Origin: Rhodamnia argentea | Lineage: Eukaryota; Streptophyta; Magnoliopsida; Myrtales; Myrtaceae | Length of the DNA: 64,000 bases | NCBI RefSeq assembly: GCF_020921035.1 | Contig: NC_063155.1 | Span: forward strand, 17,751,311-17,815,310 | Reading direction: 5' to 3' | Part shown: positions 1 through 64,000 of the stretch, one piece after another | How positions within the stretch are numbered: position 1 is the stretch's first letter | How the letters are laid out: each line of letters opens with the position of its first letter | The notes under the pieces: generated by a model | Database searches by the model: none | The model's input: only the letters and a program-made list of their open reading frames with translations | What the model was told of the DNA's origin: nothing | Made by a program: the position numbers and the translations under genes

Positions 1-59
1 GATATTTGTAACTTGTAAACAACAATCGAGCACTCAATTAATGGAAATTTCCTCTGATT

Positions 60-2060
60 AGGAAGGTGCACGCATCTGGCGGGCGAGCTCCGTTAAGAAG
101 AGAAGATGTGCATGGAACTACTCCAAGTCAATAACTTCTAACATTGGATAATCAGTAGACACCCGCCTAGGAAGACTCGTCCATTAAACGTTTTGGATTC
201 GGAATCGTTGGCTGAGCATGTGTTTTACACCAAGAAAGCATGTGCTCTCCATCGAAACTTAGCCTTGCCTAAGAGGGCACGCATCTAGGGATAGTATATA
301 GATTGGCCAGAATGACGATATTAAAATTTCGCATAGAGATTTAGGATTAGATTGGTAAAGTTAAAAAGTTCAAGAGTGAATTGATATGTGTACAATGTGT
401 TTAGGACTGATTGCACAATTTCAGTTTTAATCTTCTCCATTGGTAAAATATTTTAATTGTTCTATCTTCTAGTTAGCATTTGCGAGCAAACCAGTGACAT
501 TAAATTATTTTTCCTAATTGAACGGAGGTTCGCATTTTTTCTTCGCAAGATTTCTCGATTAAACCATTTCAAGAATTGTTTATGACAAGTGAACCGGTGG
601 TATATTTTAGCGGGAGCGTAAGTTAACATTGTCAACACGAATTTAGATGAAGAATGCATCTAGACCGTTGATCGGTGATGTCCAGAGAATCTTACGAACA
701 GATGCCATAACAAAATAGATGATTTCTTTGGTAGATTTACCTATCGAAACTCTGACAAAAAAGGAATCTTGCTTCGCGTGGTACATCCATCTACTGAAGA
801 TTCTGCATTGGCAAATAATAAAAGTGCCACTCAATAATTTCAAAAGAAGCTGCTAGCCTAACAGTCCGATTGTACTGTCAATTACTTCTGACCACACGAT
901 CTCCCAATCAATTGGTGTTTTATGAAAAATACGCAATGATGATGTGTGAATTTACTGTTGAGACTATATAGTCCATGATAGTAAGCATTTTCCAATTTCA
1001 AATTATTGGGTGAAGTTATGATTCCAATAGTCCTTCCTAAGGGTAGTATAACTTGGGCATTGAATGATGTGCAAGTCATTGTTCCAAGTCAATAACTTTT
1101 AATATTGGACAAATCAGTAGACACCCGCCTGGGGAGGCTCGTTCATTGAACATCTTGTATTCGGAATTGTTCAGAAAGCACGTGCTCCCCATCCAACATT
1201 TTCATTTGTTTATCTGCATCTTCTTGTGCAGCAGGAAGGCATCTTCTCTTTATTAAACATTTTGGTATGCGCAGTCGTTTAAGAATGCATGTGATCTCCA
1301 TCAAAGATTAGCCTTGACTAGAGGGGCACGCGTCTCAATGATATTGCCTTGACTTACGGGAGCGACCCATTGGAAAGGGAAATGCGCATTGCACAGCACC
1401 GAGTCAACAACCTTTAATGTTGGATTAATCGATAAACACCCGCCTGGGAAGACTCCTTCATTAAACATTTTGTATTCGGAATCGTTCAGCAGCATGTGCT
1501 CTCCACCCAGATAAACATTTTGTATTCGGAATCGTCCAAATTATACTGCTTCTCCGATAATTCCATAAGATAGTCCCTAAATACACTTCCAAAATACTTG
1601 CTCATCTATGGGTCGCCTCGAAGGAGTCTCCGATGGTTGGCCGCTATAACTGAATGGTTCGATGAATTCGGGGGAAGCGACCTATTGCCCTGCGAGGAGG
1701 CCCCTCCCCCAACCCACTTGGCTTCAACTGCAGATGGCTCGACCACATGAACCACACCGTCACTCATGCCGAGCGCAATCTGAACGTATATGTTGTTCGT
1801 GAGTGGGCCAACAAGTTTCACTTGACTAGATGAGCAAAACGTTAAAAGGTTTATAACTCAATTGGCATAATTAAAAAGTTTAGGATTGAAATTAGCATAA
1901 GTACAATAGGTTTAAGACTTTTTTTGGTAACTTTCCTAATTTTTTACTATAAAGAAGATTGTGATTTTCTCTTCATTCAATATTTTGGTATTCACAGTCT
2001 TTTTAGAACGCATGTGATCTCCATTAAAGATTAGCCTTGACTAGAGGGGCACACGGTTTA
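60..2060. repeat. Diverged repeated segments, no gene
   Basis: A block of about 110 bp (sharing 'cacccgcctgggaagactc', then 'catttt-gtattcggaatcgt' and a 'gcatgtgctctcca' tail) recurs at about 110-290, 1083-1195 and 1395-1510. A related 'gatctccatcaaagattagcc' block recurs at 1255-1330 and 1975-2052. The copies are diverged and irregularly spaced. Apart from the TOPLESS-like fragment inside, no coding region was recognised. Confidence 0.55.
1612..1821 (-). pseudogene. TOPLESS-related (TPR) C-terminal fragment
   Basis: The minus-strand frame from about 1821 to 1612 contains QIALGMSDGVVHVVEPS followed by AVEAKW and a Gly/Ser/Asn/Pro-rich tail. This resembles the last WD40 blade and C-terminus of plant TOPLESS/TPR co-repressors, where an 'NQIALGMSDG.VHVVEP' segment followed by a Lys-Trp pair is typical. 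TPR proteins exceed 1,000 residues, and nothing else of one is visible nearby (no LisH/CTLH region and no other WD repeats). It is therefore an isolated last-exon remnant or a transduplicated piece. The family call rests on remembered family sequence. Confidence 0.6.
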
Positions 2061-2340
2061 TCATTTCATTGATTTACTCCGTTGCAGCTTTAATACCCAC
2101 TTCATGTTTTATTCCGTCTTTTCTCCAATGTGCTTATTAGATAAAGCTCTACTGAACTATGTAAGGTACAATGCGCATTCAAATCCATGTTTTTAAGTGT
2201 AGTTCTTTACTAGAGTTCATCCCATGTCAGATGTCTCCGAATAGACTTCTTGAGTAAAATTACGCATTTATACTGATGTGATGTTGCAACAACTCTAGTT
2301 TGACTGCATAATTTAAGTTTACTTTCTTTTGTGTTTTTCA

Positions 2341-2720
2341 AACTTGGCGTGCTACAATTGAAATATGGGAATGTTGGGGATGGTTCAGTGATTTCTGACC
2401 GTTTGTGATCATTGGATGTTTGGCATTTTGAGGTACTTTTTTCATTGGCTTAGTCAATTTTTAAGAGTGGAATGTGATGTCAACAAAGTTGTTATTTAAA
2501 AAAAAAAAAAACCCTGAAAAAGAACTCGATGAAGGTATGCAAATGCTTTATTTATCATTAATAACTTGATACTAACGCATTATTAGCATGTGGGGCCAAT
2601 GTGGAATAGATAAAAGAGGAAGAACAACGACCATTTGTTCATCTCTACCTTATATTTCCAACTTCATTAAGGGTACGACAATTTTAAGTGAATGCAATAT
2701 GCTTGTCCTGTTAAGCAATT
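2341..2720 (+). repeat. Decayed duplicate of the TNL upstream region
   Basis: Two blocks here match the DNA directly upstream of the TNL start: 2341-2435 with 5050-5160 (shared start 'aacttggcgtgc'), and 2573-2715 with 5188-5330 (shared 'caacttcat' and 'gtggaat' words). Order and orientation are the same. The segment looks like the promoter and 5' leader of a lost tandem TNL copy. No TIR frame follows it. Confidence 0.6.
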
Positions 2721-2989
2721 AAGAAATCAAGAAATTACTTTACACGTTAGTCGTGAAAGGACCAAGCCAACTAATTTGAATTGACTAGAGGGTGAGGTCG
2801 AAAATAGGATATGACAAGTACTATAAAGCTCGGACCAAAAAAAAAAAAAGTACTATAAAGCATTTGCAATTGCTCCTTGTCAATCAATTACTAATTAATT
2901 GGACATTTCATGTTAATCTTTGTTTGCTTCGTAAAAGATATCGAGTTCATAGGTGTCGATAGAGGGAAAAATTACCAAAAGAGTCCTAA

Positions 2990-3180
2990 ACCTATAGCAC
3001 TTGTGCCAGTATAGTCCTAAAACTTTCAATTGTGCCAATTCAATCCCGAACTTTTTGACAACTTGTCACTTTAGTCATAAACCTTTCAATTATGACATCC
3101 TAACACTTTTGAAATTTTGTCAATTTAGTCTTAAATCTTTTGAAATTTTTTTTCAATTTATGGCCGACAACCTCCGCTTG
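2990..3180. repeat. AT-rich dispersed repeat ('agtcctaaac' type)
   Basis: Short phrases such as 'gtcctaaacctatagcac' and 'tttgtcaatttagtc' recur with variation. The same phrase type is found at about 4650-4740 and 23310-23400, so this is a dispersed non-coding family. Between here and the next element (3181-3770) I see only short chance frames. Confidence 0.45.
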
Positions 3181-3770
3181 CCATTGTGTGAGCCCTCGCT
3201 AGCGGCCATGAATGCACTATGAATTTCCTTATGCCAACTAATAGCTTTTCCCATTATCATGGCTATTCAAATCCCTACCTTAGACTTGCCAATGAGATGA
3301 TCATCCACTTATCTTTCCAACCCATTTGGCAAGCACGAAATTGCTATGGCACTCAACTTTTGATGATCATTTGAAGCATTTTAGAGGACATTTTCGCAGA
3401 TGTTCTTTTAAATTTCGGTTGATCTACTATGTCCGGCTTATTTTGAAAGTAAATTATAACCTGCCCGTGATCTTCACAGAATGACATTTTGGCTTTTACA
3501 AAGCACAGTGCTTCAAATTTTTGGACGTATCCAATCTAGATCTAATATAGAAAGGATTAATACATGGAAAAAAAAAATCTCAAGTTGGCTTACCCATGCC
3601 ATATTTATTGCAAATCGTTTTGCGTGTCACAAAAATTTCCAAACCGATGCACTCATGCCCCATTTACCCAAAATATTCCCAAGGAAAAATTATCATATTT
3701 TATCAAATTTACCAATCTAAGGTTTTGAAATTTGAAATTTTTTGTCTCGTGAAATCTTATATTTAGAGTA

Positions 3771-4216
3771 AGGGTTAACAAAAAAAAAAAAAAAACCAAA
3801 CTAGCACACATGTGATAAATTGACCCCAAGCTAATTTTTTTACCTTTAGAAATATCAATTTGGTACATATGTGACAAATTTATCTCAAGCTAATTTTTTA
3901 ACCACCAAAAGTCTTAAATTGGTACACTTGTAACAAATTTACCATCCGTTAGTTTCCGTTAAATTGTATTAGTACCCCAGAAAATCCTAAACTAATACAC
4001 ATGTTACTAATCGAGGGTAAAATCCCCAAACTAGGACCCATCAATTGCCATTTGTCGTCTAATTCAACAATTTGATAGTAAAATTTAACGGAAACTAATA
4101 GAATATAAATTTTTCATAGGTGTACCGGTTTCGAATTTTTGGTAGACAAAAAATTAATTTGTAGTAAATTTGTCAGAAGTGTATACCAATTTAAGATTTT
4201 TAATGGTATTAACCCC
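3771..4216. mobile_element. Fold-back, MITE-like element (copy A)
   Basis: The ends are short inverted repeats ('agggttaac' at the left, 'ttaacccct' at the right). The halves carry inverted blocks around 'gtttccgttaaatt' (about 3950) and 'aatttaacggaaact' (about 4085). Inside are several variants of a roughly 60-bp unit of the type 'aaattggtacacttgtaac-aaatttacc'. A second copy lies at about 25170-25625. No target duplication is clear and there is no coding capacity. Confidence 0.55.
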
Positions 4217-5420
4217 TTCAATTAAATGTGGTAGTGGGAATTTTTGTGACACAAAACTAGTTGGCAGTGAATTGACACATGAGTACCAATTTAAGAATTT
4301 CTTTTTTACGCAAACTAGTTTGTTGTAAATATGGCCAAATATACTAGTTTGGAAATTTTTGTGGTAATAGCCCAAATGAAAATACAAGAGTTGCAATGAA
4401 AGTAATCGTGCCTCGTAAGTTGCCCCATAATTTTGTTTTAATCGATTAGTTGTCCATATTAACACATATGTCATGGTTGACATAACTTTTAATTCATTTC
4501 CTCTTATGTGCGTCGTTAAATGAGAAATCTTTTGAATGATTCTTGGCAATCGGTTCTTTAAGAAATCGATTTGAAGCAAAAGGTTTGAGGTGAAAGCACT
4601 CTACGTGAAGCAATGGATTTCTTACGGGAGAATTACAAATAAGTTACAAACTTATTGTATTTGTATCAATTCAATCTTAAATCTTTCAATTTTACCAACT
4701 CCTAAACATTTTCACGTTTTGCTAATTGAGTATATCCTCACGTGAATATTTTTAAATTTTATATAAATTTTTTATTTTTTCTTTCTTATTCTGTTTTTTT
4801 TCCTACCAAGTCCGGCAAGGGTCGCTGGCTGATCCTCATCCAGATGGCCAGTAGGTGAGGGCCGTGACCATCACCGAAGCTGGCAAGGGCTTGACAGCCC
4901 TCAACAAGCCTGAACGAGCCACGACCCCCGCCTAGCTTGGAAGACAAAAAAAGGAAAAGAAAGAAAATAAAGGAATAAATTTTTTTAGAAGTTCATGAAT
5001 AAATTATAAAATTAAAAGGTTTAGTTTTTTATTTTATTTTTTTCCGTTCAAACTTGGCGTGCAACAATTGAAAAGTGGAAAGGTCGGGGGAGGACGGCGC
5101 AGTGATTTTTGACCCTTTGTCATCATTGAATGTCTGGCAATTTCTTTGTACTGTTTTTTTTTTTTTATAATAGACTCCTTTGACATGGAATTATTAGCAC
5201 GTGACGCCAGTGTGGAATCGATGAAAGAGAGAACAACGCGTTTGTTGATCTGTACCTTGTGTTTCCAACTTCATCAAGAATCTTTCAATTTTAAATGAAT
5301 ACAACTTGCCTGTTAATAAAGAAGACAAGGCAATTTATCAATCCTTACAAGTAGCAGAAAAGCTTCTTTCGTTATTCATCAATCCTTCATCTTCCCTTTC
5401 CACTTTCCCCTGAGATTGCC
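4217..5420. other. Upstream region of the TNL gene
   Basis: This holds further degenerate 60-bp-type repeats (4217-4390), a GC-richer patch at 4800-4940, and the TNL-proximal blocks that also occur at 2341-2720. A long T-run lies at about 5153-5166. No TATA box could be assigned with confidence. Confidence 0.4.
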
Positions 5421-7892
5421 ATGGACAACGCATCTGCTTCTTCGTTCCAGCGTCCCATACCCACTGGACGAGGCAACGATTCACACCACGTATTCTTGAG
5501 CTTTAGAGGCCCAGATACCCGCAGGAAATTCACCGATCACCTCTTCCATGGTCTAGCTAACGCAGGAACCATACCTATTTCTGTGTTCAAGGACGATAAG
5601 AGCATCCCAATTGGTGAGGAATTTGCTTCGCAGATTTTTGGCGCCATCTCACGGTCTAAGATTTCGATCCCCATCATCTCCAAAAATTATGCTACGAGCA
5701 AATGGTGCCTCTGGGAGCTCGTTCGTATGATGGACCGCAGGAAGAGCACGTCACACATAGTGTTGCCCATTTTTTATGAAGTGAAACCATCGGATGTGCG
5801 GTATCTAAAAGGAGAGTTTGGGGACGCCTACCATTTGAGTAAGAAGGATTATGGAGAGAAAGATATCCGTGAATTCGAACAAGCGCTTAGAGATGTGAGT
5901 TACTTACAAGTATGGGATTCTGAGAAAATTGCTAGCGGGTACTTCTCTTCCACCTGAACTTTATTTTCTGTTTGTTTGTTTAGTACGTTTTCTTATTGAA
6001 TCAAAACTGACGGCAACAAACACTGATACTTCCCCAGAAGTCCCCTGAAAACTAGACGAATAACTCCGAAAACCAAGGTATCCCGTAGCTCCAAGAATTT
6101 TACAATTGCCTCCAATGCAGGGCAAAACACTAAAGAAACGACCACCCCTCCTGTCAATAGTATCAATTAGCAGTATGTCTACGAATTTGACCCCCAAAAG
6201 AAAAAAAACTAAAAGCAAAATATGCCTACAAAGAGTCCAATGCTTGTCTTCCAAAGCTTGATCCTGACCAAATAAGATGGACCTCCTATTGCCAGTTGGG
6301 GTTGGCTCAGTTGATGAGGATCGGACACTTCGGATTGACCATGTCTACATTCCTTTCCAGCCGCTAGTAAACCCTCATTGGTAGGTGATTTGTACGTCAG
6401 CTGTATGTTCTTAAAGTAGGCTGATGGGATGCCTTAGCCTTCGAGTGGGTAACCTTCCATCCGCCGAAAGGAAAGGAAAATCGGCCTCGTATCCTTCAAC
6501 TAGCAGCAGCCTTAAGCCTTATAACGATCATTTATACTTCTAAGCACTCTTCATAATTGAGGTGCCCCACCTTATTTTACGTGAACAAGATCTGTCCTTC
6601 AGCAGCAAGGGAAGGGGGAAAAAAAATGAAATTCTGCCACACCATCATCCTCCATGGTTATTCGTGAAACTAAAACATCTTGCTTGTTAATAGGCCCCAA
6701 ATCATCCTCCACATATATGTGGGTGTATTTTGATGGGATTAAGTATTGCCACGAAGTTATCATGAGTTTTGTTTTTTGACAGGCGTGAAGGAGAATTAGT
6801 GCAAAAAGTTGTCGACATTGTTCTAGGCGAGTTGCGAAATTATTTTCAGCTTGATGTTACTGAGGAGGTGGTAGGAATTGATGATCAAGTTAAAAAAATT
6901 AAGAATTGGGCAGACTCTCCTGCCACTCATGCTCGAATGATTGGAATCTATGGCATGGGCGGGCTCGGAAAAACTACTCTTGCCAAGGCCATCTACAACG
7001 AGCTGTCCAAGGACTTTGTGGATTGCAGTTACATTCCAGATATTCGAGATACAGTTCACCACAATGGTATTCATTTTGTGCAAAATCAACTGATTAAGGA
7101 CATATTGCCAAATGAACGTGAAGTTTCGAATGTTGATCGTGGAATTAATTTGATAAAATCTAGATTCCAATGCAAAAAGGTTCTCATTCTTTTGGATGAC
7201 ATAGATGTAGGGGCAAAAGGAGGGAAACAACTGCAAGCTTTGGCTAGAGAACGTGACTGGTTTATGGCAGGTAGTATAATCATTGTTACAACTAGATATC
7301 AAGATGTTCTTGATCAATCTAAATTCACGGTCGACTACAAGTATCCAATGAATACATTGGATGAGGTCCATTCTGTGCTTTTATTTAACAAACATGCATT
7401 TCGTATGAGCTGTTCTCTGAGGTACTTTGAAGAAACCTCTCGTGAAATCATAACCACCATGGGTGGGCTACCCTTGGCTCTTGTGGTTGTAGGCTCATAT
7501 TTGTTTGGAAAAAAAATCCTAAAGTATGGATAGATACGCTGAAACAATTGAAAGAACAACCACATGAAGATGTACGAGGGAGTTTGATGATAAGTTATGA
7601 GGCATTAAAGCCTAGACATAAGGAGATTTTTCTCGATATTGCTTGTTTTTTTATTGGAAAAAAGAGCAAATTTGCAATGTACATGTGGGACGACTGCGGG
7701 TTTTATCCAAGCGAAGGAATTGAAGAGTTGAAGTTGAGGTGCTTAATAAAAAGAGGAAATGATGGCAAGTTAAAGATGCATGATCAATTGAGGGATCTAG
7801 GAAGGAGCATTGTTGCTCAAGGACAACCGCCGGAGAGACGTAGCAGATTATGGGTCTATGAGGAAGCCTTCAAAGTACTAATGGAAAAGAAG

Positions 7893-9967
7893 GTAACATA
7901 TGGCACTCCTTTTTCTTCCCTTCTCTCTCATATTCCTGTATATTTAATTTGATCTATTCAAATCATTTATCTAGAATGAGCAGAGGCTCCTATTTTTAAG
8001 AAAGAATCTAAGCATCCATTCATGTCCACCATAGACTAATTGTGACAACTCATTGAAATATAAATATTCCAAGGATGAAATAGTTACATACTTACATGTG
8101 CTTGCTTGATAGTTAGATCGAACGCATTGAGGTGCTCCTATGATTTAGGAATCACAGCTTGATTTAGAAAAATCAATCACAGCTTTTTCTTTTTTTTTTT
8201 TGTGGTGCTCCATCTCTTTCCATTCTTCATTCCTCTCAATAGATACGAAAGCAAAAATCGCCTTAAGGATTGCATTACGAAAATCGTCCTGTTTTTTGTA
8301 AGGTTGTATCCCGTTGTCCTTGTTCGTGTCCAGGATTAGGTTAGAAGGATGAACGTATTTTGCTTTCTTTGTTTCTTTCATTGCCATTGTCTTTTCCTCT
8401 TCTCTTTTCTTAATAAACATTTCTTTCCTCTCCAAGTTATTTTATATTATTTACTGTTTGTGCCAAAAACCGCTAGACAAAGCTGACTGTTTAGAGGAAA
8501 TGCCGTGCTTATTATTCTATCGTGTACATCAGTTGCATATAATTTTCACCATGAAGCCAATTTTTTTTAACTAGTTTATCTTTTACTTGAACAGTCGATC
8601 TTCTCCACCAAAAGAAAAAAAATATGTCGATCTTCATGATATTTTACCATGTTATATTGTCCGTTTAGGGAGGCTAAGAGATGTTGGGCAAAGAAAAACG
8701 CTTTATGTTGTTGATTTGATTTGAAATAGTTCGTTCGCATGATTCAGTGTCACACTCTTTTGTTGATTCAATTGCTGTTTTTTTTTTTAACATTAGCAAA
8801 AAGATCACAGGATCTGGGTGTTTGACAAATGAAATAAGTCGAATACGTTTGAACAGAGACAAATGTTAAAATATGCTAATTCATTTACCAAAAATTTAAA
8901 TCATTGTAAGATGTGACAGATCTAAATAATTTTGGAAAACGAAATATGTAGCGGACTAACTTCCAATTATCTCGACTATCGTAGTTATGATTTTGTCTAT
9001 TTCATAATATTTCCTATTTCTACAATTCATTTGGGCAAAGCATATGCACGTTCCGTGCAAACTTTTGATGAAATTTTGAGGTATGAAATCCCCTTTCAAT
9101 ATATTAGAGATTTTGAGATGAATGTACAAGTGAAAATAATGAATCATCACGTGAGATGATGACTATCAGCAACATTTATGGATTTGTCCTGCAAACAAAT
9201 TAAGAAAAGCTATACCACCGCAGGTTTTTCACTAGTTAAAATATAAAGGGGAAAATTCCAAATAGGTACCATCATTTCCTTGAATAAAGGCCTGAAGTGC
9301 CTTTATTATTTTAAAGAAGGGACTAACTGTGGGCATATTGTGGTCGATTTTTTCCCCTTTTTTTAATCTATCTTTTCATTTTTTTCTTCCCCTCTTCTCT
9401 CCCCGGATCATTGGCACAAGTTGCCGAACTCGGGCGAGGTCGCCCTCGCCGGCGTTGGGCAAGGGCCGGAGAAGGGAGAGGAAAAAGAAAAATAGGAATA
9501 AAAAATAAAAAATTAAAGGAAGAAAATGCCGTTCGGCTAAGCCCATCTTTGAAACAAAATGGCACTTCAAGCCCTAAATTAGAAACAAGATCCACTTTAG
9601 ACCATTGTTCGAGAAAATGATACACTTTAGGCCCTTATTTGAATTTTCCCTATATAAAGTATAGATAACGACAAAAGAAATGAGTCGAACAATGAAAGTG
9701 AACTAACGAAAAAAAAAAAAAAAAATAGTTTGATCAAAATGGAAAAAAAAAAAAGAATTCGCATAAATAACTTGTATTTTGGCAGTCCAGCATATTCTTA
9801 GTATTTTCAAGAAACTATAGGAAAAAATTTAAAAAAATAACAAAAATTATAATTGTATTAATTCAGTGCAGAATTTTAGTTGTGCCAGTTGAGTCCAAGA
9901 TCTAAAATAACCGAAACGGAAGATTAAAAGCCGATCTAGAAACTCACATGGTTGATTTGACATACAG
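7893..9967 (+). other. Large TNL intron 2 (contains a MITE)
   Basis: This 2,075-bp intron separates the NB-ARC exon from the first LRR exon. It begins with gtaaca and ends with catacag. Apart from the element at 9249-9650 and several A/T-runs (9710-9725, 9741-9754) it holds no recognisable coding segment; the short frames in it are chance. Confidence 0.6.
9249..9650. mobile_element. TIR MITE with 8-9 bp target duplication
   Basis: Terminal inverted repeats: the left end reads 'gggaaaattccaaatag' and the right end, reversed, reads 'gggaaaattcaaataag'. The similarity continues inward (left 'ggcctgaagtgc', right 'ggcctaaagtgt'). The flanks are 'aatataaag' on the left and 'tatataaag' on the right, a target duplication matching at eight of nine bases. 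The size of about 400 bp and the lack of coding capacity fit a non-autonomous hAT- or Mutator-type element. A diverged relative may lie at about 31400-31855. Confidence 0.65.
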
Positions 9968-10446
9968 GGAACTCAACGGGTCGAGGGAATTTCTCTCGAC
10001 GAATCGGAGCCGCTCCAGGAATACACAAGCGAACAGTTCAAAAACTTCCAGAGCTTGAGGTTCCTTCAATTGGGGTGGGCAGCTTTAAGTGGAGACTTTA
10101 ACCAACTGTTTTCACAATTAAGATGGCTTCGGTGGTCTGGCATTGACGCTGAGTCTTTTTCGGCAACCAATTTGCATTTGCCAAATTTGTTGGTGCTGCA
10201 ATTGCTATGGAGTAATGTGACAGAGCATTGGGGAGGATGGAGTTCATTCATGGTAAAATGGAAAAAAGACAGCCTACGCAATTTTTACGTTTGTTCTGTT
10301 TTGTTGATCAACTCGTTTTTTGACGGCTTATTCTTCTTTGTATAGGTGGCAAAGCGGTTGAAAGTTCTCAACCTTGAATATTGTGGACATTTAAGATGTA
10401 CCCCTGATCTCTCGGCTTTCACAGAGTTGGAGATTCTTATCTTAAG

Positions 10447-11100
10447 TAGCTGTCCCAAGCTGGAGCAAATCCACCCTTCTATTGGCAAAGTCAAGAGCCT
10501 CGTTTGGTTAGACTTGAGTGATTGTGCCAGACTCAAGGAGCTACCAGAGGAAGTGAGCGGATTACAAGAACTAAGAAAACTTCTTTTAGACAATTCTGGT
10601 ATTACGAAAATTCCAACGTCAATCGGTTCGCTAAGCAAGCTAAAGAAACTGAGTGCCAGGCATTGTTCATCATTAAGAGAAGTCCCTGGCTCAATTTGGA
10701 ATTTACACAATTTGCGGCATTTGCACTTTGATTATTCCGCGATTGAAGAGTTCGGAAGCTTGAAAAAGTCTCGTCTCTCAGCTATCCCAAAGTCGAAGTA
10801 CAGTGATGAATTGGAGCAAATCCACCCCTCTATTGGCAAATTCACGAGCCTCATTTCCTTGGACTTGCGTTACTGTAAAAGTCTCAAGGAGCTACCGGAA
10901 GAAGTGGGCGAATTAGGAGAACTAAAAGAACTTCTTTTAGACGACTCTGGTATTACGAAAATTCCAACATCAATTGGTTCTTTGAAGAATCTAGAGAAAC
11001 TGAGTGCCCACGGTTGTTCGTCATTGAGAGAAATCCCTAGCACAATTGGGAATTTGCAGAGTTTGCAACATCTGGACCTTGGTCGTTCTGTGATCGAAAG
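10447..11100 (+). repeat. Internal duplication inside the TNL LRR exon
   Basis: The stretch beginning LEQIHPSIGK (about 10460) is repeated at about 10813. Both copies run through LKELPEEV, then LLLD-SGITKIPTSIGSL and CSSLRE. The unit is about 350 bp (roughly five LRRs) and in frame. The copies differ at many positions, so the duplication is not recent. Confidence 0.8.
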
Positions 11101-11968
11101 GCTACCCACTTCTATTGGAAGGTTGAAGAAACTGCGGATGCTGAGACTCCGATTGTGTAATCGTCTGACAGGGGAAATTCCAAGTGAAATCGGTGACTTG
11201 TCTTCGCTCAAGATTCTCGACTTCCGTAGAACATCTATAACTTACCTGCCAAAAAGCATCCAGAATCTTTCTTCTCTCCAACACCTTAACCTATCAGCCT
11301 GTAACGATCTCCAGTCACTGCCGGAGCTACCTTCCAACTTAACATATTTGACGGCCTCTGGTCGGAGTCCCAAGTTGCCACAGCTTTCTTGCCTGATCCA
11401 CCTAGAACAACTCCATCTTCATGAATGCTTTGAAGTGAAAGACCTCCCGGTGCTTCCGTCAAAACTCTTGAAACTTTCTCTTGTCACGTGCCCCAAGCTT
11501 AGTAAATGTCAGCTTGATGGACAGCTTGATGGACTCAAGAATTTGGAAGAGTTGTCGATAGAAAGATGCCGTTCCATAGAAAGATTGGACCTTTCACAGT
11601 TAGATCGTCTGAAACGATTACGCGTGAAGAGTTGCCATTTTCTAGTTGAGATTCAGGGCCACGATAATTTGGAGTTGTTGGAGGAGATATCTGTAATGGG
11701 CTGCAAGTCCATTCAAAGGCTGATCCTTCCAAAATTACAGCGTTTGAAGCACTTAAGGGCTATCGATTGCAAAAATCTAGTTGAAATTCGAGGTCTTGGT
11801 ATGGCACAGCTCTTGGAGACGTTGGATATCCAAAATTGCGGGTCCATCAAAAGATTACCCGACTTATCATGCTTTGCAACCCTGGAAGTGTTGGATATAT
11901 CAGGGTGCAAATCCCTGGAAGAACTACCAAACCTGTCGAAATTTGAAAATCTCAGAATTATAAGATAA

Positions 11969-12147
11969 GGTATTTGCTTGGTGTTTCAAAGATTCCTAGG
12001 GTTGGGGAATCAAGATCTCTAATATGCATAGATATCAAAGGATGTGAATGAATGGAGACTTTGTTGGATTTGTCGGGATGTGAGAAGTTACAATCTCTAG
12101 TGGCATGAGACTGCCAGAAACTTACTCAGCTTCGGGGACTTGAAAAG
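11969..12147 (+). pseudogene. Decayed LRR codons downstream of the TNL stop
   Basis: One frame reads RVGESRSLICIDIKGCE, stop, METLLDLSGCEKLQSLVA, stop, DCQKLTQLRGLEK. It ends next to a possible donor (aag|gtgcg) near 12147. The LxxLDLSGCxxL spacing is that of TNL leucine-rich repeats. The ancestral receptor was therefore longer, and its tail has been lost to stop codons. Confidence 0.65.
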
Positions 12148-14520
12148 GTGCGACTCATCAGCTATCATTTATTCTTCTGAGATTCATGACGTAATTTTGA
12201 TCACTAGCTTCACTTGACAAGAAGGTTTTCCTTGGCAGGATTCTGTACCTTCCTAAATTCCTCCTCTTGCATGAATGAAGGAGTGGGGGAGTTGGTCGTA
12301 GAAGCCATTGGTTATCTAGTGAGATCCTTCATCCTTGAGCGACGAGCTTGCGCGAATGGAGTAAAACTTTTCCCGAAGCTATACCTTATTTCAGAATGAT
12401 TTGCTCCTCACAGGGTATCTATTTGTCTGATTTTGGAAACTTCAGATTTATAGCGAGTTTTTGCAGGCTGCAAATAAATTAGAGCCTTGCGAGGCAAGGA
12501 ATGTCAAAATCAACATAGGTAGAAAAGAATTGCTTATGGATTTACAGTTCCCCCCTCGGTAAACCGAGGATTTGAATTTTTCATGTACAGTCTGATCATC
12601 TTCTGCTACTCAATACACTAACCGCGCCCACAATCCACTTTCTCTGTGTCTGAAATCAATATTTTCTTCGAAAAATTCCTTGTCTAATTTGAATTCCTGT
12701 GTGAGTCCCTTTGCATGTCAAATTTGGCTATGGCAGATGTCCTGTTCAGAACGAACACCTTTCGATTTTGCATGGTGATCGAAAACCCTGTCAAATTTCT
12801 TATTATTCCCTTGATGTTCCTCTTGAACCTTCCAAAACGGGCATGAATTGGCGGTAAGTTTGAGAATCTGAGCTGAAATAAAAATGAAGGTTCTAGGTTT
12901 TCCTGGTTGGTGAATAAAATTTAATAAAAAAAGAGTAGTACTTTTGGCTAGTCTGTCATGTATGATTGTGGACCATCTTTTTATAACCAGTAGTCAAACT
13001 AATTTTTGAAATATTTTCAAGCACGGTAAACTGGTGCTGCTTTTGTGACAGGCTGGTTGATCCATGTAATGATCAAGGCATACTTTTGAACTTCGGTTCA
13101 ATGAGCTGTCTATGACCTTTTCATTGGACCTCTAGAAATTTGCAAAGTATTTTGCATCCTGTTTGATCCTATTGTCGTCACAGAATAGTTTTATGACATG
13201 ATTGATCTGGTCTGGCTAACTTGGCTGAGGAACTTCAATTTCATACCAGAGACCGATAAAAATGAAGAAAGAGGGATTTTGCAGAGGAAGCACCAGCAAC
13301 AGCTGAGGGCTTATCTTGCGCGCCAACCTTGAAGAGGCTCGTGGGCCAACTCGAGTGCCCTGAGGAAGTTTCGATGCTTGTCAAGATCCAAATGCTTGAT
13401 ATGGTCTCGACAGCACTCACCACAATGATCGTGAATGTAATTTCAAATGAATCTGCTTTCTGTATGCTCGTTAGGTCCTACCTCTGTTAATCAAATACGT
13501 ATGTGATAAGTATTCTACATGTCACCCTAATGCAGAGCTGTTTGATGCGGTAGCGTTCTAATAGCGTCAATCCCAAAACTCAATGAAGCTCTGCAGAGGG
13601 AGGTATGAATTGCCAGTCGTAGAAATCAGTGTAAAAGGATGCATGATGACAATCTCCTCCGTTCTATCAGTTTATTACTGTGATGATATCTGTTCTGTAG
13701 TTTAGGCACTTCAGCTTTTCAGCATTATCTTATTAACATCAGTTACTGTTCCCATACTCAAACAAGGAAAGTGTTGCTAATTGCTCACTTCTCCTAAGTC
13801 TGTTGTTTCATGAAACTCTGTCAATTGAGGTCCAACTGTGAATTAATTAGATATACGATCCCAATGGTGTTCATCCTGGACTCAATTAAACTCGAACTTC
13901 AATATAATTTACTATTTTCTCATTCTCATAGAGTTAATTCAATTAGTCATTTCTTGAGAACAAGATATTGTTAGAGGTTATATTCATCATTGCCTTAATA
14001 TTTCAGAGATTTCAGTTGAAATTTTCTCATCCGTAATGTTAATTTTACTGCTTAATACTAAGAGTTTCCTCTAATTAAGCTCATTAAACTTGAATGCATT
14101 TGATGAGTAAAAATTACTTTTATTATAATATGTTACCAAGAGATTTTCCTATATACTTTTACTTCTCTTGACAAAGCTCTTATAACTTTGTTTCGAAAAG
14201 AAAAGAATAATTTCGTGTATTTAATAAGCAAAAGTCAATTTTAGTATGATGTAATAGATTAGATGTCATATTGGCCTCTTTCGTGAATTATATAAGCTTT
14301 TTAAATCGTCGTACTGATAAAGAAGCTGCATAGTTATAGTGGGGAGAGCATTATCTATGGTTAATGGCCAAAATAGAGAGATCGGAATCAAATATGATAT
14401 ACGTATTCAAATTTACGGGTAGAACTAAGTATATATTGGCTATTGCTCTTACTTTTTACTAGCATTTTCGTATGAGCAATGCTAGAAATAAAGAGGTTGA
14501 TATCAAATACATGGCATGCA
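12148..14520. other. Intergenic, with possible old exons at 13280-13612
   Basis: Most of this stretch is AT-rich and non-coding. The exception is 13280-13430: after 'gattttgcag' a frame reads EEAPATAEGLSCAPTLKRL, continues with VGQLECPEEVSMLVKIQM and ends at a donor 'aat|gtaatt'. A second piece, 13534-13612, gives ELFDAVAF, then after a break ASIPKLNEALQRE. These could be exons of a decayed gene I do not recognise. No intact start or end was found. Confidence 0.3.
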
Positions 14521-14529
14521 TATTTTTTG

Positions 14530-14906
14530 GGCTAAAGTATACTAGAAGTGTCAAAACTTGTATACGACGCTCACTTTAATGCTAAAACTTTCAAAACGAT
14601 CACTTAAGTGCCAACTCTTTTAAAAAACGATCACTTAAATGCCTACTTTTTCTAAAAACGATCATTTTAGTGCCAACTTCAATTTGAGCCGACGTGGCTT
14701 GTCAAAAATCTGAACACATACTATTTTTTATTAATATTTGAGCTGGCGTATCTCGGTGGAGTTGACACTAAAATGATCGTTTTTTAAAAAAATTAACACT
14801 TAAATGATAGTTTAAAAAAAAATTGCACTAAAGTGATCGTTTTGAAAGTTTTGACACTGAAGTGAACACCGTACACAAGTTTTGGCATTTGTAATATACT
14901 TAAGCC
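14530..14906. mobile_element. Mutator-type MITE with exact 9-bp target duplication
   Basis: A 377-bp element has long terminal inverted repeats: the left end starts 'ggctaaagtatactagaag' and the right end, reversed, starts 'ggcttaagtatattacaaa'. Pairing continues for about 85 bp at roughly 80% identity. It is flanked on both sides by the identical 9-mer 'tattttttg' (14521-14529 and 14907-14915). Long TIRs with a 9-bp duplication are the hallmark of Mutator-like elements. It is non-autonomous, with no coding frame, and its interior repeats 'aacgatcacttaa' in both orientations. Confidence 0.85.
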
Positions 14907-14915
14907 TATTTTTTG

Positions 14916-16100
14916 TAACTCAACCTTAGTACTTAGTAGTAGCTAGAGGGATCCAAACCATCATCTCTCTCCATATATAGTGATATAAATAGAAGATACC
15001 ATCTTATGTGATTCGGATAGGATTGGGCCAGTGGCCTCTCTCAATTGTATGGTCTTTCCCGATTAGGCCCGCCCAATCTCAAATTTGTATACATATTTTG
15101 AAGAATTCTTATATATGATATTTCGGGCGTAGCCCATTACCATCATCAATAAGGTGAAGTGAGCGAAGTGAGCGAAGAAGGCGGTTCGCTGTGTTTTGAA
15201 TTTTTTACCCTTTTCGATGTTATTAATAGAAAAATGCAGATCTCGTACATTCGCCGCGCTAATGGAAGAAAGATAAAAATATATCACTTTGCAATAGTCG
15301 GTACCCTTCATAAAATACTCTTATTTCATCATAAATCAATAATCAACACGTTTACGATGGATCGCGATTCCTGAAAATATCGTACATTGCCCTACTTTTA
15401 TTGATTTCTTGGAGAGCAAGGCACTTAAGAGCACCCATGGCCACCTAGAAAGAATGGTGGATCATTGAACTCTTGGAAAGCAAGGCATAAGACAAAAGCG
15501 CACCAAATTTCTGTCACCTTACCACATTTGTCCAAACATAGTCAACTTCAAAGCAACCAGGCATGACCCGACCCATGTGTGTGCCTTGATGCCCAAGGAA
15601 ATAAGAAAAATTTTCAAAAATCATACCAAATTACACCGTCCACCTATTTTTATTATGAAAGTGCTCTTTTGTGGGGACCCCAATATCAATAATTACATGT
15701 TGCAATTTGCCCTTGTATTGGCAGCACTTGAAGTGTCAACCACTATGCAGATTACCAGTAAGTATCACAGCCACACGTTCTTCTTTTAGTCAATGAAGTT
15801 GATAAGAGACTATTTCTAATAACGTATTCAAGATATTGTCCATTTTATCCGGTTTAATTTGATGCCAAGTCTCACGGTTTTATTATCTAGCATTCACGTA
15901 TGCATATTCTTAGTATCATAAATGTAATTAAAGAGCCTTCGCCCATTTGATATTCAATTCGATTTATTCATACTCCCTTTACCATTCTAGAAACCCATTA
16001 GGAGCCGCTTCTTTTTTGGTTGTTTTTGCCCCGACGGTTAGTCCTCACACCAAAAAAAAAAAAAAATTGGTGGACATAACTCTCATATTATGCTTCCCAC
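14916..16100. other. Intergenic region upstream of the P450
   Basis: No gene was recognised. A short direct repeat 'gtgagcgaagtgagcgaag' lies near 15155-15180. The frames here (for example 15063-15311 and 15577-15789) lack family features. Confidence 0.4.
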
Positions 16101-16103
16101 ACC

Positions 16104-16111
16104 TATAAATA
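16104..16111 (+). promoter_or_regulatory. TATA box of the P450 gene
   Basis: 'tataaata' lies 91 bp upstream of the P450 start codon, a normal plant spacing for a short 5' leader. Confidence 0.6.
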
Positions 16112-16194
16112 TATTAGACTTTGTGCTCATTTCCTTCGAGCTGATCAATCCCACAAGGTCTGAAACAGAGCATAGAAATTGAGTGAGGGCAAAA

Positions 16195-18413
16195 ATGCAG
16201 AACTACTTCTTCAGCTCTTTGGCGCTCTCTTTGGCTTCTTTGTTCATGTATTGTGTGGGGAGAGTTTACCATGTTTATTGGCATAGACCCAAGACCCTCG
16301 AGGAGTACTTGAGAAAGCAAGGCCTCCAGGGCACTTCCTACAGTCCCTTCCATGATGAGCTGAAGCAGATGGCGAAGTCCACCGAAGAAGCCCGGCTTGA
16401 GCCGGCGAGTCTTGATCATCGAATCGTGCAGCGCGTGATGCCGTTACTTCAGCAAATGGTCCACAAGTATGGTAAGCAAAAGAGAGGCGAAACTGCACTT
16501 TGCCATTGTCTACTTTTCGCCTAATAAAAGCGAATCTAGGTGTACAAAGTCTTGTCCAAGATCATGGTTCTGTGATTGAATTTGCATAAACCTTTAGCGT
16601 ACATTCTAAAACATGGGAAACTAAGCAGGTAAAGTGTGTTTGAGTTGGATTGAAACAAGGCCAAGGCTGATAGTAGCAGACCCAGAGCTCATCAAGGTGG
16701 TGCTAGCAGACAAGGATGGCCACTATGTGAAGCCACCTTCCAACCCTCTAATTGATCTCCTACAGCTTGGGGTGTCCACTTTGGAAGGAAAAAAATGGGC
16801 CAAACGTAGGAAATTGATCACGCCAGCTTTCCACTTTGCGAAGTTAAAGGTATGCTGATATTTATGCACATATTTTCCATGACCCAGTCCCTAAAATTGA
16901 CTCTTATTCAGAATTTTTCTGTCCAATTGTTGTGGAAGATGCAAAAAAAAAAAAAAAAATTCTCACAAATCAGTTAGCAATTGAGAGATCAGTAGCTAGG
17001 CACCACATGTTAGAATCAAATAGCAAGATAGTTCACTAACAAGATTTTATTCACCAGGGGATGATACCAGCTTTTTCCATGAGCTGTCGAGACCTTAAGG
17101 ATCGACTCATGGAATTGACCGACTCTCAAGGATCGTGTGAAGTTGATGTTGCGACCGAACTGCAAAACCTCACAGCCGACGTTATCTCCCGTTCCGCCTT
17201 CGGGAGCAGCTTTGAAGAAGGCAAGAAGATATTTGAGCTTCAGAAGGAGCAAGCTGTCCTGGTTCTTGAAGCTTATTTTAGCCTATACTTGCCTGGTTTC
17301 AGGTGCATTAATAGGATTTCCCATATTTGGATCCAGTTTGTCCGATGCCATTCATATTACTATAATTCATACAAGAGTTTTGTGCAGCCAATGTTAAATG
17401 TTAATTTAATTTTGAGCTTCCTCTCTCTCGGAATTTTTAACGCAGCTTGCTACCAACTAAGAAGAACAAGAGAAGATACTATCTGGACCAACAGATTAAG
17501 TCGATGATACGCCAAATAATCCGACGGAAAGAGAAGGCGATGCAAAATGGAGAATCATGTACTGATGATTTACTCGGCTTGCTACTGCAATGTAGAGGAG
17601 CTGAAAGTGACATGACAATCGAAGATGTCATAGAGGAATGCAAGTTGTTCTACTTTGCCGGTCAAGAGACAACGGCTAACTGGCTCACTTGGACGATGGT
17701 CGTCTTATCAATGCACCCAGAGTGGCAAGACAAAGCAAGAGAGGAGGTGTTGCAGGTTTGTGGAGACCGGATTCCCGATATCGACAAGATTAATCACCTA
17801 AGAATTGTAAGGTTTTTTTCATTCTCTCTCAATAGTTAGTCACATTTACTAGGCTCCTATTAAGGATCACTCAAAAAGATGCATGGTATATTTTCACTGT
17901 GGGAGATTTTCTCAGTAACTGTGGAGTATATACAGATCAGTACAACTGGCTTAAGTGATTCTTTCGCAGGTATCGATGATATTACACGAAGTCATGAGAC
18001 TATATCCGCCCGTGGCCGCCCTTTACCGACACACTTGTAAAAGTACTACTTTGGGAGGATTGTCGATCCCAGCCGGAGTGGACATCCTACTTCCAACTCT
18101 GCTGCTTCATTTCGATCCCAAGCTTTGGGGCAACGATGCAGGTGAATTCAGACCGGAGAGATTTGCCAACGGCGTTTCGAATGCTTCGAAGCATCAGTTG
18201 GCATTCTATCCCTTCGGGTGGGGACCCAGAATATGCCTAGGCCAAAACTTCTCAACAATCGAAGCAAAGATGGCCCTAGCAATGATATTGCAGAACTTCA
18301 ACTTTCAGCTCTCTCCTGCTTATGTCCATGCCCCGTATACGGTCATTACTCTCCAACCACAGCATGGAGCTCCAATGATTCTGCGCCGAGTTCAACCTTC
18401 TAGGTCATTGTGA
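16195..18413 (+). CDS. Cytochrome P450, CYP72A-like (5 exons, 515 aa)
   Basis: Exons 16195-16471, 16629-16849, 17058-17302, 17446-17806 and 17970-18413 join in frame to 515 codons, the usual P450 length. The N-terminus has a hydrophobic ER anchor ([13 protein letters not shown]) and then a [15 protein letters not shown] hinge typical of the CYP72 clan. Further landmarks are the I-helix AGQETT (near residue 323), the ExxR motif EVMR (near 376), the PERF motif (FRPERF) and the haem loop [10 protein letters not shown] with its cysteine ligand (near 458). The ending, [19 protein letters not shown], is characteristic of CYP72A. Members are ER membrane monooxygenases that use a P450 reductase partner; CYP72A enzymes oxidise triterpenes, iridoids or gibberellins, and the substrate here cannot be read. 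A possible AATAAA lies at about 18532. CYP721/749 subfamilies were considered, but the C-terminus and I-helix fit CYP72A better. Confidence 0.93.
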
Positions 18414-19866
18414 AAGTAAATCACTAAGCTATGTCAAGATTAGTTCTTTCATGTCCCGAGATTCGAGGCCTTTTGAAGCTCAAATCCTTCTTGTTTGTGT
18501 CCTGCCCCGAAAGAACATACTTGGTGCAGCAATAAAGAGTCTTGGCTCTACCGATTCAGCTTGCCTCTGGTACACAATTTGACAAAATTTTCAGACATGG
18601 CTATATGGTATGTCTTTACTTGGGTAAATGTATCGAATCAAGCTACGGCACAATGTGTAGCGTTTCTCTTCTGCATAAAGATTGTCTTTTTGGCATTCTT
18701 TCTCATGCTCACGTGCAAGATTTCTGTAGAAGGGAATATATGCTTTATCAGCTCGTCAGCTATTAGCTCCGAGGGGAAACACTAGTCATTGGAATGGCAA
18801 GAACTTGGTCCGGAAAAATCTGTCAAATAATTTTTGTCTAGTACGTGAATTCTGCTTTCTCTCTCTTCTTGTCTTGTTAGGTCCATGTGAAAAATGGCGA
18901 TGAAGTGTTGTGCCTACGAGACACCAAAGGGAATCTTCTTCTAAGATGGTCACATGTAACATACCATCGAAACCAGTTCATTGATTTTTATTCTGCTTTT
19001 ATTTCAATTAATTTCTATTTTCTTTCTTTCTAGGATTCTATATTTTGATTCAATTCATAACCTTTAAATCCAAATTCTTCTGGGTCCTTCTAGCTTTCTC
19101 TAACCTTTGCCTTTTCTTGCTCCTTCTGGCTTTAGATTTCCGGCAGGTGCTCAGACAACTTCTTCTCAAAGCAAGAGCGCTGCTAATCCTAGATTAACAT
19201 TTGAGTTTGCAAATAAGTTATTTTTTTTTCTTTTCGTGTTTCTTTGAGGATTTTTGGGAATTATGATTTGGAGAAGAGTTCGTGTACACTGCAATCAAAA
19301 GTTGCTCAAAGGAGCTGTAGTTCTGTTGGGTGCTTCACTAGTTGTGCTCATTGTGGCATCATCATCATCATCACGAATGTACCATGACGATTAAGTATCA
19401 ATACTCACAGAAAACGATCTCGGTGTATCTCTGTTAGTGAAGACTAAATGAACAAAGGTGTTTGATTCTTGATCTAAATATGCAATTGTTGAGCGGTTTC
19501 TATTATATTGAAATTTAGACTTGAACTTTCCATAGTGGAAAGGAAAAAAAACCCTATTATCCGGACAGTGGCGCAGTAAGAGATTTTTTCATTGAAAACA
19601 TGACTTGTAAGGAAAACACAGAAATGAGTGGGAGGCATGAAAAGAAAGAAACAGATGAGGACGGGGTTCGTTGAAGAAGGAGCAGGAGCTGCAGAGAGAG
19701 AAAATGATCTTATCCCAATGTTTCTTTTGCTAGGCCCATAGCTAAAAAGAAGAATTAGGCCAAAAATTAGGATACATTCTGAAAAAATAAAGCATCCATC
19801 CTAGAGAAGAAAATGAAAGGCTTTGATCAAAATTCTCTGTTACATAATCAAGATGTGTAATTTACT
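18414..19866. other. P450 3' flank and intergenic
   Basis: No gene was recognised. A short (atc)n tract lies near 19350-19370. The frames at 18495-18785 lie in the probable 3' UTR region. Confidence 0.4.
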
Positions 19867-20950
19867 CTTTTTTTTTTTTTTGGTAAAAGTAAGATATATA
19901 TTGACTTTAACCAAAGCACAACTATACAAGAGCAAAGGGAGCCCGACACTACAAAAGGGGGGTCTTGCACTCGTGATGACACTAGTCAATGTCATTAGGA
20001 GTGCAAGAGTGTCGTAGATCCAAGAAAGGGACAAGGGTCCCTAAAGAAAAAGAGAAAGAGGCGGCCACAACATCTCGGTCAAAATACAACCAGAAGAGGG
20101 TTATAGGACGACCCTCAAATCAGCAAAAAATAGTCGGATCAATAGCCCAAGTGGCTTGCATTCTTCTGTTCCGAGGCGTGTCCTCAACGTGCTTGAAAGT
20201 GAGCGCTTTATCCTTCACTACCTTCTCAAGATGCATCTTAATGGCAGGTAGATAGAGAGTTTGGTTACGGAACAAGATTTGGTTTCTAACCTTCCAAATA
20301 ATGTGGCAAAGTGCTCCAAAGGAGAATCAAGCTATCTGTTGGTGGAAGCTGCGGCCACCTATATGCTGCATGGCCCAGTGTAGATTATCTTGCCAAGGCA
20401 TATTATATCACGCAAGGTTTACACTTGGCCGCCCAAAATGAAGCAAGAATGGCTGTGTGGTGGCAGGCAAAGTATAAATGGTCCACACTGTCTGGTCTGC
20501 ATCGACAAAAGGCACATGCTGCATCTGAAATCCGGTTGTAAGTAAGTAGTACCACTTGAGTAGGTAGTCGGTTCCGCATGGCCAGCCATAAATGGAATGA
20601 ATGCCTAGGGGCAAGTGAACGATTCCAAATGAAAGCATGCCAATGTACTTGTTGTCCTCTCGGCCTCATGATGCTCCAGGCGGAAGCTATGGAGAACTCA
20701 CCCGACGAGTGACCAAGCCAAGTAAGGCAATCGGAACGGCTCTGGTCAAGGGGTGGGATCTGCTCGGGCCATGCCTGAATGGTGTCCACAATCTGTGAAT
20801 AACGACTAGGGGAGGCAAAAACATCAGCAACCGTAGCACTCCGAGGGATGCCTGAACGGTAAATGTCGATGTTAGAAAAAACTTTGTTAAGCGGGCCACG
20901 TGGATGCCAAGGATCAAACCAAAAAGAGACATTGCATCCTCTGCCCAAAC
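19867..20950 (-). mobile_element. 5'-truncated LINE (zf-RVT end and poly-A tail)
   Basis: The minus frame 20948-20403 encodes GRGCNVSFWFDPWHPRGPL, then SIASAWSIMRPRG, WHAFIWNRSLAPRHSFHLWLA, LLTYNRISDAACAFCRCR and SVDHLYFACHHT. This is the zinc-binding domain (zf-RVT) at the C-terminus of plant LINE reverse transcriptases, with the CxxC...H...C spacing visible. Downstream, a broken frame continues to about 20150. A T-run at 19868-19880 on the plus strand is the poly-A tail of a minus-strand element. Everything upstream of zf-RVT (endonuclease, RT) is missing, as in typical 5'-truncated insertions. I could not fix the target-site duplication. Confidence 0.85.
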
Positions 20951-20995
20951 CGAGATTCTTTCTTCTAACCCCTTTACTGTATCATTTCTGAATCG

Positions 20996-21226
20996 GTGTC
21001 TCTAATAATGAGACTAACTGGCTTTTCCGAATTTGATGATTGCTTTCTGTATCTTCACAACATCTTCTGGGGGAGATTTTTCCCTCTGTTCATGGAAGGA
21101 ACTGGACGGCCGCAAAAAGTTTGGCCAAGATCTGCAGAAGACTCAGCTAAATTGGTTTTAGGTGATGACAGGTATGATCGCCTGCTTTCGATCATTCGGA
21201 CTAATCTACTTGATGAAGTGTTGTAG
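20996..21226 (+). other. Unrecognised open frame (possible gene remnant)
   Basis: A 76-residue frame contains GFSEFDDCFLYLHNIFWGRF and KLVLGDDRYDRLLSIIRTNL and ends DEVL. Its composition looks protein-like (mixed charged and hydrophobic residues), but it lacks a convincing start context, and I recognise no family. It abuts the truncated end of the LINE. It may be the last exon of a gene otherwise lost, or chance. Confidence 0.25.
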
Positions 21227-21866
21227 TTCTTTCTTCTTCTCTCTACCCCTGTTGCCGAAGTAAGACTCGCCGGTTCATGCCAAACCTGGACCATCCCATT
21301 GGACTCGTGCGAGGTTTACTTGTCTTGATTTGTTACGGTCGAAATCGGCACAAACTAGTGCATGGCTGAGATCATAATTTCATGTCCATCATGGAAACAC
21401 TATACAATTGTGAAAATAGCACATTGTTCTGACTTTGGTTAGAGATAGACAGCTTCAGCATAAACTAATGCTGGTTCAGTTTACAATTGAGCTAACTTTT
21501 TGAGAGACTTTTCTGATACTTTTTTGAGTCTTCAGAGGAAATAACACATGCAAATATGACATGCAGTCATTTTCTAGAGCAGCCTGATAATGTGACTTTT
21601 TTTCCTTTTACTTCAAGAAATTTCTGCAAAAATATAAGAAATGATCCATCCTTAGACCTGTTAAACACCACCGACATGTTATCCAAGATTTGCCAAGAGG
21701 TATCACCAAAAAATTGACATTCTTGGCAATTGCCCCCTAAATTACTCCAACATCTATGTAAATCCCTGCCTGGAATATACCATTGCATTATGGGGTGGTA
21801 GAATCTAAATGCTGGACTTCCCCATCATTGCTTATCATAAATCAGGAAAAGAAAAAACTCCACAGT

Positions 21867-22700
21867 TTAAGCAAATGAAAACCAACTTTCGTCCATTTCC
21901 AGGAATCTGCTCATCCACTCCAAATTCAGAGGACCCTCATTGAAGCTGTCGAGGAATCCATCCCCGGAGAAGTCGGGCTTCATCTCCTCGTCTTTCCTTG
22001 ATGTCCCTCCGTTGTCGCCCGCCAAGCTATGCATTGCCGCCGTGCTATTCTTCAAGTCTTGAGACTGATCTCGTTCTGGGAATTTACTTTGGTTCTCCTT
22101 CTGCTTTATCTTTTTGCTCAAATGAGAGTTCCAGTAGTTCTTGATCTCATTGTCGGTCCGGCCTGGCAGCCTTCCAGCTATTAAGGACCACCTGAAGTAG
22201 TTTGCAAAAGAAAGGAAACAAATTGAACTCAGTGAGTCATTGAATTCCAGCCAGAGGATAATCAGCTGCAAGAAGCAATGATTCTGTTGGGAAAGTCCAC
22301 CTGTTTCCCAGGAGTTTGTGAAGCCTGAGAATCAAGTCCTCTTCTTGGTCTGAGATATTGCCTCTCTTGATATTGGGTCTCAAATAATTCAGCCATCTTA
22401 ATCTGCAGCTCTTCCCACATCTATTGAGGCCTACACCGGAAACAGAAAAATCCAATTCAAATTCAACATGAGTCCAAATCACCTCAAAAAGCAAACATTA
22501 TCTAGTGACTACGAATGTAATGGGACACTGCATTAAGCAATGTAACAAAAATATATACCTGCTTTGGCTGCAACTAGCTTCCACCTTCTTGGGCCATGGG
22601 TTTCTATCACTCGAGCTAGCTTTTGGTCTTCTTCTGAAGTCCATGCTCCTCTGTTAGCTTCTCTCTTTGAGAACTGACTTCTTGCTGGTGCCACTGGCAT
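21867..22700 (-). CDS. R2R3-MYB transcription factor (3 exons, 198 aa)
   Basis: Exons on the minus strand are 22700-22559, 22430-22301 and 22191-21867, joined at the two classical R2R3-MYB intron positions, giving 198 codons plus a stop. R2 runs from [19 protein letters not shown] to [10 protein letters not shown], and R3 from [21 protein letters not shown] to [14 protein letters not shown]. The spaced tryptophans are present; in R3 the first is replaced by Ile, as is normal. The C-terminus is short and acidic and ends [20 protein letters not shown], a likely activation region. R2R3-MYBs are nuclear DNA-binding regulators; the R3 and the 'NSHLSKK' end recall WER/GL1-like and related subgroups, but I cannot place it more closely. 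The ATG at 22700 was chosen because no ATG lies in frame upstream before a stop. Confidence 0.93.
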
Positions 22701-22765
22701 GCTTAGTGTGCACAAGCAAACCCCAACTCAAGCACTGAATATGAAGACTTGTGCCTGTGTCTCTG

Positions 22766-22766
<1 letters not shown>

Positions 22767-22799
<33 letters not shown>
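22767..22799. repeat. (GA)n microsatellite in the MYB 5' leader or promoter
   Basis: About 16 GA repeats lie roughly 70-100 bp upstream of the MYB start, so they read as CT repeats on the coding strand. A GAA-rich tract follows at 22803-22828. CT-rich 5' leaders are common in plants; a regulatory role is only inferred. Confidence 0.75.
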
Positions 22800-22800
<1 letters not shown>

Positions 22801-22828
22801 CAGAAGAAGATGAAGAAGAAGAAGAAGA

Positions 22829-25169
22829 ATTGATGATGTGTGATTGTGCGTGCATTGCAGGGTGCAGGGAAATGGGGTCCCCTGTATCTATCTATCCAGC
22901 TACCTTTCTTGAGGAACTCCAACTAACCAATTACAGATGAGCTTGGGAGTCTGTGTATGACTGTATGAGGGTTCTGAGCAAGCGATTTTTCTCATTTTCC
23001 TTTTCCTTTCTATGCGGTCTGTGATTTGAGAAAAAGGAAGAAAGTAAGGGAGGGAGAATCTTGTACAGACTTGGTCCTCTTTGCTAGAGCTCACATTCCC
23101 TTTTTTTTTTTTTTTTTTTGTGTCTTTTGACTGTCTGAGGTTTGCTGCATTATGTAGGTTTCATATGGGGTTTGGCACCCAAATGGGATGAGAGAGAATG
23201 TGATAAGATGAGACAGAGAATTGGAAGAGCTAGTCATTCTTTTATGACTGGTCAGGCAAACCTAAAATGCTCCTGCATTCCCTTGGGATACTTGATTGAT
23301 GGGATGAAACTGGTAAAATTACTCAATCAGTCCTAAACATATCCTGCAGATGCCAACTTAATCCTAAACATTTTAGTTTTGTCAATTTAGTTCTAAATTT
23401 GTGCTCGAAATTTCGATATAATCCTCACGGTCAATCTTTGCCAGAAACTATTGATGGTCCAATCATCTTAGTCCGTTCTACGTGTGGCACGCCGCCAAGC
23501 CGACGATTTCGGCTGAAATTGATGGAGAAGACTAAATTGAAATTTTGTAACTCGAATTATCAGTAATACTATTTATCTTTTTGACAAAAAAAGGGTAAAA
23601 TTGAAAAAATTATTATTGAATTGACATTCGTACCATAGGGGTCAGGATGGAATGGATGATTTCCTCAGCTCAAATGGGATTGAAATCAAAGTGTCACTAG
23701 CCTTATGTCACAGACCAGAGGTTTCAAGGCACAATGGATCGGAATGCGTCCAGGATGATCGAGCAAGCCTAGAATCTTCTGTGTCTTAGAGCATATGGAA
23801 ATATACACACGTACTCTAGAGCGTTCTTGTAAATAGTGCGGGTAACTGGTGAATGGGGATATGGAATCTCCACTACTAGAACAAGGAAAACATACAGTTG
23901 CAATCAGAGGTCCCACTCCCTAATTTGGATCGCCCCCCTTCATTTGAGTAATGTAAGTCTTCTTAAGATCATCTCTCTTTAAAACACACACTCTCTCTCT
24001 AGATTTCTTGTATTGTTGTGTGTAACCTGTCTGAATTTGTCATAAACCAATTTCTTAACTCATATATGACGGGATGAGTTGTTATAACGATTAGTTATGT
24101 TCAATAAATGAGTCATAAATGAGTTTAAATAGGCTTATAAACGAGTCATAAAGTGTCGCGTAAATAGATTATAAATAAGTTGATAACTTACTTAGACCCA
24201 ACCCGTCTTTATGAGTCTCTTCATTCTCTCTCGTCCTCTCTCGATCTCGATCTCGCGCTCACTCACTTCACGTTCTCATCTCAATTTGGATATGAGATTT
24301 TTAAGATTGTATTAAATATGAAAGTGTTTTAGGAATATAATTCTGATCATGTATGGGTCACTAAATTTGCATTGCGTAAAAAAAAAAGGTTCAAAAAAGG
24401 CTAAATGGGTATATTTGGATCATATCATTTTTTATCCGACTCACCCGTTTGACAAGTTTAATTGTAAGTAAGGAAACGCTACATCAACAATCTCGCGACC
24501 CATACGTAGAACAAGAAACCGGAGTAGAAACCACAATTATATGGCGATTAAGTAGTGCTACACTAGCTACTTAACGCAGGTTCAACGCCTATAACTTCTC
24601 TCCAAGGTTTACGCTATTTACCTAATTTCTTCCAAAGATATTCCAAATTGGATCGAGAATTCAATGAAATCCACATTAGGTCCTGGAAAATCACATGATC
24701 CGATGTATCTTCTCGACTATGTCCGTGTATTCCATCAATCACATCCTTATGCAATGCCACTCGTCCGTACATGAACTTTTACTGGTTAGCAAAATCCAAA
24801 GGAATAATCCAAAAATCAGAAGGCATTAGTGCATGTGATGTGTCCCGTTGTTGTTCGCTAAAGATTGGACCCCACCCCCGAAGTGTGATGATGAGATCAA
24901 AGAAGCAAAAGAGCAGGGCAATGCAAAAGGACAACGAGAGAGTCAAATTACAGATCAAAATCAGAGTCAAATTCGTCATCGAATCCTGTGAATCTCGAAT
25001 TATATACATTGTTTTCAGAGATGTGTTCCTCGAATTATATACATCGAGTGATGATGTCTTGCACGTGATATTCTTTTCAGGGTTGAGTTGTCCTAGAAAA
25101 AAAAAAGTAATTCAGAGAAGAAAAAAAATAAGAAAAAATATTCACGAAAGATATTAGAGTGAAAAGTTG
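22829..25169. other. Intergenic, MYB upstream region and AT-rich repeats
   Basis: A long T-run lies at 23101-23119. An 'agtcctaaac'-type dispersed repeat occupies about 23310-23600, and 'gagtcataaatgagttt' variants recur at 24100-24200. The 128-residue frame at 24771-25157 is Lys/Arg-rich and lacks any family signature. No gene is supported. Confidence 0.4.
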
Positions 25170-25625
25170 AGAATACTTACGATAAATACACCACGAAAAA
25201 TTCAAAATTAGCATACTTATGATAAATTTGCTCTAAGCTAATTTTTTTTATAACAAAAAACTTCAAACTGATGAACTTGTGATGAATTTACTTCAAATTA
25301 AATTTTTGATCACCAAAAATCCTAAACTGATCACTTGTGATATATTTACCATCGATTACTTTCGTTATATTAGATAATATCATGAAAGACCCTAAATTGG
25401 CACACATGTAATAAAGGAAGGTAAAAACTTCAAATTGGTATACTCGTCAACTATCACGTGTCATTCAACTTGGTAATTTGACGGTAAAATTTAACAGAAA
25501 CTAACGGGGGGGGTAAATTTATCACAAATGTATCGGTTTGAGATTTTTTATGGTCAATAAATTAATTTTGGGTAAATTCGACACATATATACTATTTTTG
25601 AGTTTTTTCATGGTATTAACCATAT
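25170..25625. mobile_element. Fold-back, MITE-like element (copy B)
   Basis: This is homologous to the element at 3771-4216, with the same order of parts: 'gataaatttgctc-aagctaattttt', 'atcaccaaaaatcctaaactg', 'cgtgtcattcaacttggtaa', 'aaaatttaacagaaactaac', and a final 'catggtattaacc'. The copies are strongly diverged, so both are old. There is no coding capacity. Confidence 0.55.
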
Positions 25626-28017
25626 TCTTTTAGGCCCTACGCGCGTTGTTAGAATCGGACTCGATAGTTACACTCCTTAGATTATACAAAGTTGAGATAA
25701 ACAGTACATGAGCATATTTATAGGTTTTACCTCATGATTATCTAAAGTAGCAAAATATCAATCGGGATCAATTAAAAGAAATATATTCATATTTCTAACA
25801 AAAGATTTATTAAAATTGTCCATGTCAAGATTAGCCGTGTCACATAGGGTAGCCGACTTCTTCGTAGACAATCCTTGATCAAAGTTTGACGGAAGGATCA
25901 CATCGGCAAATCGATACAATATTCATGACTAAATTGATTAAATTAAAAGATTCAAGATTTTTTTTAATAATATTATATATGTGTGTGTACGCAAATTTCT
26001 CTAAGGGCATGGACACAAATTCAACGGCACGATCGTCATTCCTGGGTCACAGAATTCCGTGTCTTGTGATGCTATTTTATCCTGTATTCTTGTCCATAGC
26101 CTAAGGGTGCCCAGATTGGGTCAGGGCCTCAGGCTTCATAATTATTACCCTTTCTATATTGCTTTTTGCTTGATAGGTCACTGAAACCCACTTGGGTCTT
26201 CTGCCGCTGGTTGGCAGATTGGGGCCCAAATCCTGATCTGGGTGCACAAATCGATAGCCGCGTTCGGTCGTCCGAGAATTTTTTGATTGGATAGAATAAG
26301 GGCGGATAGGATAAAGGTCGGATAGAATGAAGATCGATTTGAAATATTATATATTATGTCTGGTAAATCTCCGGATATAATATAGATATAGACACAATTG
26401 AATTATCTTGTTTGGGTTGAATTCAATTTTAACATTTCGAAAATATTTGAAAAGCGTGTTCCTAAAAACAATAACTTGTGTTGCTTATAAAAATGAACGA
26501 AAAATAATTTAATTACTCACGAAATGTTTAAATATATATTGCCGTCGATAATGAAAATCTTTTCAATTGACCATTATTTCAAGCAACACATAAGAATTTT
26601 TTTTTACGAAAATATTTCGCATATGATTTATTTTCCCCAAAACAAACGGAGCCTTTATATTTTCTGAAATCGTGTGGTTCTCACACATTCGGCTCCAAGA
26701 TGTGGACTGCAAGATTCTCATCATAAGATTCTTCTTTAATTTTCGAAAAAACTTCTTTTTCTTCTTCTACACGATTATATTAAAGAACTCACTGTACAAA
26801 TCAAAATTCATTAGGACTGGGTCATTCTCACGGCACAGGTAATGCAATGCGCTTTTGATTCTTTGTTTTTGTCTTTCACTTAGTCCTGAATGGAACATAG
26901 CGATTTGGTTTGGAATACACAGGAATAAGAATTCTACGGGAAATCAACTACTACAGGTGTGCAGAATCTACAATCCTAAAAAAAGAAAAAAAAATCATAC
27001 GAGTCAGATTGGTGAAGAAGAATAATTCAGATTGTCCTATTGGAAAAGCAGCATGTGTTAACGGTATATCTACATGCACATTCGATCCGGAAAGCTTTGT
27101 CGTCTGTTACTTGGAAGGAATAAAAAGTTTTAAAAATCATATAATTTAAGGTTTATTTCTTAGACTATAGTTTTTCCAAAAAAAAAAAGAGCCAGGGACG
27201 CAATTAGTGAACATCATTACCTAGACAGTATGTCTTAGACTGACGTTGAATGCACATTTCGAGGTTTGTTTCTCTATTATTAGGGCATGTGTGATGTTGG
27301 CGAGTGGATCTTTCTTGTAACGAGGGAAGACAATGGTCTACGCATCTTGGGAGAATAAAAAGAATATGATTGCTGCTAATTATAGTGCAGATAATTGATG
27401 CCTAAAGAGAAAATCACCAGAGCTGCTCTAGCCAGATCCTGTAGAACATGAAGAGATCCATAGTCCTAACATGTGACTGGAGAATAAACGACAGTCCACA
27501 TACTTTTGAACTAGTCATCTTAACTATGGCAGTTTGAGCTGCCATTAAGGGCTTCAAGATTGATGCAATGTGCTTCAGCATGTGGAAGATCCGATTCGAT
27601 TGATAGTTAATCAAGCAACAACTCTACAACACAGGCACCTCCTGCCACCCTTCTTCGAGGAACAAGGGTACGACGGAGTTACCAGTGAGAAACACCAAAT
27701 GAATGTTCGGAAATGGTACCGCATTAAGGCATCGAGAATTAGTTTCCAGAGTCTAAATATAGTTAAAACTCTTATGCTGGACCCTATCTTGTCATGATAC
27801 TTCAACACAAAAGGCTGAAACTAAGAACTGCTCATTTGACATTATATGAATTTCATCGGGAATGGTACACTGGACTACCATGAACCGAGGAACTGCCAAT
27901 TTCGTAAACTGAATAATACGTAGGGTAAAAGTTTGGATGTCTAGTTGAATTTTGAGTGTATCAGAGGAAGGTATTATCACATGATGCTGAGTAAAGGAAA
28001 ACGCAGTAGTTCATCAA
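25626..28017. other. Intergenic, nothing recognised
   Basis: AT-rich DNA with short chance frames. The stretch 27400-28017 is less AT-rich and lies directly behind the minus-strand gene ending at 28018. Some of it may be that gene's 3' UTR. Confidence 0.35.
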
Positions 28018-31000
28018 TCACAAGATTGATTCCAACTGCTTGATTTCAGGGTCTAGTATTTCTGGTTCCACGTCTCTTGGTATCCTATATGCATCTGCTG
28101 CAGCCTTGCTTTTGTCCAACACGTCTTGGGGAACAGTCTGGAGGAGACTGTAAATGGAAGAACTAAAAGTTTAGACTCAACCATTTTAATGCAAAATAAC
28201 ATGTTTCCAGAGAAAAAAGCCTGTGTGTTTTTTAACAGAAAAGAGATGAAGTAATACCTATCCAGTGCATCAACCGCAACTTCTATCTTGGCTTTCATGG
28301 ATTTTACCGAGGCGTCTGGTTCATTTCTTGATGCACGCAGAAGCAAGGAATCAAGTTCTTCCAAGGCTCTACAAGAAAGAAATTTTTCTTAAAATGATCC
28401 TCACTCCCATTTGCGATAATCATATAACAATATCTGTTACGAAGGGACCAGTCGATAAGGCGAGAGATGTTCAAGTGATAAATAGTAAATACGCATTACC
28501 TCCGAACTTGGATTTAACCCGTGTATCGCAGTCTCAAGTCTCGAATAAGGAACCAAAGTTCTATCCCAAATCAAGAGTTTTCTTTTGAGGGAGATATAGC
28601 AGCATCATTCTCTGGAATGAAAACTCAGGCAGGACTAAGTTTCTCACAGTTAGGACTTAAATATCTTCTCCCAAATGAAGCTTTGCCTTAACACAATGGA
28701 AGCAAGAAAAGTATTTGTCTTGAGGATAACACCATGCTGTTTTTCTTGAAATATTGTTCACTAAAAACAAAATGTGGTTGCATATGCTGGCTTAAGTGCA
28801 TTGTTTGCAACCCATAAAGCACTTCCTATCCCCAGATTGTCAGATTTCTATCTTCTTCATGAGAGTCATTACAGCAATAAATCTTTCATGAAGAAGATGG
28901 AAATCTGACAATCTGTTAGAAAATTCAGTCGTCATCATACCCTGCATAGATTGGACATGATGCGGACATGCAAGCAAAAGGATTCCAAAATAATCTCTAA
29001 CAAGAAGGCTCACCACATCCTAGAATAAAGACAAAGTATGAACTCACTGATAACAGCTTGCCACTTCACCATTATACAAAAACAGCAGCAACATTACTTT
29101 AACTCCACTACTACTAGAATTAAAAGTATATGTGGCCAAAGTTTTAAATGAAGTACCTGAGACATTGATCAACATCATTGGAAGCAGCTTTACCATTCCC
29201 AGCATCTGAAGCATACTGTGCAACCTATTGTTCCGAAGAAAATTTCCAAAGCTCTTAGGAACTCAATGTGTGCATGGAAAATGAGCATGAAAAACAATGC
29301 TAACACAACCACCATTAGTCTGATATAAATACTCACATAAGTGTTTTGTCAAAATAGATACAAAATGAGAGTCAAAAGAGAGAATAGTACAACACAAACC
29401 AATTTAGTTAGGAAGCCTGATGAAACAATTCGGATAAGCACTTGGACAGTCAATCAACCATGTTTTAATTAAACACAACTCTGTAATCACAAGACCTTGT
29501 CTATCCTATCATACACTCCACTTCATTGGCTCTCTCAAAAGAGTTGTTCAATAGACTGGTTATCTGTCTTAGTCAAGTTAAATAAATGAAAAATCAATTC
29601 CTTGTACGCATCAGGCATTGGTCAAAAGATTGATTTGTCGCTGGTACTTAGAAGAAGGGCTTAATGAAAGTGAGAAAGAAAGAAACAAGTTATTGCATGC
29701 ACAGAGGAGATCAGCCAAGACCTCAGAAGATCCTCAACTTACTGCTCGAATGTCAATGCGAAGAGATGCTGCTGGCCCAGAGCGTAAGAGTGATCGACAC
29801 ATAGCAAACTCGGGCTTCTCAGCTTCCAGAGTTCTCTCTGCAATATTGGCATTGCTAAGTGAGGACCAATCTGTCTAATTTGACTGAAAAAGCCCAGTTC
29901 TACTATGCAGAGAGAAAGGCAAATATGGAATGTGTATGGCAAAGAAAATATAAGGCAGCTCAATTATGAAAAAAGAGACTATTGGTGATGTACGTAATTA
30001 GGGATGCTCTCAACTACCGATAAAAGGAGAAAAGTTAAGTGAGAAAACTCGAGATTACCTAAATCTTTAATCTGCAGCTGACTTAATATTACGGCCGGCA
30101 CATAAGCCTCTAGTGGGTCAAGCCTTTTTCTGCTCATTGTACGTTAAGAAGGATCAGTATCAAACTCTAGCACCCTATAATAAATTGACAAAAAACATCC
30201 CTTGAGAGTTTACCAACTTACTTCTTTACATAATTATCCATGAAGCTGCCTGCAATAGCATCTGCATTAAGCAGGAAACCAGAATTAACTGTCAATAAAG
30301 CAACTTTTAACCGCATTCATAGATCTTGCTTCAATTTTCAAACTGAAGATAACTTCACGGTGTAATCACCATCAACACAATTGATTGCATCAAATAAATG
30401 ATGTGCTCTGAATTCCCATTATAACTTGCATCACAGTATAACCAAAGGCGAAATGATAACTTGTACAAGAAACCAATTGTTAAAACTAAGCCCTGAAGGA
30501 ATGTCGCAAGCCCTACTACTACAAGGGGTTTTCCTGTGTTACCCATCCGCAATAACTAATACAAAAGAGACATTTCTCTAAAACACTTCAATAGGATCTC
30601 ATCACAAGGATAATGCAATTCATATATTTCATATTTAGAGTTAACACTCCGTTCAAAGACTATTCAATGGCCTCCGAAACGCTTTTGAATTCGGTTCTAG
30701 TACCATGAAAACCGAATCGGCCACAGATCACCTAAGACACTAAAGCTATGCCAAAACGACACGCCAAGACGCCATAACACGATGAATCCTGAGTTCACTC
30801 GTCGAATTAGGCACCAAAATCAACGAAATGCCACATTTAGCTTAGCCTAACTTCGCTAAATTACTAACCATCTGAGATTGATGAACTTAGAAACAAGTCA
30901 CTCGGAGTCCGAAGATGAAGAGGGGCGTACGGTCCGGGACGACGATCAGGTGAGCGAGCAGGAGAGAGAAGGAAAGCGATCGCCTGCTTTCCCGCCATTC

Positions 31001-31141
31001 CGGTGGGGACAGTGCGCACCTCGAGCAGGAGAGCTTCTTTCGTGCCGATTCCGGCGCCGTCGGGCGCCGCCGAAGAGAGCGAGGCGAGGAAGACGCCGTG
31101 CTAACGCGCGCGAGGGGGTGGATACTGATTGGCGTCGCCAT
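28018..31141 (-). CDS. Probable chloroplast protein of unknown function (7 exons, 241 aa)
   Basis: Minus-strand exons: 31141-30931, 30261-30222, 30129-30059, 29837-29743, 29224-29157, 28368-28258 and 28147-28018. All have GT-AG borders and join in frame to 241 codons plus a stop. Exon 1 is rich in Ser and Arg with almost no acidic residues (MATPISIHPLARVSTASSS, then RRRP), like a chloroplast transit peptide, and ends in a hydrophobic stretch (SLLLAHLIVV). The mature part is mostly helical: AIAGSFMDNYVKKKRLDPLE, YVPAVILSQLQIKDLERTLE, MCRSLLRSGPAASLRIDIRA, LRALEELDSLLLRASRN and DPEIKQLESIL. I recognise a conserved plant chloroplast family of unknown function (possibly the DUF7880 type), with no assigned reaction. 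A partial inverted copy lies at 59544-60380. Confidence 0.82.
28834..28914. ncRNA. Near-perfect 32-bp hairpin inside an intron
   Basis: Arms 28834-28865 and 28883-28914 are inverted copies with only two differences around a 17-nt loop. Read as plus-strand RNA, both differences become G-U pairs, so the stem has no mismatch. Read from the minus strand, the sense of the host gene, they are A-C mismatches. It lies in the intron between exons 5 and 6 of the gene above. It could be a miRNA- or siRNA-type precursor, or a tiny fold-back element. No known miRNA was recognised in it. Confidence 0.45.
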
Positions 31142-32755
31142 TGACGCACTGCATTTAAGAGCTCCTTTTTGAGCTTCCGGTATGGGAGAGCGGGAGGTGC
31201 GCGAGCGATGTCTTATCCGTCGGTTTCTCACGCGCCTATAATTTCTTCGCAATTTTGCATATTTAATTTCTTCACTTTGCGAAATTTTGAATTGTTAAAA
31301 CTTCTAAAATAACTTGTTTTGTCAAAACATTCCGAAAAAGAAAAGGTTATAATGTGTTTTTCTTCTAGGCATATTCATTTTCTCGTTAGCAATTTGAAGT
31401 GACCTTCAAATAAAGATTTGAAGTTGATATTGTTTCAAATAAAGACATAAAATATTCTTATTTTTTTCCAAATAAGAACCGGAATTAGATTTTGTTTCGA
31501 AGGTCACTGGGAAGGCCTTGCCCACAGCCGGCAAGGGCTTGCAAGCCCTCGCCCAATAACTAGTGAGGGTCACCTGGCCCTTGCTTTCCCGAAGCAAGGA
31601 AAAAAAGTAGAAATGAGAAAAAAGAAACAAAAAAGAATAATTTAGAATTAGAATTGGAATTGTCTCCGGAGGAAAACGTCCTTTACCGGTCCTAATATTC
31701 AGCTGGTCGACGTTAGGCCCTTATTTCAAACTGTTATGGCTAGTTCATGTCCTTGTTTGATACTAATATGGCCACTTTGAGCTTTCATATAAAACAAAAT
31801 CTACTTTAAGCTCTTATTTGAAAAAATAAGCGCACTTCAGCCCTTTACGTAAAATTTTCCTTTAAAGCGACCAAGTTTCACCCATCACATAATTCCAAAA
31901 GCCAATAAAACTTCTTTGACCCCCTCTTTATTTTCCAATTTTATTTTCATAAATTAATTTCTTTTTGGAATCGAGCGCTTATTTTATTATTACGCAAGCA
32001 ACTCGGGTTATATCTCCACGTGACAGCCTTTTTATCAGTTGATAAGCGATCTTTTAAATTTTTTAGCTTGACTTAGCATCAATCGATCATAGTTTTTTAT
32101 GCCGAATGCTGGAAAGTGACTCTTCGATTGGAATTATATACTTTTTCAAGTGTCGAAGCCCGTATAAGTTTTAATTATTCCATACCTTCCATATGTTTGT
32201 ATCCGCTTAAGTAATAATAGCCGATCATAGCGAGCCAATTACTCGTCTTAGATTTCGATCTTCCCCAAATCCTTGCCCTTCTTGTCTTGCAATACGAGCT
32301 GCCTTTTCTATTGAGTGCCGCGTGAAATGTAGCAAATCCACTCATTGATTGTCGTGTGTGCAGATTCAAGTTACTCATGTTATTTTATTTTTTCATTTGA
32401 GATGGAAATGCCAAGTAGGATCTACCATTCAGGCATACACAACTCGGACCGGAAGAAGAAGTTGTGCATTACTTGGACCGGACGAACAAAGCTATTGTCC
32501 TTAGTACTAGGTAGGTTGGACCGACATTTAGCCCTTCTTTTTTTGCTTCATCTTTCAAACGCCCTTCGAAAGATTTACCTTGCAAAACCATCTTTACTTA
32601 AGTAGGAACAAATTACCATCCTTGCTTAAACCCTCGAAACCACTCCTCTCTCTCTCTCTCCCTCTCTCATATTCGTTTCGTGTCGGGCCAATTTTAAGAG
32701 CATAAATCTGTATGCCGCCATGATCACCGCATATTTGTCGGGGAGGGGGGTCATC
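31142..32755. other. Intergenic; repeat debris and microsatellite
   Basis: About 31400-31855 is a diverged relative of the MITE at 9249-9650 (phrases such as 'gcccttatttcaaa' and 'gcacttcagccc'). A CT microsatellite lies at 32645-32667. No gene was recognised; the frame at 30878-31144 on the plus strand is the antisense of the neighbouring gene's first exon. Confidence 0.4.
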
Positions 32756-33188
32756 ATTAATATTAGATGCCTTTGTTAATATAAGGTGCATGCACCGTTG
32801 AACCCCGTGCTCACTAAAACTAGTGAATCTCATCGAATTTAAGGACATTGGACGCATGTCGACTAGCACATACTGGATATTAGTTGGATGTTTGAGGATC
32901 TTAATGAATGTCTTACCATAAATTATTTAACCTTACTTTGCTTTTTCGGAAATAGAGTCAGATTTTGCTTTTTAGCGAATAGAATCAACGCAATCCTCCC
33001 ATCTTAATGAGAGTCATTAAAGTCATATTGCTTGCTCTACTTGGATGAGGATTTACTTGCCCTGATTAGGAGAGATTTTCTTTTAGAGCTTTGATTGCTA
33101 ATATGCGAAAATGGGTATATAATGGGCCACCCCCTCTACGACAACATTCCATAAATTTTACTTCTTTCTTCCAAGGAAGGTCATAGAC
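32756..33188 (+). repeat. Repeated inhibitor-gene promoter unit (copy 1)
   Basis: A segment beginning near 'aggtgcatgcaccgttgaa' and running to the inhibitor start codon recurs at about 41090-41498 (plus), 56299-56655 (plus) and 47511-47880 (minus). Shared phrases are 'gtgaatctcatcgaattta-aggacattgg' and 'ttgctctacttagatgagg'. Its presence ahead of each inhibitor copy shows the genes were duplicated with their promoters. Confidence 0.7.
33116..33122 (+). promoter_or_regulatory. TATA box of inhibitor copy 1
   Basis: 'tatataa' lies 73 bp upstream of the ATG at 33189, inside a conserved 'gcgaaaatgggta' context shared with the other copies. Confidence 0.55.
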
Positions 33189-33634
33189 ATGGGGGATCTG
33201 ACCAAACAACCTTATCCACCTTGCGTTGCTGGTGAATACTGTGATGGTAAGCCTCAAAAGGGTCATGTTCCTTTGATTTTTCTGTTTCTACCTTACGATA
33301 TTGTTAATTTACACCAACTTCTATTTCGTGTTATGAGCCACTAGTCATTTGGACTCTTGAGCATAGGAAATCTAGTAGTGTGCGTGGATGATGAGGTATG
33401 CAATACTAGTCGAATATGACAATATAATATGAGATTGAGGTCAACAAATGATTGATTGCATATGCAGTGAAAGGAGTCCGCCTCCAGTTGCCTGAGTTGG
33501 TGGGACAAAATGGAGAGAAAGCGAAGGCGGTGATTGAGAAGGACAACCCGTACGTGACACCGTCTACAAGGGTAGCATCAAATCCGGCGAGCAAGTTACC
33601 CTCAAAACATTGGAGTTATGAACCCACATCGTAG
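33189..33634 (+). pseudogene. Potato-type-I protease inhibitor, truncated and fused to inverted subtilase DNA
   Basis: Exon 1 33189-33246 (MGDLTKQPYPPC...) and exon 2 from 33468 (VKGVRLQLPELVGQNGEKAK, then AVIEKDNPYVT) match the intact copies at 41.5 and 47.0 kb. The match stops at about 33556, right before the reactive-site loop. From there the DNA is the reverse complement of the subtilase pseudogene to its right, adding about 22 unrelated residues before the stop at 33632-33634. Spliced, it would be a 74-residue chimera that lacks the inhibitory loop and the C-terminal RVxVWID strand. It should be inactive as an inhibitor. The junction sits at a shared 'gtgac' word. Confidence 0.8.
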
Positions 33635-34383
33635 ATTGCCAGATGAGCATATGGAGCCATGCCAACTGTTGTACCTTCAGCCATCCCAAGCAGATTAGCA
33701 TGTATCACAGAAGCACCAGCCGCCATACTGGCAGTGTGAGTGCCGTGCCCAAAATGGTCCGTCGGTGGCCTGGTCATATTTTTCTTTGCTGAACTGTTGA
33801 AGGTCCTTGCGCCGATCAACTTGTTATTACATTGGGAAGGCATGAAATCACACCTCTCCTTCCATTTAGCTGCTGGAGGCAGCATTCTAGCTCCACTGAA
33901 TGAAGGGTGATCAGGTGTTACTCCAGAATCCATCACGCCAATGATAATTCCCTTCGCCATAGTGGAGCTATTGAAAGATCCCTAATTCAGTGGTAAACCC
34001 AGGAACGGGGGGCTGTGTGTTGTTTGGAGGTGATATACTTGTTCCAGGTGAGCCGCCACAAATCCGGGCTCCTGCTGTATCATAGTGACTTCATCCGGAG
34101 TCAGCCTCACGGCGAATCTAGTCATCACATTCCGGTAAGAGTAAAGCACGCATTGCTGGTTCTCTAATGCCGTAGATTCTAGGGGCAAAAACGAACGGTA
34201 CTAGGACTCGGGATCTCCCAACTCAGAAGGGTCATGGCTATCGAGGGGACTGACCTATACAATGTAGGTTCGCAAGTCGCTGCTCTCCAATTGAGTTGGA
34301 GATGACAGGCCATCGGGAAGAGAGAACTTGGGGTGGACAATAGAAAACAAAACAATTAGGCAGAGGAGATGAATGAACGCCAT
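33557..34383 (-). pseudogene. Subtilase pseudogene, N-terminal half
   Basis: Reading down from an ATG at 34383, the frame matches the intact subtilase at 43.7 kb from signal peptide (MAFIHLLCLIVLFS) through propeptide, the Asp box (IIIGVMDSGVTPDHPSFSG) and the His box (FGHGTHTASMAAG) to CFEGNLLAGFDATLVDGV. There the match ends abruptly at about 33557. At least four in-frame stops occur, for example within the propeptide and after FLGLPLN. The promoter is also duplicated (a TATA-containing block at about 34445-34465 resembles that of the intact gene). The catalytic Ser half is absent here. Confidence 0.88.
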
Positions 34384-34499
34384 AGTTGGTCTTAGTCTTG
34401 AATGCGGATTCAAAGTGTTGGTAATGGCCTGGTTTGTGATCCGCGACTAATTCTATTTATACAGAAGCCGGAATGGAGATATGATCAGCTTGTGCATAT

Positions 34500-35575
34500 C
34501 ACTATTGGGTAGAAGTGTCCATATAGGTCTTTGATCCACTTTTTAACCGACTTTTATTTATTTAGATCAAATATGGGTTCCACAAATTAAAAAAAAAAAA
34601 TGGGTCAAATACGAATCTAGGCTTATAAATCTTATTCAAATACGGGTTTTAATCCAACCCATATTCGGCCCATTTTCGACCCATGACCTATATTTTTGCA
34701 GGGCCTAATTCCATGAAAAATCCTAAACTTCAAATTCAATTCCAATTTTATCCAAAACTTTTTTTTATCTCAAGAAAAACCTTCAGCTTTTATTCAAGTA
34801 CCAAATCTGCCAGCCATTAACATGCTATCAAAATTGTCGTTTAAGTGCCATTTCACACTTCAAAAAAGGAAAACCAAATTACCGTTTAAATGCCACGTCA
34901 CATGTCAAAAAAAAAAAAGGAAACTGACGGAGAAAAAATGAAATTACTGTTCACTGTGTTCAGCCTCTTCTCTCCTTGGAGTCTCATTACTGTGCCCGCC
35001 GTTGCCCTCACAACGCTGCAGTAGCCATGGCCGCTCAAGCTTCAGGCTGGCACGGCGGCAATGGCAGCTGAAGTTTTGAGCCACAACGCCGCGACCTCCG
35101 AGTGCGACGGTCTCGACCACCCTGACGACCGCAAGCTTCAAATTAATTTTTGGTTTGTTTCAATAACCTCAAGGCTCTCTTCCAATCATCGCCCTTCCAT
35201 CTCTCCCCGTGCTCGAACCCATTTCTGTTTGCAGTACCTCAACAAATCACTAGTATTTCTAATAAATCTCATGGACAAGTGATTCCTTTGGCTTGTTTTG
35301 ATTTTTGTTGCGAAAGAATCAACTTTGACTTTTCGACATTTCTCTACTTGCAATGCCACCAGAGGTCACGTGCAGTTGTTGAAGCTCCGCCGTCATCGCA
35401 GAACGCTGAAGGTTGCTCTGTTTCGCCCTGCTTTACTATCAAAAGAGCCTAACGTGCTCTGCGCTCATTCAGTTCTCTTTCGCCGGAGCCCAACACCAAG
35501 GATGACCCTGAACCTTAGCTTCTAGTTTGAGCGATGTCCATAGTCAACGCCTCTATGCTTTGCCGATTTTGTTCG
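34500..35575. other. Intergenic; 'gggtcaaatatgggt' repeat and unknown GC-rich piece
   Basis: 34540-34690 has low-complexity 'gggtcaaatacg/cccatattcgg' phrases that recur inverted at 36660-36840, so the two may be ends of one composite element around the TRIM. 34940-35520 is GC-richer and lightly coding-like, but the frames are broken and no family was recognised. Confidence 0.35.
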
Positions 35576-36510
35576 TGTAACATCCCCATAGAGAAGGGGG
35601 TGTGCATGGCTCTTTGTCCCACATTGCTTAGGGAGAAGTTCTTGGGATGGTTTATATGTGCTGGGTCCTCCTTCTAAACTTGCAAGACGCGTTTTTTGGA
35701 GGCTATATGGGTGACCCTCGAAGAAACAAAATCGTGAGGAGTTGCGAGCATTGTGCCGCACTCCAAAGCGGACAGTATCTTACAAGTGGTGTAGCATGTG
35801 TGGACCGCAACGGGCACTCCAAAGCGGACAATATCTTACAAGTGGTGTAGCATGTGTGGACCGCAACAGGCGCTCGCCGGTGCTGCTAAGGGCACAACGG
35901 TTACAAGTGGTGTAGCATGTGTGGACCGCAACGGGCGCTCACGGGTGCTGCTACAACAGGCGCTCGCGGGTGCCGCTAAGGGCACAACAGTTACAAGTGG
36001 TGTAGCATGTGTGGACCGCAACGGGCGCTCGCTGGTGCTGCTAAGGGCACAACAGGGACACTGTGCGGCTAAAAGGGGGAGTATGTAACATCCCCAAAGA
36101 GAAGGGGTGTGCATGACTCTTTGTCCTACATTGCTTAGGGTTTTCCGGGGTACTTGCAGTGGAGGTGCGGTGTGCCCAAGCTGTTGCGGTTGGTATCAGA
36201 GCCAACTCTCGACAGCATGTGTGGACCGCACCGGGCGCTTGCTGGTGCTACTAAGGGCACATCGGGGACACTGTGCGGCTAAAAGGGGGAGTATGTAACA
36301 TCCCCAAAGAGAAGGGGTGTGCATGACTCTTTGTCCTACATTGCTTAGGGAGAAGGTCTTGGGATGGTTTATATGTGTTGGGTCTTCCTCCTAAACTTGG
36401 AAGACGCGTTTTTTGGGGACCGTATGGGCGGCCCTCGGAGAAACAAAACCGTGAGGAGTTGGTGAGCCTTGTTCTGCACTCCAAAGCGGACAATATCTTG
36501 CAAGTGGTGC
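35576..36510 (+). mobile_element. Nested TRIM-type LTR retroelement
   Basis: Three LTR-like copies begin 'tgtaacatccccaaagagaag' at 35576, 36084 and 36294. The first and third match for about 216 bp and include 'tttgtcc-acattgcttaggg'. Between the second and third lie a primer binding site 'tggtatcagagcc' (36191-36203, complementary to initiator tRNA-Met), a short internal part, and a polypurine tract 'aaaagggggag' directly before 36294. The same polypurine tract precedes 36084. No gag or pol is present, which defines a TRIM. The short second LTR (about 105 bp) and the repeated internal part suggest recombination or a nested insertion. Confidence 0.8.
35778..36060 (+). repeat. Irregular tandem repeats inside the TRIM
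   Basis: The phrase 'acaagtggtgtagcatgtgt' starts at 35782, 35838, 35903 and 35993 (spacing 56, 65 and 90 bp), each followed by 'ggaccgcaac-ggcgctc' and mostly 'gctgctaagggcacaac'. It is a local expansion of LTR-end plus internal sequence. Confidence 0.75.
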
Positions 36511-37250
36511 GGTAGAGGCATGGTGAGCGGGCCATGTTGGTGGTTGTGGGCGGGCGGACGAAGGCGGTGGGTGGGCCACGGTGGCAACGGCGAGTGGTCG
36601 GCGAAACAATTTTTACATTTTTTAATTTTGATGAAACAAATATTTTGTAATTAGGTTAAATATATAAGTATTTAAATAATATGGATCGAATCGGGTCGGG
36701 TATAGGTTGGATATGGGTTGGGTCGCGTATGGGTCATAAAATTTGTTTTGTATGAAAATGGGTCAAAAAGGGTTAAATGGATCAATATGGATCAAACCAT
36801 ATTCGACCGAATCCAAACCCGACCCGATCCACCCATTTGACACCTCTATTATCGTGTCAGCCATGAGTATTACAACATCTTGGCCGGTCCCATCAAATAA
36901 CTTGTTTCAAGTGGCTTCTATATATCTAGATCCACAAGTTGCTTCAAGAGCATTATCGTAACGAAGGAGTTGCAGCGACGCATGAAAGATTTACTTTTAA
37001 TAGGGTGATTTTAATTCTCCGAGTTTTCATACTCATCACCGTAGTTTGCATATGGTAAAGGTCATTGCATCGATGAGTATATGGGATAGTCGAACCGTCG
37101 TATTACTTGTGGCTTTTGAACCATTAAGTAAAATGTCCTGAAAGACCGGTAAAGATTAATTAAAGTGAGGATTATCAATTCTCGCTTGTTGTTAGCTAAT
37201 CCCTGTACAAGTTAGAGTACTCACTTGACATTTTTCTAATGAGATCGGAA
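36511..37250. other. Intergenic
   Basis: A G-rich patch follows the TRIM, then 'atatgggttgggtcg' low-complexity DNA (36660-36840). No gene was recognised. Confidence 0.35.
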
Positions 37251-37259
37251 AACACATTC

Positions 37260-38605
37260 TCAATACAAAGTTTGTAAAATTTGCAGATGATGCACATGAG
37301 CTAGCAACTGTATTTCCGAAACCATATGGAAATACAAGAAAAAAATGCAAAAATACCCTTTACAACACGCGTAAGTTTTGACCCAAAAAAAACACGCATG
37401 GTAGGGTTTCTTATGCATTTTTCCAACCCTAAGAACTTCAAACATGTAATATGGACACACCACAATGTAGAAGGGCATGATACGAACACAATGCCCCCGA
37501 CCACGCCGTGATCGGAGGCCTGACGCTCCCTCACGCGTCGCCTAAATGTTCGGTGCGTAAGGAGCACACGCACACGTGCAATGTTTGTGCGCGTCCTATA
37601 TAAATCGGTCAAATCGGTTTCACTGTTGACTAGTCAGACCGGTTTGAATGATGACCGGTCGAACCGATCAATGGGTCAACCACCGGGTCAGGTCACGGAT
37701 CGTCGAATTGGTCCACGAGTCGGGTCAAGCCTAGGTCAAACTCGGATTGCGAGGATGACGTCAGCACAACGGTCCTGTCAATAGGCGAATGGCACCCACA
37801 TGCAACCATGCTTGCGGAGCGTGTGGGCGCGTGCGGTGACTTCTGGCAGCCATTGGTGGCCAGCAACCACTCAAAACGCTTATCTCTTCATGCCCTTTCT
37901 GTGTGATCAAATCTTAATTTCACCAAACCAAAATGCAAAAATAGGCCTAAATAGAAACGATTGTCGAAGGTCATCGTGCGCAGCCACCCCCGTAGCACGT
38001 GTAGCCCCGTGCGGTGGTTTTCGGCATCCGCCGGATGCATACGACCACTCATTTTTCTCGTATCGAAGAGAAGAATCAGAATATGTAATCAGAAATAAAT
38101 TTCATTGTACGAAAGCATTTGAAATAGATCGAAACAAATCAAAACAGAATGGTTTCTATCCTTGGTTAGGTGGCTCTAATACCAAATGTAAGACCACAAA
38201 ATTGTGATATGTGTGGGATGGCCATAATCAAAACTAGAAACATACATGCCATACGTAAAAGGATTAGTAAACATGCCTGGTTTGGAATCCATGTTGATGC
38301 GTAATGTTAACAATTCTCGAGACCAAGTCTTCTCCTCTATTCATTTTGATTTGTTGCTGGCCAATGAGAGAGTCACCACAGAATGAAGGGGTGCATTCTG
38401 AAAATTTCTGATTCCAAATGGCTAGAGGAGGGACTTATGTCTTTTATAGAGGTATCGACACATACTCTCTCATCATGGGTCATGCATCTTCGGCCTACAC
38501 TATGCCAGCCCATATTAACATATATTAAGAGTACATATCATACTTTATTAGACCAATCCATATATTAGTATTAATTAATATAGACCACATTATGATAATT
38601 CTAGC
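37260..38605 (-). mobile_element. LTR retroelement fragment (minus strand)
   Basis: On the minus strand 'acatttggtattagagcc' at about 38171-38188 resembles a primer binding site for initiator tRNA-Met. The roughly 410 bp to its right (to 38605) would be the 5' LTR, with a 'tataaaagac' box near 38440-38450, and the DNA to its left the untranslated leader. No gag-pol frame is present. The right edge coincides with the start of the subtilase fragment at 38608. The call is tentative. Confidence 0.45.
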
Positions 38606-38607
38606 AT

Positions 38608-39236
38608 CCATATGCTCATCCGGCAATCTAAGATGTTTGTTACGCATTATATTGTTTTGAGGGTGACTTCCTCACCGGATTTGATGCTGCCCTCACGGAT
38701 GGTGTCGACGTGCTTTCACTCTCGCTCGTCAACCCCTCCCTTCCACTCCATATGGACTGCATGGTTGTGGCCACTTTTACAGCCATTCAAAGGGGCATTT
38801 TCATCGGCTCCACCACTGGGAGCTCTGGTCCTTACTCAGTCATAGTATCCAATGTGGCTTCGTGCATGCTCACCATAGGGGCAAGCAACATTGATAGGAA
38901 CATCCTCTCCAACGTAAAACTCGGCAATAGAGCAGAGTACGAAGGTGAGACAATGTATCGACCCTCCTTTCCTTCAACTTTATTGCCATTGGTGTATCCT
39001 AGGATTGACGGTACATAAGGGACGAAACATTACGAAGAGGCAGCATTGAGAACCAGCGAAGTGAAAGGGAAGATTGTCGTGTGTGGATATGGGGGATGGA
39101 ACCAAGATATAGAGGTGAAAAGAGCCGAAGGAGCCGCTATGATTTCGATTAACCCAAAATTGGTTGGATTCACTATTGTGGCCAATGTTTTTGTCCTTCC
39201 CACCTCTCAAGTCAACTACTTCACAGGTAAGTATTG
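38608..39236 (+). pseudogene. Subtilase pseudogene, middle part
   Basis: The match to the intact subtilase starts at PYAHLAI (about 38608; a frameshift is needed early) and runs through GFDAALTDGVDVLSLSLV, SNVASCMLTIGASNIDRNIL and LPTSQVNYFTG to about 39232. A stop (taa) follows YPRIDG. It covers the region after the His box up to the end of the PA-like insert; the Ser box and fibronectin-like end are absent. The end at 39236 is directly followed by 'tgacacctaaattttgg', the start of an LTR-like sequence. Confidence 0.85.
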
Positions 39237-41090
39237 ACACCTAAATTTTGGCTATTCTCTTTAGTCATGAATTTTTGCATAAAAATTAGGGACTAACTTT
39301 AGTCCCTAGAAAAAAATATTCAAATCATTTTCATATAGTCTAGTTTAATTTAGACTAGGACTAGTAGCGGACATGCTTAAATGTTCAATTCAGAACCTAT
39401 TTAATTTTGCTCAAGATTGATGCAGGAAATTGTTGAAAGAAAGCAACCATAGGAAAAAGAACATTGAAAATCTGGTGAGATGGAGCATATCTTCGATATT
39501 CAAAATCAAAGAGAATCCGGTTGGAGAAATATCGGCAAAAGATCAATACTCGTGAATGGGCCAACGGTGATGAACGTAGACATGTTCGCGGCAATATGAG
39601 CGAAACATAATAGATTGTATTGAAAGAGCTCAAGTGGTCTTTGTCGAAATTCTCGGAAAATCTCCTCGGATCAAAACAGCTCCAACAGCTCCGTACTTTA
39701 AAAAAAAGATACGAAGAGAGATTTGATTTGTTTTGAGGAAGCTCAAGTCGTCTCGGTCTATAAAAGGCATTCACGTTCTTCTTCATGGGGGGCTCGACAA
39801 CCGCACAAGCACAAAGAGAGAACGGCGAGGGGTCTCGTCTAGGGTGAATAGGAAAAAAGCCGTGATGGTACAAAGAGAGCAGAAAAGTGAGGGGGAAGAC
39901 TTCCTTGAAAAAAAGAGAGAAGTGTCAGTGGGGAGGAGTCGTCCAAGCGAGGTTTAGAGGGAAAGCTGGACGGTAATAGAAGGAGCAGAAAAAGTGAAGC
40001 CATGTTCAGAGAGTTTTTTATCTTAGAGGAAAAAGAAAAGAAAGCCCGAGAGGAGTCAGCCAATTGTTTTCTCTATAAACACCTCTATGGCTTCAACAGG
40101 ATATGCATTTAACGCCAAAAAGGATCCATGCTGATAAAACCACGAAGCCTCTCGATTTCGCCCTGTACCGCCTCGTACCGTCGCTACTTCTCTTACCCGG
40201 GCTTGTTCGAGTCAACAACCTAGCAGATCATTCATTGCGACCATTCAAGCGCCGAGCTCCCTATCCGAACCGGTCCAATCCGCAAGTCCACCATGAGCAA
40301 GCCAAATTGAGTTGCGGTTCCAAAGCCGTGCGAATCCTCACGAAAAATCAGTTCCATCCGCGACGTATTGGGTTTAAGTGAGAGGCCACAAATCTGAAAT
40401 TGTTTCGGATCGGGTAAAAATCCAATTCATTCATATTTTATTTCTCGTTTTTGAATTGATGCAAATATTGTGTTGATATTTCAGTTAGGCAAACTTTATC
40501 TGTTGATATCGCAATATATATTAGTTGCCTATTTGGATTTTTTGACATCTTCGGCATATTTTTAGATTAGAAAACCAATTCGAGTTATGGGGTGATTCCC
40601 TACCAACAACGTGCAAATTCGGACTAATCTCGACCCCGAGATTTGTCTCGATGGCACGGGGATCGAGATATCTAATCTTAACCACCAGATTTGATTCCTT
40701 GATCCAATCCGTTATCTAATTCGAATCGGAAGATATTTTCATAAATGATCATGCATGATTTGATTTGTTACAAAAAAAATAAAAAAAAAAAAAAATCCAT
40801 TCAAAACACCAAAAATATCTCATTCATGTAGATTGCATATAGTTTAGAACATTCTATTCATGTAGATTGAACACATTCATTTTACATATGCACGTTGTTT
40901 AGGCCTAGTCGCATAATCACTATGTCATTTTCATGTCGCATTGATTAGTCATGTCATATATTTTGCCACGTCATTAAAGTTTGACATATCCTATGGTTCG
41001 GCATGTCATTTTGTCATATTATTTTTACGTGTCGTATTATTCGTTATGTCATAAACTTGATAAGTCATTAATGTCATGTCAAACGTAGCT
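39236..41090. mobile_element. Probable LTR or retroelement-derived DNA
   Basis: Starts 'tgacacctaaattttggc', a beginning I associate with long LTRs of Tat/Ogre-type Ty3 elements, and interrupts the subtilase frame. The long non-coding stretch has LTR-like features (a 'tctataaacacctctatggc' promoter block at about 40071-40091). No gag-pol was found. The right end is not defined; 40790-41090 is AT-rich with 'atgtcat' repeats. Confidence 0.4.
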
Positions 41091-41498
41091 AGGACATCAT
41101 TAAAGTTAGTGAATATCATCGAGTTTAACGACATTGGACACATGCCGACTACCGCATACTAGAAATTAGTGGGATGTTTGTGGAATTTTAAAGGATGTCT
41201 TACCATAAACTATTTGATCTTACTTTGCTTTTTCAAAAACAGAATCGGATTTTGCTTGTTAGAAGACAGCATCAGCGCAATCCTCCCCTCTTAATGAGAG
41301 TCATTAAAGCCATATGACTTGCTCTACTTAGACGAGGATTTACTTACCGGATTACGAGGGATTTTCTTTTAGAGCTCTCGATAGCAGTCAAAGCATTTAC
41401 TGCATACCATATGCGAAAATGGGTACATAAAGTGGTGGCCCTATGACAAAGTTCCACAAAATTTTACTTCTTAGTTTCTTACAAGGAAGATCAGAGAC
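41091..41498 (+). repeat. Repeated inhibitor-gene promoter unit (copy 2)
   Basis: Matches 32780-33188 and 56320-56655. The TATA position here reads 'gggtacataaag' (about 41423) where other copies have 'gggtatataa', so the box is altered by one base. Confidence 0.65.
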
Positions 41499-41981
41499 AT
41501 GGCAGATATAATCAAACACCCTTATCCACCTTGTGATAATCGCGAATGCTCTTTTGGTACGCCCCAAAAGGCTTATGTTCCTTTTATTTTTCTGTTTCTA
41601 GCTTACAATGTTGTTAATTTACACCGACCTTTTCAGTGTTATGAGCCACTAGTCATTTGGGCTCTTCAGCATAGGAAATCTAGTAGTATGCATGGATGAT
41701 GAGGAATGCAATATCAGTTGAATATGATAACATAATATGAGATTGATGTCGATAAACGATTGATTGCATATGCAGGGAAAGGAGATCGCTTTAAGTGGCC
41801 TGAGTTGGTGGGGCAAAATGGGGAGAAAGCGAAGGCAGTGATTGAGAAGGACAACCCGTACGTGACGGTCATACTGGCGATAGTGGGAAAAGATGTTGGG
41901 CTTACCGATCATTGCTGTAACCGGGTTTATGTTTGGATCGATGAAAAGGGCAATGTCATTGCACCGCCTACGGTTGGATGA
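41499..41981 (+). CDS. Potato-type-I serine protease inhibitor (2 exons, 87 aa)
   Basis: Exon 1 41499-41556 and exon 2 41776-41981 join in phase (donor ttttg|gtac, acceptor tgcag|gg) to give 87 residues. The core FKWPELVGQNGEKAKAVIEK is the start of the potato-I fold (WPELVG.NG...A...IE.DNP). It is followed by VTVILAIVGKD, the reactive loop DVGLTDHCCNRVYVWID and the final PPTVG; family members run about 65-90 residues. By alignment with the eglin/barley CI-2 pattern the P1 residue is near the Thr of GLTD. The protein would bind a subtilisin- or chymotrypsin-like protease as a tight substrate mimic. No signal peptide is present, as in many members. It sits about 1.7 kb from an intact subtilase on the same strand. 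Confidence 0.9.
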
Positions 41982-42230
41982 GCAGGGAAACTGCGATCAT
42001 GAATAAAGTAGCTTATGAAGCTATCCGATATAATGAATAAAATTCATTTGAGGCGAGCCTATAAAATACTGGGTCTGGTTTTGGGAGAGGATGATTCTAC
42101 TCCGCACGGTTGATGAATATGTGTGATTTTTCCGTGTGAAATCCCATCATGTATGCGCCAGTTGCTATCAAAGACGTTAAATCAAATTACTAAAGAGCCC
42201 GCGGTTAGTACGGAGTACAAAGATCTTCTC
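41982..42230 (+). other. 3' flank of the inhibitor gene
   Basis: Holds 'gaataaagtagc' and 'gaataaaattc' near 42001-42043, likely poly-A signals. The equivalent, inverted, DNA is found beside the 47.0-kb and 58.5-kb copies. Confidence 0.45.
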
Positions 42231-42246
42231 TCTTTCGATGTTATTC

Positions 42247-43406
42247 TCAATCGCGGAGAGAAGTCGGTAGCTGCATCCGCCTCAGTTTTTGCTGATGTAT
42301 GAGCTTCAGAGAGCTTGAACTGAAATGATCTGATTCTCGCTGACTAGAGATGATCTTATTCCTGGGTCTTACACTGGTCTTCTTTGGCACGACATGCGCT
42401 TTGTCTATGCTTCTGTGCCTTATTAGAGGACTGATCCATGAGCGTCGCTTTGCTAGTAACATGGAGAGGCTGGGAGCTTTTGCTCCTGAGATAGTTGCTA
42501 GACCTGACCAACGCAATGGAGCCTGATGACTTAGGAGGGTTGAGCAGCCTTGATTTCGCCAACTTCATGCTGTTTGACTAACAGGCAATGGAGGCTTTTC
42601 AGGCACATCACCATAACTTCGCAGAGCTGTTAAATGGCGAACCATGTTGTTCTCCAGACTAACCGCGCGATTGTTATGATCAGCTGATTGGCCTATAGAC
42701 TTCAGTTTCTCCACCATAGCATTCACATTTCGTGTTGGGACTAGGTTTTTTTCTTTGTTTCAGATTGTCATACTCCCCTGTTTTATGAAGGACTATGTTA
42801 GCCAGCCAGTCCTAGGCCAAGTCAAGTGTCGATTATGGAGCAACCGAAGACATGTCTGAAGACTGACATTAACCTAGCTATTGCTTGCAATTCTTCTGGA
42901 TCCCAACGTGAACATTACTACCCCATCTTTTGTCGTTTGCAACTCTTTTTGATCTGTCTTAGTTGAGACTCGAAATTGAAGGTGGAAAAAGTTGCAGTAA
43001 GAGTTAAAACAGAAGAAGAATACAATACGACAAGGTGAAAAAAGCTACGTTACCCTGAGCTATATCAAGTGTAGAGGATTTGCTTTTAAGCTGTGACTAA
43101 AATTTGTTTCCTACATGATTTTATGGTTCAACAACCTCCAGAATTGACCCATAAACTCGACATTTTAAGCACAATCCTAAATTACAGCTTCTCCAAGGAA
43201 TATGTTTCACATTAAAGGGATCAAGGCTTGGAATTTCTCCTAAGCACTTCAAAGCGACGTCGATTCGGCATGTGGATGTATCCATGGCTTGCCATTCCTT
43301 TCTGAGTTTTCTTATTCATTTTAAGCATTGATTCCTGGGCACCCATATACTCATCGACACAACCACCTCCACCATACGCAAACTGTCGTGATGAGTAGGA
43401 AAACAC
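42247..43406 (-). pseudogene. Unrecognised gene remnant (segment B)
   Basis: Two protein-like minus-strand pieces. First, 43395-43224 reads CVDEYMGAQESMLKMNKKTQ, then KGMASHGYIHMPNRRRFEVL, then a stop. Second, about 42731-42565 reads NAMVEKLKSIGQSADHNNRA, then VSLENNMVRHLTALRSYGDV, then PEKPPLPVSQTA and a stop. The second looks like a short coiled coil. I do not recognise the family. An inverted copy of the first piece and its flank lies at 61090-61660, with the frame conserved over more than 40 residues. A shorter degraded piece of the flank lies at 48120-48230. Whether this was one gene or two is unclear. Confidence 0.35.
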
Positions 43407-43616
43407 TGAGAATCAAATCATCCTATTAAGAGGAGATCTTTCATGCGTTGCGGCAACTCCTACGTTCTGATAATGCTCTCGAAGCGACTCGTAGTATCAG
43501 ATATAGAGGCCACTCGAAGAAAGTTATTCTTGAGGGACAGACCAAGATGATGTATTACTCACGGCTGACCTGATAGTGATATGCACAGGCTGGCCAAATC
43601 TCCATCCTGGCTTCTG

Positions 43617-43624
43617 TATAAATA
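43617..43624 (+). promoter_or_regulatory. TATA box of the subtilase gene
   Basis: 'tataaata' lies 82 bp upstream of the chosen ATG at 43699. The same promoter block is recognisable, inverted, near 34450 upstream of the pseudogene copy. Confidence 0.65.
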
Positions 43625-43698
43625 GAGTAAGTCGGTCGCCGAAAGCAAACCAGGCCATTCCCAGCACTTTGAATCCGCACTCTGCACTAAGATCAACT

Positions 43699-45924
43699 AT
43701 GGGTTTCATTCATCTCCTCTGCCTCGTTGTTTGGTTTTCCAGTGTCCATCCCAAGTTCTCTCTTCCCGATGGCCTGTCATCTCCGACTCAATTGGAGAGG
43801 ACCTACATTGTCCAGGTCAGTCCCCCCGACGGCCACCACCCTTCTGAGTTGGGAGATGTCGAGTCCTGGTACCGCTCGTTTTTGCCCACGGACTCTATGG
43901 CCTCAAAGAACCAGCAGCGCGTGCTTCATTCTTATCGGAATGTGATGACTGGTTTCGCCGTAAGGCTGACTCCGGATGAAGTCACTGCGATGCGGCAAAA
44001 GCCCGGATTCGTGGCAGCTCGCCCAGAGCAAGTATATCCCCTGCAAACGACACACAGCCCCCAGTTCTTGGGCTTACCGCTGCTTCAGGGATCTTTCAAT
44101 GGCTCAACAATGGGGAAGGGAATTATCATTGGCGTGATGGATACGGGAGTGACACCTGATCACCCTTCATTCAGCGGAGCCGGAATGCCGCCTCCACCGG
44201 CCAAATGGAAGGGGAGGTGCGATTTCATGCCATGGCAATGTAACAACAAATTAATCGGTGCCAGGACCTTCAACAGTGCGGCCAAGAAAAATGTGACCAC
44301 GCCACCAACGGACAATATGGGGCACGGCACTCACACGGCCAGTACGGCAGCTGGTGCTTCTGTGCCCCATGCCAATATGCTTGGGATGGCTGAAGGCACG
44401 GCTGTTGGCGTGGCTCCATATGCTCATCTGGCAATATACCATGTTTGTTCCACATTGTCTTGTTTTGAGGGTGACTTACTCGCCGGATTTGATGCTGCCC
44501 TTGTAGACGGTGTCGACGTGCTCTCACTCTCGCTCGCTGGTCTCTCCCTTCCATTCCATATGGATGGCATGGCTATAGCCACTTTTGCAGCCATTCAGAG
44601 GGGCATCTTCGTCAGCTCTGCGGCTGGAAACTCTGGTCCTTCCTCAGGCACAGTATCCAACATGGCTCCGTGGGTGCTCACCGTAGGGGCAAGCAGCATC
44701 GATAGGAACTTCCTCTCCAACGTGAAACTCGGCAACGGAGTGGAGTACGAAGGTGAGACGGTATATCAACCCTCCTTTCCTTCAACTTTATTGCCACTGG
44801 TGTATCCTGGGATTGACGATACACGAGGATCGAAACTTTGTGAAGAGGGAGCGTTGAGAACCAGCGAAGTGAAAGGAAAGGTTGTCGTGTGTGAATTTGG
44901 GGGATGGAACCCAGACATAGAGGTGAAAAGAGCTGGGGGAGCCGCTATGATTTCAATTAACTCAGGATTGGATGGATTCACTAATTTGGCCAATGCTTAT
45001 GTCCTTCCCACCTCTCAAGTCAGCTACTTCACAGGTGAGGACATCAAGGACTACATTAATTCGACCAGAGCTCCTACTGCCACGATCGTGTTCAAAGGTA
45101 CCACATATGGAAACCCGACTGCTCCGGTGGTTGCTGCCTTCTCTTCAAGAGGCCCGAGCTCGATTAGCCCCGGAATTCTGAAGCCGGACATTGTTGGTCC
45201 TGGTTTGAACATATTGGCAGCATGGCCGTTTCCCGTCAGAAATGATGCGAAAGCCAAGCATTACTTCCACATCCGTTCTGGCACTTCCATGTCTTGCCCT
45301 CACCTCAGTGGCATTGCAGCTTTGATAAAGGCCGTTCATCCAGGCTGGTCTCCGGCGGCTATTAAATCCGCTATCATGACTTCGGCTAAGAAGCTAAACA
45401 TTGAGCAAAACCCGATCCTGGATGAAAGACTTGAACCTGCGGATGTCTTTGCCGTCGGAGCAGGCCATGTCGATCCGGTAAAGGCCATTGACCCTGGATT
45501 GGTTTACGACATTCAACCCAAAGGTTACATTCCTTATCTCTGTGGGCTGGGATACACGGACAAGCAGGTAGCTGCAATTGCTCAGAAACCAGTCAAATGC
45601 TCATCTAGCATTCCCGAGGGAGAGCTGAACTACCCTTCATTTTCAGTTGCCCTCGGACCTCCGCAGACATTTACGAGGAAGGTGACTAATGTTGGCACGG
45701 GAAATTCGTCTTATGCTGTCGTGGTTGTTCCCCCACAAGGCGTGCATATCAGTGTGAAGCCGGCTATACTAAGCTTCTCAAAGTTGAACCAGAAAGCAAC
45801 GTATTCTGTCACATTCAGGCGCGAAAGTTGCGCGGGCATGACCGGTAATTACTCCCAAGGATATTTGAGGTGGGATTCCAAGAAGTACTCTGTTAGGAGT
45901 CCCATTTCAGTAATGTTCGACTAA
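43699..45924 (+). CDS. Subtilisin-like serine protease (SBT1-type, intronless, 741 aa)
   Basis: A single open frame of 741 codons. The ATG at 43699 is chosen because it starts a signal peptide (MGFIHLLCLVVWFSSVHPKF) and follows a TATA box at normal distance; the frame is open further upstream but without such features. Order of parts: I9 propeptide (about 34-115, TYIVQV to QPLQTT-like end), S8 catalytic domain with Asp148 (IGVMDTG), His209 (GHGTHTAS), the oxyanion region (AAGNSGP), a PA-type insert (about 350-470), Ser530 (GTSMSCPH) and a fibronectin-III-like end (FTRKVTNVG...). Plant SBT1 enzymes are secreted to the apoplast and act in defence, development and wall processing; the substrate cannot be inferred. 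Two broken paralogues lie 5-10 kb to the left, and potato-I inhibitor genes lie on both sides. AATAAA lies at 45941. Confidence 0.95.
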   Translation: MGFIHLLCLVVWFSSVHPKFSLPDGLSSPTQLERTYIVQVSPPDGHHPSELGDVESWYRSFLPTDSMASKNQQRVLHSYRNVMTGFAVRLTPDEVTAMRQKPGFVAARPEQVYPLQTTHSPQFLGLPLLQGSFNGSTMGKGIIIGVMDTGVTPDHPSFSGAGMPPPPAKWKGRCDFMPWQCNNKLIGARTFNSAAKKNVTTPPTDNMGHGTHTASTAAGASVPHANMLGMAEGTAVGVAPYAHLAIYHVCSTLSCFEGDLLAGFDAALVDGVDVLSLSLAGLSLPFHMDGMAIATFAAIQRGIFVSSAAGNSGPSSGTVSNMAPWVLTVGASSIDRNFLSNVKLGNGVEYEGETVYQPSFPSTLLPLVYPGIDDTRGSKLCEEGALRTSEVKGKVVVCEFGGWNPDIEVKRAGGAAMISINSGLDGFTNLANAYVLPTSQVSYFTGEDIKDYINSTRAPTATIVFKGTTYGNPTAPVVAAFSSRGPSSISPGILKPDIVGPGLNILAAWPFPVRNDAKAKHYFHIRSGTSMSCPHLSGIAALIKAVHPGWSPAAIKSAIMTSAKKLNIEQNPILDERLEPADVFAVGAGHVDPVKAIDPGLVYDIQPKGYIPYLCGLGYTDKQVAAIAQKPVKCSSSIPEGELNYPSFSVALGPPQTFTRKVTNVGTGNSSYAVVVVPPQGVHISVKPAILSFSKLNQKATYSVTFRRESCAGMTGNYSQGYLRWDSKKYSVRSPISVMFD

Positions 45925-46099
45925 GAATTTCTAAGAGCAGAATAAAGATATAGAATTGGATTGTAATTTCGTATTACCACGATTCTGTGATTAAAGAAAG
46001 CATAATCGATATGCTCTGATTTCCCTACATCTCCGCAAAAATTGATGAAGTTCTTTTTTGCAAGATTACTACTGCTTATTAGCATACTATAAGACAAGT

Positions 46100-46600
46100 A
46101 CTATAAACTTGTTTTCATGTATCTGACAATCTGAAAAGTAGTGGAACTATCCAACCCCTTTGAGATTTCATCCATGAGGAGGGCCTTTGCTGGTCCTACC
46201 AACATCTCCCCGGCATAGAATTGAGGAAGAACGAAGTCTTTTATGTACTTTTTGATCACGCGATATGAGCGTCGAAGAAAAAGTCTTTCTGGAAACTTAG
46301 GGACAGCCATTATTACCGTATGATAATTGCGGTTACGGCTTACGCACAAGCTTTTGTCGTTGCAAGCACGAACAAAATTTAAAGTAATTAGTCCTTCGAA
46401 CAGGTTCGGAGAAATTAGTTGTTCAATGTCGTCGAAAGACCAATTTCCAAACGAGAATCTACCGTTGGTGCGTCCGGGGTCGTCAGACGCTTTTTCTGTG
46501 TGCCCCCCAGATGTACCCCTTGGCATCTCGTTACCCACCAGAATGTCCGCACAAATATCCAGTCTGAGTATCTGCAATAAGAGTACACGCGAATTCGGCT
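46100..46600 (-). pseudogene. PDR-type ABC transporter (ABCG) fragment
   Basis: The minus strand reads [18 protein letters not shown], then TSGG, then a frame break with remains of 'QKKRLTT'. After about 220 bp of foreign sequence it continues [20 protein letters not shown] and [12 protein letters not shown]. These are the signature motif (SGGQ) and Walker B ([18 protein letters not shown]) of the first nucleotide-binding domain of full-size ABCG transporters. In a real gene the two parts are adjacent, so a later insertion has split them. Nothing else of the 1,400-residue protein is nearby. Confidence 0.85.
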
Positions 46601-46639
46601 TTCAGAAGCAGTGGTGGGTAGACAAGTGAACTCGATCAC

Positions 46640-47008
46640 ATAATCAAAATTAACAGGTTGTGCCTTCGGTAAATTTGTCTATGTCATTCGATAAGATGTA
46701 TTTTTCTGCTCACTTCTTCTAAATTGATTAATTTTAGGAGATGCATGATGCTTGTCTTAAATAGACCTTATGCAAGTAATCATCCTCAAATAACTGGACA
46801 TCGGTCTTCTTATTAAAACGTGGGCTCTTTAGTAACTTGACCGAGAAACCACACACGTTGAGCAAGCGTACAAAGCAAAACCAAACCTCTCTCAAAACCA
46901 GACCCAGTGAGTAAAATAGGATCGCCTCAAAAATGATTATTTGTTTTATTTATTATATCGAATAGCTTCATAAGCTACTTTATTCGAGATCGAGATCACA
47001 GTTTCCGC
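46640..47008 (-). repeat. 3' flank of inhibitor copy 3 (also at 58160-58560)
   Basis: This stretch and 58160-58560 match in the same orientation ('aacaggttgtgcctt' and 'attcgagatcgagatca' blocks), which shows that the 3' flank was duplicated with the inhibitor gene. Confidence 0.65.
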
Positions 47009-47510
47009 TTATCCAACTATTGGCATTTGAAAGACATTGCTCTTTTCATCGATCCAAACATGTACTCGGTTGCAGCAAAAATCGGCTGGCACAACTGCTT
47101 TTCCCGCTGGTACCAGTACGACTGTCACGTACGCATTGTCCTTCTCAATCACTGCCTTCGCTTTCTCTCCATTTTGTCCCACCAACTCAGGCCACCGGAC
47201 GCGTATTGGTTCCCCTGCATTGGCGATCAATCATTCATTGACCTCATTCTCAGATTGAGTCATCATATTTGGCTTATATCGCATGCCTCATCATCCATGC
47301 ACACCACTAATATTTCACTGCTCAAACGTCCAAATGACTTGTGGCTCATGATACGGAAAGGGAAGATGCAAATTAACAATATCGCAAGCTAGAAACAGAA
47401 AAATAAGAGGAACATAAGCCTTGTGGGGGCGTACCAAAACAGCATTCGGCGCGATCGCATCCCGGCACAGAAACACAAGGTGGATAAGGGACTTTGCTTG
47501 TATTTCCCAT
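47009..47510 (-). CDS. Potato-type-I serine protease inhibitor (2 exons, 93 aa)
   Basis: Minus-strand exons 47510-47435 (MGNTSKVPYPPC, then VPGCDRAECCFG) and 47214-47009 (EPIRVRWPELVGQNGEKAK, then the VTVVLVPAGKAVV loop, PADFCCNRVHVWID and PIVG) join in phase to 93 residues. It is the same family and the same intron position as the 41.5-kb gene, but exon 1 is six codons longer, as in the broken 56.7-kb copy, making those two the closer pair. By alignment with the eglin pattern the P1 residue is near the Ala of PAD, unlike the Thr of the 41.5-kb copy, so the two may prefer different proteases. It lies tail-to-tail with the subtilase, 1.1 kb away. Confidence 0.9.
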
Positions 47511-47575
47511 GCTTGTGATCTCCTTGCAAGAGAGTAAGAAGCAAATTATATTGAATTTTGTTATAGGGCCAACCC

Positions 47576-47583
47576 TTTATATA
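47576..47583 (-). promoter_or_regulatory. TATA box of inhibitor copy 3
   Basis: 'tatataaa' on the minus strand, 66 bp upstream of the ATG at 47510, inside the conserved 'cgaaaatgggtatataaag' context. Of the inhibitor copies with this region, it is the best match to a plant TATA box. Confidence 0.65.
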
Positions 47584-49611
47584 CCCATTTTCGCAATCGA
47601 CTCCTATCATGATCTCTGAAAGAAAATCCCTCATAATCAACTAAATAGGGCAAGTAAATCCTCATCTAAGTAGAGCAAGTAATCAGGCTAAAAAGGCATC
47701 TCATTAAGAAGGGAGGGATTAGGCTAAAAAGGCATCTCATGTGCTAGTCGACGCATGTCCAATGTCCTCAAACTCGATGAGATTAACTAATTTTAACGAG
47801 GACGACATTCGTACGGTAAGCATATAGATTTATTATGCTCATAAAAGTGCCGTAATACGAAACTAATATGAGAGGGGATCACCATCAAGAGAAAACTCAG
47901 TTCAGAGTCAAGAAGATATCAATTGATGCTTTAAATGCTTATGCCTAGTCATGAATATCGTGGTCGTGTCTGGGGAAGGAAAAACTGAATGAAATTCGCA
48001 ACCAAAAGTGAACATTACCCAAGAATTGACGCTTAATGAATAATAAAACTCAGAACAAATGGCAAAGACCGTAATAATCGGGTTGGACAGCTCGGCAAGC
48101 CAAATTTAATTCGGAGAAAATTTCTTCGGAAGATGTAAGTTAGGATTGTGTTGTATATTGAGTTTACGGGTCAATTCTAGAGGTTGTTGAATCATAAAAT
48201 CATGTTGTAAGGAAATTCTAGGGTGCCGCGGAACCATGGAATTTTATAGAAGTCGGTTCGGTATTTTGTTTGGTCCTAGCGAAATTTTGAAGTTTGTTGT
48301 GCACTGTCGAACCAGATTCAAACTACTGTGTTTAAGGTTAGTTTTCATCTGGCTTCGACCATCTTTTGAGTCGGAGCACGTTCGTGTTCCGAGTAAATCG
48401 AGTTAGCTTTCAAATGACTTAGGACCCACTTGAAACGGGCGTCCGTAGAGTTCAAACAAACCGTTTTGGATTCGGTGCGCGAGCTGCCGCAATACGGTGG
48501 ACGGCGGTAGTTATTTTGCTTTGTGCAAGCTCTCCATGGGCGCAGTGGGGTCATTTTATTATATAATAACCTTGGTTTAGCTGAGTCTTAGTTGAGCTAA
48601 TTTTGTTTCTCACTTAATTGATCGAAATTTGAGTTTTTCCTCTCGAAATAGCATCAACTTTTCGGTTTTGTATTGTGAGGTGAGTAGTGTTTATTTCTTA
48701 TATAATTTGGATACTCCCGTCTCGAAAATAATAGGAGACGGACATGCTATAAGCTATCAAAGAGGAATCGCATGGCATGGCATGGCATGGCACGATGGTT
48801 ATTAAAAAGAAAAAAAAAAGGGGCACCGTTTAAAATTTATTTGCTAAGTAAAACAGGATCGGGAAATGAGCTACTACTATTTTGATTATTTCGAAATGAC
48901 GTATCAAAGCATCTCTGAAAAAATTCATGAATTGAATACATGTGAAATTATTTAGGCAATGCTTTATGAAAAAAACTTTCGCTTGATGAAATGAATTGTG
49001 AAAGGCTCTATAGTATTGGTTTGTGAACTTGATTCACAGGATGAGTTAAAAGTCATTTTGTGCTCGTTGTCGGCTATGACCTGTAACACGATCCTAGTAC
49101 CTGCTGTCGCATTCCGATGTATGACCTGACCTCCAACGAGATAAATTGCGGCTAAAGTCACCGAGGGAGAATAGAATCTCGCGTAGGAAAGCGACGCGCG
49201 AGAAACCCTCATCGATGCCTTGCACCCTTCGCGCTCGATTGATTCCCATCGACTGTGTCCCTCGGAGAATAAAAAAATTGGTAAAACCAATACGATTTGA
49301 TGTCAGAAATATGTGATCATGGTCAACTAATTGTATCGCGATGCTAGTGAATATGGGTGTCTAGCTTGTTTAGTACCAAAATTGTGGATTGACTCTGGCT
49401 AGTTGAGTTATTGTCTGATCATTTGCAGCTTATAAGGTAACCTTATATCAATTTTGCGAGTCATGATATTGATACCAAAGTTGCTCCATTATCTGCGACC
49501 ATCTGGCCATTCTGAGCAACAGTCATGGTGCTCTTCTTGAACACCCAATGCAATTGGTGTTCCATGTGTTTCAGCCCTAATATTTTGTTCTCCCTTTTCA
49601 CTTGGCACCAG
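47584..49611. other. Inhibitor promoter unit, then unrecognised DNA
   Basis: 47584-47880 is the inverted promoter unit. 48120-48230 matches the flank of segment B (61286-61370). A (catgg)n pentamer repeat lies at about 48772-48795. The rest, with its short frames (for example 48964-49290), shows no recognisable gene. Confidence 0.4.
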
Positions 49612-50011
49612 ATTGTGGAAGGTTTTTTACGATGATAAGGATAGGCCAAACCGATATTTGCTTGCAAAGGAAATGGTTAGTCGTCCAGATGCAGAAGATC
49701 TTGAGGTTAGCCAACCTATTATCTTGAGTGACGGCAACTTGTATCTCACATTGACATGATGCATAAATTGTGTATCGATGTGCCTAGCAAATCTTGTTGG
49801 ATGACTGGCTTTTATAAAATCTCTACTAAGACGTCGGCATTGGGTTTCAAATAGTGAAGAAACATGCATCGGTTGACAGTGAAACATTCTACTTTGGCAG
49901 ATAATTTACGGAGATGTGGAAGAGAAGTCCGAGAAGGGTCCATCGTTCTTCAATACAGCAGCCGGAATTTTCTCATCATTAAATCGACTTGTGAAAGCCA
50001 TTTCAAAGTAG
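49612..50011 (+). pseudogene. DUF1995-like gene, last two exons only
   Basis: Exon 49612-49705 encodes WKVFYDDKDRPNRYLLAKE, then MVSRPDAEDLE, bordered by a 'cttggcaccag' acceptor and a 'gag|gttagc' donor. Exon 49901-50011 encodes IIYGDVEEKSEKGPSFFNTA, then AGIFSSLNRLVKAISK, then a stop. This is the conserved C-terminus of plant DUF1995 proteins (chloroplast; the LPA3/At5g27560-type family). I find no upstream DUF1995 exons in the 1-2 kb to the left, although an internal exon of such a gene lies at 60547-60642. It may be a true 3' end with distant exons, but a broken copy is more likely. Both exons are still free of stops. Confidence 0.65.
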
Positions 50012-50856
50012 TGCTCTTATAACTAAGTGTATCCTGTACTTAATATTGTTATTAATAGGTATTTGACTTTCCAGAAGTGGAATCATGTCCAGACAAAAAG
50101 ATAAAACTATGAGATTTTACATTCAAAGATGTAAGAAGGCGAGAATAACTCCACACCTGTAGAAGCAGCGCATTTGAGTTCGATTCCTATCTCTAGGCAT
50201 TTGAGACGTGTGGATGCAGTCTATGCTCTTTTAACAGGCTCTGCCTCTAAGCTGGTTCTAATGACCATAAAAATAAAACAAGAAGGTCATTTTGATTTGG
50301 ACATTGTAACTGCAATGATTTCATGAACCGAATGTTGATGATGGACATTGTTCAAACATCGGACCACTGAGGAATTCCTTTCTGATGCAAATAAAGATGC
50401 AGAGACATCATTTCAGCGATCCATTCACGACAAGATAAACTTCCGCTCAAAGTCGCAACATCCCCCGAACAAGTCAACTGAAAAGGCGTACAGCTCTGAC
50501 TGATTTACAACCGCCTCAATGTCCAACCTTTTATGTGGCCGGATAGATATACTAACACTGAGATAAATGCAATTTTCCAAACTCTTCTGCCTTGATGTAC
50601 ATAGGCATATCTCTATCAGTACAATGAATAAGAAACTACACAACAAAATACTACAAAATGCATGCAAAAACCAGATTATCCTTGAAAGAATGATTGCAGA
50701 ACTAATTTGCGCTGGCTCGGGTGAAGAGGTTCTATCGTCTAGTACCACCTATATTGATTATCGACAACCGTATCCATGGTAGCATCAGCTTGGAGTCCTT
50801 GAATGGAGTAACGCATCATTCCTGTTACTGCAAAACAAGCAGTTGCACTTCACATT
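50012..50856. other. Region between convergent genes
   Basis: This is the shared 3' space of the DUF1995-like 3' end (plus) and the J-domain gene (minus). It probably holds both 3' UTRs. No further gene was recognised. Confidence 0.4.
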
Positions 50857-53664
50857 TCAGTACCAATCTACATGTTTGGTTGAACTCTTGGGCTGCTTCT
50901 TTGGCTTCCGGAACCGATTATTCTCAAACTTGGCTTTCACAATTAAAGCGTATAGCAGATCTGCCTCAGCTGAAGTATCATAAGGCACGTCCAAGATGCT
51001 ACAAGGAAATGAACAGGCAAAAAACCACGTCAGCTTATATGGATGAGTAATAGGACAAATATGGATCACAACAAATGCAATAGTGGGATTTCCACTCTCT
51101 TTCTTTTCTTCTTTGTGATGGAACTTATCACTCAAGCAAAACAAAGCATATATAATGGGTGCTTAATTTTGATGACCCGAACAAAAACTGCATTGAAAGG
51201 TATGATTAGATGCCACCCTAGAACTAGGTAAAAGCAATAACACAACCATAGCCAAGGTACAATATGAGTGCTTTTATCTGTTTCTTTCTCTTTTTTGGCC
51301 AAAAAGTGCTTTTATCTAATTGACTAGGCAAGCATGTATCTAGGAGATTATAGTGAATGACAACCTGTCAAGTAATTCTTCCAGGATAATTCTCTGAGAA
51401 GGAGTTACATAGTGAATGCAATTTCTGGGGCACTGGCCAACAGCAAGTTGCACCTGATAGTCATCACCATTTCCTGGAAAAACAGCAGCTTCAGTTCAAT
51501 GGCTAGGGCGCCTTCCTTTTACTTGGAAAATAGGGAGTGACAGCAGATGCTTATGCATATCAAAAATAGGGAGGACTTCGCCTAGCCAAACTCACCTAGG
51601 GAAGGTGCACGAGCAGTTCCTGCAGATGTAGCAAATGTGAAAGCATGTGGGGCTGCTTTGACACATGAGTACAGACACCCTGCAGAAGATATGGAACATT
51701 CTGCGATGAACATAAACAGGGCCAGCGAACTCTGTGTCTCAAGTCAGATTTGGTTTTGTGGTTTTGCAAGAGAGAATTAGGGTGTCTAATATTCCTGATT
51801 TTCCCCATACAAGCAACTAGAAACAGGGTTTGTGTTGCACTTTGGAGCAGGCAAAACACTTCCAATCGCTAGTGAGGAGTCACAAAAGGTTCCTGCCTTG
51901 CAAGCTTTATCTTTTCCAGATATTTCCTTGATTACGAACTAGACAAGAGAGTACAAGCTTTAGAGGCCTAGATTGCAGCTAAAGTCAGTTTTACAAAAGC
52001 AGAATCCCATTAACAAGCACCCTTTTAACAGGTATAGGCAAGGCTGAATTAATAACTGGATTTGCAGAGGTTCATGAGTAAAAGGATAAAGCCAGTAATG
52101 AATACCTTTGCCGAAACAAAGAAGCTCATTCACAAACAGATCAAGTGCTTCACATTCTGGTTCATCAAAAGGATCTAGGCATTCGCTGGACAGAAAACAG
52201 AACGTTACTATCATACTAACAAAAATTATACCATAACCGACTCCAAACCTTTTGACTTAACATCTAATATGAACAGCAAGTCCCCCAAACAGTTGGATCT
52301 AGTTCACAAACATAAATAGCTCATGAATACCTAAGAAGAGTAGAAGACTCAATAACATCTCAAACTTTCAGATAACAGACTTTTCTTATTTTCTTCCAAA
52401 TTACAGCCAAGAGAGCATATAAAGGTCTGAGTCTTAAGTTCAACTGAAAAATGCTCCACCAGCTAATACTGCAATCTGAAGGCATAATGATCTGCCTCAC
52501 CTCTCAATGATTTCAGACCGGCTGTAGTTGGATAGCATCTGCACACATCATTCCTCATCATAATCACCAATTTTCACTTATCATAATTGTAGTCACCAGT
52601 TCATAAACATGGCAAGAACTCTAGAAACTAGACACACTTTGTCAACCGAATAACTTCCAAAAATGAAATTCAGGCAGTCGCACTCACAACACATACGTAT
52701 CTACGAGGTGAGTATTTGCAGAGCTTTCCAGAAAAAAAAATCGAAAAAAGAAATGTGAGATCCCTCGAGCAGTAATCAGAATTAACTTCTGGGAGACCAT
52801 TCCTTGCCATTATTCTAAACACAAATTCCAGATGTAAAATATTTCAAGGTGACCATTCCTTGCCCTTATATCCTAGTTTTGTGGAATTCCCACAGATCAA
52901 AAAGCAAACCATGTTTCATGATAAACCAGCTATAGTACTATTTGTAATAGCAGACACCAGTAGAGTGATTTAACCGATTCCAGAACAATAGTAATCAGAA
53001 CAGAGAGGGTCGCCATGCTTCTGCTGCGACAGAAGTTTATATTTTTCTCAAGAAAATCATTCTTGCAAGTGGTGTTAATCAAGCAACATTCATTTAGCTT
53101 CGTGGTTAGTCATCTCTGTATCACCCCATATGCCCAAAGACCCTGCTTGCGAAAAGAGAACTAGGCGGGGCGATTGTCCACTAACTATGCGTCAACCAAG
53201 CGAACAGGAGATAGTTAAAAGGAGTGAAGTACTGGGGTCAATGATCAAACCTCGTAAGCTTGAATCACGAGCCGAATCATCGCATCAGAATCACCATCTG
53301 TGTTCACGTCAGGATGGTACTGCTTCACCTTTCCATCAGAAGATAATACAACAAATCAACCGCTTCGATACAAACCAGAAAAAGTTCGAAACCTATCCAT
53401 AAAGCTCATTCTTTTCGTTCATACTTTGGCTCGGAAAGCGGCTTTGAGATCGGCGGCGGAGCAGCTCGGCTCGACGCCGAGGACACCGCGAGCCGACGAG
53501 CTGTCGAGAGGGGCATCGCCGAATCTCCCTCTGCAGCTCACGGAGATATTAGGCCTCGACGCTGAAGGGGAAGAGATCGGCGAGCCGATGAAAGGCGTAG
53601 CCGTTTCGGTGACTCGTAGAACTGAAGGAGGCGACGAACTGGAGAGACACAGAAGGCGCTCCAT
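50857..53664 (-). CDS. Chloroplast J-domain / ferredoxin-like protein (DJC76/77-type, 7 exons, 256 aa)
   Basis: Minus-strand exons: 53664-53425, 53328-53251, 52538-52501, 52185-52106, 51679-51596, 51473-51365 and 50998-50857. All are GT-AG and join in frame to 256 codons. The N-terminus is a Ser/Arg-rich transit peptide. The J-domain follows (GVLGVEPSCSAADLKAAFRA, then KVKQYHPDVN with the HPD tripeptide, ending RLVIQAYEML). It is followed by a ferredoxin-like cysteine region (FVNELLCFGKGCLYSCVKAA, GQCPRNCIHYVTPSQR) and a basic tail. Such proteins act in the chloroplast as Hsp70 co-chaperones, with a presumed 4Fe-4S domain. I place it near Arabidopsis DJC77 (At2g42750) from memory. Its 5' end and promoter form the left arm of a large inverted repeat. 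Confidence 0.9.
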
Positions 53665-54502
53665 CTTCTTCTTTCTTTCCTAAGATCGTCACTACTGAAG
53701 TGAAGAAGAAGAAGAGGACGACGACGACGAGACGACGAGCGGGTGGAGGACCAGACGACACCGCCTGGGTTAGGATGACGTCAGAAACGCCCCCACGTGT
53801 GGACGAGAGAGAATCTTGCTCGCTTTTAATTTGTTGGGGCCATTTTCGTCTTCCTATTCTTTTCTACTTAAGGAAATTATGTCAACCACATTCATTACTG
53901 TAGACAAATAAAAAGAGCAAAAGAACTTTAATGATGGATAAGGGTGAACCGTCTCCAGGCCGGTCAATTTCTAAATTCTACCTTGAAACCGAGTCACGCT
54001 CAAGTTAAGTTTCCCATTCATGGAATTGAGAATCAAAATAGTTCTCAGATGAACCAGCGGAGTAGGGCCGGCTTTCTGGTTGAGCTAGGCCCATACGCCC
54101 ATCCCTAATTCCCGATTAGCTCATGATAAATAAGGATAACAAGTACATTTTTTTTCATTTAACAATATCAGAAATTAATAGACTATATGTGAAAAATTAT
54201 GGATAAACTATATTGAAATTTATATGGAGTATTATCCAGGAACTCTAACATGAATATCATATAAGGGCACTATCAAGATGCTCAATCTCTTATAAAAGTG
54301 CCTAAATTAGCGACGTTTGGTATGGGAGGTGCTAATGTGAATAGTAACTTTGATAAGTTAATCCAAGGTGTCACGACTTCTTTATCAAAGTTTGTTTTTT
54401 TTTTTTGTTTCCTTAGCGACTTCATTGATTAAGATCGGAATGTGTGGCTACCAAAAACTCTCCAAAGTTTTGTCATTTGCTCACAGTACTTGTCAACTTT
54501 CG

Positions 54503-54533
<31 letters not shown>

Positions 54534-54808
54534 ATGGACGGTGTAATTTGGTATATTAGATGTCTTAATTTTTCTTATTTCCTTGGGAATTCAAGCCATG
54601 AACATATCTCTGGTCATACCAATTGCTTTAAAGTTGACTCTATTGCACGAAAATGAGAAGGTGACAACGCTGGGTGGAGAGTCCATGGGCAAATAATGCA
54701 AAGAAAGGGAATATAACGAGCAAGGTCAAGTTTGAACTTTCCATATTTACAGACACCCTGCAGAATCAGAAGTCAATGTAGAGTTCTATATCATTTATGA
54801 CTGCAATG
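52871..54808. repeat. Left arm of a large inverted repeat
   Basis: This segment, reversed, matches 62051-64000 over its full length: intron 2, exons 1-2 and the promoter of the J-domain gene, and about 1.1 kb of upstream DNA with a (taa)n tract. It stops sharply at 'gactgcaatg' (54808). The left limit is set by the end of the window, so the arm may be longer. Confidence 0.92.
54503..54532. repeat. (taa)n microsatellite
   Basis: About ten TAA units. The other arm of the inverted repeat carries the same site as (tta)n at 62329-62349, with fewer units. Confidence 0.85.
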
Positions 54809-55183
54809 TTGTCGTGTAAGTTCGTATAAATAGAAAATAAGATTGGAAGACTAACCTTTAGTCAAATGAAAAACGAGTATGCAGAAGATTAATCCGAGCC
54901 CAACGAATATCGTTGTCTCCTTAAGATAAATTTATCCCCTCAATTCGGACAAATTTCGTACCCGAGGACGTTGGACAATTGTCTCCCGGGATAGAACGGA
55001 TCACGTTCCTCCGAAGCGGTACTTCTTCAAATGACTCCAACGAACGTAACTTTGCGTAATCATCGCACGGAATGTATGAGGGGAAAACAGGTGTGCAAGA
55101 TTTTGAGAAAACCGAAATGTATGCTCAGAAAAAAGGAAAACGTGTCCCGAAATGGCCTATTCGAGGACTATTTATTTTTGGAA
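54809..55183. other. Unrecognised DNA at the start of the inverted-repeat spacer
   Basis: No gene. Together with the 86-bp repeats and 55442-55760 it could be retroelement-derived. Confidence 0.35.
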
Positions 55184-55441
55184 GGACGAAAAGCCACGAA
55201 GAGTCACGAAACTTGAATTCGGGCGGTAGTTTTTCATAACCGACCGACTCCTTACGAACAATTGTATTTGGACGAAAAGCCACGAAGAGTCACGAAGCTT
55301 GAATTCGGGCGGTAGTTTTTTATAACCGACCGACTCCTTACGAACAATTGTATTTGGACGAAAAGCCACGAAGAGTCACGAAGCTTGAATTCGGGCGGTA
55401 GTTTTTCATAACCGACCGACTCCTTACGAACAATTGTATTT
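55184..55441 (+). repeat. Three tandem copies of an 86-bp repeat
   Basis: Units start at 55184, 55270 and 55356 with 'ggacgaaaagccacgaagag' and end 'acgaacaattgtattt'. They differ at only a few positions, so the expansion is recent. One inner inverted pair ('ttcgggcgg', 'ccgaccgac') is seen per unit. Function unknown; such arrays occur inside LTRs. Confidence 0.92.
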
Positions 55442-56298
55442 GTTCGTTATTCTCCGAATTTATTCTCCGAAATTTCTAGACAATTCTGTTCGACTATGTG
55501 TCTGTTCGGTAAAAAATAAAAGACCGATGGGCAAAAAATAAAAAATGGAATATAAGAAGCCCTGAACCGAACCAAGCCAGCGGCGGAGGCGCGCGGGCCG
55601 AAATCTATTTGCGTAGGTCCTCCCTCCTCCACAAAAGTGGGGTGTCCCTTGGGGCCCAAATCCATTTGTGAGGTTCCACTTAATAAACCCATCTCTCATC
55701 TACCTCTCATCCTATGTGGGACTCCCACATTTCCTTCTCATTCACTCTAGAGGGATAAATTCCCCAACATGCAATGCGTCACAACGTTTGTATATGTCGT
55801 TCTCCGATGAAGCAGACGAGAAATTTACCCCCTTCGTGTTTCAGTCCGTTCGTCATCGACACAATGTCGCTCTTTCAGCACGTATTTCCTGCTCTTCAAT
55901 GGGACATCAATCCATTTGCAAATCTAAAAGGCGAGAGCAACTTGCGCGATTTCGTGGCGGTCGATGGATTTGGCGATTTCTTGCTCAAGGTCGAAGCTCT
56001 TCTTGGGGGAGATTTCGGTGGGCTCTTGACCTTGACTTGGATGGAACTTGGAAGCTGGGTGGGGTGAGTTGATCAAAGGACTTTTGTGTGGAGTTTCGAC
56101 ATTCTTTTCGGCCATAACCGGAGACCTCATCTTGGAAAAACAGTGTCGCGGCATCGTCGCTAATGTGTTGGCGACGAACAACGAATTTGCGAAGAGGACA
56201 GTCAAGGAGAGTGGGCGTTTTGGGTTCTGATATCAACTTGTTCCGTCTGTCGTCCTGGTTCGGAGTCTTTGGTTGGGTTGGGGGGGTGTTGTCTTTGT
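55442..56298. other. Unrecognised, possibly retroelement-derived DNA
   Basis: 55640-55760 has LTR-like phrases ('catcctatgtgggactccca'). 55770-56230 is GC-richer with open frames on both strands but no family signature. Confidence 0.35.
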
Positions 56299-56951
56299 TA
56301 GTATTAGGTGCATGCACCGTTGAATGCCGCCCTCATTAAAACTAGTGAATCTCATCGAATTTAAGGACATTGGACACGCATAGACTAAGACATACTAGAA
56401 ATTAGTTGAGTGTTTCTAGGATCTTAATTAATGCCTTTTCATAAACTATTGAACCTTATTTTGCCTTTACAGGAATAGAATCAGCACAATTCACCCATCT
56501 TAATAAGAGCCATTAGAGGCTGATTACTTGCTCTACTTAGATGAGGGTTTACGTGCCCTGCTTAGATCAATATGCGGGTGTGTAAAGGGTTGGCCCTTCG
56601 ACAAAATTCAATATAATTTACTTCTTACTTGCTTACAAGGAAGATGACCAGAAGTATGGGGGATATAAGCAAAGTCCCTTATCGACCTTGTGCTGGTGTG
56701 CCGGCATGCGATCGTGCCGAATGCTGTTTTGGTACGTCCCAGAAGGCTTATGTTCTTTTTATTTTTCTATTTCTGGCTCACGATATTGTTAATTTGCACC
56801 ATCCCCTTTCGTATCATGAGCCAATAGTCATTTGGTATGTTTGAGCATTGGAATTTTAGTAGTGTGCATGGATGATGAGGCGCGCGATATAAGTTGAATA
56901 TGACAACACAATCTGAGATTGAGGTCAATAAATGATTGATTGCAACTGCAG
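56299..56951 (+). pseudogene. Potato-type-I inhibitor, promoter plus exon 1 only
   Basis: The promoter unit (56299-56655) and exon 1 (56656-56731; MGDISKVPYRPC, then VPACDRAECCFG) match the 47.5-kb gene, as does the intron up to 'tgcaactgcag' (56951). Exon 2 is missing; unrelated DNA starts directly after the acceptor. The TATA box is also damaged ('gggtgtgtaaag' for 'gggtatataaag'). It cannot make an inhibitor. Confidence 0.85.
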
Positions 56952-57600
56952 AGGATCTTCATAGAGAGAAGCTCTGGATTTTGTGTTATTCGTGAGATGA
57001 TATAATACAATGAGGAAATGAGAACCTCTAATATATGAAGACTTGTGCGATACGGACTGTAAATCTCTCTTGGATCTAATGATAAAGATTACATCTTCCC
57101 AACTCCTAACTACCCGTATTAATTACAAAGATATGTACTTTTTTTGTAATTCCTACATCGCCCGCCCCTATGATCATTCTAGAATTCTCAAGAAATCTCT
57201 AGGGAATTCTTCCTTGGAAGGCCACCATCCATCGTGCATGGAAACCTCGGGGTCGAACCAGACCGTGTCACATGCAAATTCCCTTTCTTTTTAATCATTT
57301 TTTTCCTTTTCTTTTCTTGCTTTCTTTTTATTTTCGGATAGCAATTTTTTATTTTATTTATTTTCTATTTTTCCTTCCTCCAATGACCGGCCGGAGGCGA
57401 GGCGAGGCCTCGAGCTTCCATACCCTCACCTTGCCAAATTTGACGAGCTTGAATCTTGCTTGAGGCCAATTGCCGGCCGTTGCGGCTACCGGCGACTAGC
57501 CAAAGAAGAAGAGAAAAAAAAAAAAATTTAAAAAAAGAAAATAGAAAAATAATGATAATTAAGAAATTGATTTTTTTTTAAAAAAAATGAAAAACTAATA
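56952..57600. other. Unrecognised DNA with A/T-runs
   Basis: Ends of retroelements are possible (57120-57290). T-rich 57290-57385 and A-rich 57510-57590 tracts. No gene. Confidence 0.35.
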
Positions 57601-57619
57601 ATAGAAATCTATAAAAATG

Positions 57620-59030
57620 AGTGTACAGAGAAAATTCATTTTCCTTGTCGAACGACGAAGAATATTTTCCAGTTCATTTTCAAGTTTCATCCCAACGACG
57701 GAAAATATTATTATATTCCTGGAAAATGACTTTCCGGAAAATATTTTTCTGAAACACTACATTTTCTGTGAAATGAACGGAGCTTTAGCCTTTTCTGTTG
57801 CTCAACCTTTCAAATTCTTTCATAGATTTCCCTCACAAAACCACCTTCTCTGAATAGAAAAAAAATTTCGACCAAAAACAAAAAAAAGAATAGAAAAAAT
57901 TATTATGCTCGCTCAGACCTTTCAAATTCTTTCGTATTAGTTTCGTATTAGGGCGCTTTTATGAGCGTAAATCTATATGCTCACCGCTACTCTGAAGCCA
58001 ACACTTAGGGGAGAGGAAACGGTGCGAGAGTCCACGAGAAGAAGAGATCCCGTTGCCATTGGTGGCCAAAGCGGAGGCATCGGCATCATGGAGGGATGAA
58101 GCTAAAGTTGCGTGGTAAAAGGCCATTTGATAAAAAAAAGTCTCAACAAATAGTAACGGCTAGTAAAAATTAACAAGTTGTGCCTTGGGTAAATTCCTTA
58201 TGTCATTCGATACGATGTATTTTTTCGCTCACTTCCTCTAAAATTGATTACCTCAACTTAGTTTGGGATAATTATGTTGTTGATGTTGATGTTGTTCCTC
58301 TAAAATTGATTAATTTTACGAGATGCATGATGCTTGTTGTCGTAAGTCTGAACCTTATGCAAGTAATTATCCTCAAATAACCGAACATCGGTCTTTCTTA
58401 TTAAAACGTGGGCTCTTTAGTAACTCGACCGAATAATCACACACGTTGAGCAAGCCTACACCGGTAGGACCGTCTCAGAAATGACTATTTATTTTTATTT
58501 CTTGCACCGAATAGCTTCGTAAGCTACTTTATTCGAGATCGAGATCATGGTTTCCATTTATCCAACTATCGGCGTTTGAAAGACATAGCTCTTTTCATCA
58601 ATCCAAACATATACTCGAATAGTTTCTAGTATGTGCTAGCCGGTGCGTGTCCAATGTCCTTAAACTCGATGAGATTCCCAAGTTTAATTGAGGACGGCAT
58701 TCGTGCGGTAAGCATATAGATTTTTGCTCATTAAAGTGCCCCAATACGAAACTAATATGAGAGAGAGGGAGGGACGTGGTTCGAGGGTCCAAGCGAGAAT
58801 AATAACTCTTTTTCTATACAGAGAAGATGGTTTTGCGAGGGAAACGTATAAAAGAATTTGAAAGATCGAGCAAAAAGAAGGGCTGAAGTTCCGTTTCATT
58901 TCGCGGAGAATGAAGCGTTTCTAAAAAAATAACAATATTTTCCAATGTTGATATAAAATCTGAAAAAAAATTGGAAAATATTCTTCGCTGTTGGACAGGA
59001 AAAATCAATTTTCTCGATGCACTTGTTTTG
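57620..59030. repeat. Inverted repeat (about 0.35-kb arms) around an inhibitor remnant
   Basis: 57620-57985 and 58695-59030 are diverged inverted copies ('aaaattcattttccttgtcg', 'ctcacaaaaccaccttctct' and 'gcgtaaatctatatgctcac' phrases). The spacer holds the 3' flank and last codons of an inhibitor copy. Confidence 0.6.
58558..58614 (-). pseudogene. Potato-type-I inhibitor, last 18 codons
   Basis: The minus strand reads VYVWIDEKSYVFQTPIVG and a stop, matching the end of the 47.0-kb gene. The flank 58160-58560 matches 46640-47008. Immediately upstream (58620-58760) is promoter DNA that corresponds to 47735-47880, so the middle (about 675 bp, most of the gene) has been deleted. Confidence 0.8.
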
Positions 59031-59093
59031 ATAGATTAAGGAAAAATCGAAATTTAGGTGTGAACACGGAGTTCAAGAAGAGAATGAGGGGAC

Positions 59094-59300
59094 AGACTAG
59101 GCATGGCCACGGGCCGTGAATCGCCGGTTCCGGTTCCGGGCTAGATTCAAGGCCCGGTTCCGGTTCCGGGGGGGACCGGTTCCTAATTTTTTAAAATCGG
59201 AACCGGCCCGTGAGGGGCCGAGCCGGTTTAGGTTCAAAACCGTCGGTCCCGATCAATGGGCCGGTTCCGGGCCCAAATCGGCCCGTGGCCATGTCTAGGA
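59094..59300. mobile_element. GC-rich TIR element of about 205 bp
   Basis: The ends are inverted: 'ctaggcatggccacgggccg' at the left and 'cggcccgtggccatgtctag' at the right, one mismatch in 20. The interior is made of 'ccggttccggttccggg' repeats in both orientations. The size and lack of coding fit a hAT-like MITE; an exact 8-bp target duplication is not visible. A fragment of similar DNA lies at about 61860-61960. Confidence 0.65.
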
Positions 59301-59543
59301 CTGAAGATACAATACACCCAATTCGGCAACATTAGCGAGGGAACCATATAATTAGATCCCTAAACATTCATTAAAGCAAAAAAAAAAAAGTTTTTTAAAG
59401 TCTTAGCCTTGGTTTTTTTTTTTTTTTTTTTTGTGGTTTTGGTCGAGTTTTAGAAGAAATTAATATGGATAGGAGTATAGGACATCCCTCGCTCCCACCC
59501 CTCACCGGGAAGCTCAGAAGAAACTCTGAAATGCAGCGCGTCG

Positions 59544-60380
59544 ATGGCGATGCCAATCAATATCAACCCCTTCGTGCACGTCAGCACTGCGTGTCTTCGA
59601 CGGCTTGCGACGGCGCCGGAATCGGCGCGGAAGAAGGTCTCCTGCTCGAGTTGCGCACCCGGATTGGCGGGGAAGCATGCGATCGCTCTCCTTCTCCATC
59701 CCGCTCGCTCACCTGATCGTCGTCCCCGACCGTACGCCCTCTTCATCCTCAGACTCCGTGCGATTTCGCTTCCAAGTTCATCAATCGTATCTGTTGAGCT
59801 CAGTCTCAGGTAATTCGTAATTTACGGCTAAGCTAAATCCGCCATTTCGTTGACTGCCTAATTCGACGAATGAACTCTGGATTCATTGTGTTGTGGCATC
59901 TCGGCAAGGCGCTTCGGAATAGCTTATGTTTTTCCGGTGATCCGTGGCCGATTCGGTTTTCATGGTGCTAGAGCCGAGTTCAAAAGCCTTTGGTTGGGGC
60001 TCGAATTGTCTTTGAACGGCGCGTTAACAACTGTGAAAATTTGAAATATATGAATTGCATTGTGCTTGTGATGAGAGCCTTTTGAAGTGTTCTCGGAGAA
60101 ATGTCTCTTCCATCTTAGTTTTTGCGGATGGGTAACAGAGAGGAGATTAGTGAAAGACCGGTTTACTTCAGGCGGTCACCCCATGAAGCTGCAGTTGTTG
60201 TGTTGATGGTGATTACACCGTGAAGTTATTATCTCCACTTTAAAGATTGAATTAAGACCTACGGATGCAGTTAAAAGTTGCTTTATTTATGGTTAATTTC
60301 GATTTTGTTTAATGCAGATGCTAGTGAGAGTTTATCCATCTTTTGACCAATGCCAAGATTCGTACAAGGAATTGTTAGTG
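59544..60380 (+). pseudogene. Partial inverted copy of the chloroplast-protein gene (5' end)
   Basis: 59544-59720 matches exon 1 of the gene at 28.0-31.1 kb (MAMPININPFVHVSTACLRR, with PESARKKVSCSSCA). The following 600 bp matches its intron 1, up to the exon-2 acceptor 'taatgcagatgct' near 60312-60324. There the copy jumps to sequence equal to about 29590-29625 (intron 4), so exons 2-4 are deleted. Exon 1 has one or more indels that shift the frame after CAPGLAG. It is in the opposite orientation to the intact gene. Confidence 0.8.
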
Positions 60381-60546
60381 AAGTTATTGTGACTTTCCTC
60401 CTCTGATGTTATGCTATATCTTGAACCCCTTTTGAATTAAGTTGATGAAGGCTGGATTCTTATCATTCTGTTCAATTGTCCTGAGTTTGCCATCATGGAT
60501 GTGTCATATGGAGTTCTGTTTTTTCTTTTTCTTTTATCAAAACCAG

Positions 60547-60642
60547 TGGAAAAAGAAGATGACATCATAGTTGTGGTTGTTCCTGACTATCAGATGTTGG
60601 AGCATGTGGAACGGATTGCATCTCATCTCTCAGATGACCCCG
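60547..60642 (+). pseudogene. DUF1995-like internal exon
   Basis: After 'atcaaaaccag' the frame reads VEKEDDIIVVVVPDYQMLEH, then VERIASHLSDDP, and reaches a possible donor (g|gtacct). The 'DDIIVVVVPDYQML..VE.I...L.DDP' segment is the core of plant DUF1995 proteins. The next conserved exon (RPLIMWNP...) is not seen downstream. The C-terminal exons of such a gene lie at 49.6-50.0 kb, also on the plus strand, upstream of this piece. Confidence 0.6.
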
Positions 60643-61089
60643 GTACCTATCTCAAAATATTCGCATTCATGATCAGATATAGGGAAGGCAGAGCAACTTC
60701 TGGGAGGAGAGAAAATTCTTGCTAGTGTTGATGAATGTGTCTAAATGAACAGATGCGTGCATCTTTGTGGATGCAAGTGAATTGGCTGGACTGTCCTGTT
60801 ATACCTGCTACGGTAGTCTATGCAAATTTTGCTCAGCTTCACAAAGAAGGCGTAACTTCTAACGCCTGCATTACCTCTCACAGCATTGTCATGAATCTGA
60901 TCAAAAGCATTATGAATCACCAAATCAATAGAGAGGAGGGGGGTGGTGTGTGTACAGAAAGAAGGAAAAACATTTCACAACCGTAGAATTATAGAATACT
61001 TTAGTCCGATATACTATGCCGATTCAAAATTTCCGCTTGCTTTCACTGCCCATATTCTCTCACATTCTCTTGCATAATTGCAGCCAAGG
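60643..61089. other. Unrecognised DNA between duplicated pieces
   Basis: The frames at 60735-60986 show no family signature. Confidence 0.3.
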
Positions 61090-61660
61090 CCTCTCATCAT
61101 GTGGAATCCACGCCTCGTCAGTCGATGAGTATATGGGTGCCCAGGAATCAATGCTTAAAATGAATAAGAAAACTCAGAAAGGAATGGCAAGCCATGGATA
61201 CATCCACATGCCGAATCAACCTCGATTCGAAGTGCTTAGGAGGAATTCTAAGGCTTGATCCCTTTAATGTGAAAAGATTCCTTGGAGAAGCTGTAATTTA
61301 GGATTGTGCTTAAAATGTCGAGTTTATGCGTCAATTCTGGAGGTTGTTGAACCACAAAATCATGCAGGAAACAAATTTTCAGTCACAGCTTAAAAGCAAA
61401 TCCCTCTACATTTGACACAGCTCAGGGTAACGTAGCTTTTTTTTATTCACCTTGTCGCGTTGTATTCTTCTTTTGTTTTAACTCTTACTGCAACTTTTTC
61501 CACCTTCGATTTCGAGTCTCAACTAGGACAGATCAAAAAGAGTTGCAAACGACAAAAGATGGGCTAGTAATGTTCACGTTGGGATCCAGAAGAATTGCAA
61601 ACAATAGCTAGGTTAATGTCGGTTTTCCGACATGTCTTCGGTCTCTCGTTGCTCAGGTTT
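61090..61660 (+). pseudogene. Inverted copy of segment B
   Basis: Matches the reverse of 42830-43395. The frame VDEYMGAQESMLKMNKKTQK, then GMASHGYIHMPNQPRFEVL, is conserved with the stop at the same place, and about 350 bp of flank also match. Left flank differs. The function of the encoded piece is unknown. Confidence 0.55.
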
Positions 61661-62050
61661 GAACATGCCGCCGAATTTATGGGGGCAATCGGGAATCTTC
61701 CCTTGACCAGGGACAGACTCTCCCCCAACACTACGCAAGATCATCGATTTACAAACCTGGTTCCATTCAGTTTTACCTCATCTTAGTTTAAAATCTACTT
61801 CCCGGTTACGTTGTTTATTAAAATCTACTCTCGGTGCTTTTGCTAGGTGCGAATTAAGGGTGAGCGGCTTCCGGTCCTGCTCGGTTCTTCTCAAGAATCG
61901 AAAACCGGACCAGTGGTGCCGGTTCCCAATTTCCGGAACCGGGGACCAGACCGCCATTTCAATAACACGTAGCATTCGACATTTTTGGGTGGAATCATGG
62001 CAATAGAAGCTGCAAAATCTCAACCACATGACACCCTACGTTTTGTGATG
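61661..62050. other. Spacer next to the right inverted-repeat arm
   Basis: Contains a 'cggttccc-ccggaacc' GC-rich patch related to the element at 59094-59300. No gene was recognised. Confidence 0.35.
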
Positions 62051-62667
62051 CATTGCAGTCATAAATGATATAGAACTCTACATTGACTTCTGATTCTACA
62101 GGGTGTCTGTAAATATGGAAAGTTCGAACTTGACCTTGCTCGTTATATTCCCTTTCTTTTGCATTATTTGCCCATGGACTCTCCACTCAATGCTGTCACC
62201 TTCTCATTTTCGTGCAATGGAGTCAACTTTAAAGCAATTGGTATAACCAGACAGAATGTTCATGGCTTGAATTCCCAAGGAAATAAGAAAAATTAAGACA
62301 TCTAATACACCAAATTACACGGTCCATGTATTATTATTATTATTATTATCGAAAGTTGACAAGTACTGTGAGCAAATGACAAAACTTTGGAGAGTTTTTG
62401 GTAGCCACACTTTCCGATCTTAATCAATGAAGTCGCTAAGGAAAAAAAAAAAAAAAAAACTACTTTGATAAAGAAGTTGTGACACCTTGGATTAACTTAT
62501 CAAAGTTACTATTCACATTAGCACCTCTCATACCAAACGTCGCTAATTTAGATAATTTTATTAGAGTTCCTTGATAATACTCCATATAAATTTCAATATA
62601 GTTTATCCATAATTTTTCACATATAGTCTATTAATTTCTGATATTTTTAAATGGAAAAAAAATGTAC

Positions 62668-62784
62668 TTGTTATCCTTATTTATTATGAGCTAATCGGGA
62701 ATTAGGGACCGGCGTATGGGCCTAGCTTGTTATCTTTATTTATCATGAGCTAATCGGGAATTAGGGACTGGCGTATGGGCCAAG
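62668..62784 (+). repeat. 58-bp tandem duplication in the right arm only
   Basis: 'cttgttatccttatttatta' ... 'ggcgtatgggccta' occurs twice in a row here (62668 and 62726), with a few differences. The left arm has a single copy (about 54085-54145), so the duplication followed the formation of the inverted repeat. Confidence 0.8.
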
Positions 62785-63136
62785 CTCAACCAGAAAGCCG
62801 GCCCTACTCGGTTGATTCATCCGAGGACCATTTTGATTCTCGATTTCAAGAATGAGAAACTTAACTTGAGCGTGACTCGGTTCCAGGGTAGAATTTAGAA
62901 ATTAACCGGCCTGGAGACGGTTCACCCTTATCCATCATTAAAGTTCTTTTGCTCTTTTTATTTGTCTACACTGTTGGATGTGGTTGACATAATTTCCTTA
63001 AGTAGAAAAGAATAGGAAGACGAAAATGGCCCCGACAAATTAAAAGCGAGCAAGATTCTCTCTCGTCCACACGTGGGGGCGTTTCTGACGTCATCCTAAC
63101 CGAGACGGTGTCGTCTGGTCCTCCACCCGCTCATCG

Positions 63137-63167
<31 letters not shown>

Positions 63168-63219
63168 CTCTTCTTCTTCTGCGCTTCAGTAGTGACGATC
63201 TTAGGAAAGAAAGACGAAG

Positions 63220-64000
63220 ATGGAGCGCCTTCTGTGTCTCTCCAGTTCGTCGCCTACTTCAGTTCTACGAGTCACCGAAACGGCTCCGCGTTTCACCGGC
63301 TCGCCGATCTCTTCCCCTTCCGCGTCGAGGCCTAATCTCTCCGTGAGCTGCAGAGGGAGATTCGGCGACGCCCCTCTCGACAGCTCGTCGGCTCGCGGTG
63401 TCCTCGGCGTCGAGCCCATCTGCTCCGCTGCCGAGCTCAAAGCCGCTTTCCGAGCCAAAGTATGAACGAAAAGAATGAGCTTTGTGGATAGGTTTCGAAC
63501 TTTTTCTGGTTTGTATCGAAGCGGTTGATTTGTTGTGTTATCTTCTGATGGAAAGGTGAAGCAGTACCATCCTGACGTGAACAGAGATGGTGATTCTGAT
63601 GCGATGATTCGGCTCGTGATTCAAGCTTACGAGGTTTGATCATTGACCCCAGTACTTCGCTCTCCTGTTCGCTTGGTTGACGCATAGTTGGTGGATAATC
63701 GCCCCGCCTAGTTCTCTTTTCGCAAGCAGGGTCTTTGGGCATATGGGGTGATACAGAGATGACTAACCACGAAGCTAAATGAATGTTGCTTGATGAACAC
63801 CACTTGCAAGAATGATTTTCTTGAGAAAAATATAAACTTCTGTCACGGCAGAAGCAGGGGGACCCTCTCGGTTCTGATTACTATTGTTCTGGAATCAGTT
63901 AAATCACTCTACTGGTGTCTGCTATTACAAATAGTACTATAGCTGGTTTATCATGAAACATGGTTTGCTTTTTGATCAGTGGGAATTCCACAAAACTAGG
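63220..64000 (+). CDS. Second J-domain gene copy, 5' part (cut by the window end)
   Basis: Exon 1 63220-63459 and exon 2 63556-63633 are intact and in frame. They encode the transit peptide (MERLLCLSSSSPTSVLRVTE), GVLGVEPICSAAELKAAFRA and KVKQYHPDVNRDGDSDAMIR with the HPD tripeptide. Splice sites equal those of the 50.9-53.7-kb gene. Exon 3 onwards would lie beyond 64000, so it is not known whether the copy is complete. Codon differences are few and mostly conservative, which suggests either a working duplicate or a recent one. Confidence 0.8.

Follow-up and report, generated by a model that had tools for sequence, protein, structure and literature searches.

An intact one-exon subtilase gene (SBT) of Rhodamnia argentea lies between two intact two-exon potato-I inhibitor genes, A on the forward strand and B on the reverse strand. 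The probable explanation is that two ordinary, locally duplicating families have become neighbours here, the inhibitors being directed mainly at foreign proteases, with no dedicated pairing to SBT. The window (the whole stretch of DNA analysed) comprises 64,000 nucleotides of contig NC_063155.1, from 17,751,311 to 17,815,310 on the forward strand. A preliminary description, covering 33189..47510, had placed the intact subtilase between two intact inhibitor genes with broken copies of both families nearby, and both points are borne out (SBT 43699-45924, A 41499-41981, B 47510-47009; C, SBT1 and SBT2 broken). The array extends beyond that region, to about 58.6 kb, and its broken copies amount to three of the five inhibitors (C, D and E) and two of the three subtilases. 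The inhibitor pieces D and E, as well as the C-SBT1 fusion, were absent from that description. Genes of the TIR-NLR and P450 families flank the pair.

The array and its genes

The features of the array, in order of position, are as follows.

33189..33558, forward strand: inhibitor C, with exon 1 and intron present and exon 2 breaking off after 91 bases (about 30 codons) (PF00280, 6.4e-7)
33508..34383, reverse strand: SBT1, subtilase copy (5' part) with 4 stops (tblastn, blastn)
36850..37085, reverse strand: far upstream part of SBT1, split from it by the insert 34506-36849
38608..39231, forward strand: SBT2, internal subtilase fragment, residues 240-447, with 2 stops (self-BLAST)
41499-41556 and 41776-41981 (exons), forward strand: inhibitor A, potato-I, 87 aa, putative P1 Thr (PF00280, 5.3e-21)
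43342..43698, forward strand: SBT upstream region, TATA-like box 82 bp before the ATG (sequence; copy upstream of SBT1)
43699..45924, forward strand: SBT, one-exon subtilase, 741 aa (ORF, Pfam domains, catalytic motifs, PDB matches)
47510-47435 and 47214-47009 (exons), reverse strand: inhibitor B, potato-I, 93 aa, putative P1 Ala (PF00280, 8.4e-23)
56656..56951, forward strand: inhibitor D, exon 1 and intron (self-BLAST, gene comparison)
58295..58617, reverse strand: inhibitor E, reduced to the final 19 codons of exon 2 (58617-58561) plus 3' flank (self-BLAST, gene comparison)

Neither half of the locus stands out from the large plant gene family to which it belongs. SBT matches Peptidase_S8 (E 1.3e-41), I9 (5.2e-12) and fn3_6 (1.8e-28), while a PA match at residues 366-449 (E 1.2e-4, 22.6 bits) falls just under the cut-off of 23.9. 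The motifs DTG (148), GHGTH (208), AGN (309) and GTSM (528) supply the catalytic Asp and His, the Asn and the Ser, so that the gene has the Asp/His/Ser triad, oxyanion Asn, I9 prodomain and fn3 tail of plant subtilases (S8A). Its PDB matches are 7eox, cucumisin (3vta) and 3i6s, with which it shares prodomain, S8 and fn3 domains; the alignments run from residue 117 to residue 738, through the catalytic domain and the C-terminal part, and only ordinary divergence was noticed at a level coarser than residue by residue. A below-cut-off TAL_effector match in SBT was put down to chance.

For the inhibitors, the spliced frames of A and B are both open, the splice sites are kept, and the PF00280 scores (75.5 bits for A, 81.2 for B) lie above the curated cut-off of 24.5. 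C is truncated at its junction with SBT1, the fusion spanning 33556-33558, and a search downstream of D revealed no exon 2. Among prokaryotes, 175 stretches fit one of two plant-like peptide patterns, and tblastn, which is insensitive to distant relatives, yielded no relatives (0).

Duplication and decay

SBT1 has 4 stops in 272 compared codons and SBT2 has 2 in 208. The tblastn match of SBT1 extends to 33508, and its nucleotide identity with SBT stops at 33556 (33552 by blastn). The dN (0.105) and dS (0.382) of SBT1 show constraint during much of its history, as judged from its substitutions. A single inverted gene, of which SBT1 and SBT2 would be the two halves, is not the simplest reading, because their 105-bp overlap is only 79% identical, less than the identity of each whole fragment to SBT (84% and 85%, respectively).

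Duplication together with promoters, as previously proposed, is confirmed for inhibitors A-D, whose upstream regions align (146-206 sites per pair), and for SBT1, which retains 357 bp of subtilase upstream sequence interrupted by the 2.3-kb insert 34506-36849; SBT2 is an internal piece without promoter. The TATA-like box of the inhibitors reads TATATAAA in B, TATATAAT in C and TACATAAA in A, is altered to GTGTAAAG in D, and lies 73-76 bp before the ATG across A-D. A promoter common to the two families was considered and rejected, as SBT and the inhibitors share no upstream sequence in self-BLAST by blastn (30001-50000 against the window, E 1e-10; a comparison of stretches longer than short motifs).

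The divergence of the SBT-SBT1 flank (K 0.215, 0.160-0.278) is intermediate: the deeper inhibitor distances are A-B 0.235, A-D 0.258, C-D 0.245 and B-C 0.296, the shallower ones are A-C 0.162 and B-D 0.186, and the intervals overlap. Because of this overlap, a joint duplication of inhibitor and subtilase at K of about 0.2 is consistent with the sequences but not proven. Subtilase and inhibitor genes probably lay side by side before at least part of this duplication took place, and shared ancestry is the probable reason why they are still linked. An inhibitor gene and a subtilase gene converge at two places (SBT/B and C/SBT1). By a rough estimate, chance would place members of the two families next to each other about 0.1 times per plant genome. 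Two convergent pairs could also arise from a unit selected for linkage, which counts against the explanation preferred here. Local duplication of potato-I genes has a parallel in tomato, where 20 members are reported, with a tandem array SlPI32-SlPI45 (PMC7017114). In the text of that paper the word 'subtilase' appears once, within the reference list (PMC7017114).

The reactive loop

Canonical potato-I loops have an acidic P1' and Arg at P6'. By alignment numbering, A and B have Asp at P1' and Arg at P6'. The putative P1 residues assigned earlier (Thr for A, Ala for B) agree with alignment to solved relatives, given the accepted P1 position of the latter. With BWI-1, BGIT, CMTI-V and CI-2 (PF00280, MEROPS I13) both inhibitors share the WPELVG...RVxVWxDE pattern and Asp P1'; Cys P4' recurs in BWI-1, BGIT and CMTI-V, and Val-Pro at P3-P2 is common to B and BWI-1. 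Unlike these four, A and B have an extra loop residue before P1, Cys rather than Arg at P3', P1 Thr or Ala, and an exon-1 extension with two or four cysteines, in addition to the Cys-Cys at P3'-P4'. Of the 40 PDB sequences that span the loop (44 rows, 4 of them fragments), 39 are one residue shorter there than B, the exception being 1cis, a hybrid. CI-2 and its variants account for 31 of these 39, and other inhibitors for 8 rows. The Pfam PF00280 match has equal spans, so loop length is perhaps not family-defining. The longer double-cysteine loop may be useful to inhibitor specialists.

Divergence between A and B peaks in three stretches, one of which is the reactive loop, on weak statistics. 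For P6-P3', dN is 0.40 against 0.13 in the rest of W27-G87 (one-sided Fisher p 0.04), and the rate is not significantly higher than that of the intron (p 0.22). For P9-P2', a stretch picked post hoc, p is 0.02 against the intron and 0.22 against all synonymous sites. Variation is higher than in the loop in two other stretches, which begin at residues 20-21 and 77-78. A strong claim of positive selection on the loop was therefore set aside, given the P6-P3' comparison with the intron and the two more variable stretches.

The one-residue insertion, the P2 Leu and P3 Gly of A with its changed TATA-like box, and the many broken copies could also suggest that longer loops and changed contact residues have left A and B weak or non-inhibitory in what is mostly a graveyard. 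This we regard as highly improbable, since outside positions 52-65 the A-B pair is constrained (dN 0.112, dS 0.416) and both genes retain frames and splice sites. It also seems very unlikely that A and B belong to a potato-I subfamily whose longer loop, tied by two disulfides (through Cys P3' and P4') to the Cys-rich N-terminal extension, evolved beside a plant subtilase and acts on it, as a cognate pair that has stayed together as a unit ever since a duplication at synonymous divergence of about 0.35-0.4.

Compartments and targets

The best 9-residue hydropathy within the first 35 residues is -0.09 for A, 0.91 for B and 2.93 for SBT, where it lies at residues 3-11 (FIHLLCLVV). By this hydropathy measure, a signal-peptide-like start is present in SBT, which is probably secreted, and absent from A and B. 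Upstream of the ATG, the frame meets a stop at the 9th codon in A and the 23rd in B with no intervening ATG; the 22 codons preceding the ATG of B include a hydrophobic run, FNIICFLLSC, again with no ATG. TATA-like boxes 75 bp (A) and 73 bp (B) before the ATG leave little room for a leader exon. Lacking a signal peptide, A and B are probably cytosolic, or may exit the cell leaderless or on wounding. In subtilases, the I9 propeptide keeps the enzyme inactive until maturation; here the domains themselves are observed, and SBT would accordingly be kept inactive by its own I9 up to its maturation in the secretory pathway. UPI of Arabidopsis is presumably a potato-I inhibitor. It was detected in the root secretome of the plant with Trichoderma (PMC8268252), so such inhibitors can be extracellular, which counts against the explanation preferred here.

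Of the protease/antiprotease module suggested earlier, the close linkage stands, as does the local duplication of the two families, while restraint of SBT by A and B is unsupported, given the leader-like start and own I9 of SBT, the leaderless inhibitors and the unshared upstream sequence. The alternative offered at the same time, putative protection from a related foreign enzyme, fits better. A and B would be small canonical, substrate-like inhibitors, whose exposed, P1-bearing loop (P1 being Thr or Ala) would enter the active site of subtilisin-, elastase- or chymotrypsin-like proteases, mainly those of pests or pathogens. StPin1A is reported to protect against insects, and barley CI-2 to inhibit proteases of Fusarium culmorum (PMC6471620).

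A dedicated module would make A and/or B cognate inhibitors of the linked SBT, or guards of the cytosol should SBT leak, with linkage kept because imbalance is costly. The linkage with its repeated convergent neighbours, the long constraint on SBT1 and the inhibition of subtilisins by potato-I proteins, confirmed by the CI-2/subtilisin entry 2sni among the matches, are in its favour. Proteins co-expressed with the plant I13 inhibitor NbPot1 are reported to reach levels about 2- to 18-fold higher, so that inhibitors of this kind can affect plant proteolysis and NbPot1 may have a target among plant proteases, but with an added signal peptide NbPot1 left extracellular serine hydrolase profiles unchanged (PMC6131417). 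Together with the differing predicted compartments, the propeptide of SBT, the unshared upstream sequence, the diverged loops, and the failure to find a linked plant subtilase/potato-I pair described in the open-licence literature, this makes a dedicated module distinctly unlikely. The genes might otherwise form a defence cluster, linked for the sake of co-regulation: an immune-type apoplastic SBT and anti-pest inhibitors would be induced together by wounding or infection, neither acting on the other. Defence roles are reported for the Hevea subtilase HbSPA (PMC5411025) and for plant inhibitors (PMC6471620), but the upstream regions have no blastn similarity, and we consider this unlikely. Gene linkage alone carries little information on function, and the locus as seen is mainly an example of local duplication and decay putting unrelated families together.

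Comparison with known systems

To our knowledge, few endogenous inhibitors of plant subtilases exist in the record, and a conserved linked pair, if true, would be a ready test case for plant control of apoplastic subtilases. One, reportedly named SPI-1 (Hohl 2017), is a propeptide-like inhibitor of plant subtilases; A and B resemble it only as plant inhibitor candidates, the sequence family being other than potato-I. In Striga, inhibitor domains are associated with proteases themselves, and the available part of that paper holds no mention of potato-I genes linked to subtilases (PMC9795911).

In staphylococci, staphopain/staphostatin operons carry protease and inhibitor side by side as a demonstrated cognate pair. 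That is a bacterial operon, whereas SBT and the inhibitors here have separate promoters and different predicted compartments.

Linked subtilase and inhibitor genes

The preliminary description placed an intact subtilase gene among potato-I (PF00280) inhibitor genes, with broken copies of both families around it, at 33189-47510. This gene-pair observation is confirmed, and it can be extended by two broken inhibitor copies (D and E) outside that interval. Of the copies detected in the window, two of five inhibitors and one of three subtilases are intact.

Inhibitor and subtilase copies in the window
41499-41556 and 41776-41981, plus strand: inhibitor A, two exons, 87 codons, PF00280 match
47510-47435 and 47214-47009, minus strand: inhibitor B, two exons, 93 codons, PF00280 match
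33189-33558: inhibitor C, exon 1, intron and part of exon 2 (91 bases), joined directly to antisense SBT1
56656-56951: inhibitor D, exon 1 and intron, outside 33189-47510
58617-58561: inhibitor E, last 19 codons, outside 33189-47510
43699-45924, plus strand: SBT, intact subtilase, single open frame, 741 residues
34383-33508: SBT1, subtilase copy, four stops in 272 compared codons (tblastn)
38608-39231: SBT2, internal subtilase piece, two stops in 208 compared codons

In Pfam, SBT matches Peptidase_S8 (1.3e-41), the Inhibitor_I9 propeptide (5.2e-12) and fn3_6 (1.8e-28), with a PA match slightly below the cut-off. The DTG, GHGTH, AGN and GTSM motifs are kept, and the closest solved structures are 7eox, cucumisin and 3i6s. 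A repeat of about 520 bp (42843-43358) adjoins its promoter and recurs in opposite orientation at 61121-61642 (94% identical), with a related piece at 48114-48221.

The PF00280 scores of A and B are well over the cut-off, and both align with solved potato-I inhibitors, including BWI-1, BGIT, CMTI-V and CI-2. Based on these alignments, A would have Thr-Asp and B Ala-Asp at P1-P1', so the difference at P1 noted previously holds, given a P1 placement that we take from family knowledge. Over the aligned span, B is one residue longer than 39 of the 40 matching PDB sequences that include the loop (44 rows, four of them fragments), while 1cis, a hybrid, deviates in the opposite direction. Since 31 of the 39 are CI-2 or variants and eight rows are other inhibitors, few independent proteins lie behind this comparison. 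The best rows for A (1vbw, 1mit, 7al8) are likewise one residue shorter; the length difference takes other values for 3rdy and 2ci2, since their matches extend into the N-terminal region. In the displayed alignments (four for B, three for A) the gap sits in the loop before P1. The spans in the Pfam match of the inhibitors are equal, therefore the longer loop may be common among unsolved family members. P3'-P4' is Cys-Cys in A and B, whereas it is Arg-Cys in BWI-1, BGIT and CMTI-V. Exon 1 carries two cysteines in A and C and four in B and D, and in A and B the N-terminal extension is predicted to be linked to the loop by a second disulfide.

Duplication history

Noncoding K2P distances (upstream plus intron) group A with C (0.162) and B with D (0.186), the others being 0.235 (A-B), 0.258 (A-D), 0.296 (B-C) and 0.245 (C-D). 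The upstream distance between SBT and SBT1 is 0.215 (0.160-0.278). The convergent inhibitor/subtilase arrangement is found twice, as SBT/B and C/SBT1, and the data would fit a joint duplication of inhibitor and subtilase near the deep inhibitor split. Separate duplications could also account for them, since the distance intervals overlap the shallow inhibitor splits as well.

In coding sequence, SBT1 differs from SBT with dS 0.382, dN 0.105 and 32/24/61 differences by codon position; consequently, constraint probably acted on SBT1 over much of its existence. SBT2 (dS 0.234, dN 0.138; 28/29/32) probably decayed early. A single tail-to-tail junction, 33556-33558, joins C to SBT1, as if one deletion broke both: identity to A stops at 33558 and identity to SBT starts at 33556, hence GAC is common to both sides. 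The SBT1 upstream region is retained, interrupted by a 2.3-kb insert (34506-36849), which carries tandem repeats of 56 and 90 bp.

The copies stem from few founding events and so are not independent evidence of linkage. For a plant genome, about 80 subtilases among about 34,000 genes are assumed. For potato-I genes, a tomato study gives 20 (PMC7017114). With these figures random placement expects, roughly, 0.1 adjacent pairs per genome; by this rough estimate a single adjacency is mildly unusual for one genome and expected across a scan of many.

Do the inhibitors act on the linked subtilase?

The proposal that A and B restrain SBT, as a protease/antiprotease pair, is not demonstrated. Subtilisins are bound by potato-I inhibitors, and the neighbourhood seems old. 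However, SBT has its own inhibitory propeptide and strongly hydrophobic, signal-peptide-like N-terminal residues, whereas A and B both lack a hydrophobic N-terminus; their upstream frames hit stop codons with no ATG, and TATA-like boxes lie 75 bp (A) and 73 bp (B) before the ATG. The inhibitor and subtilase upstream regions have no common sequence by blastn at E 1e-10. Moreover, in a N. benthamiana study, the potato-I (I13) inhibitor NbPot1 with a secretion signal left serine hydrolase profiles, extracellular included, unaltered (PMC6131417).

Most likely, two ordinary gene families lie side by side here, the inhibitors being aimed mainly at foreign proteases. Within W27-G87, A and B differ in the loop (P6-P3') with dN 0.40 and dS 0.30, and in the rest with dN 0.13 and dS 0.33 (nonsynonymous density, one-sided p 0.04). 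Loop divergence is not significantly higher than that of the intron (p 0.22), and nine-codon stretches from residues 20-21 and 77-78 diverge more than the loop. This pattern leans towards changing targets, as for inhibitors of foreign proteases, a point that two sequences cannot settle. Against the reading as ordinary neighbours with foreign targets counts a rise of about 2- to 18-fold in three proteins co-expressed with NbPot1, according to the same study (PMC6131417), from which NbPot1 probably acts on some plant protease; our confidence in ordinary neighbours is slightly reduced by this effect. Accumulation of the Arabidopsis inhibitor UPI in a root secretome (PMC8268252) and a hydrophobic run, without ATG, immediately before the B start codon count in the same direction.

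Other features of the window

The plant origin of the window is reflected by the following genes and fragments.

5355-11965, plus strand: TIR-NLR resistance gene, TIR, NB-ARC and LRR pieces (Pfam)
16183-18410, plus strand: cytochrome P450 gene pieces (17040-17504 and 17955-18410 matched in Pfam; the part beginning at 16183 recognised only by eye)
20406-22331, minus strand: reverse-transcriptase zinc-binding domain and Myb-like fragment (Pfam)

An ORF of 141 aa at 46101-46526 has no Pfam match at E 0.001; by eye, its end resembles what we take to be a PDR-type ABC transporter motif. An 86-bp unit is repeated three times at 55184-55442 (98% matches). A 2-kb inverted repeat (52872-54808 and 62051-64000, 89.9% identical), which extends to the window end, is probably a mobile element.
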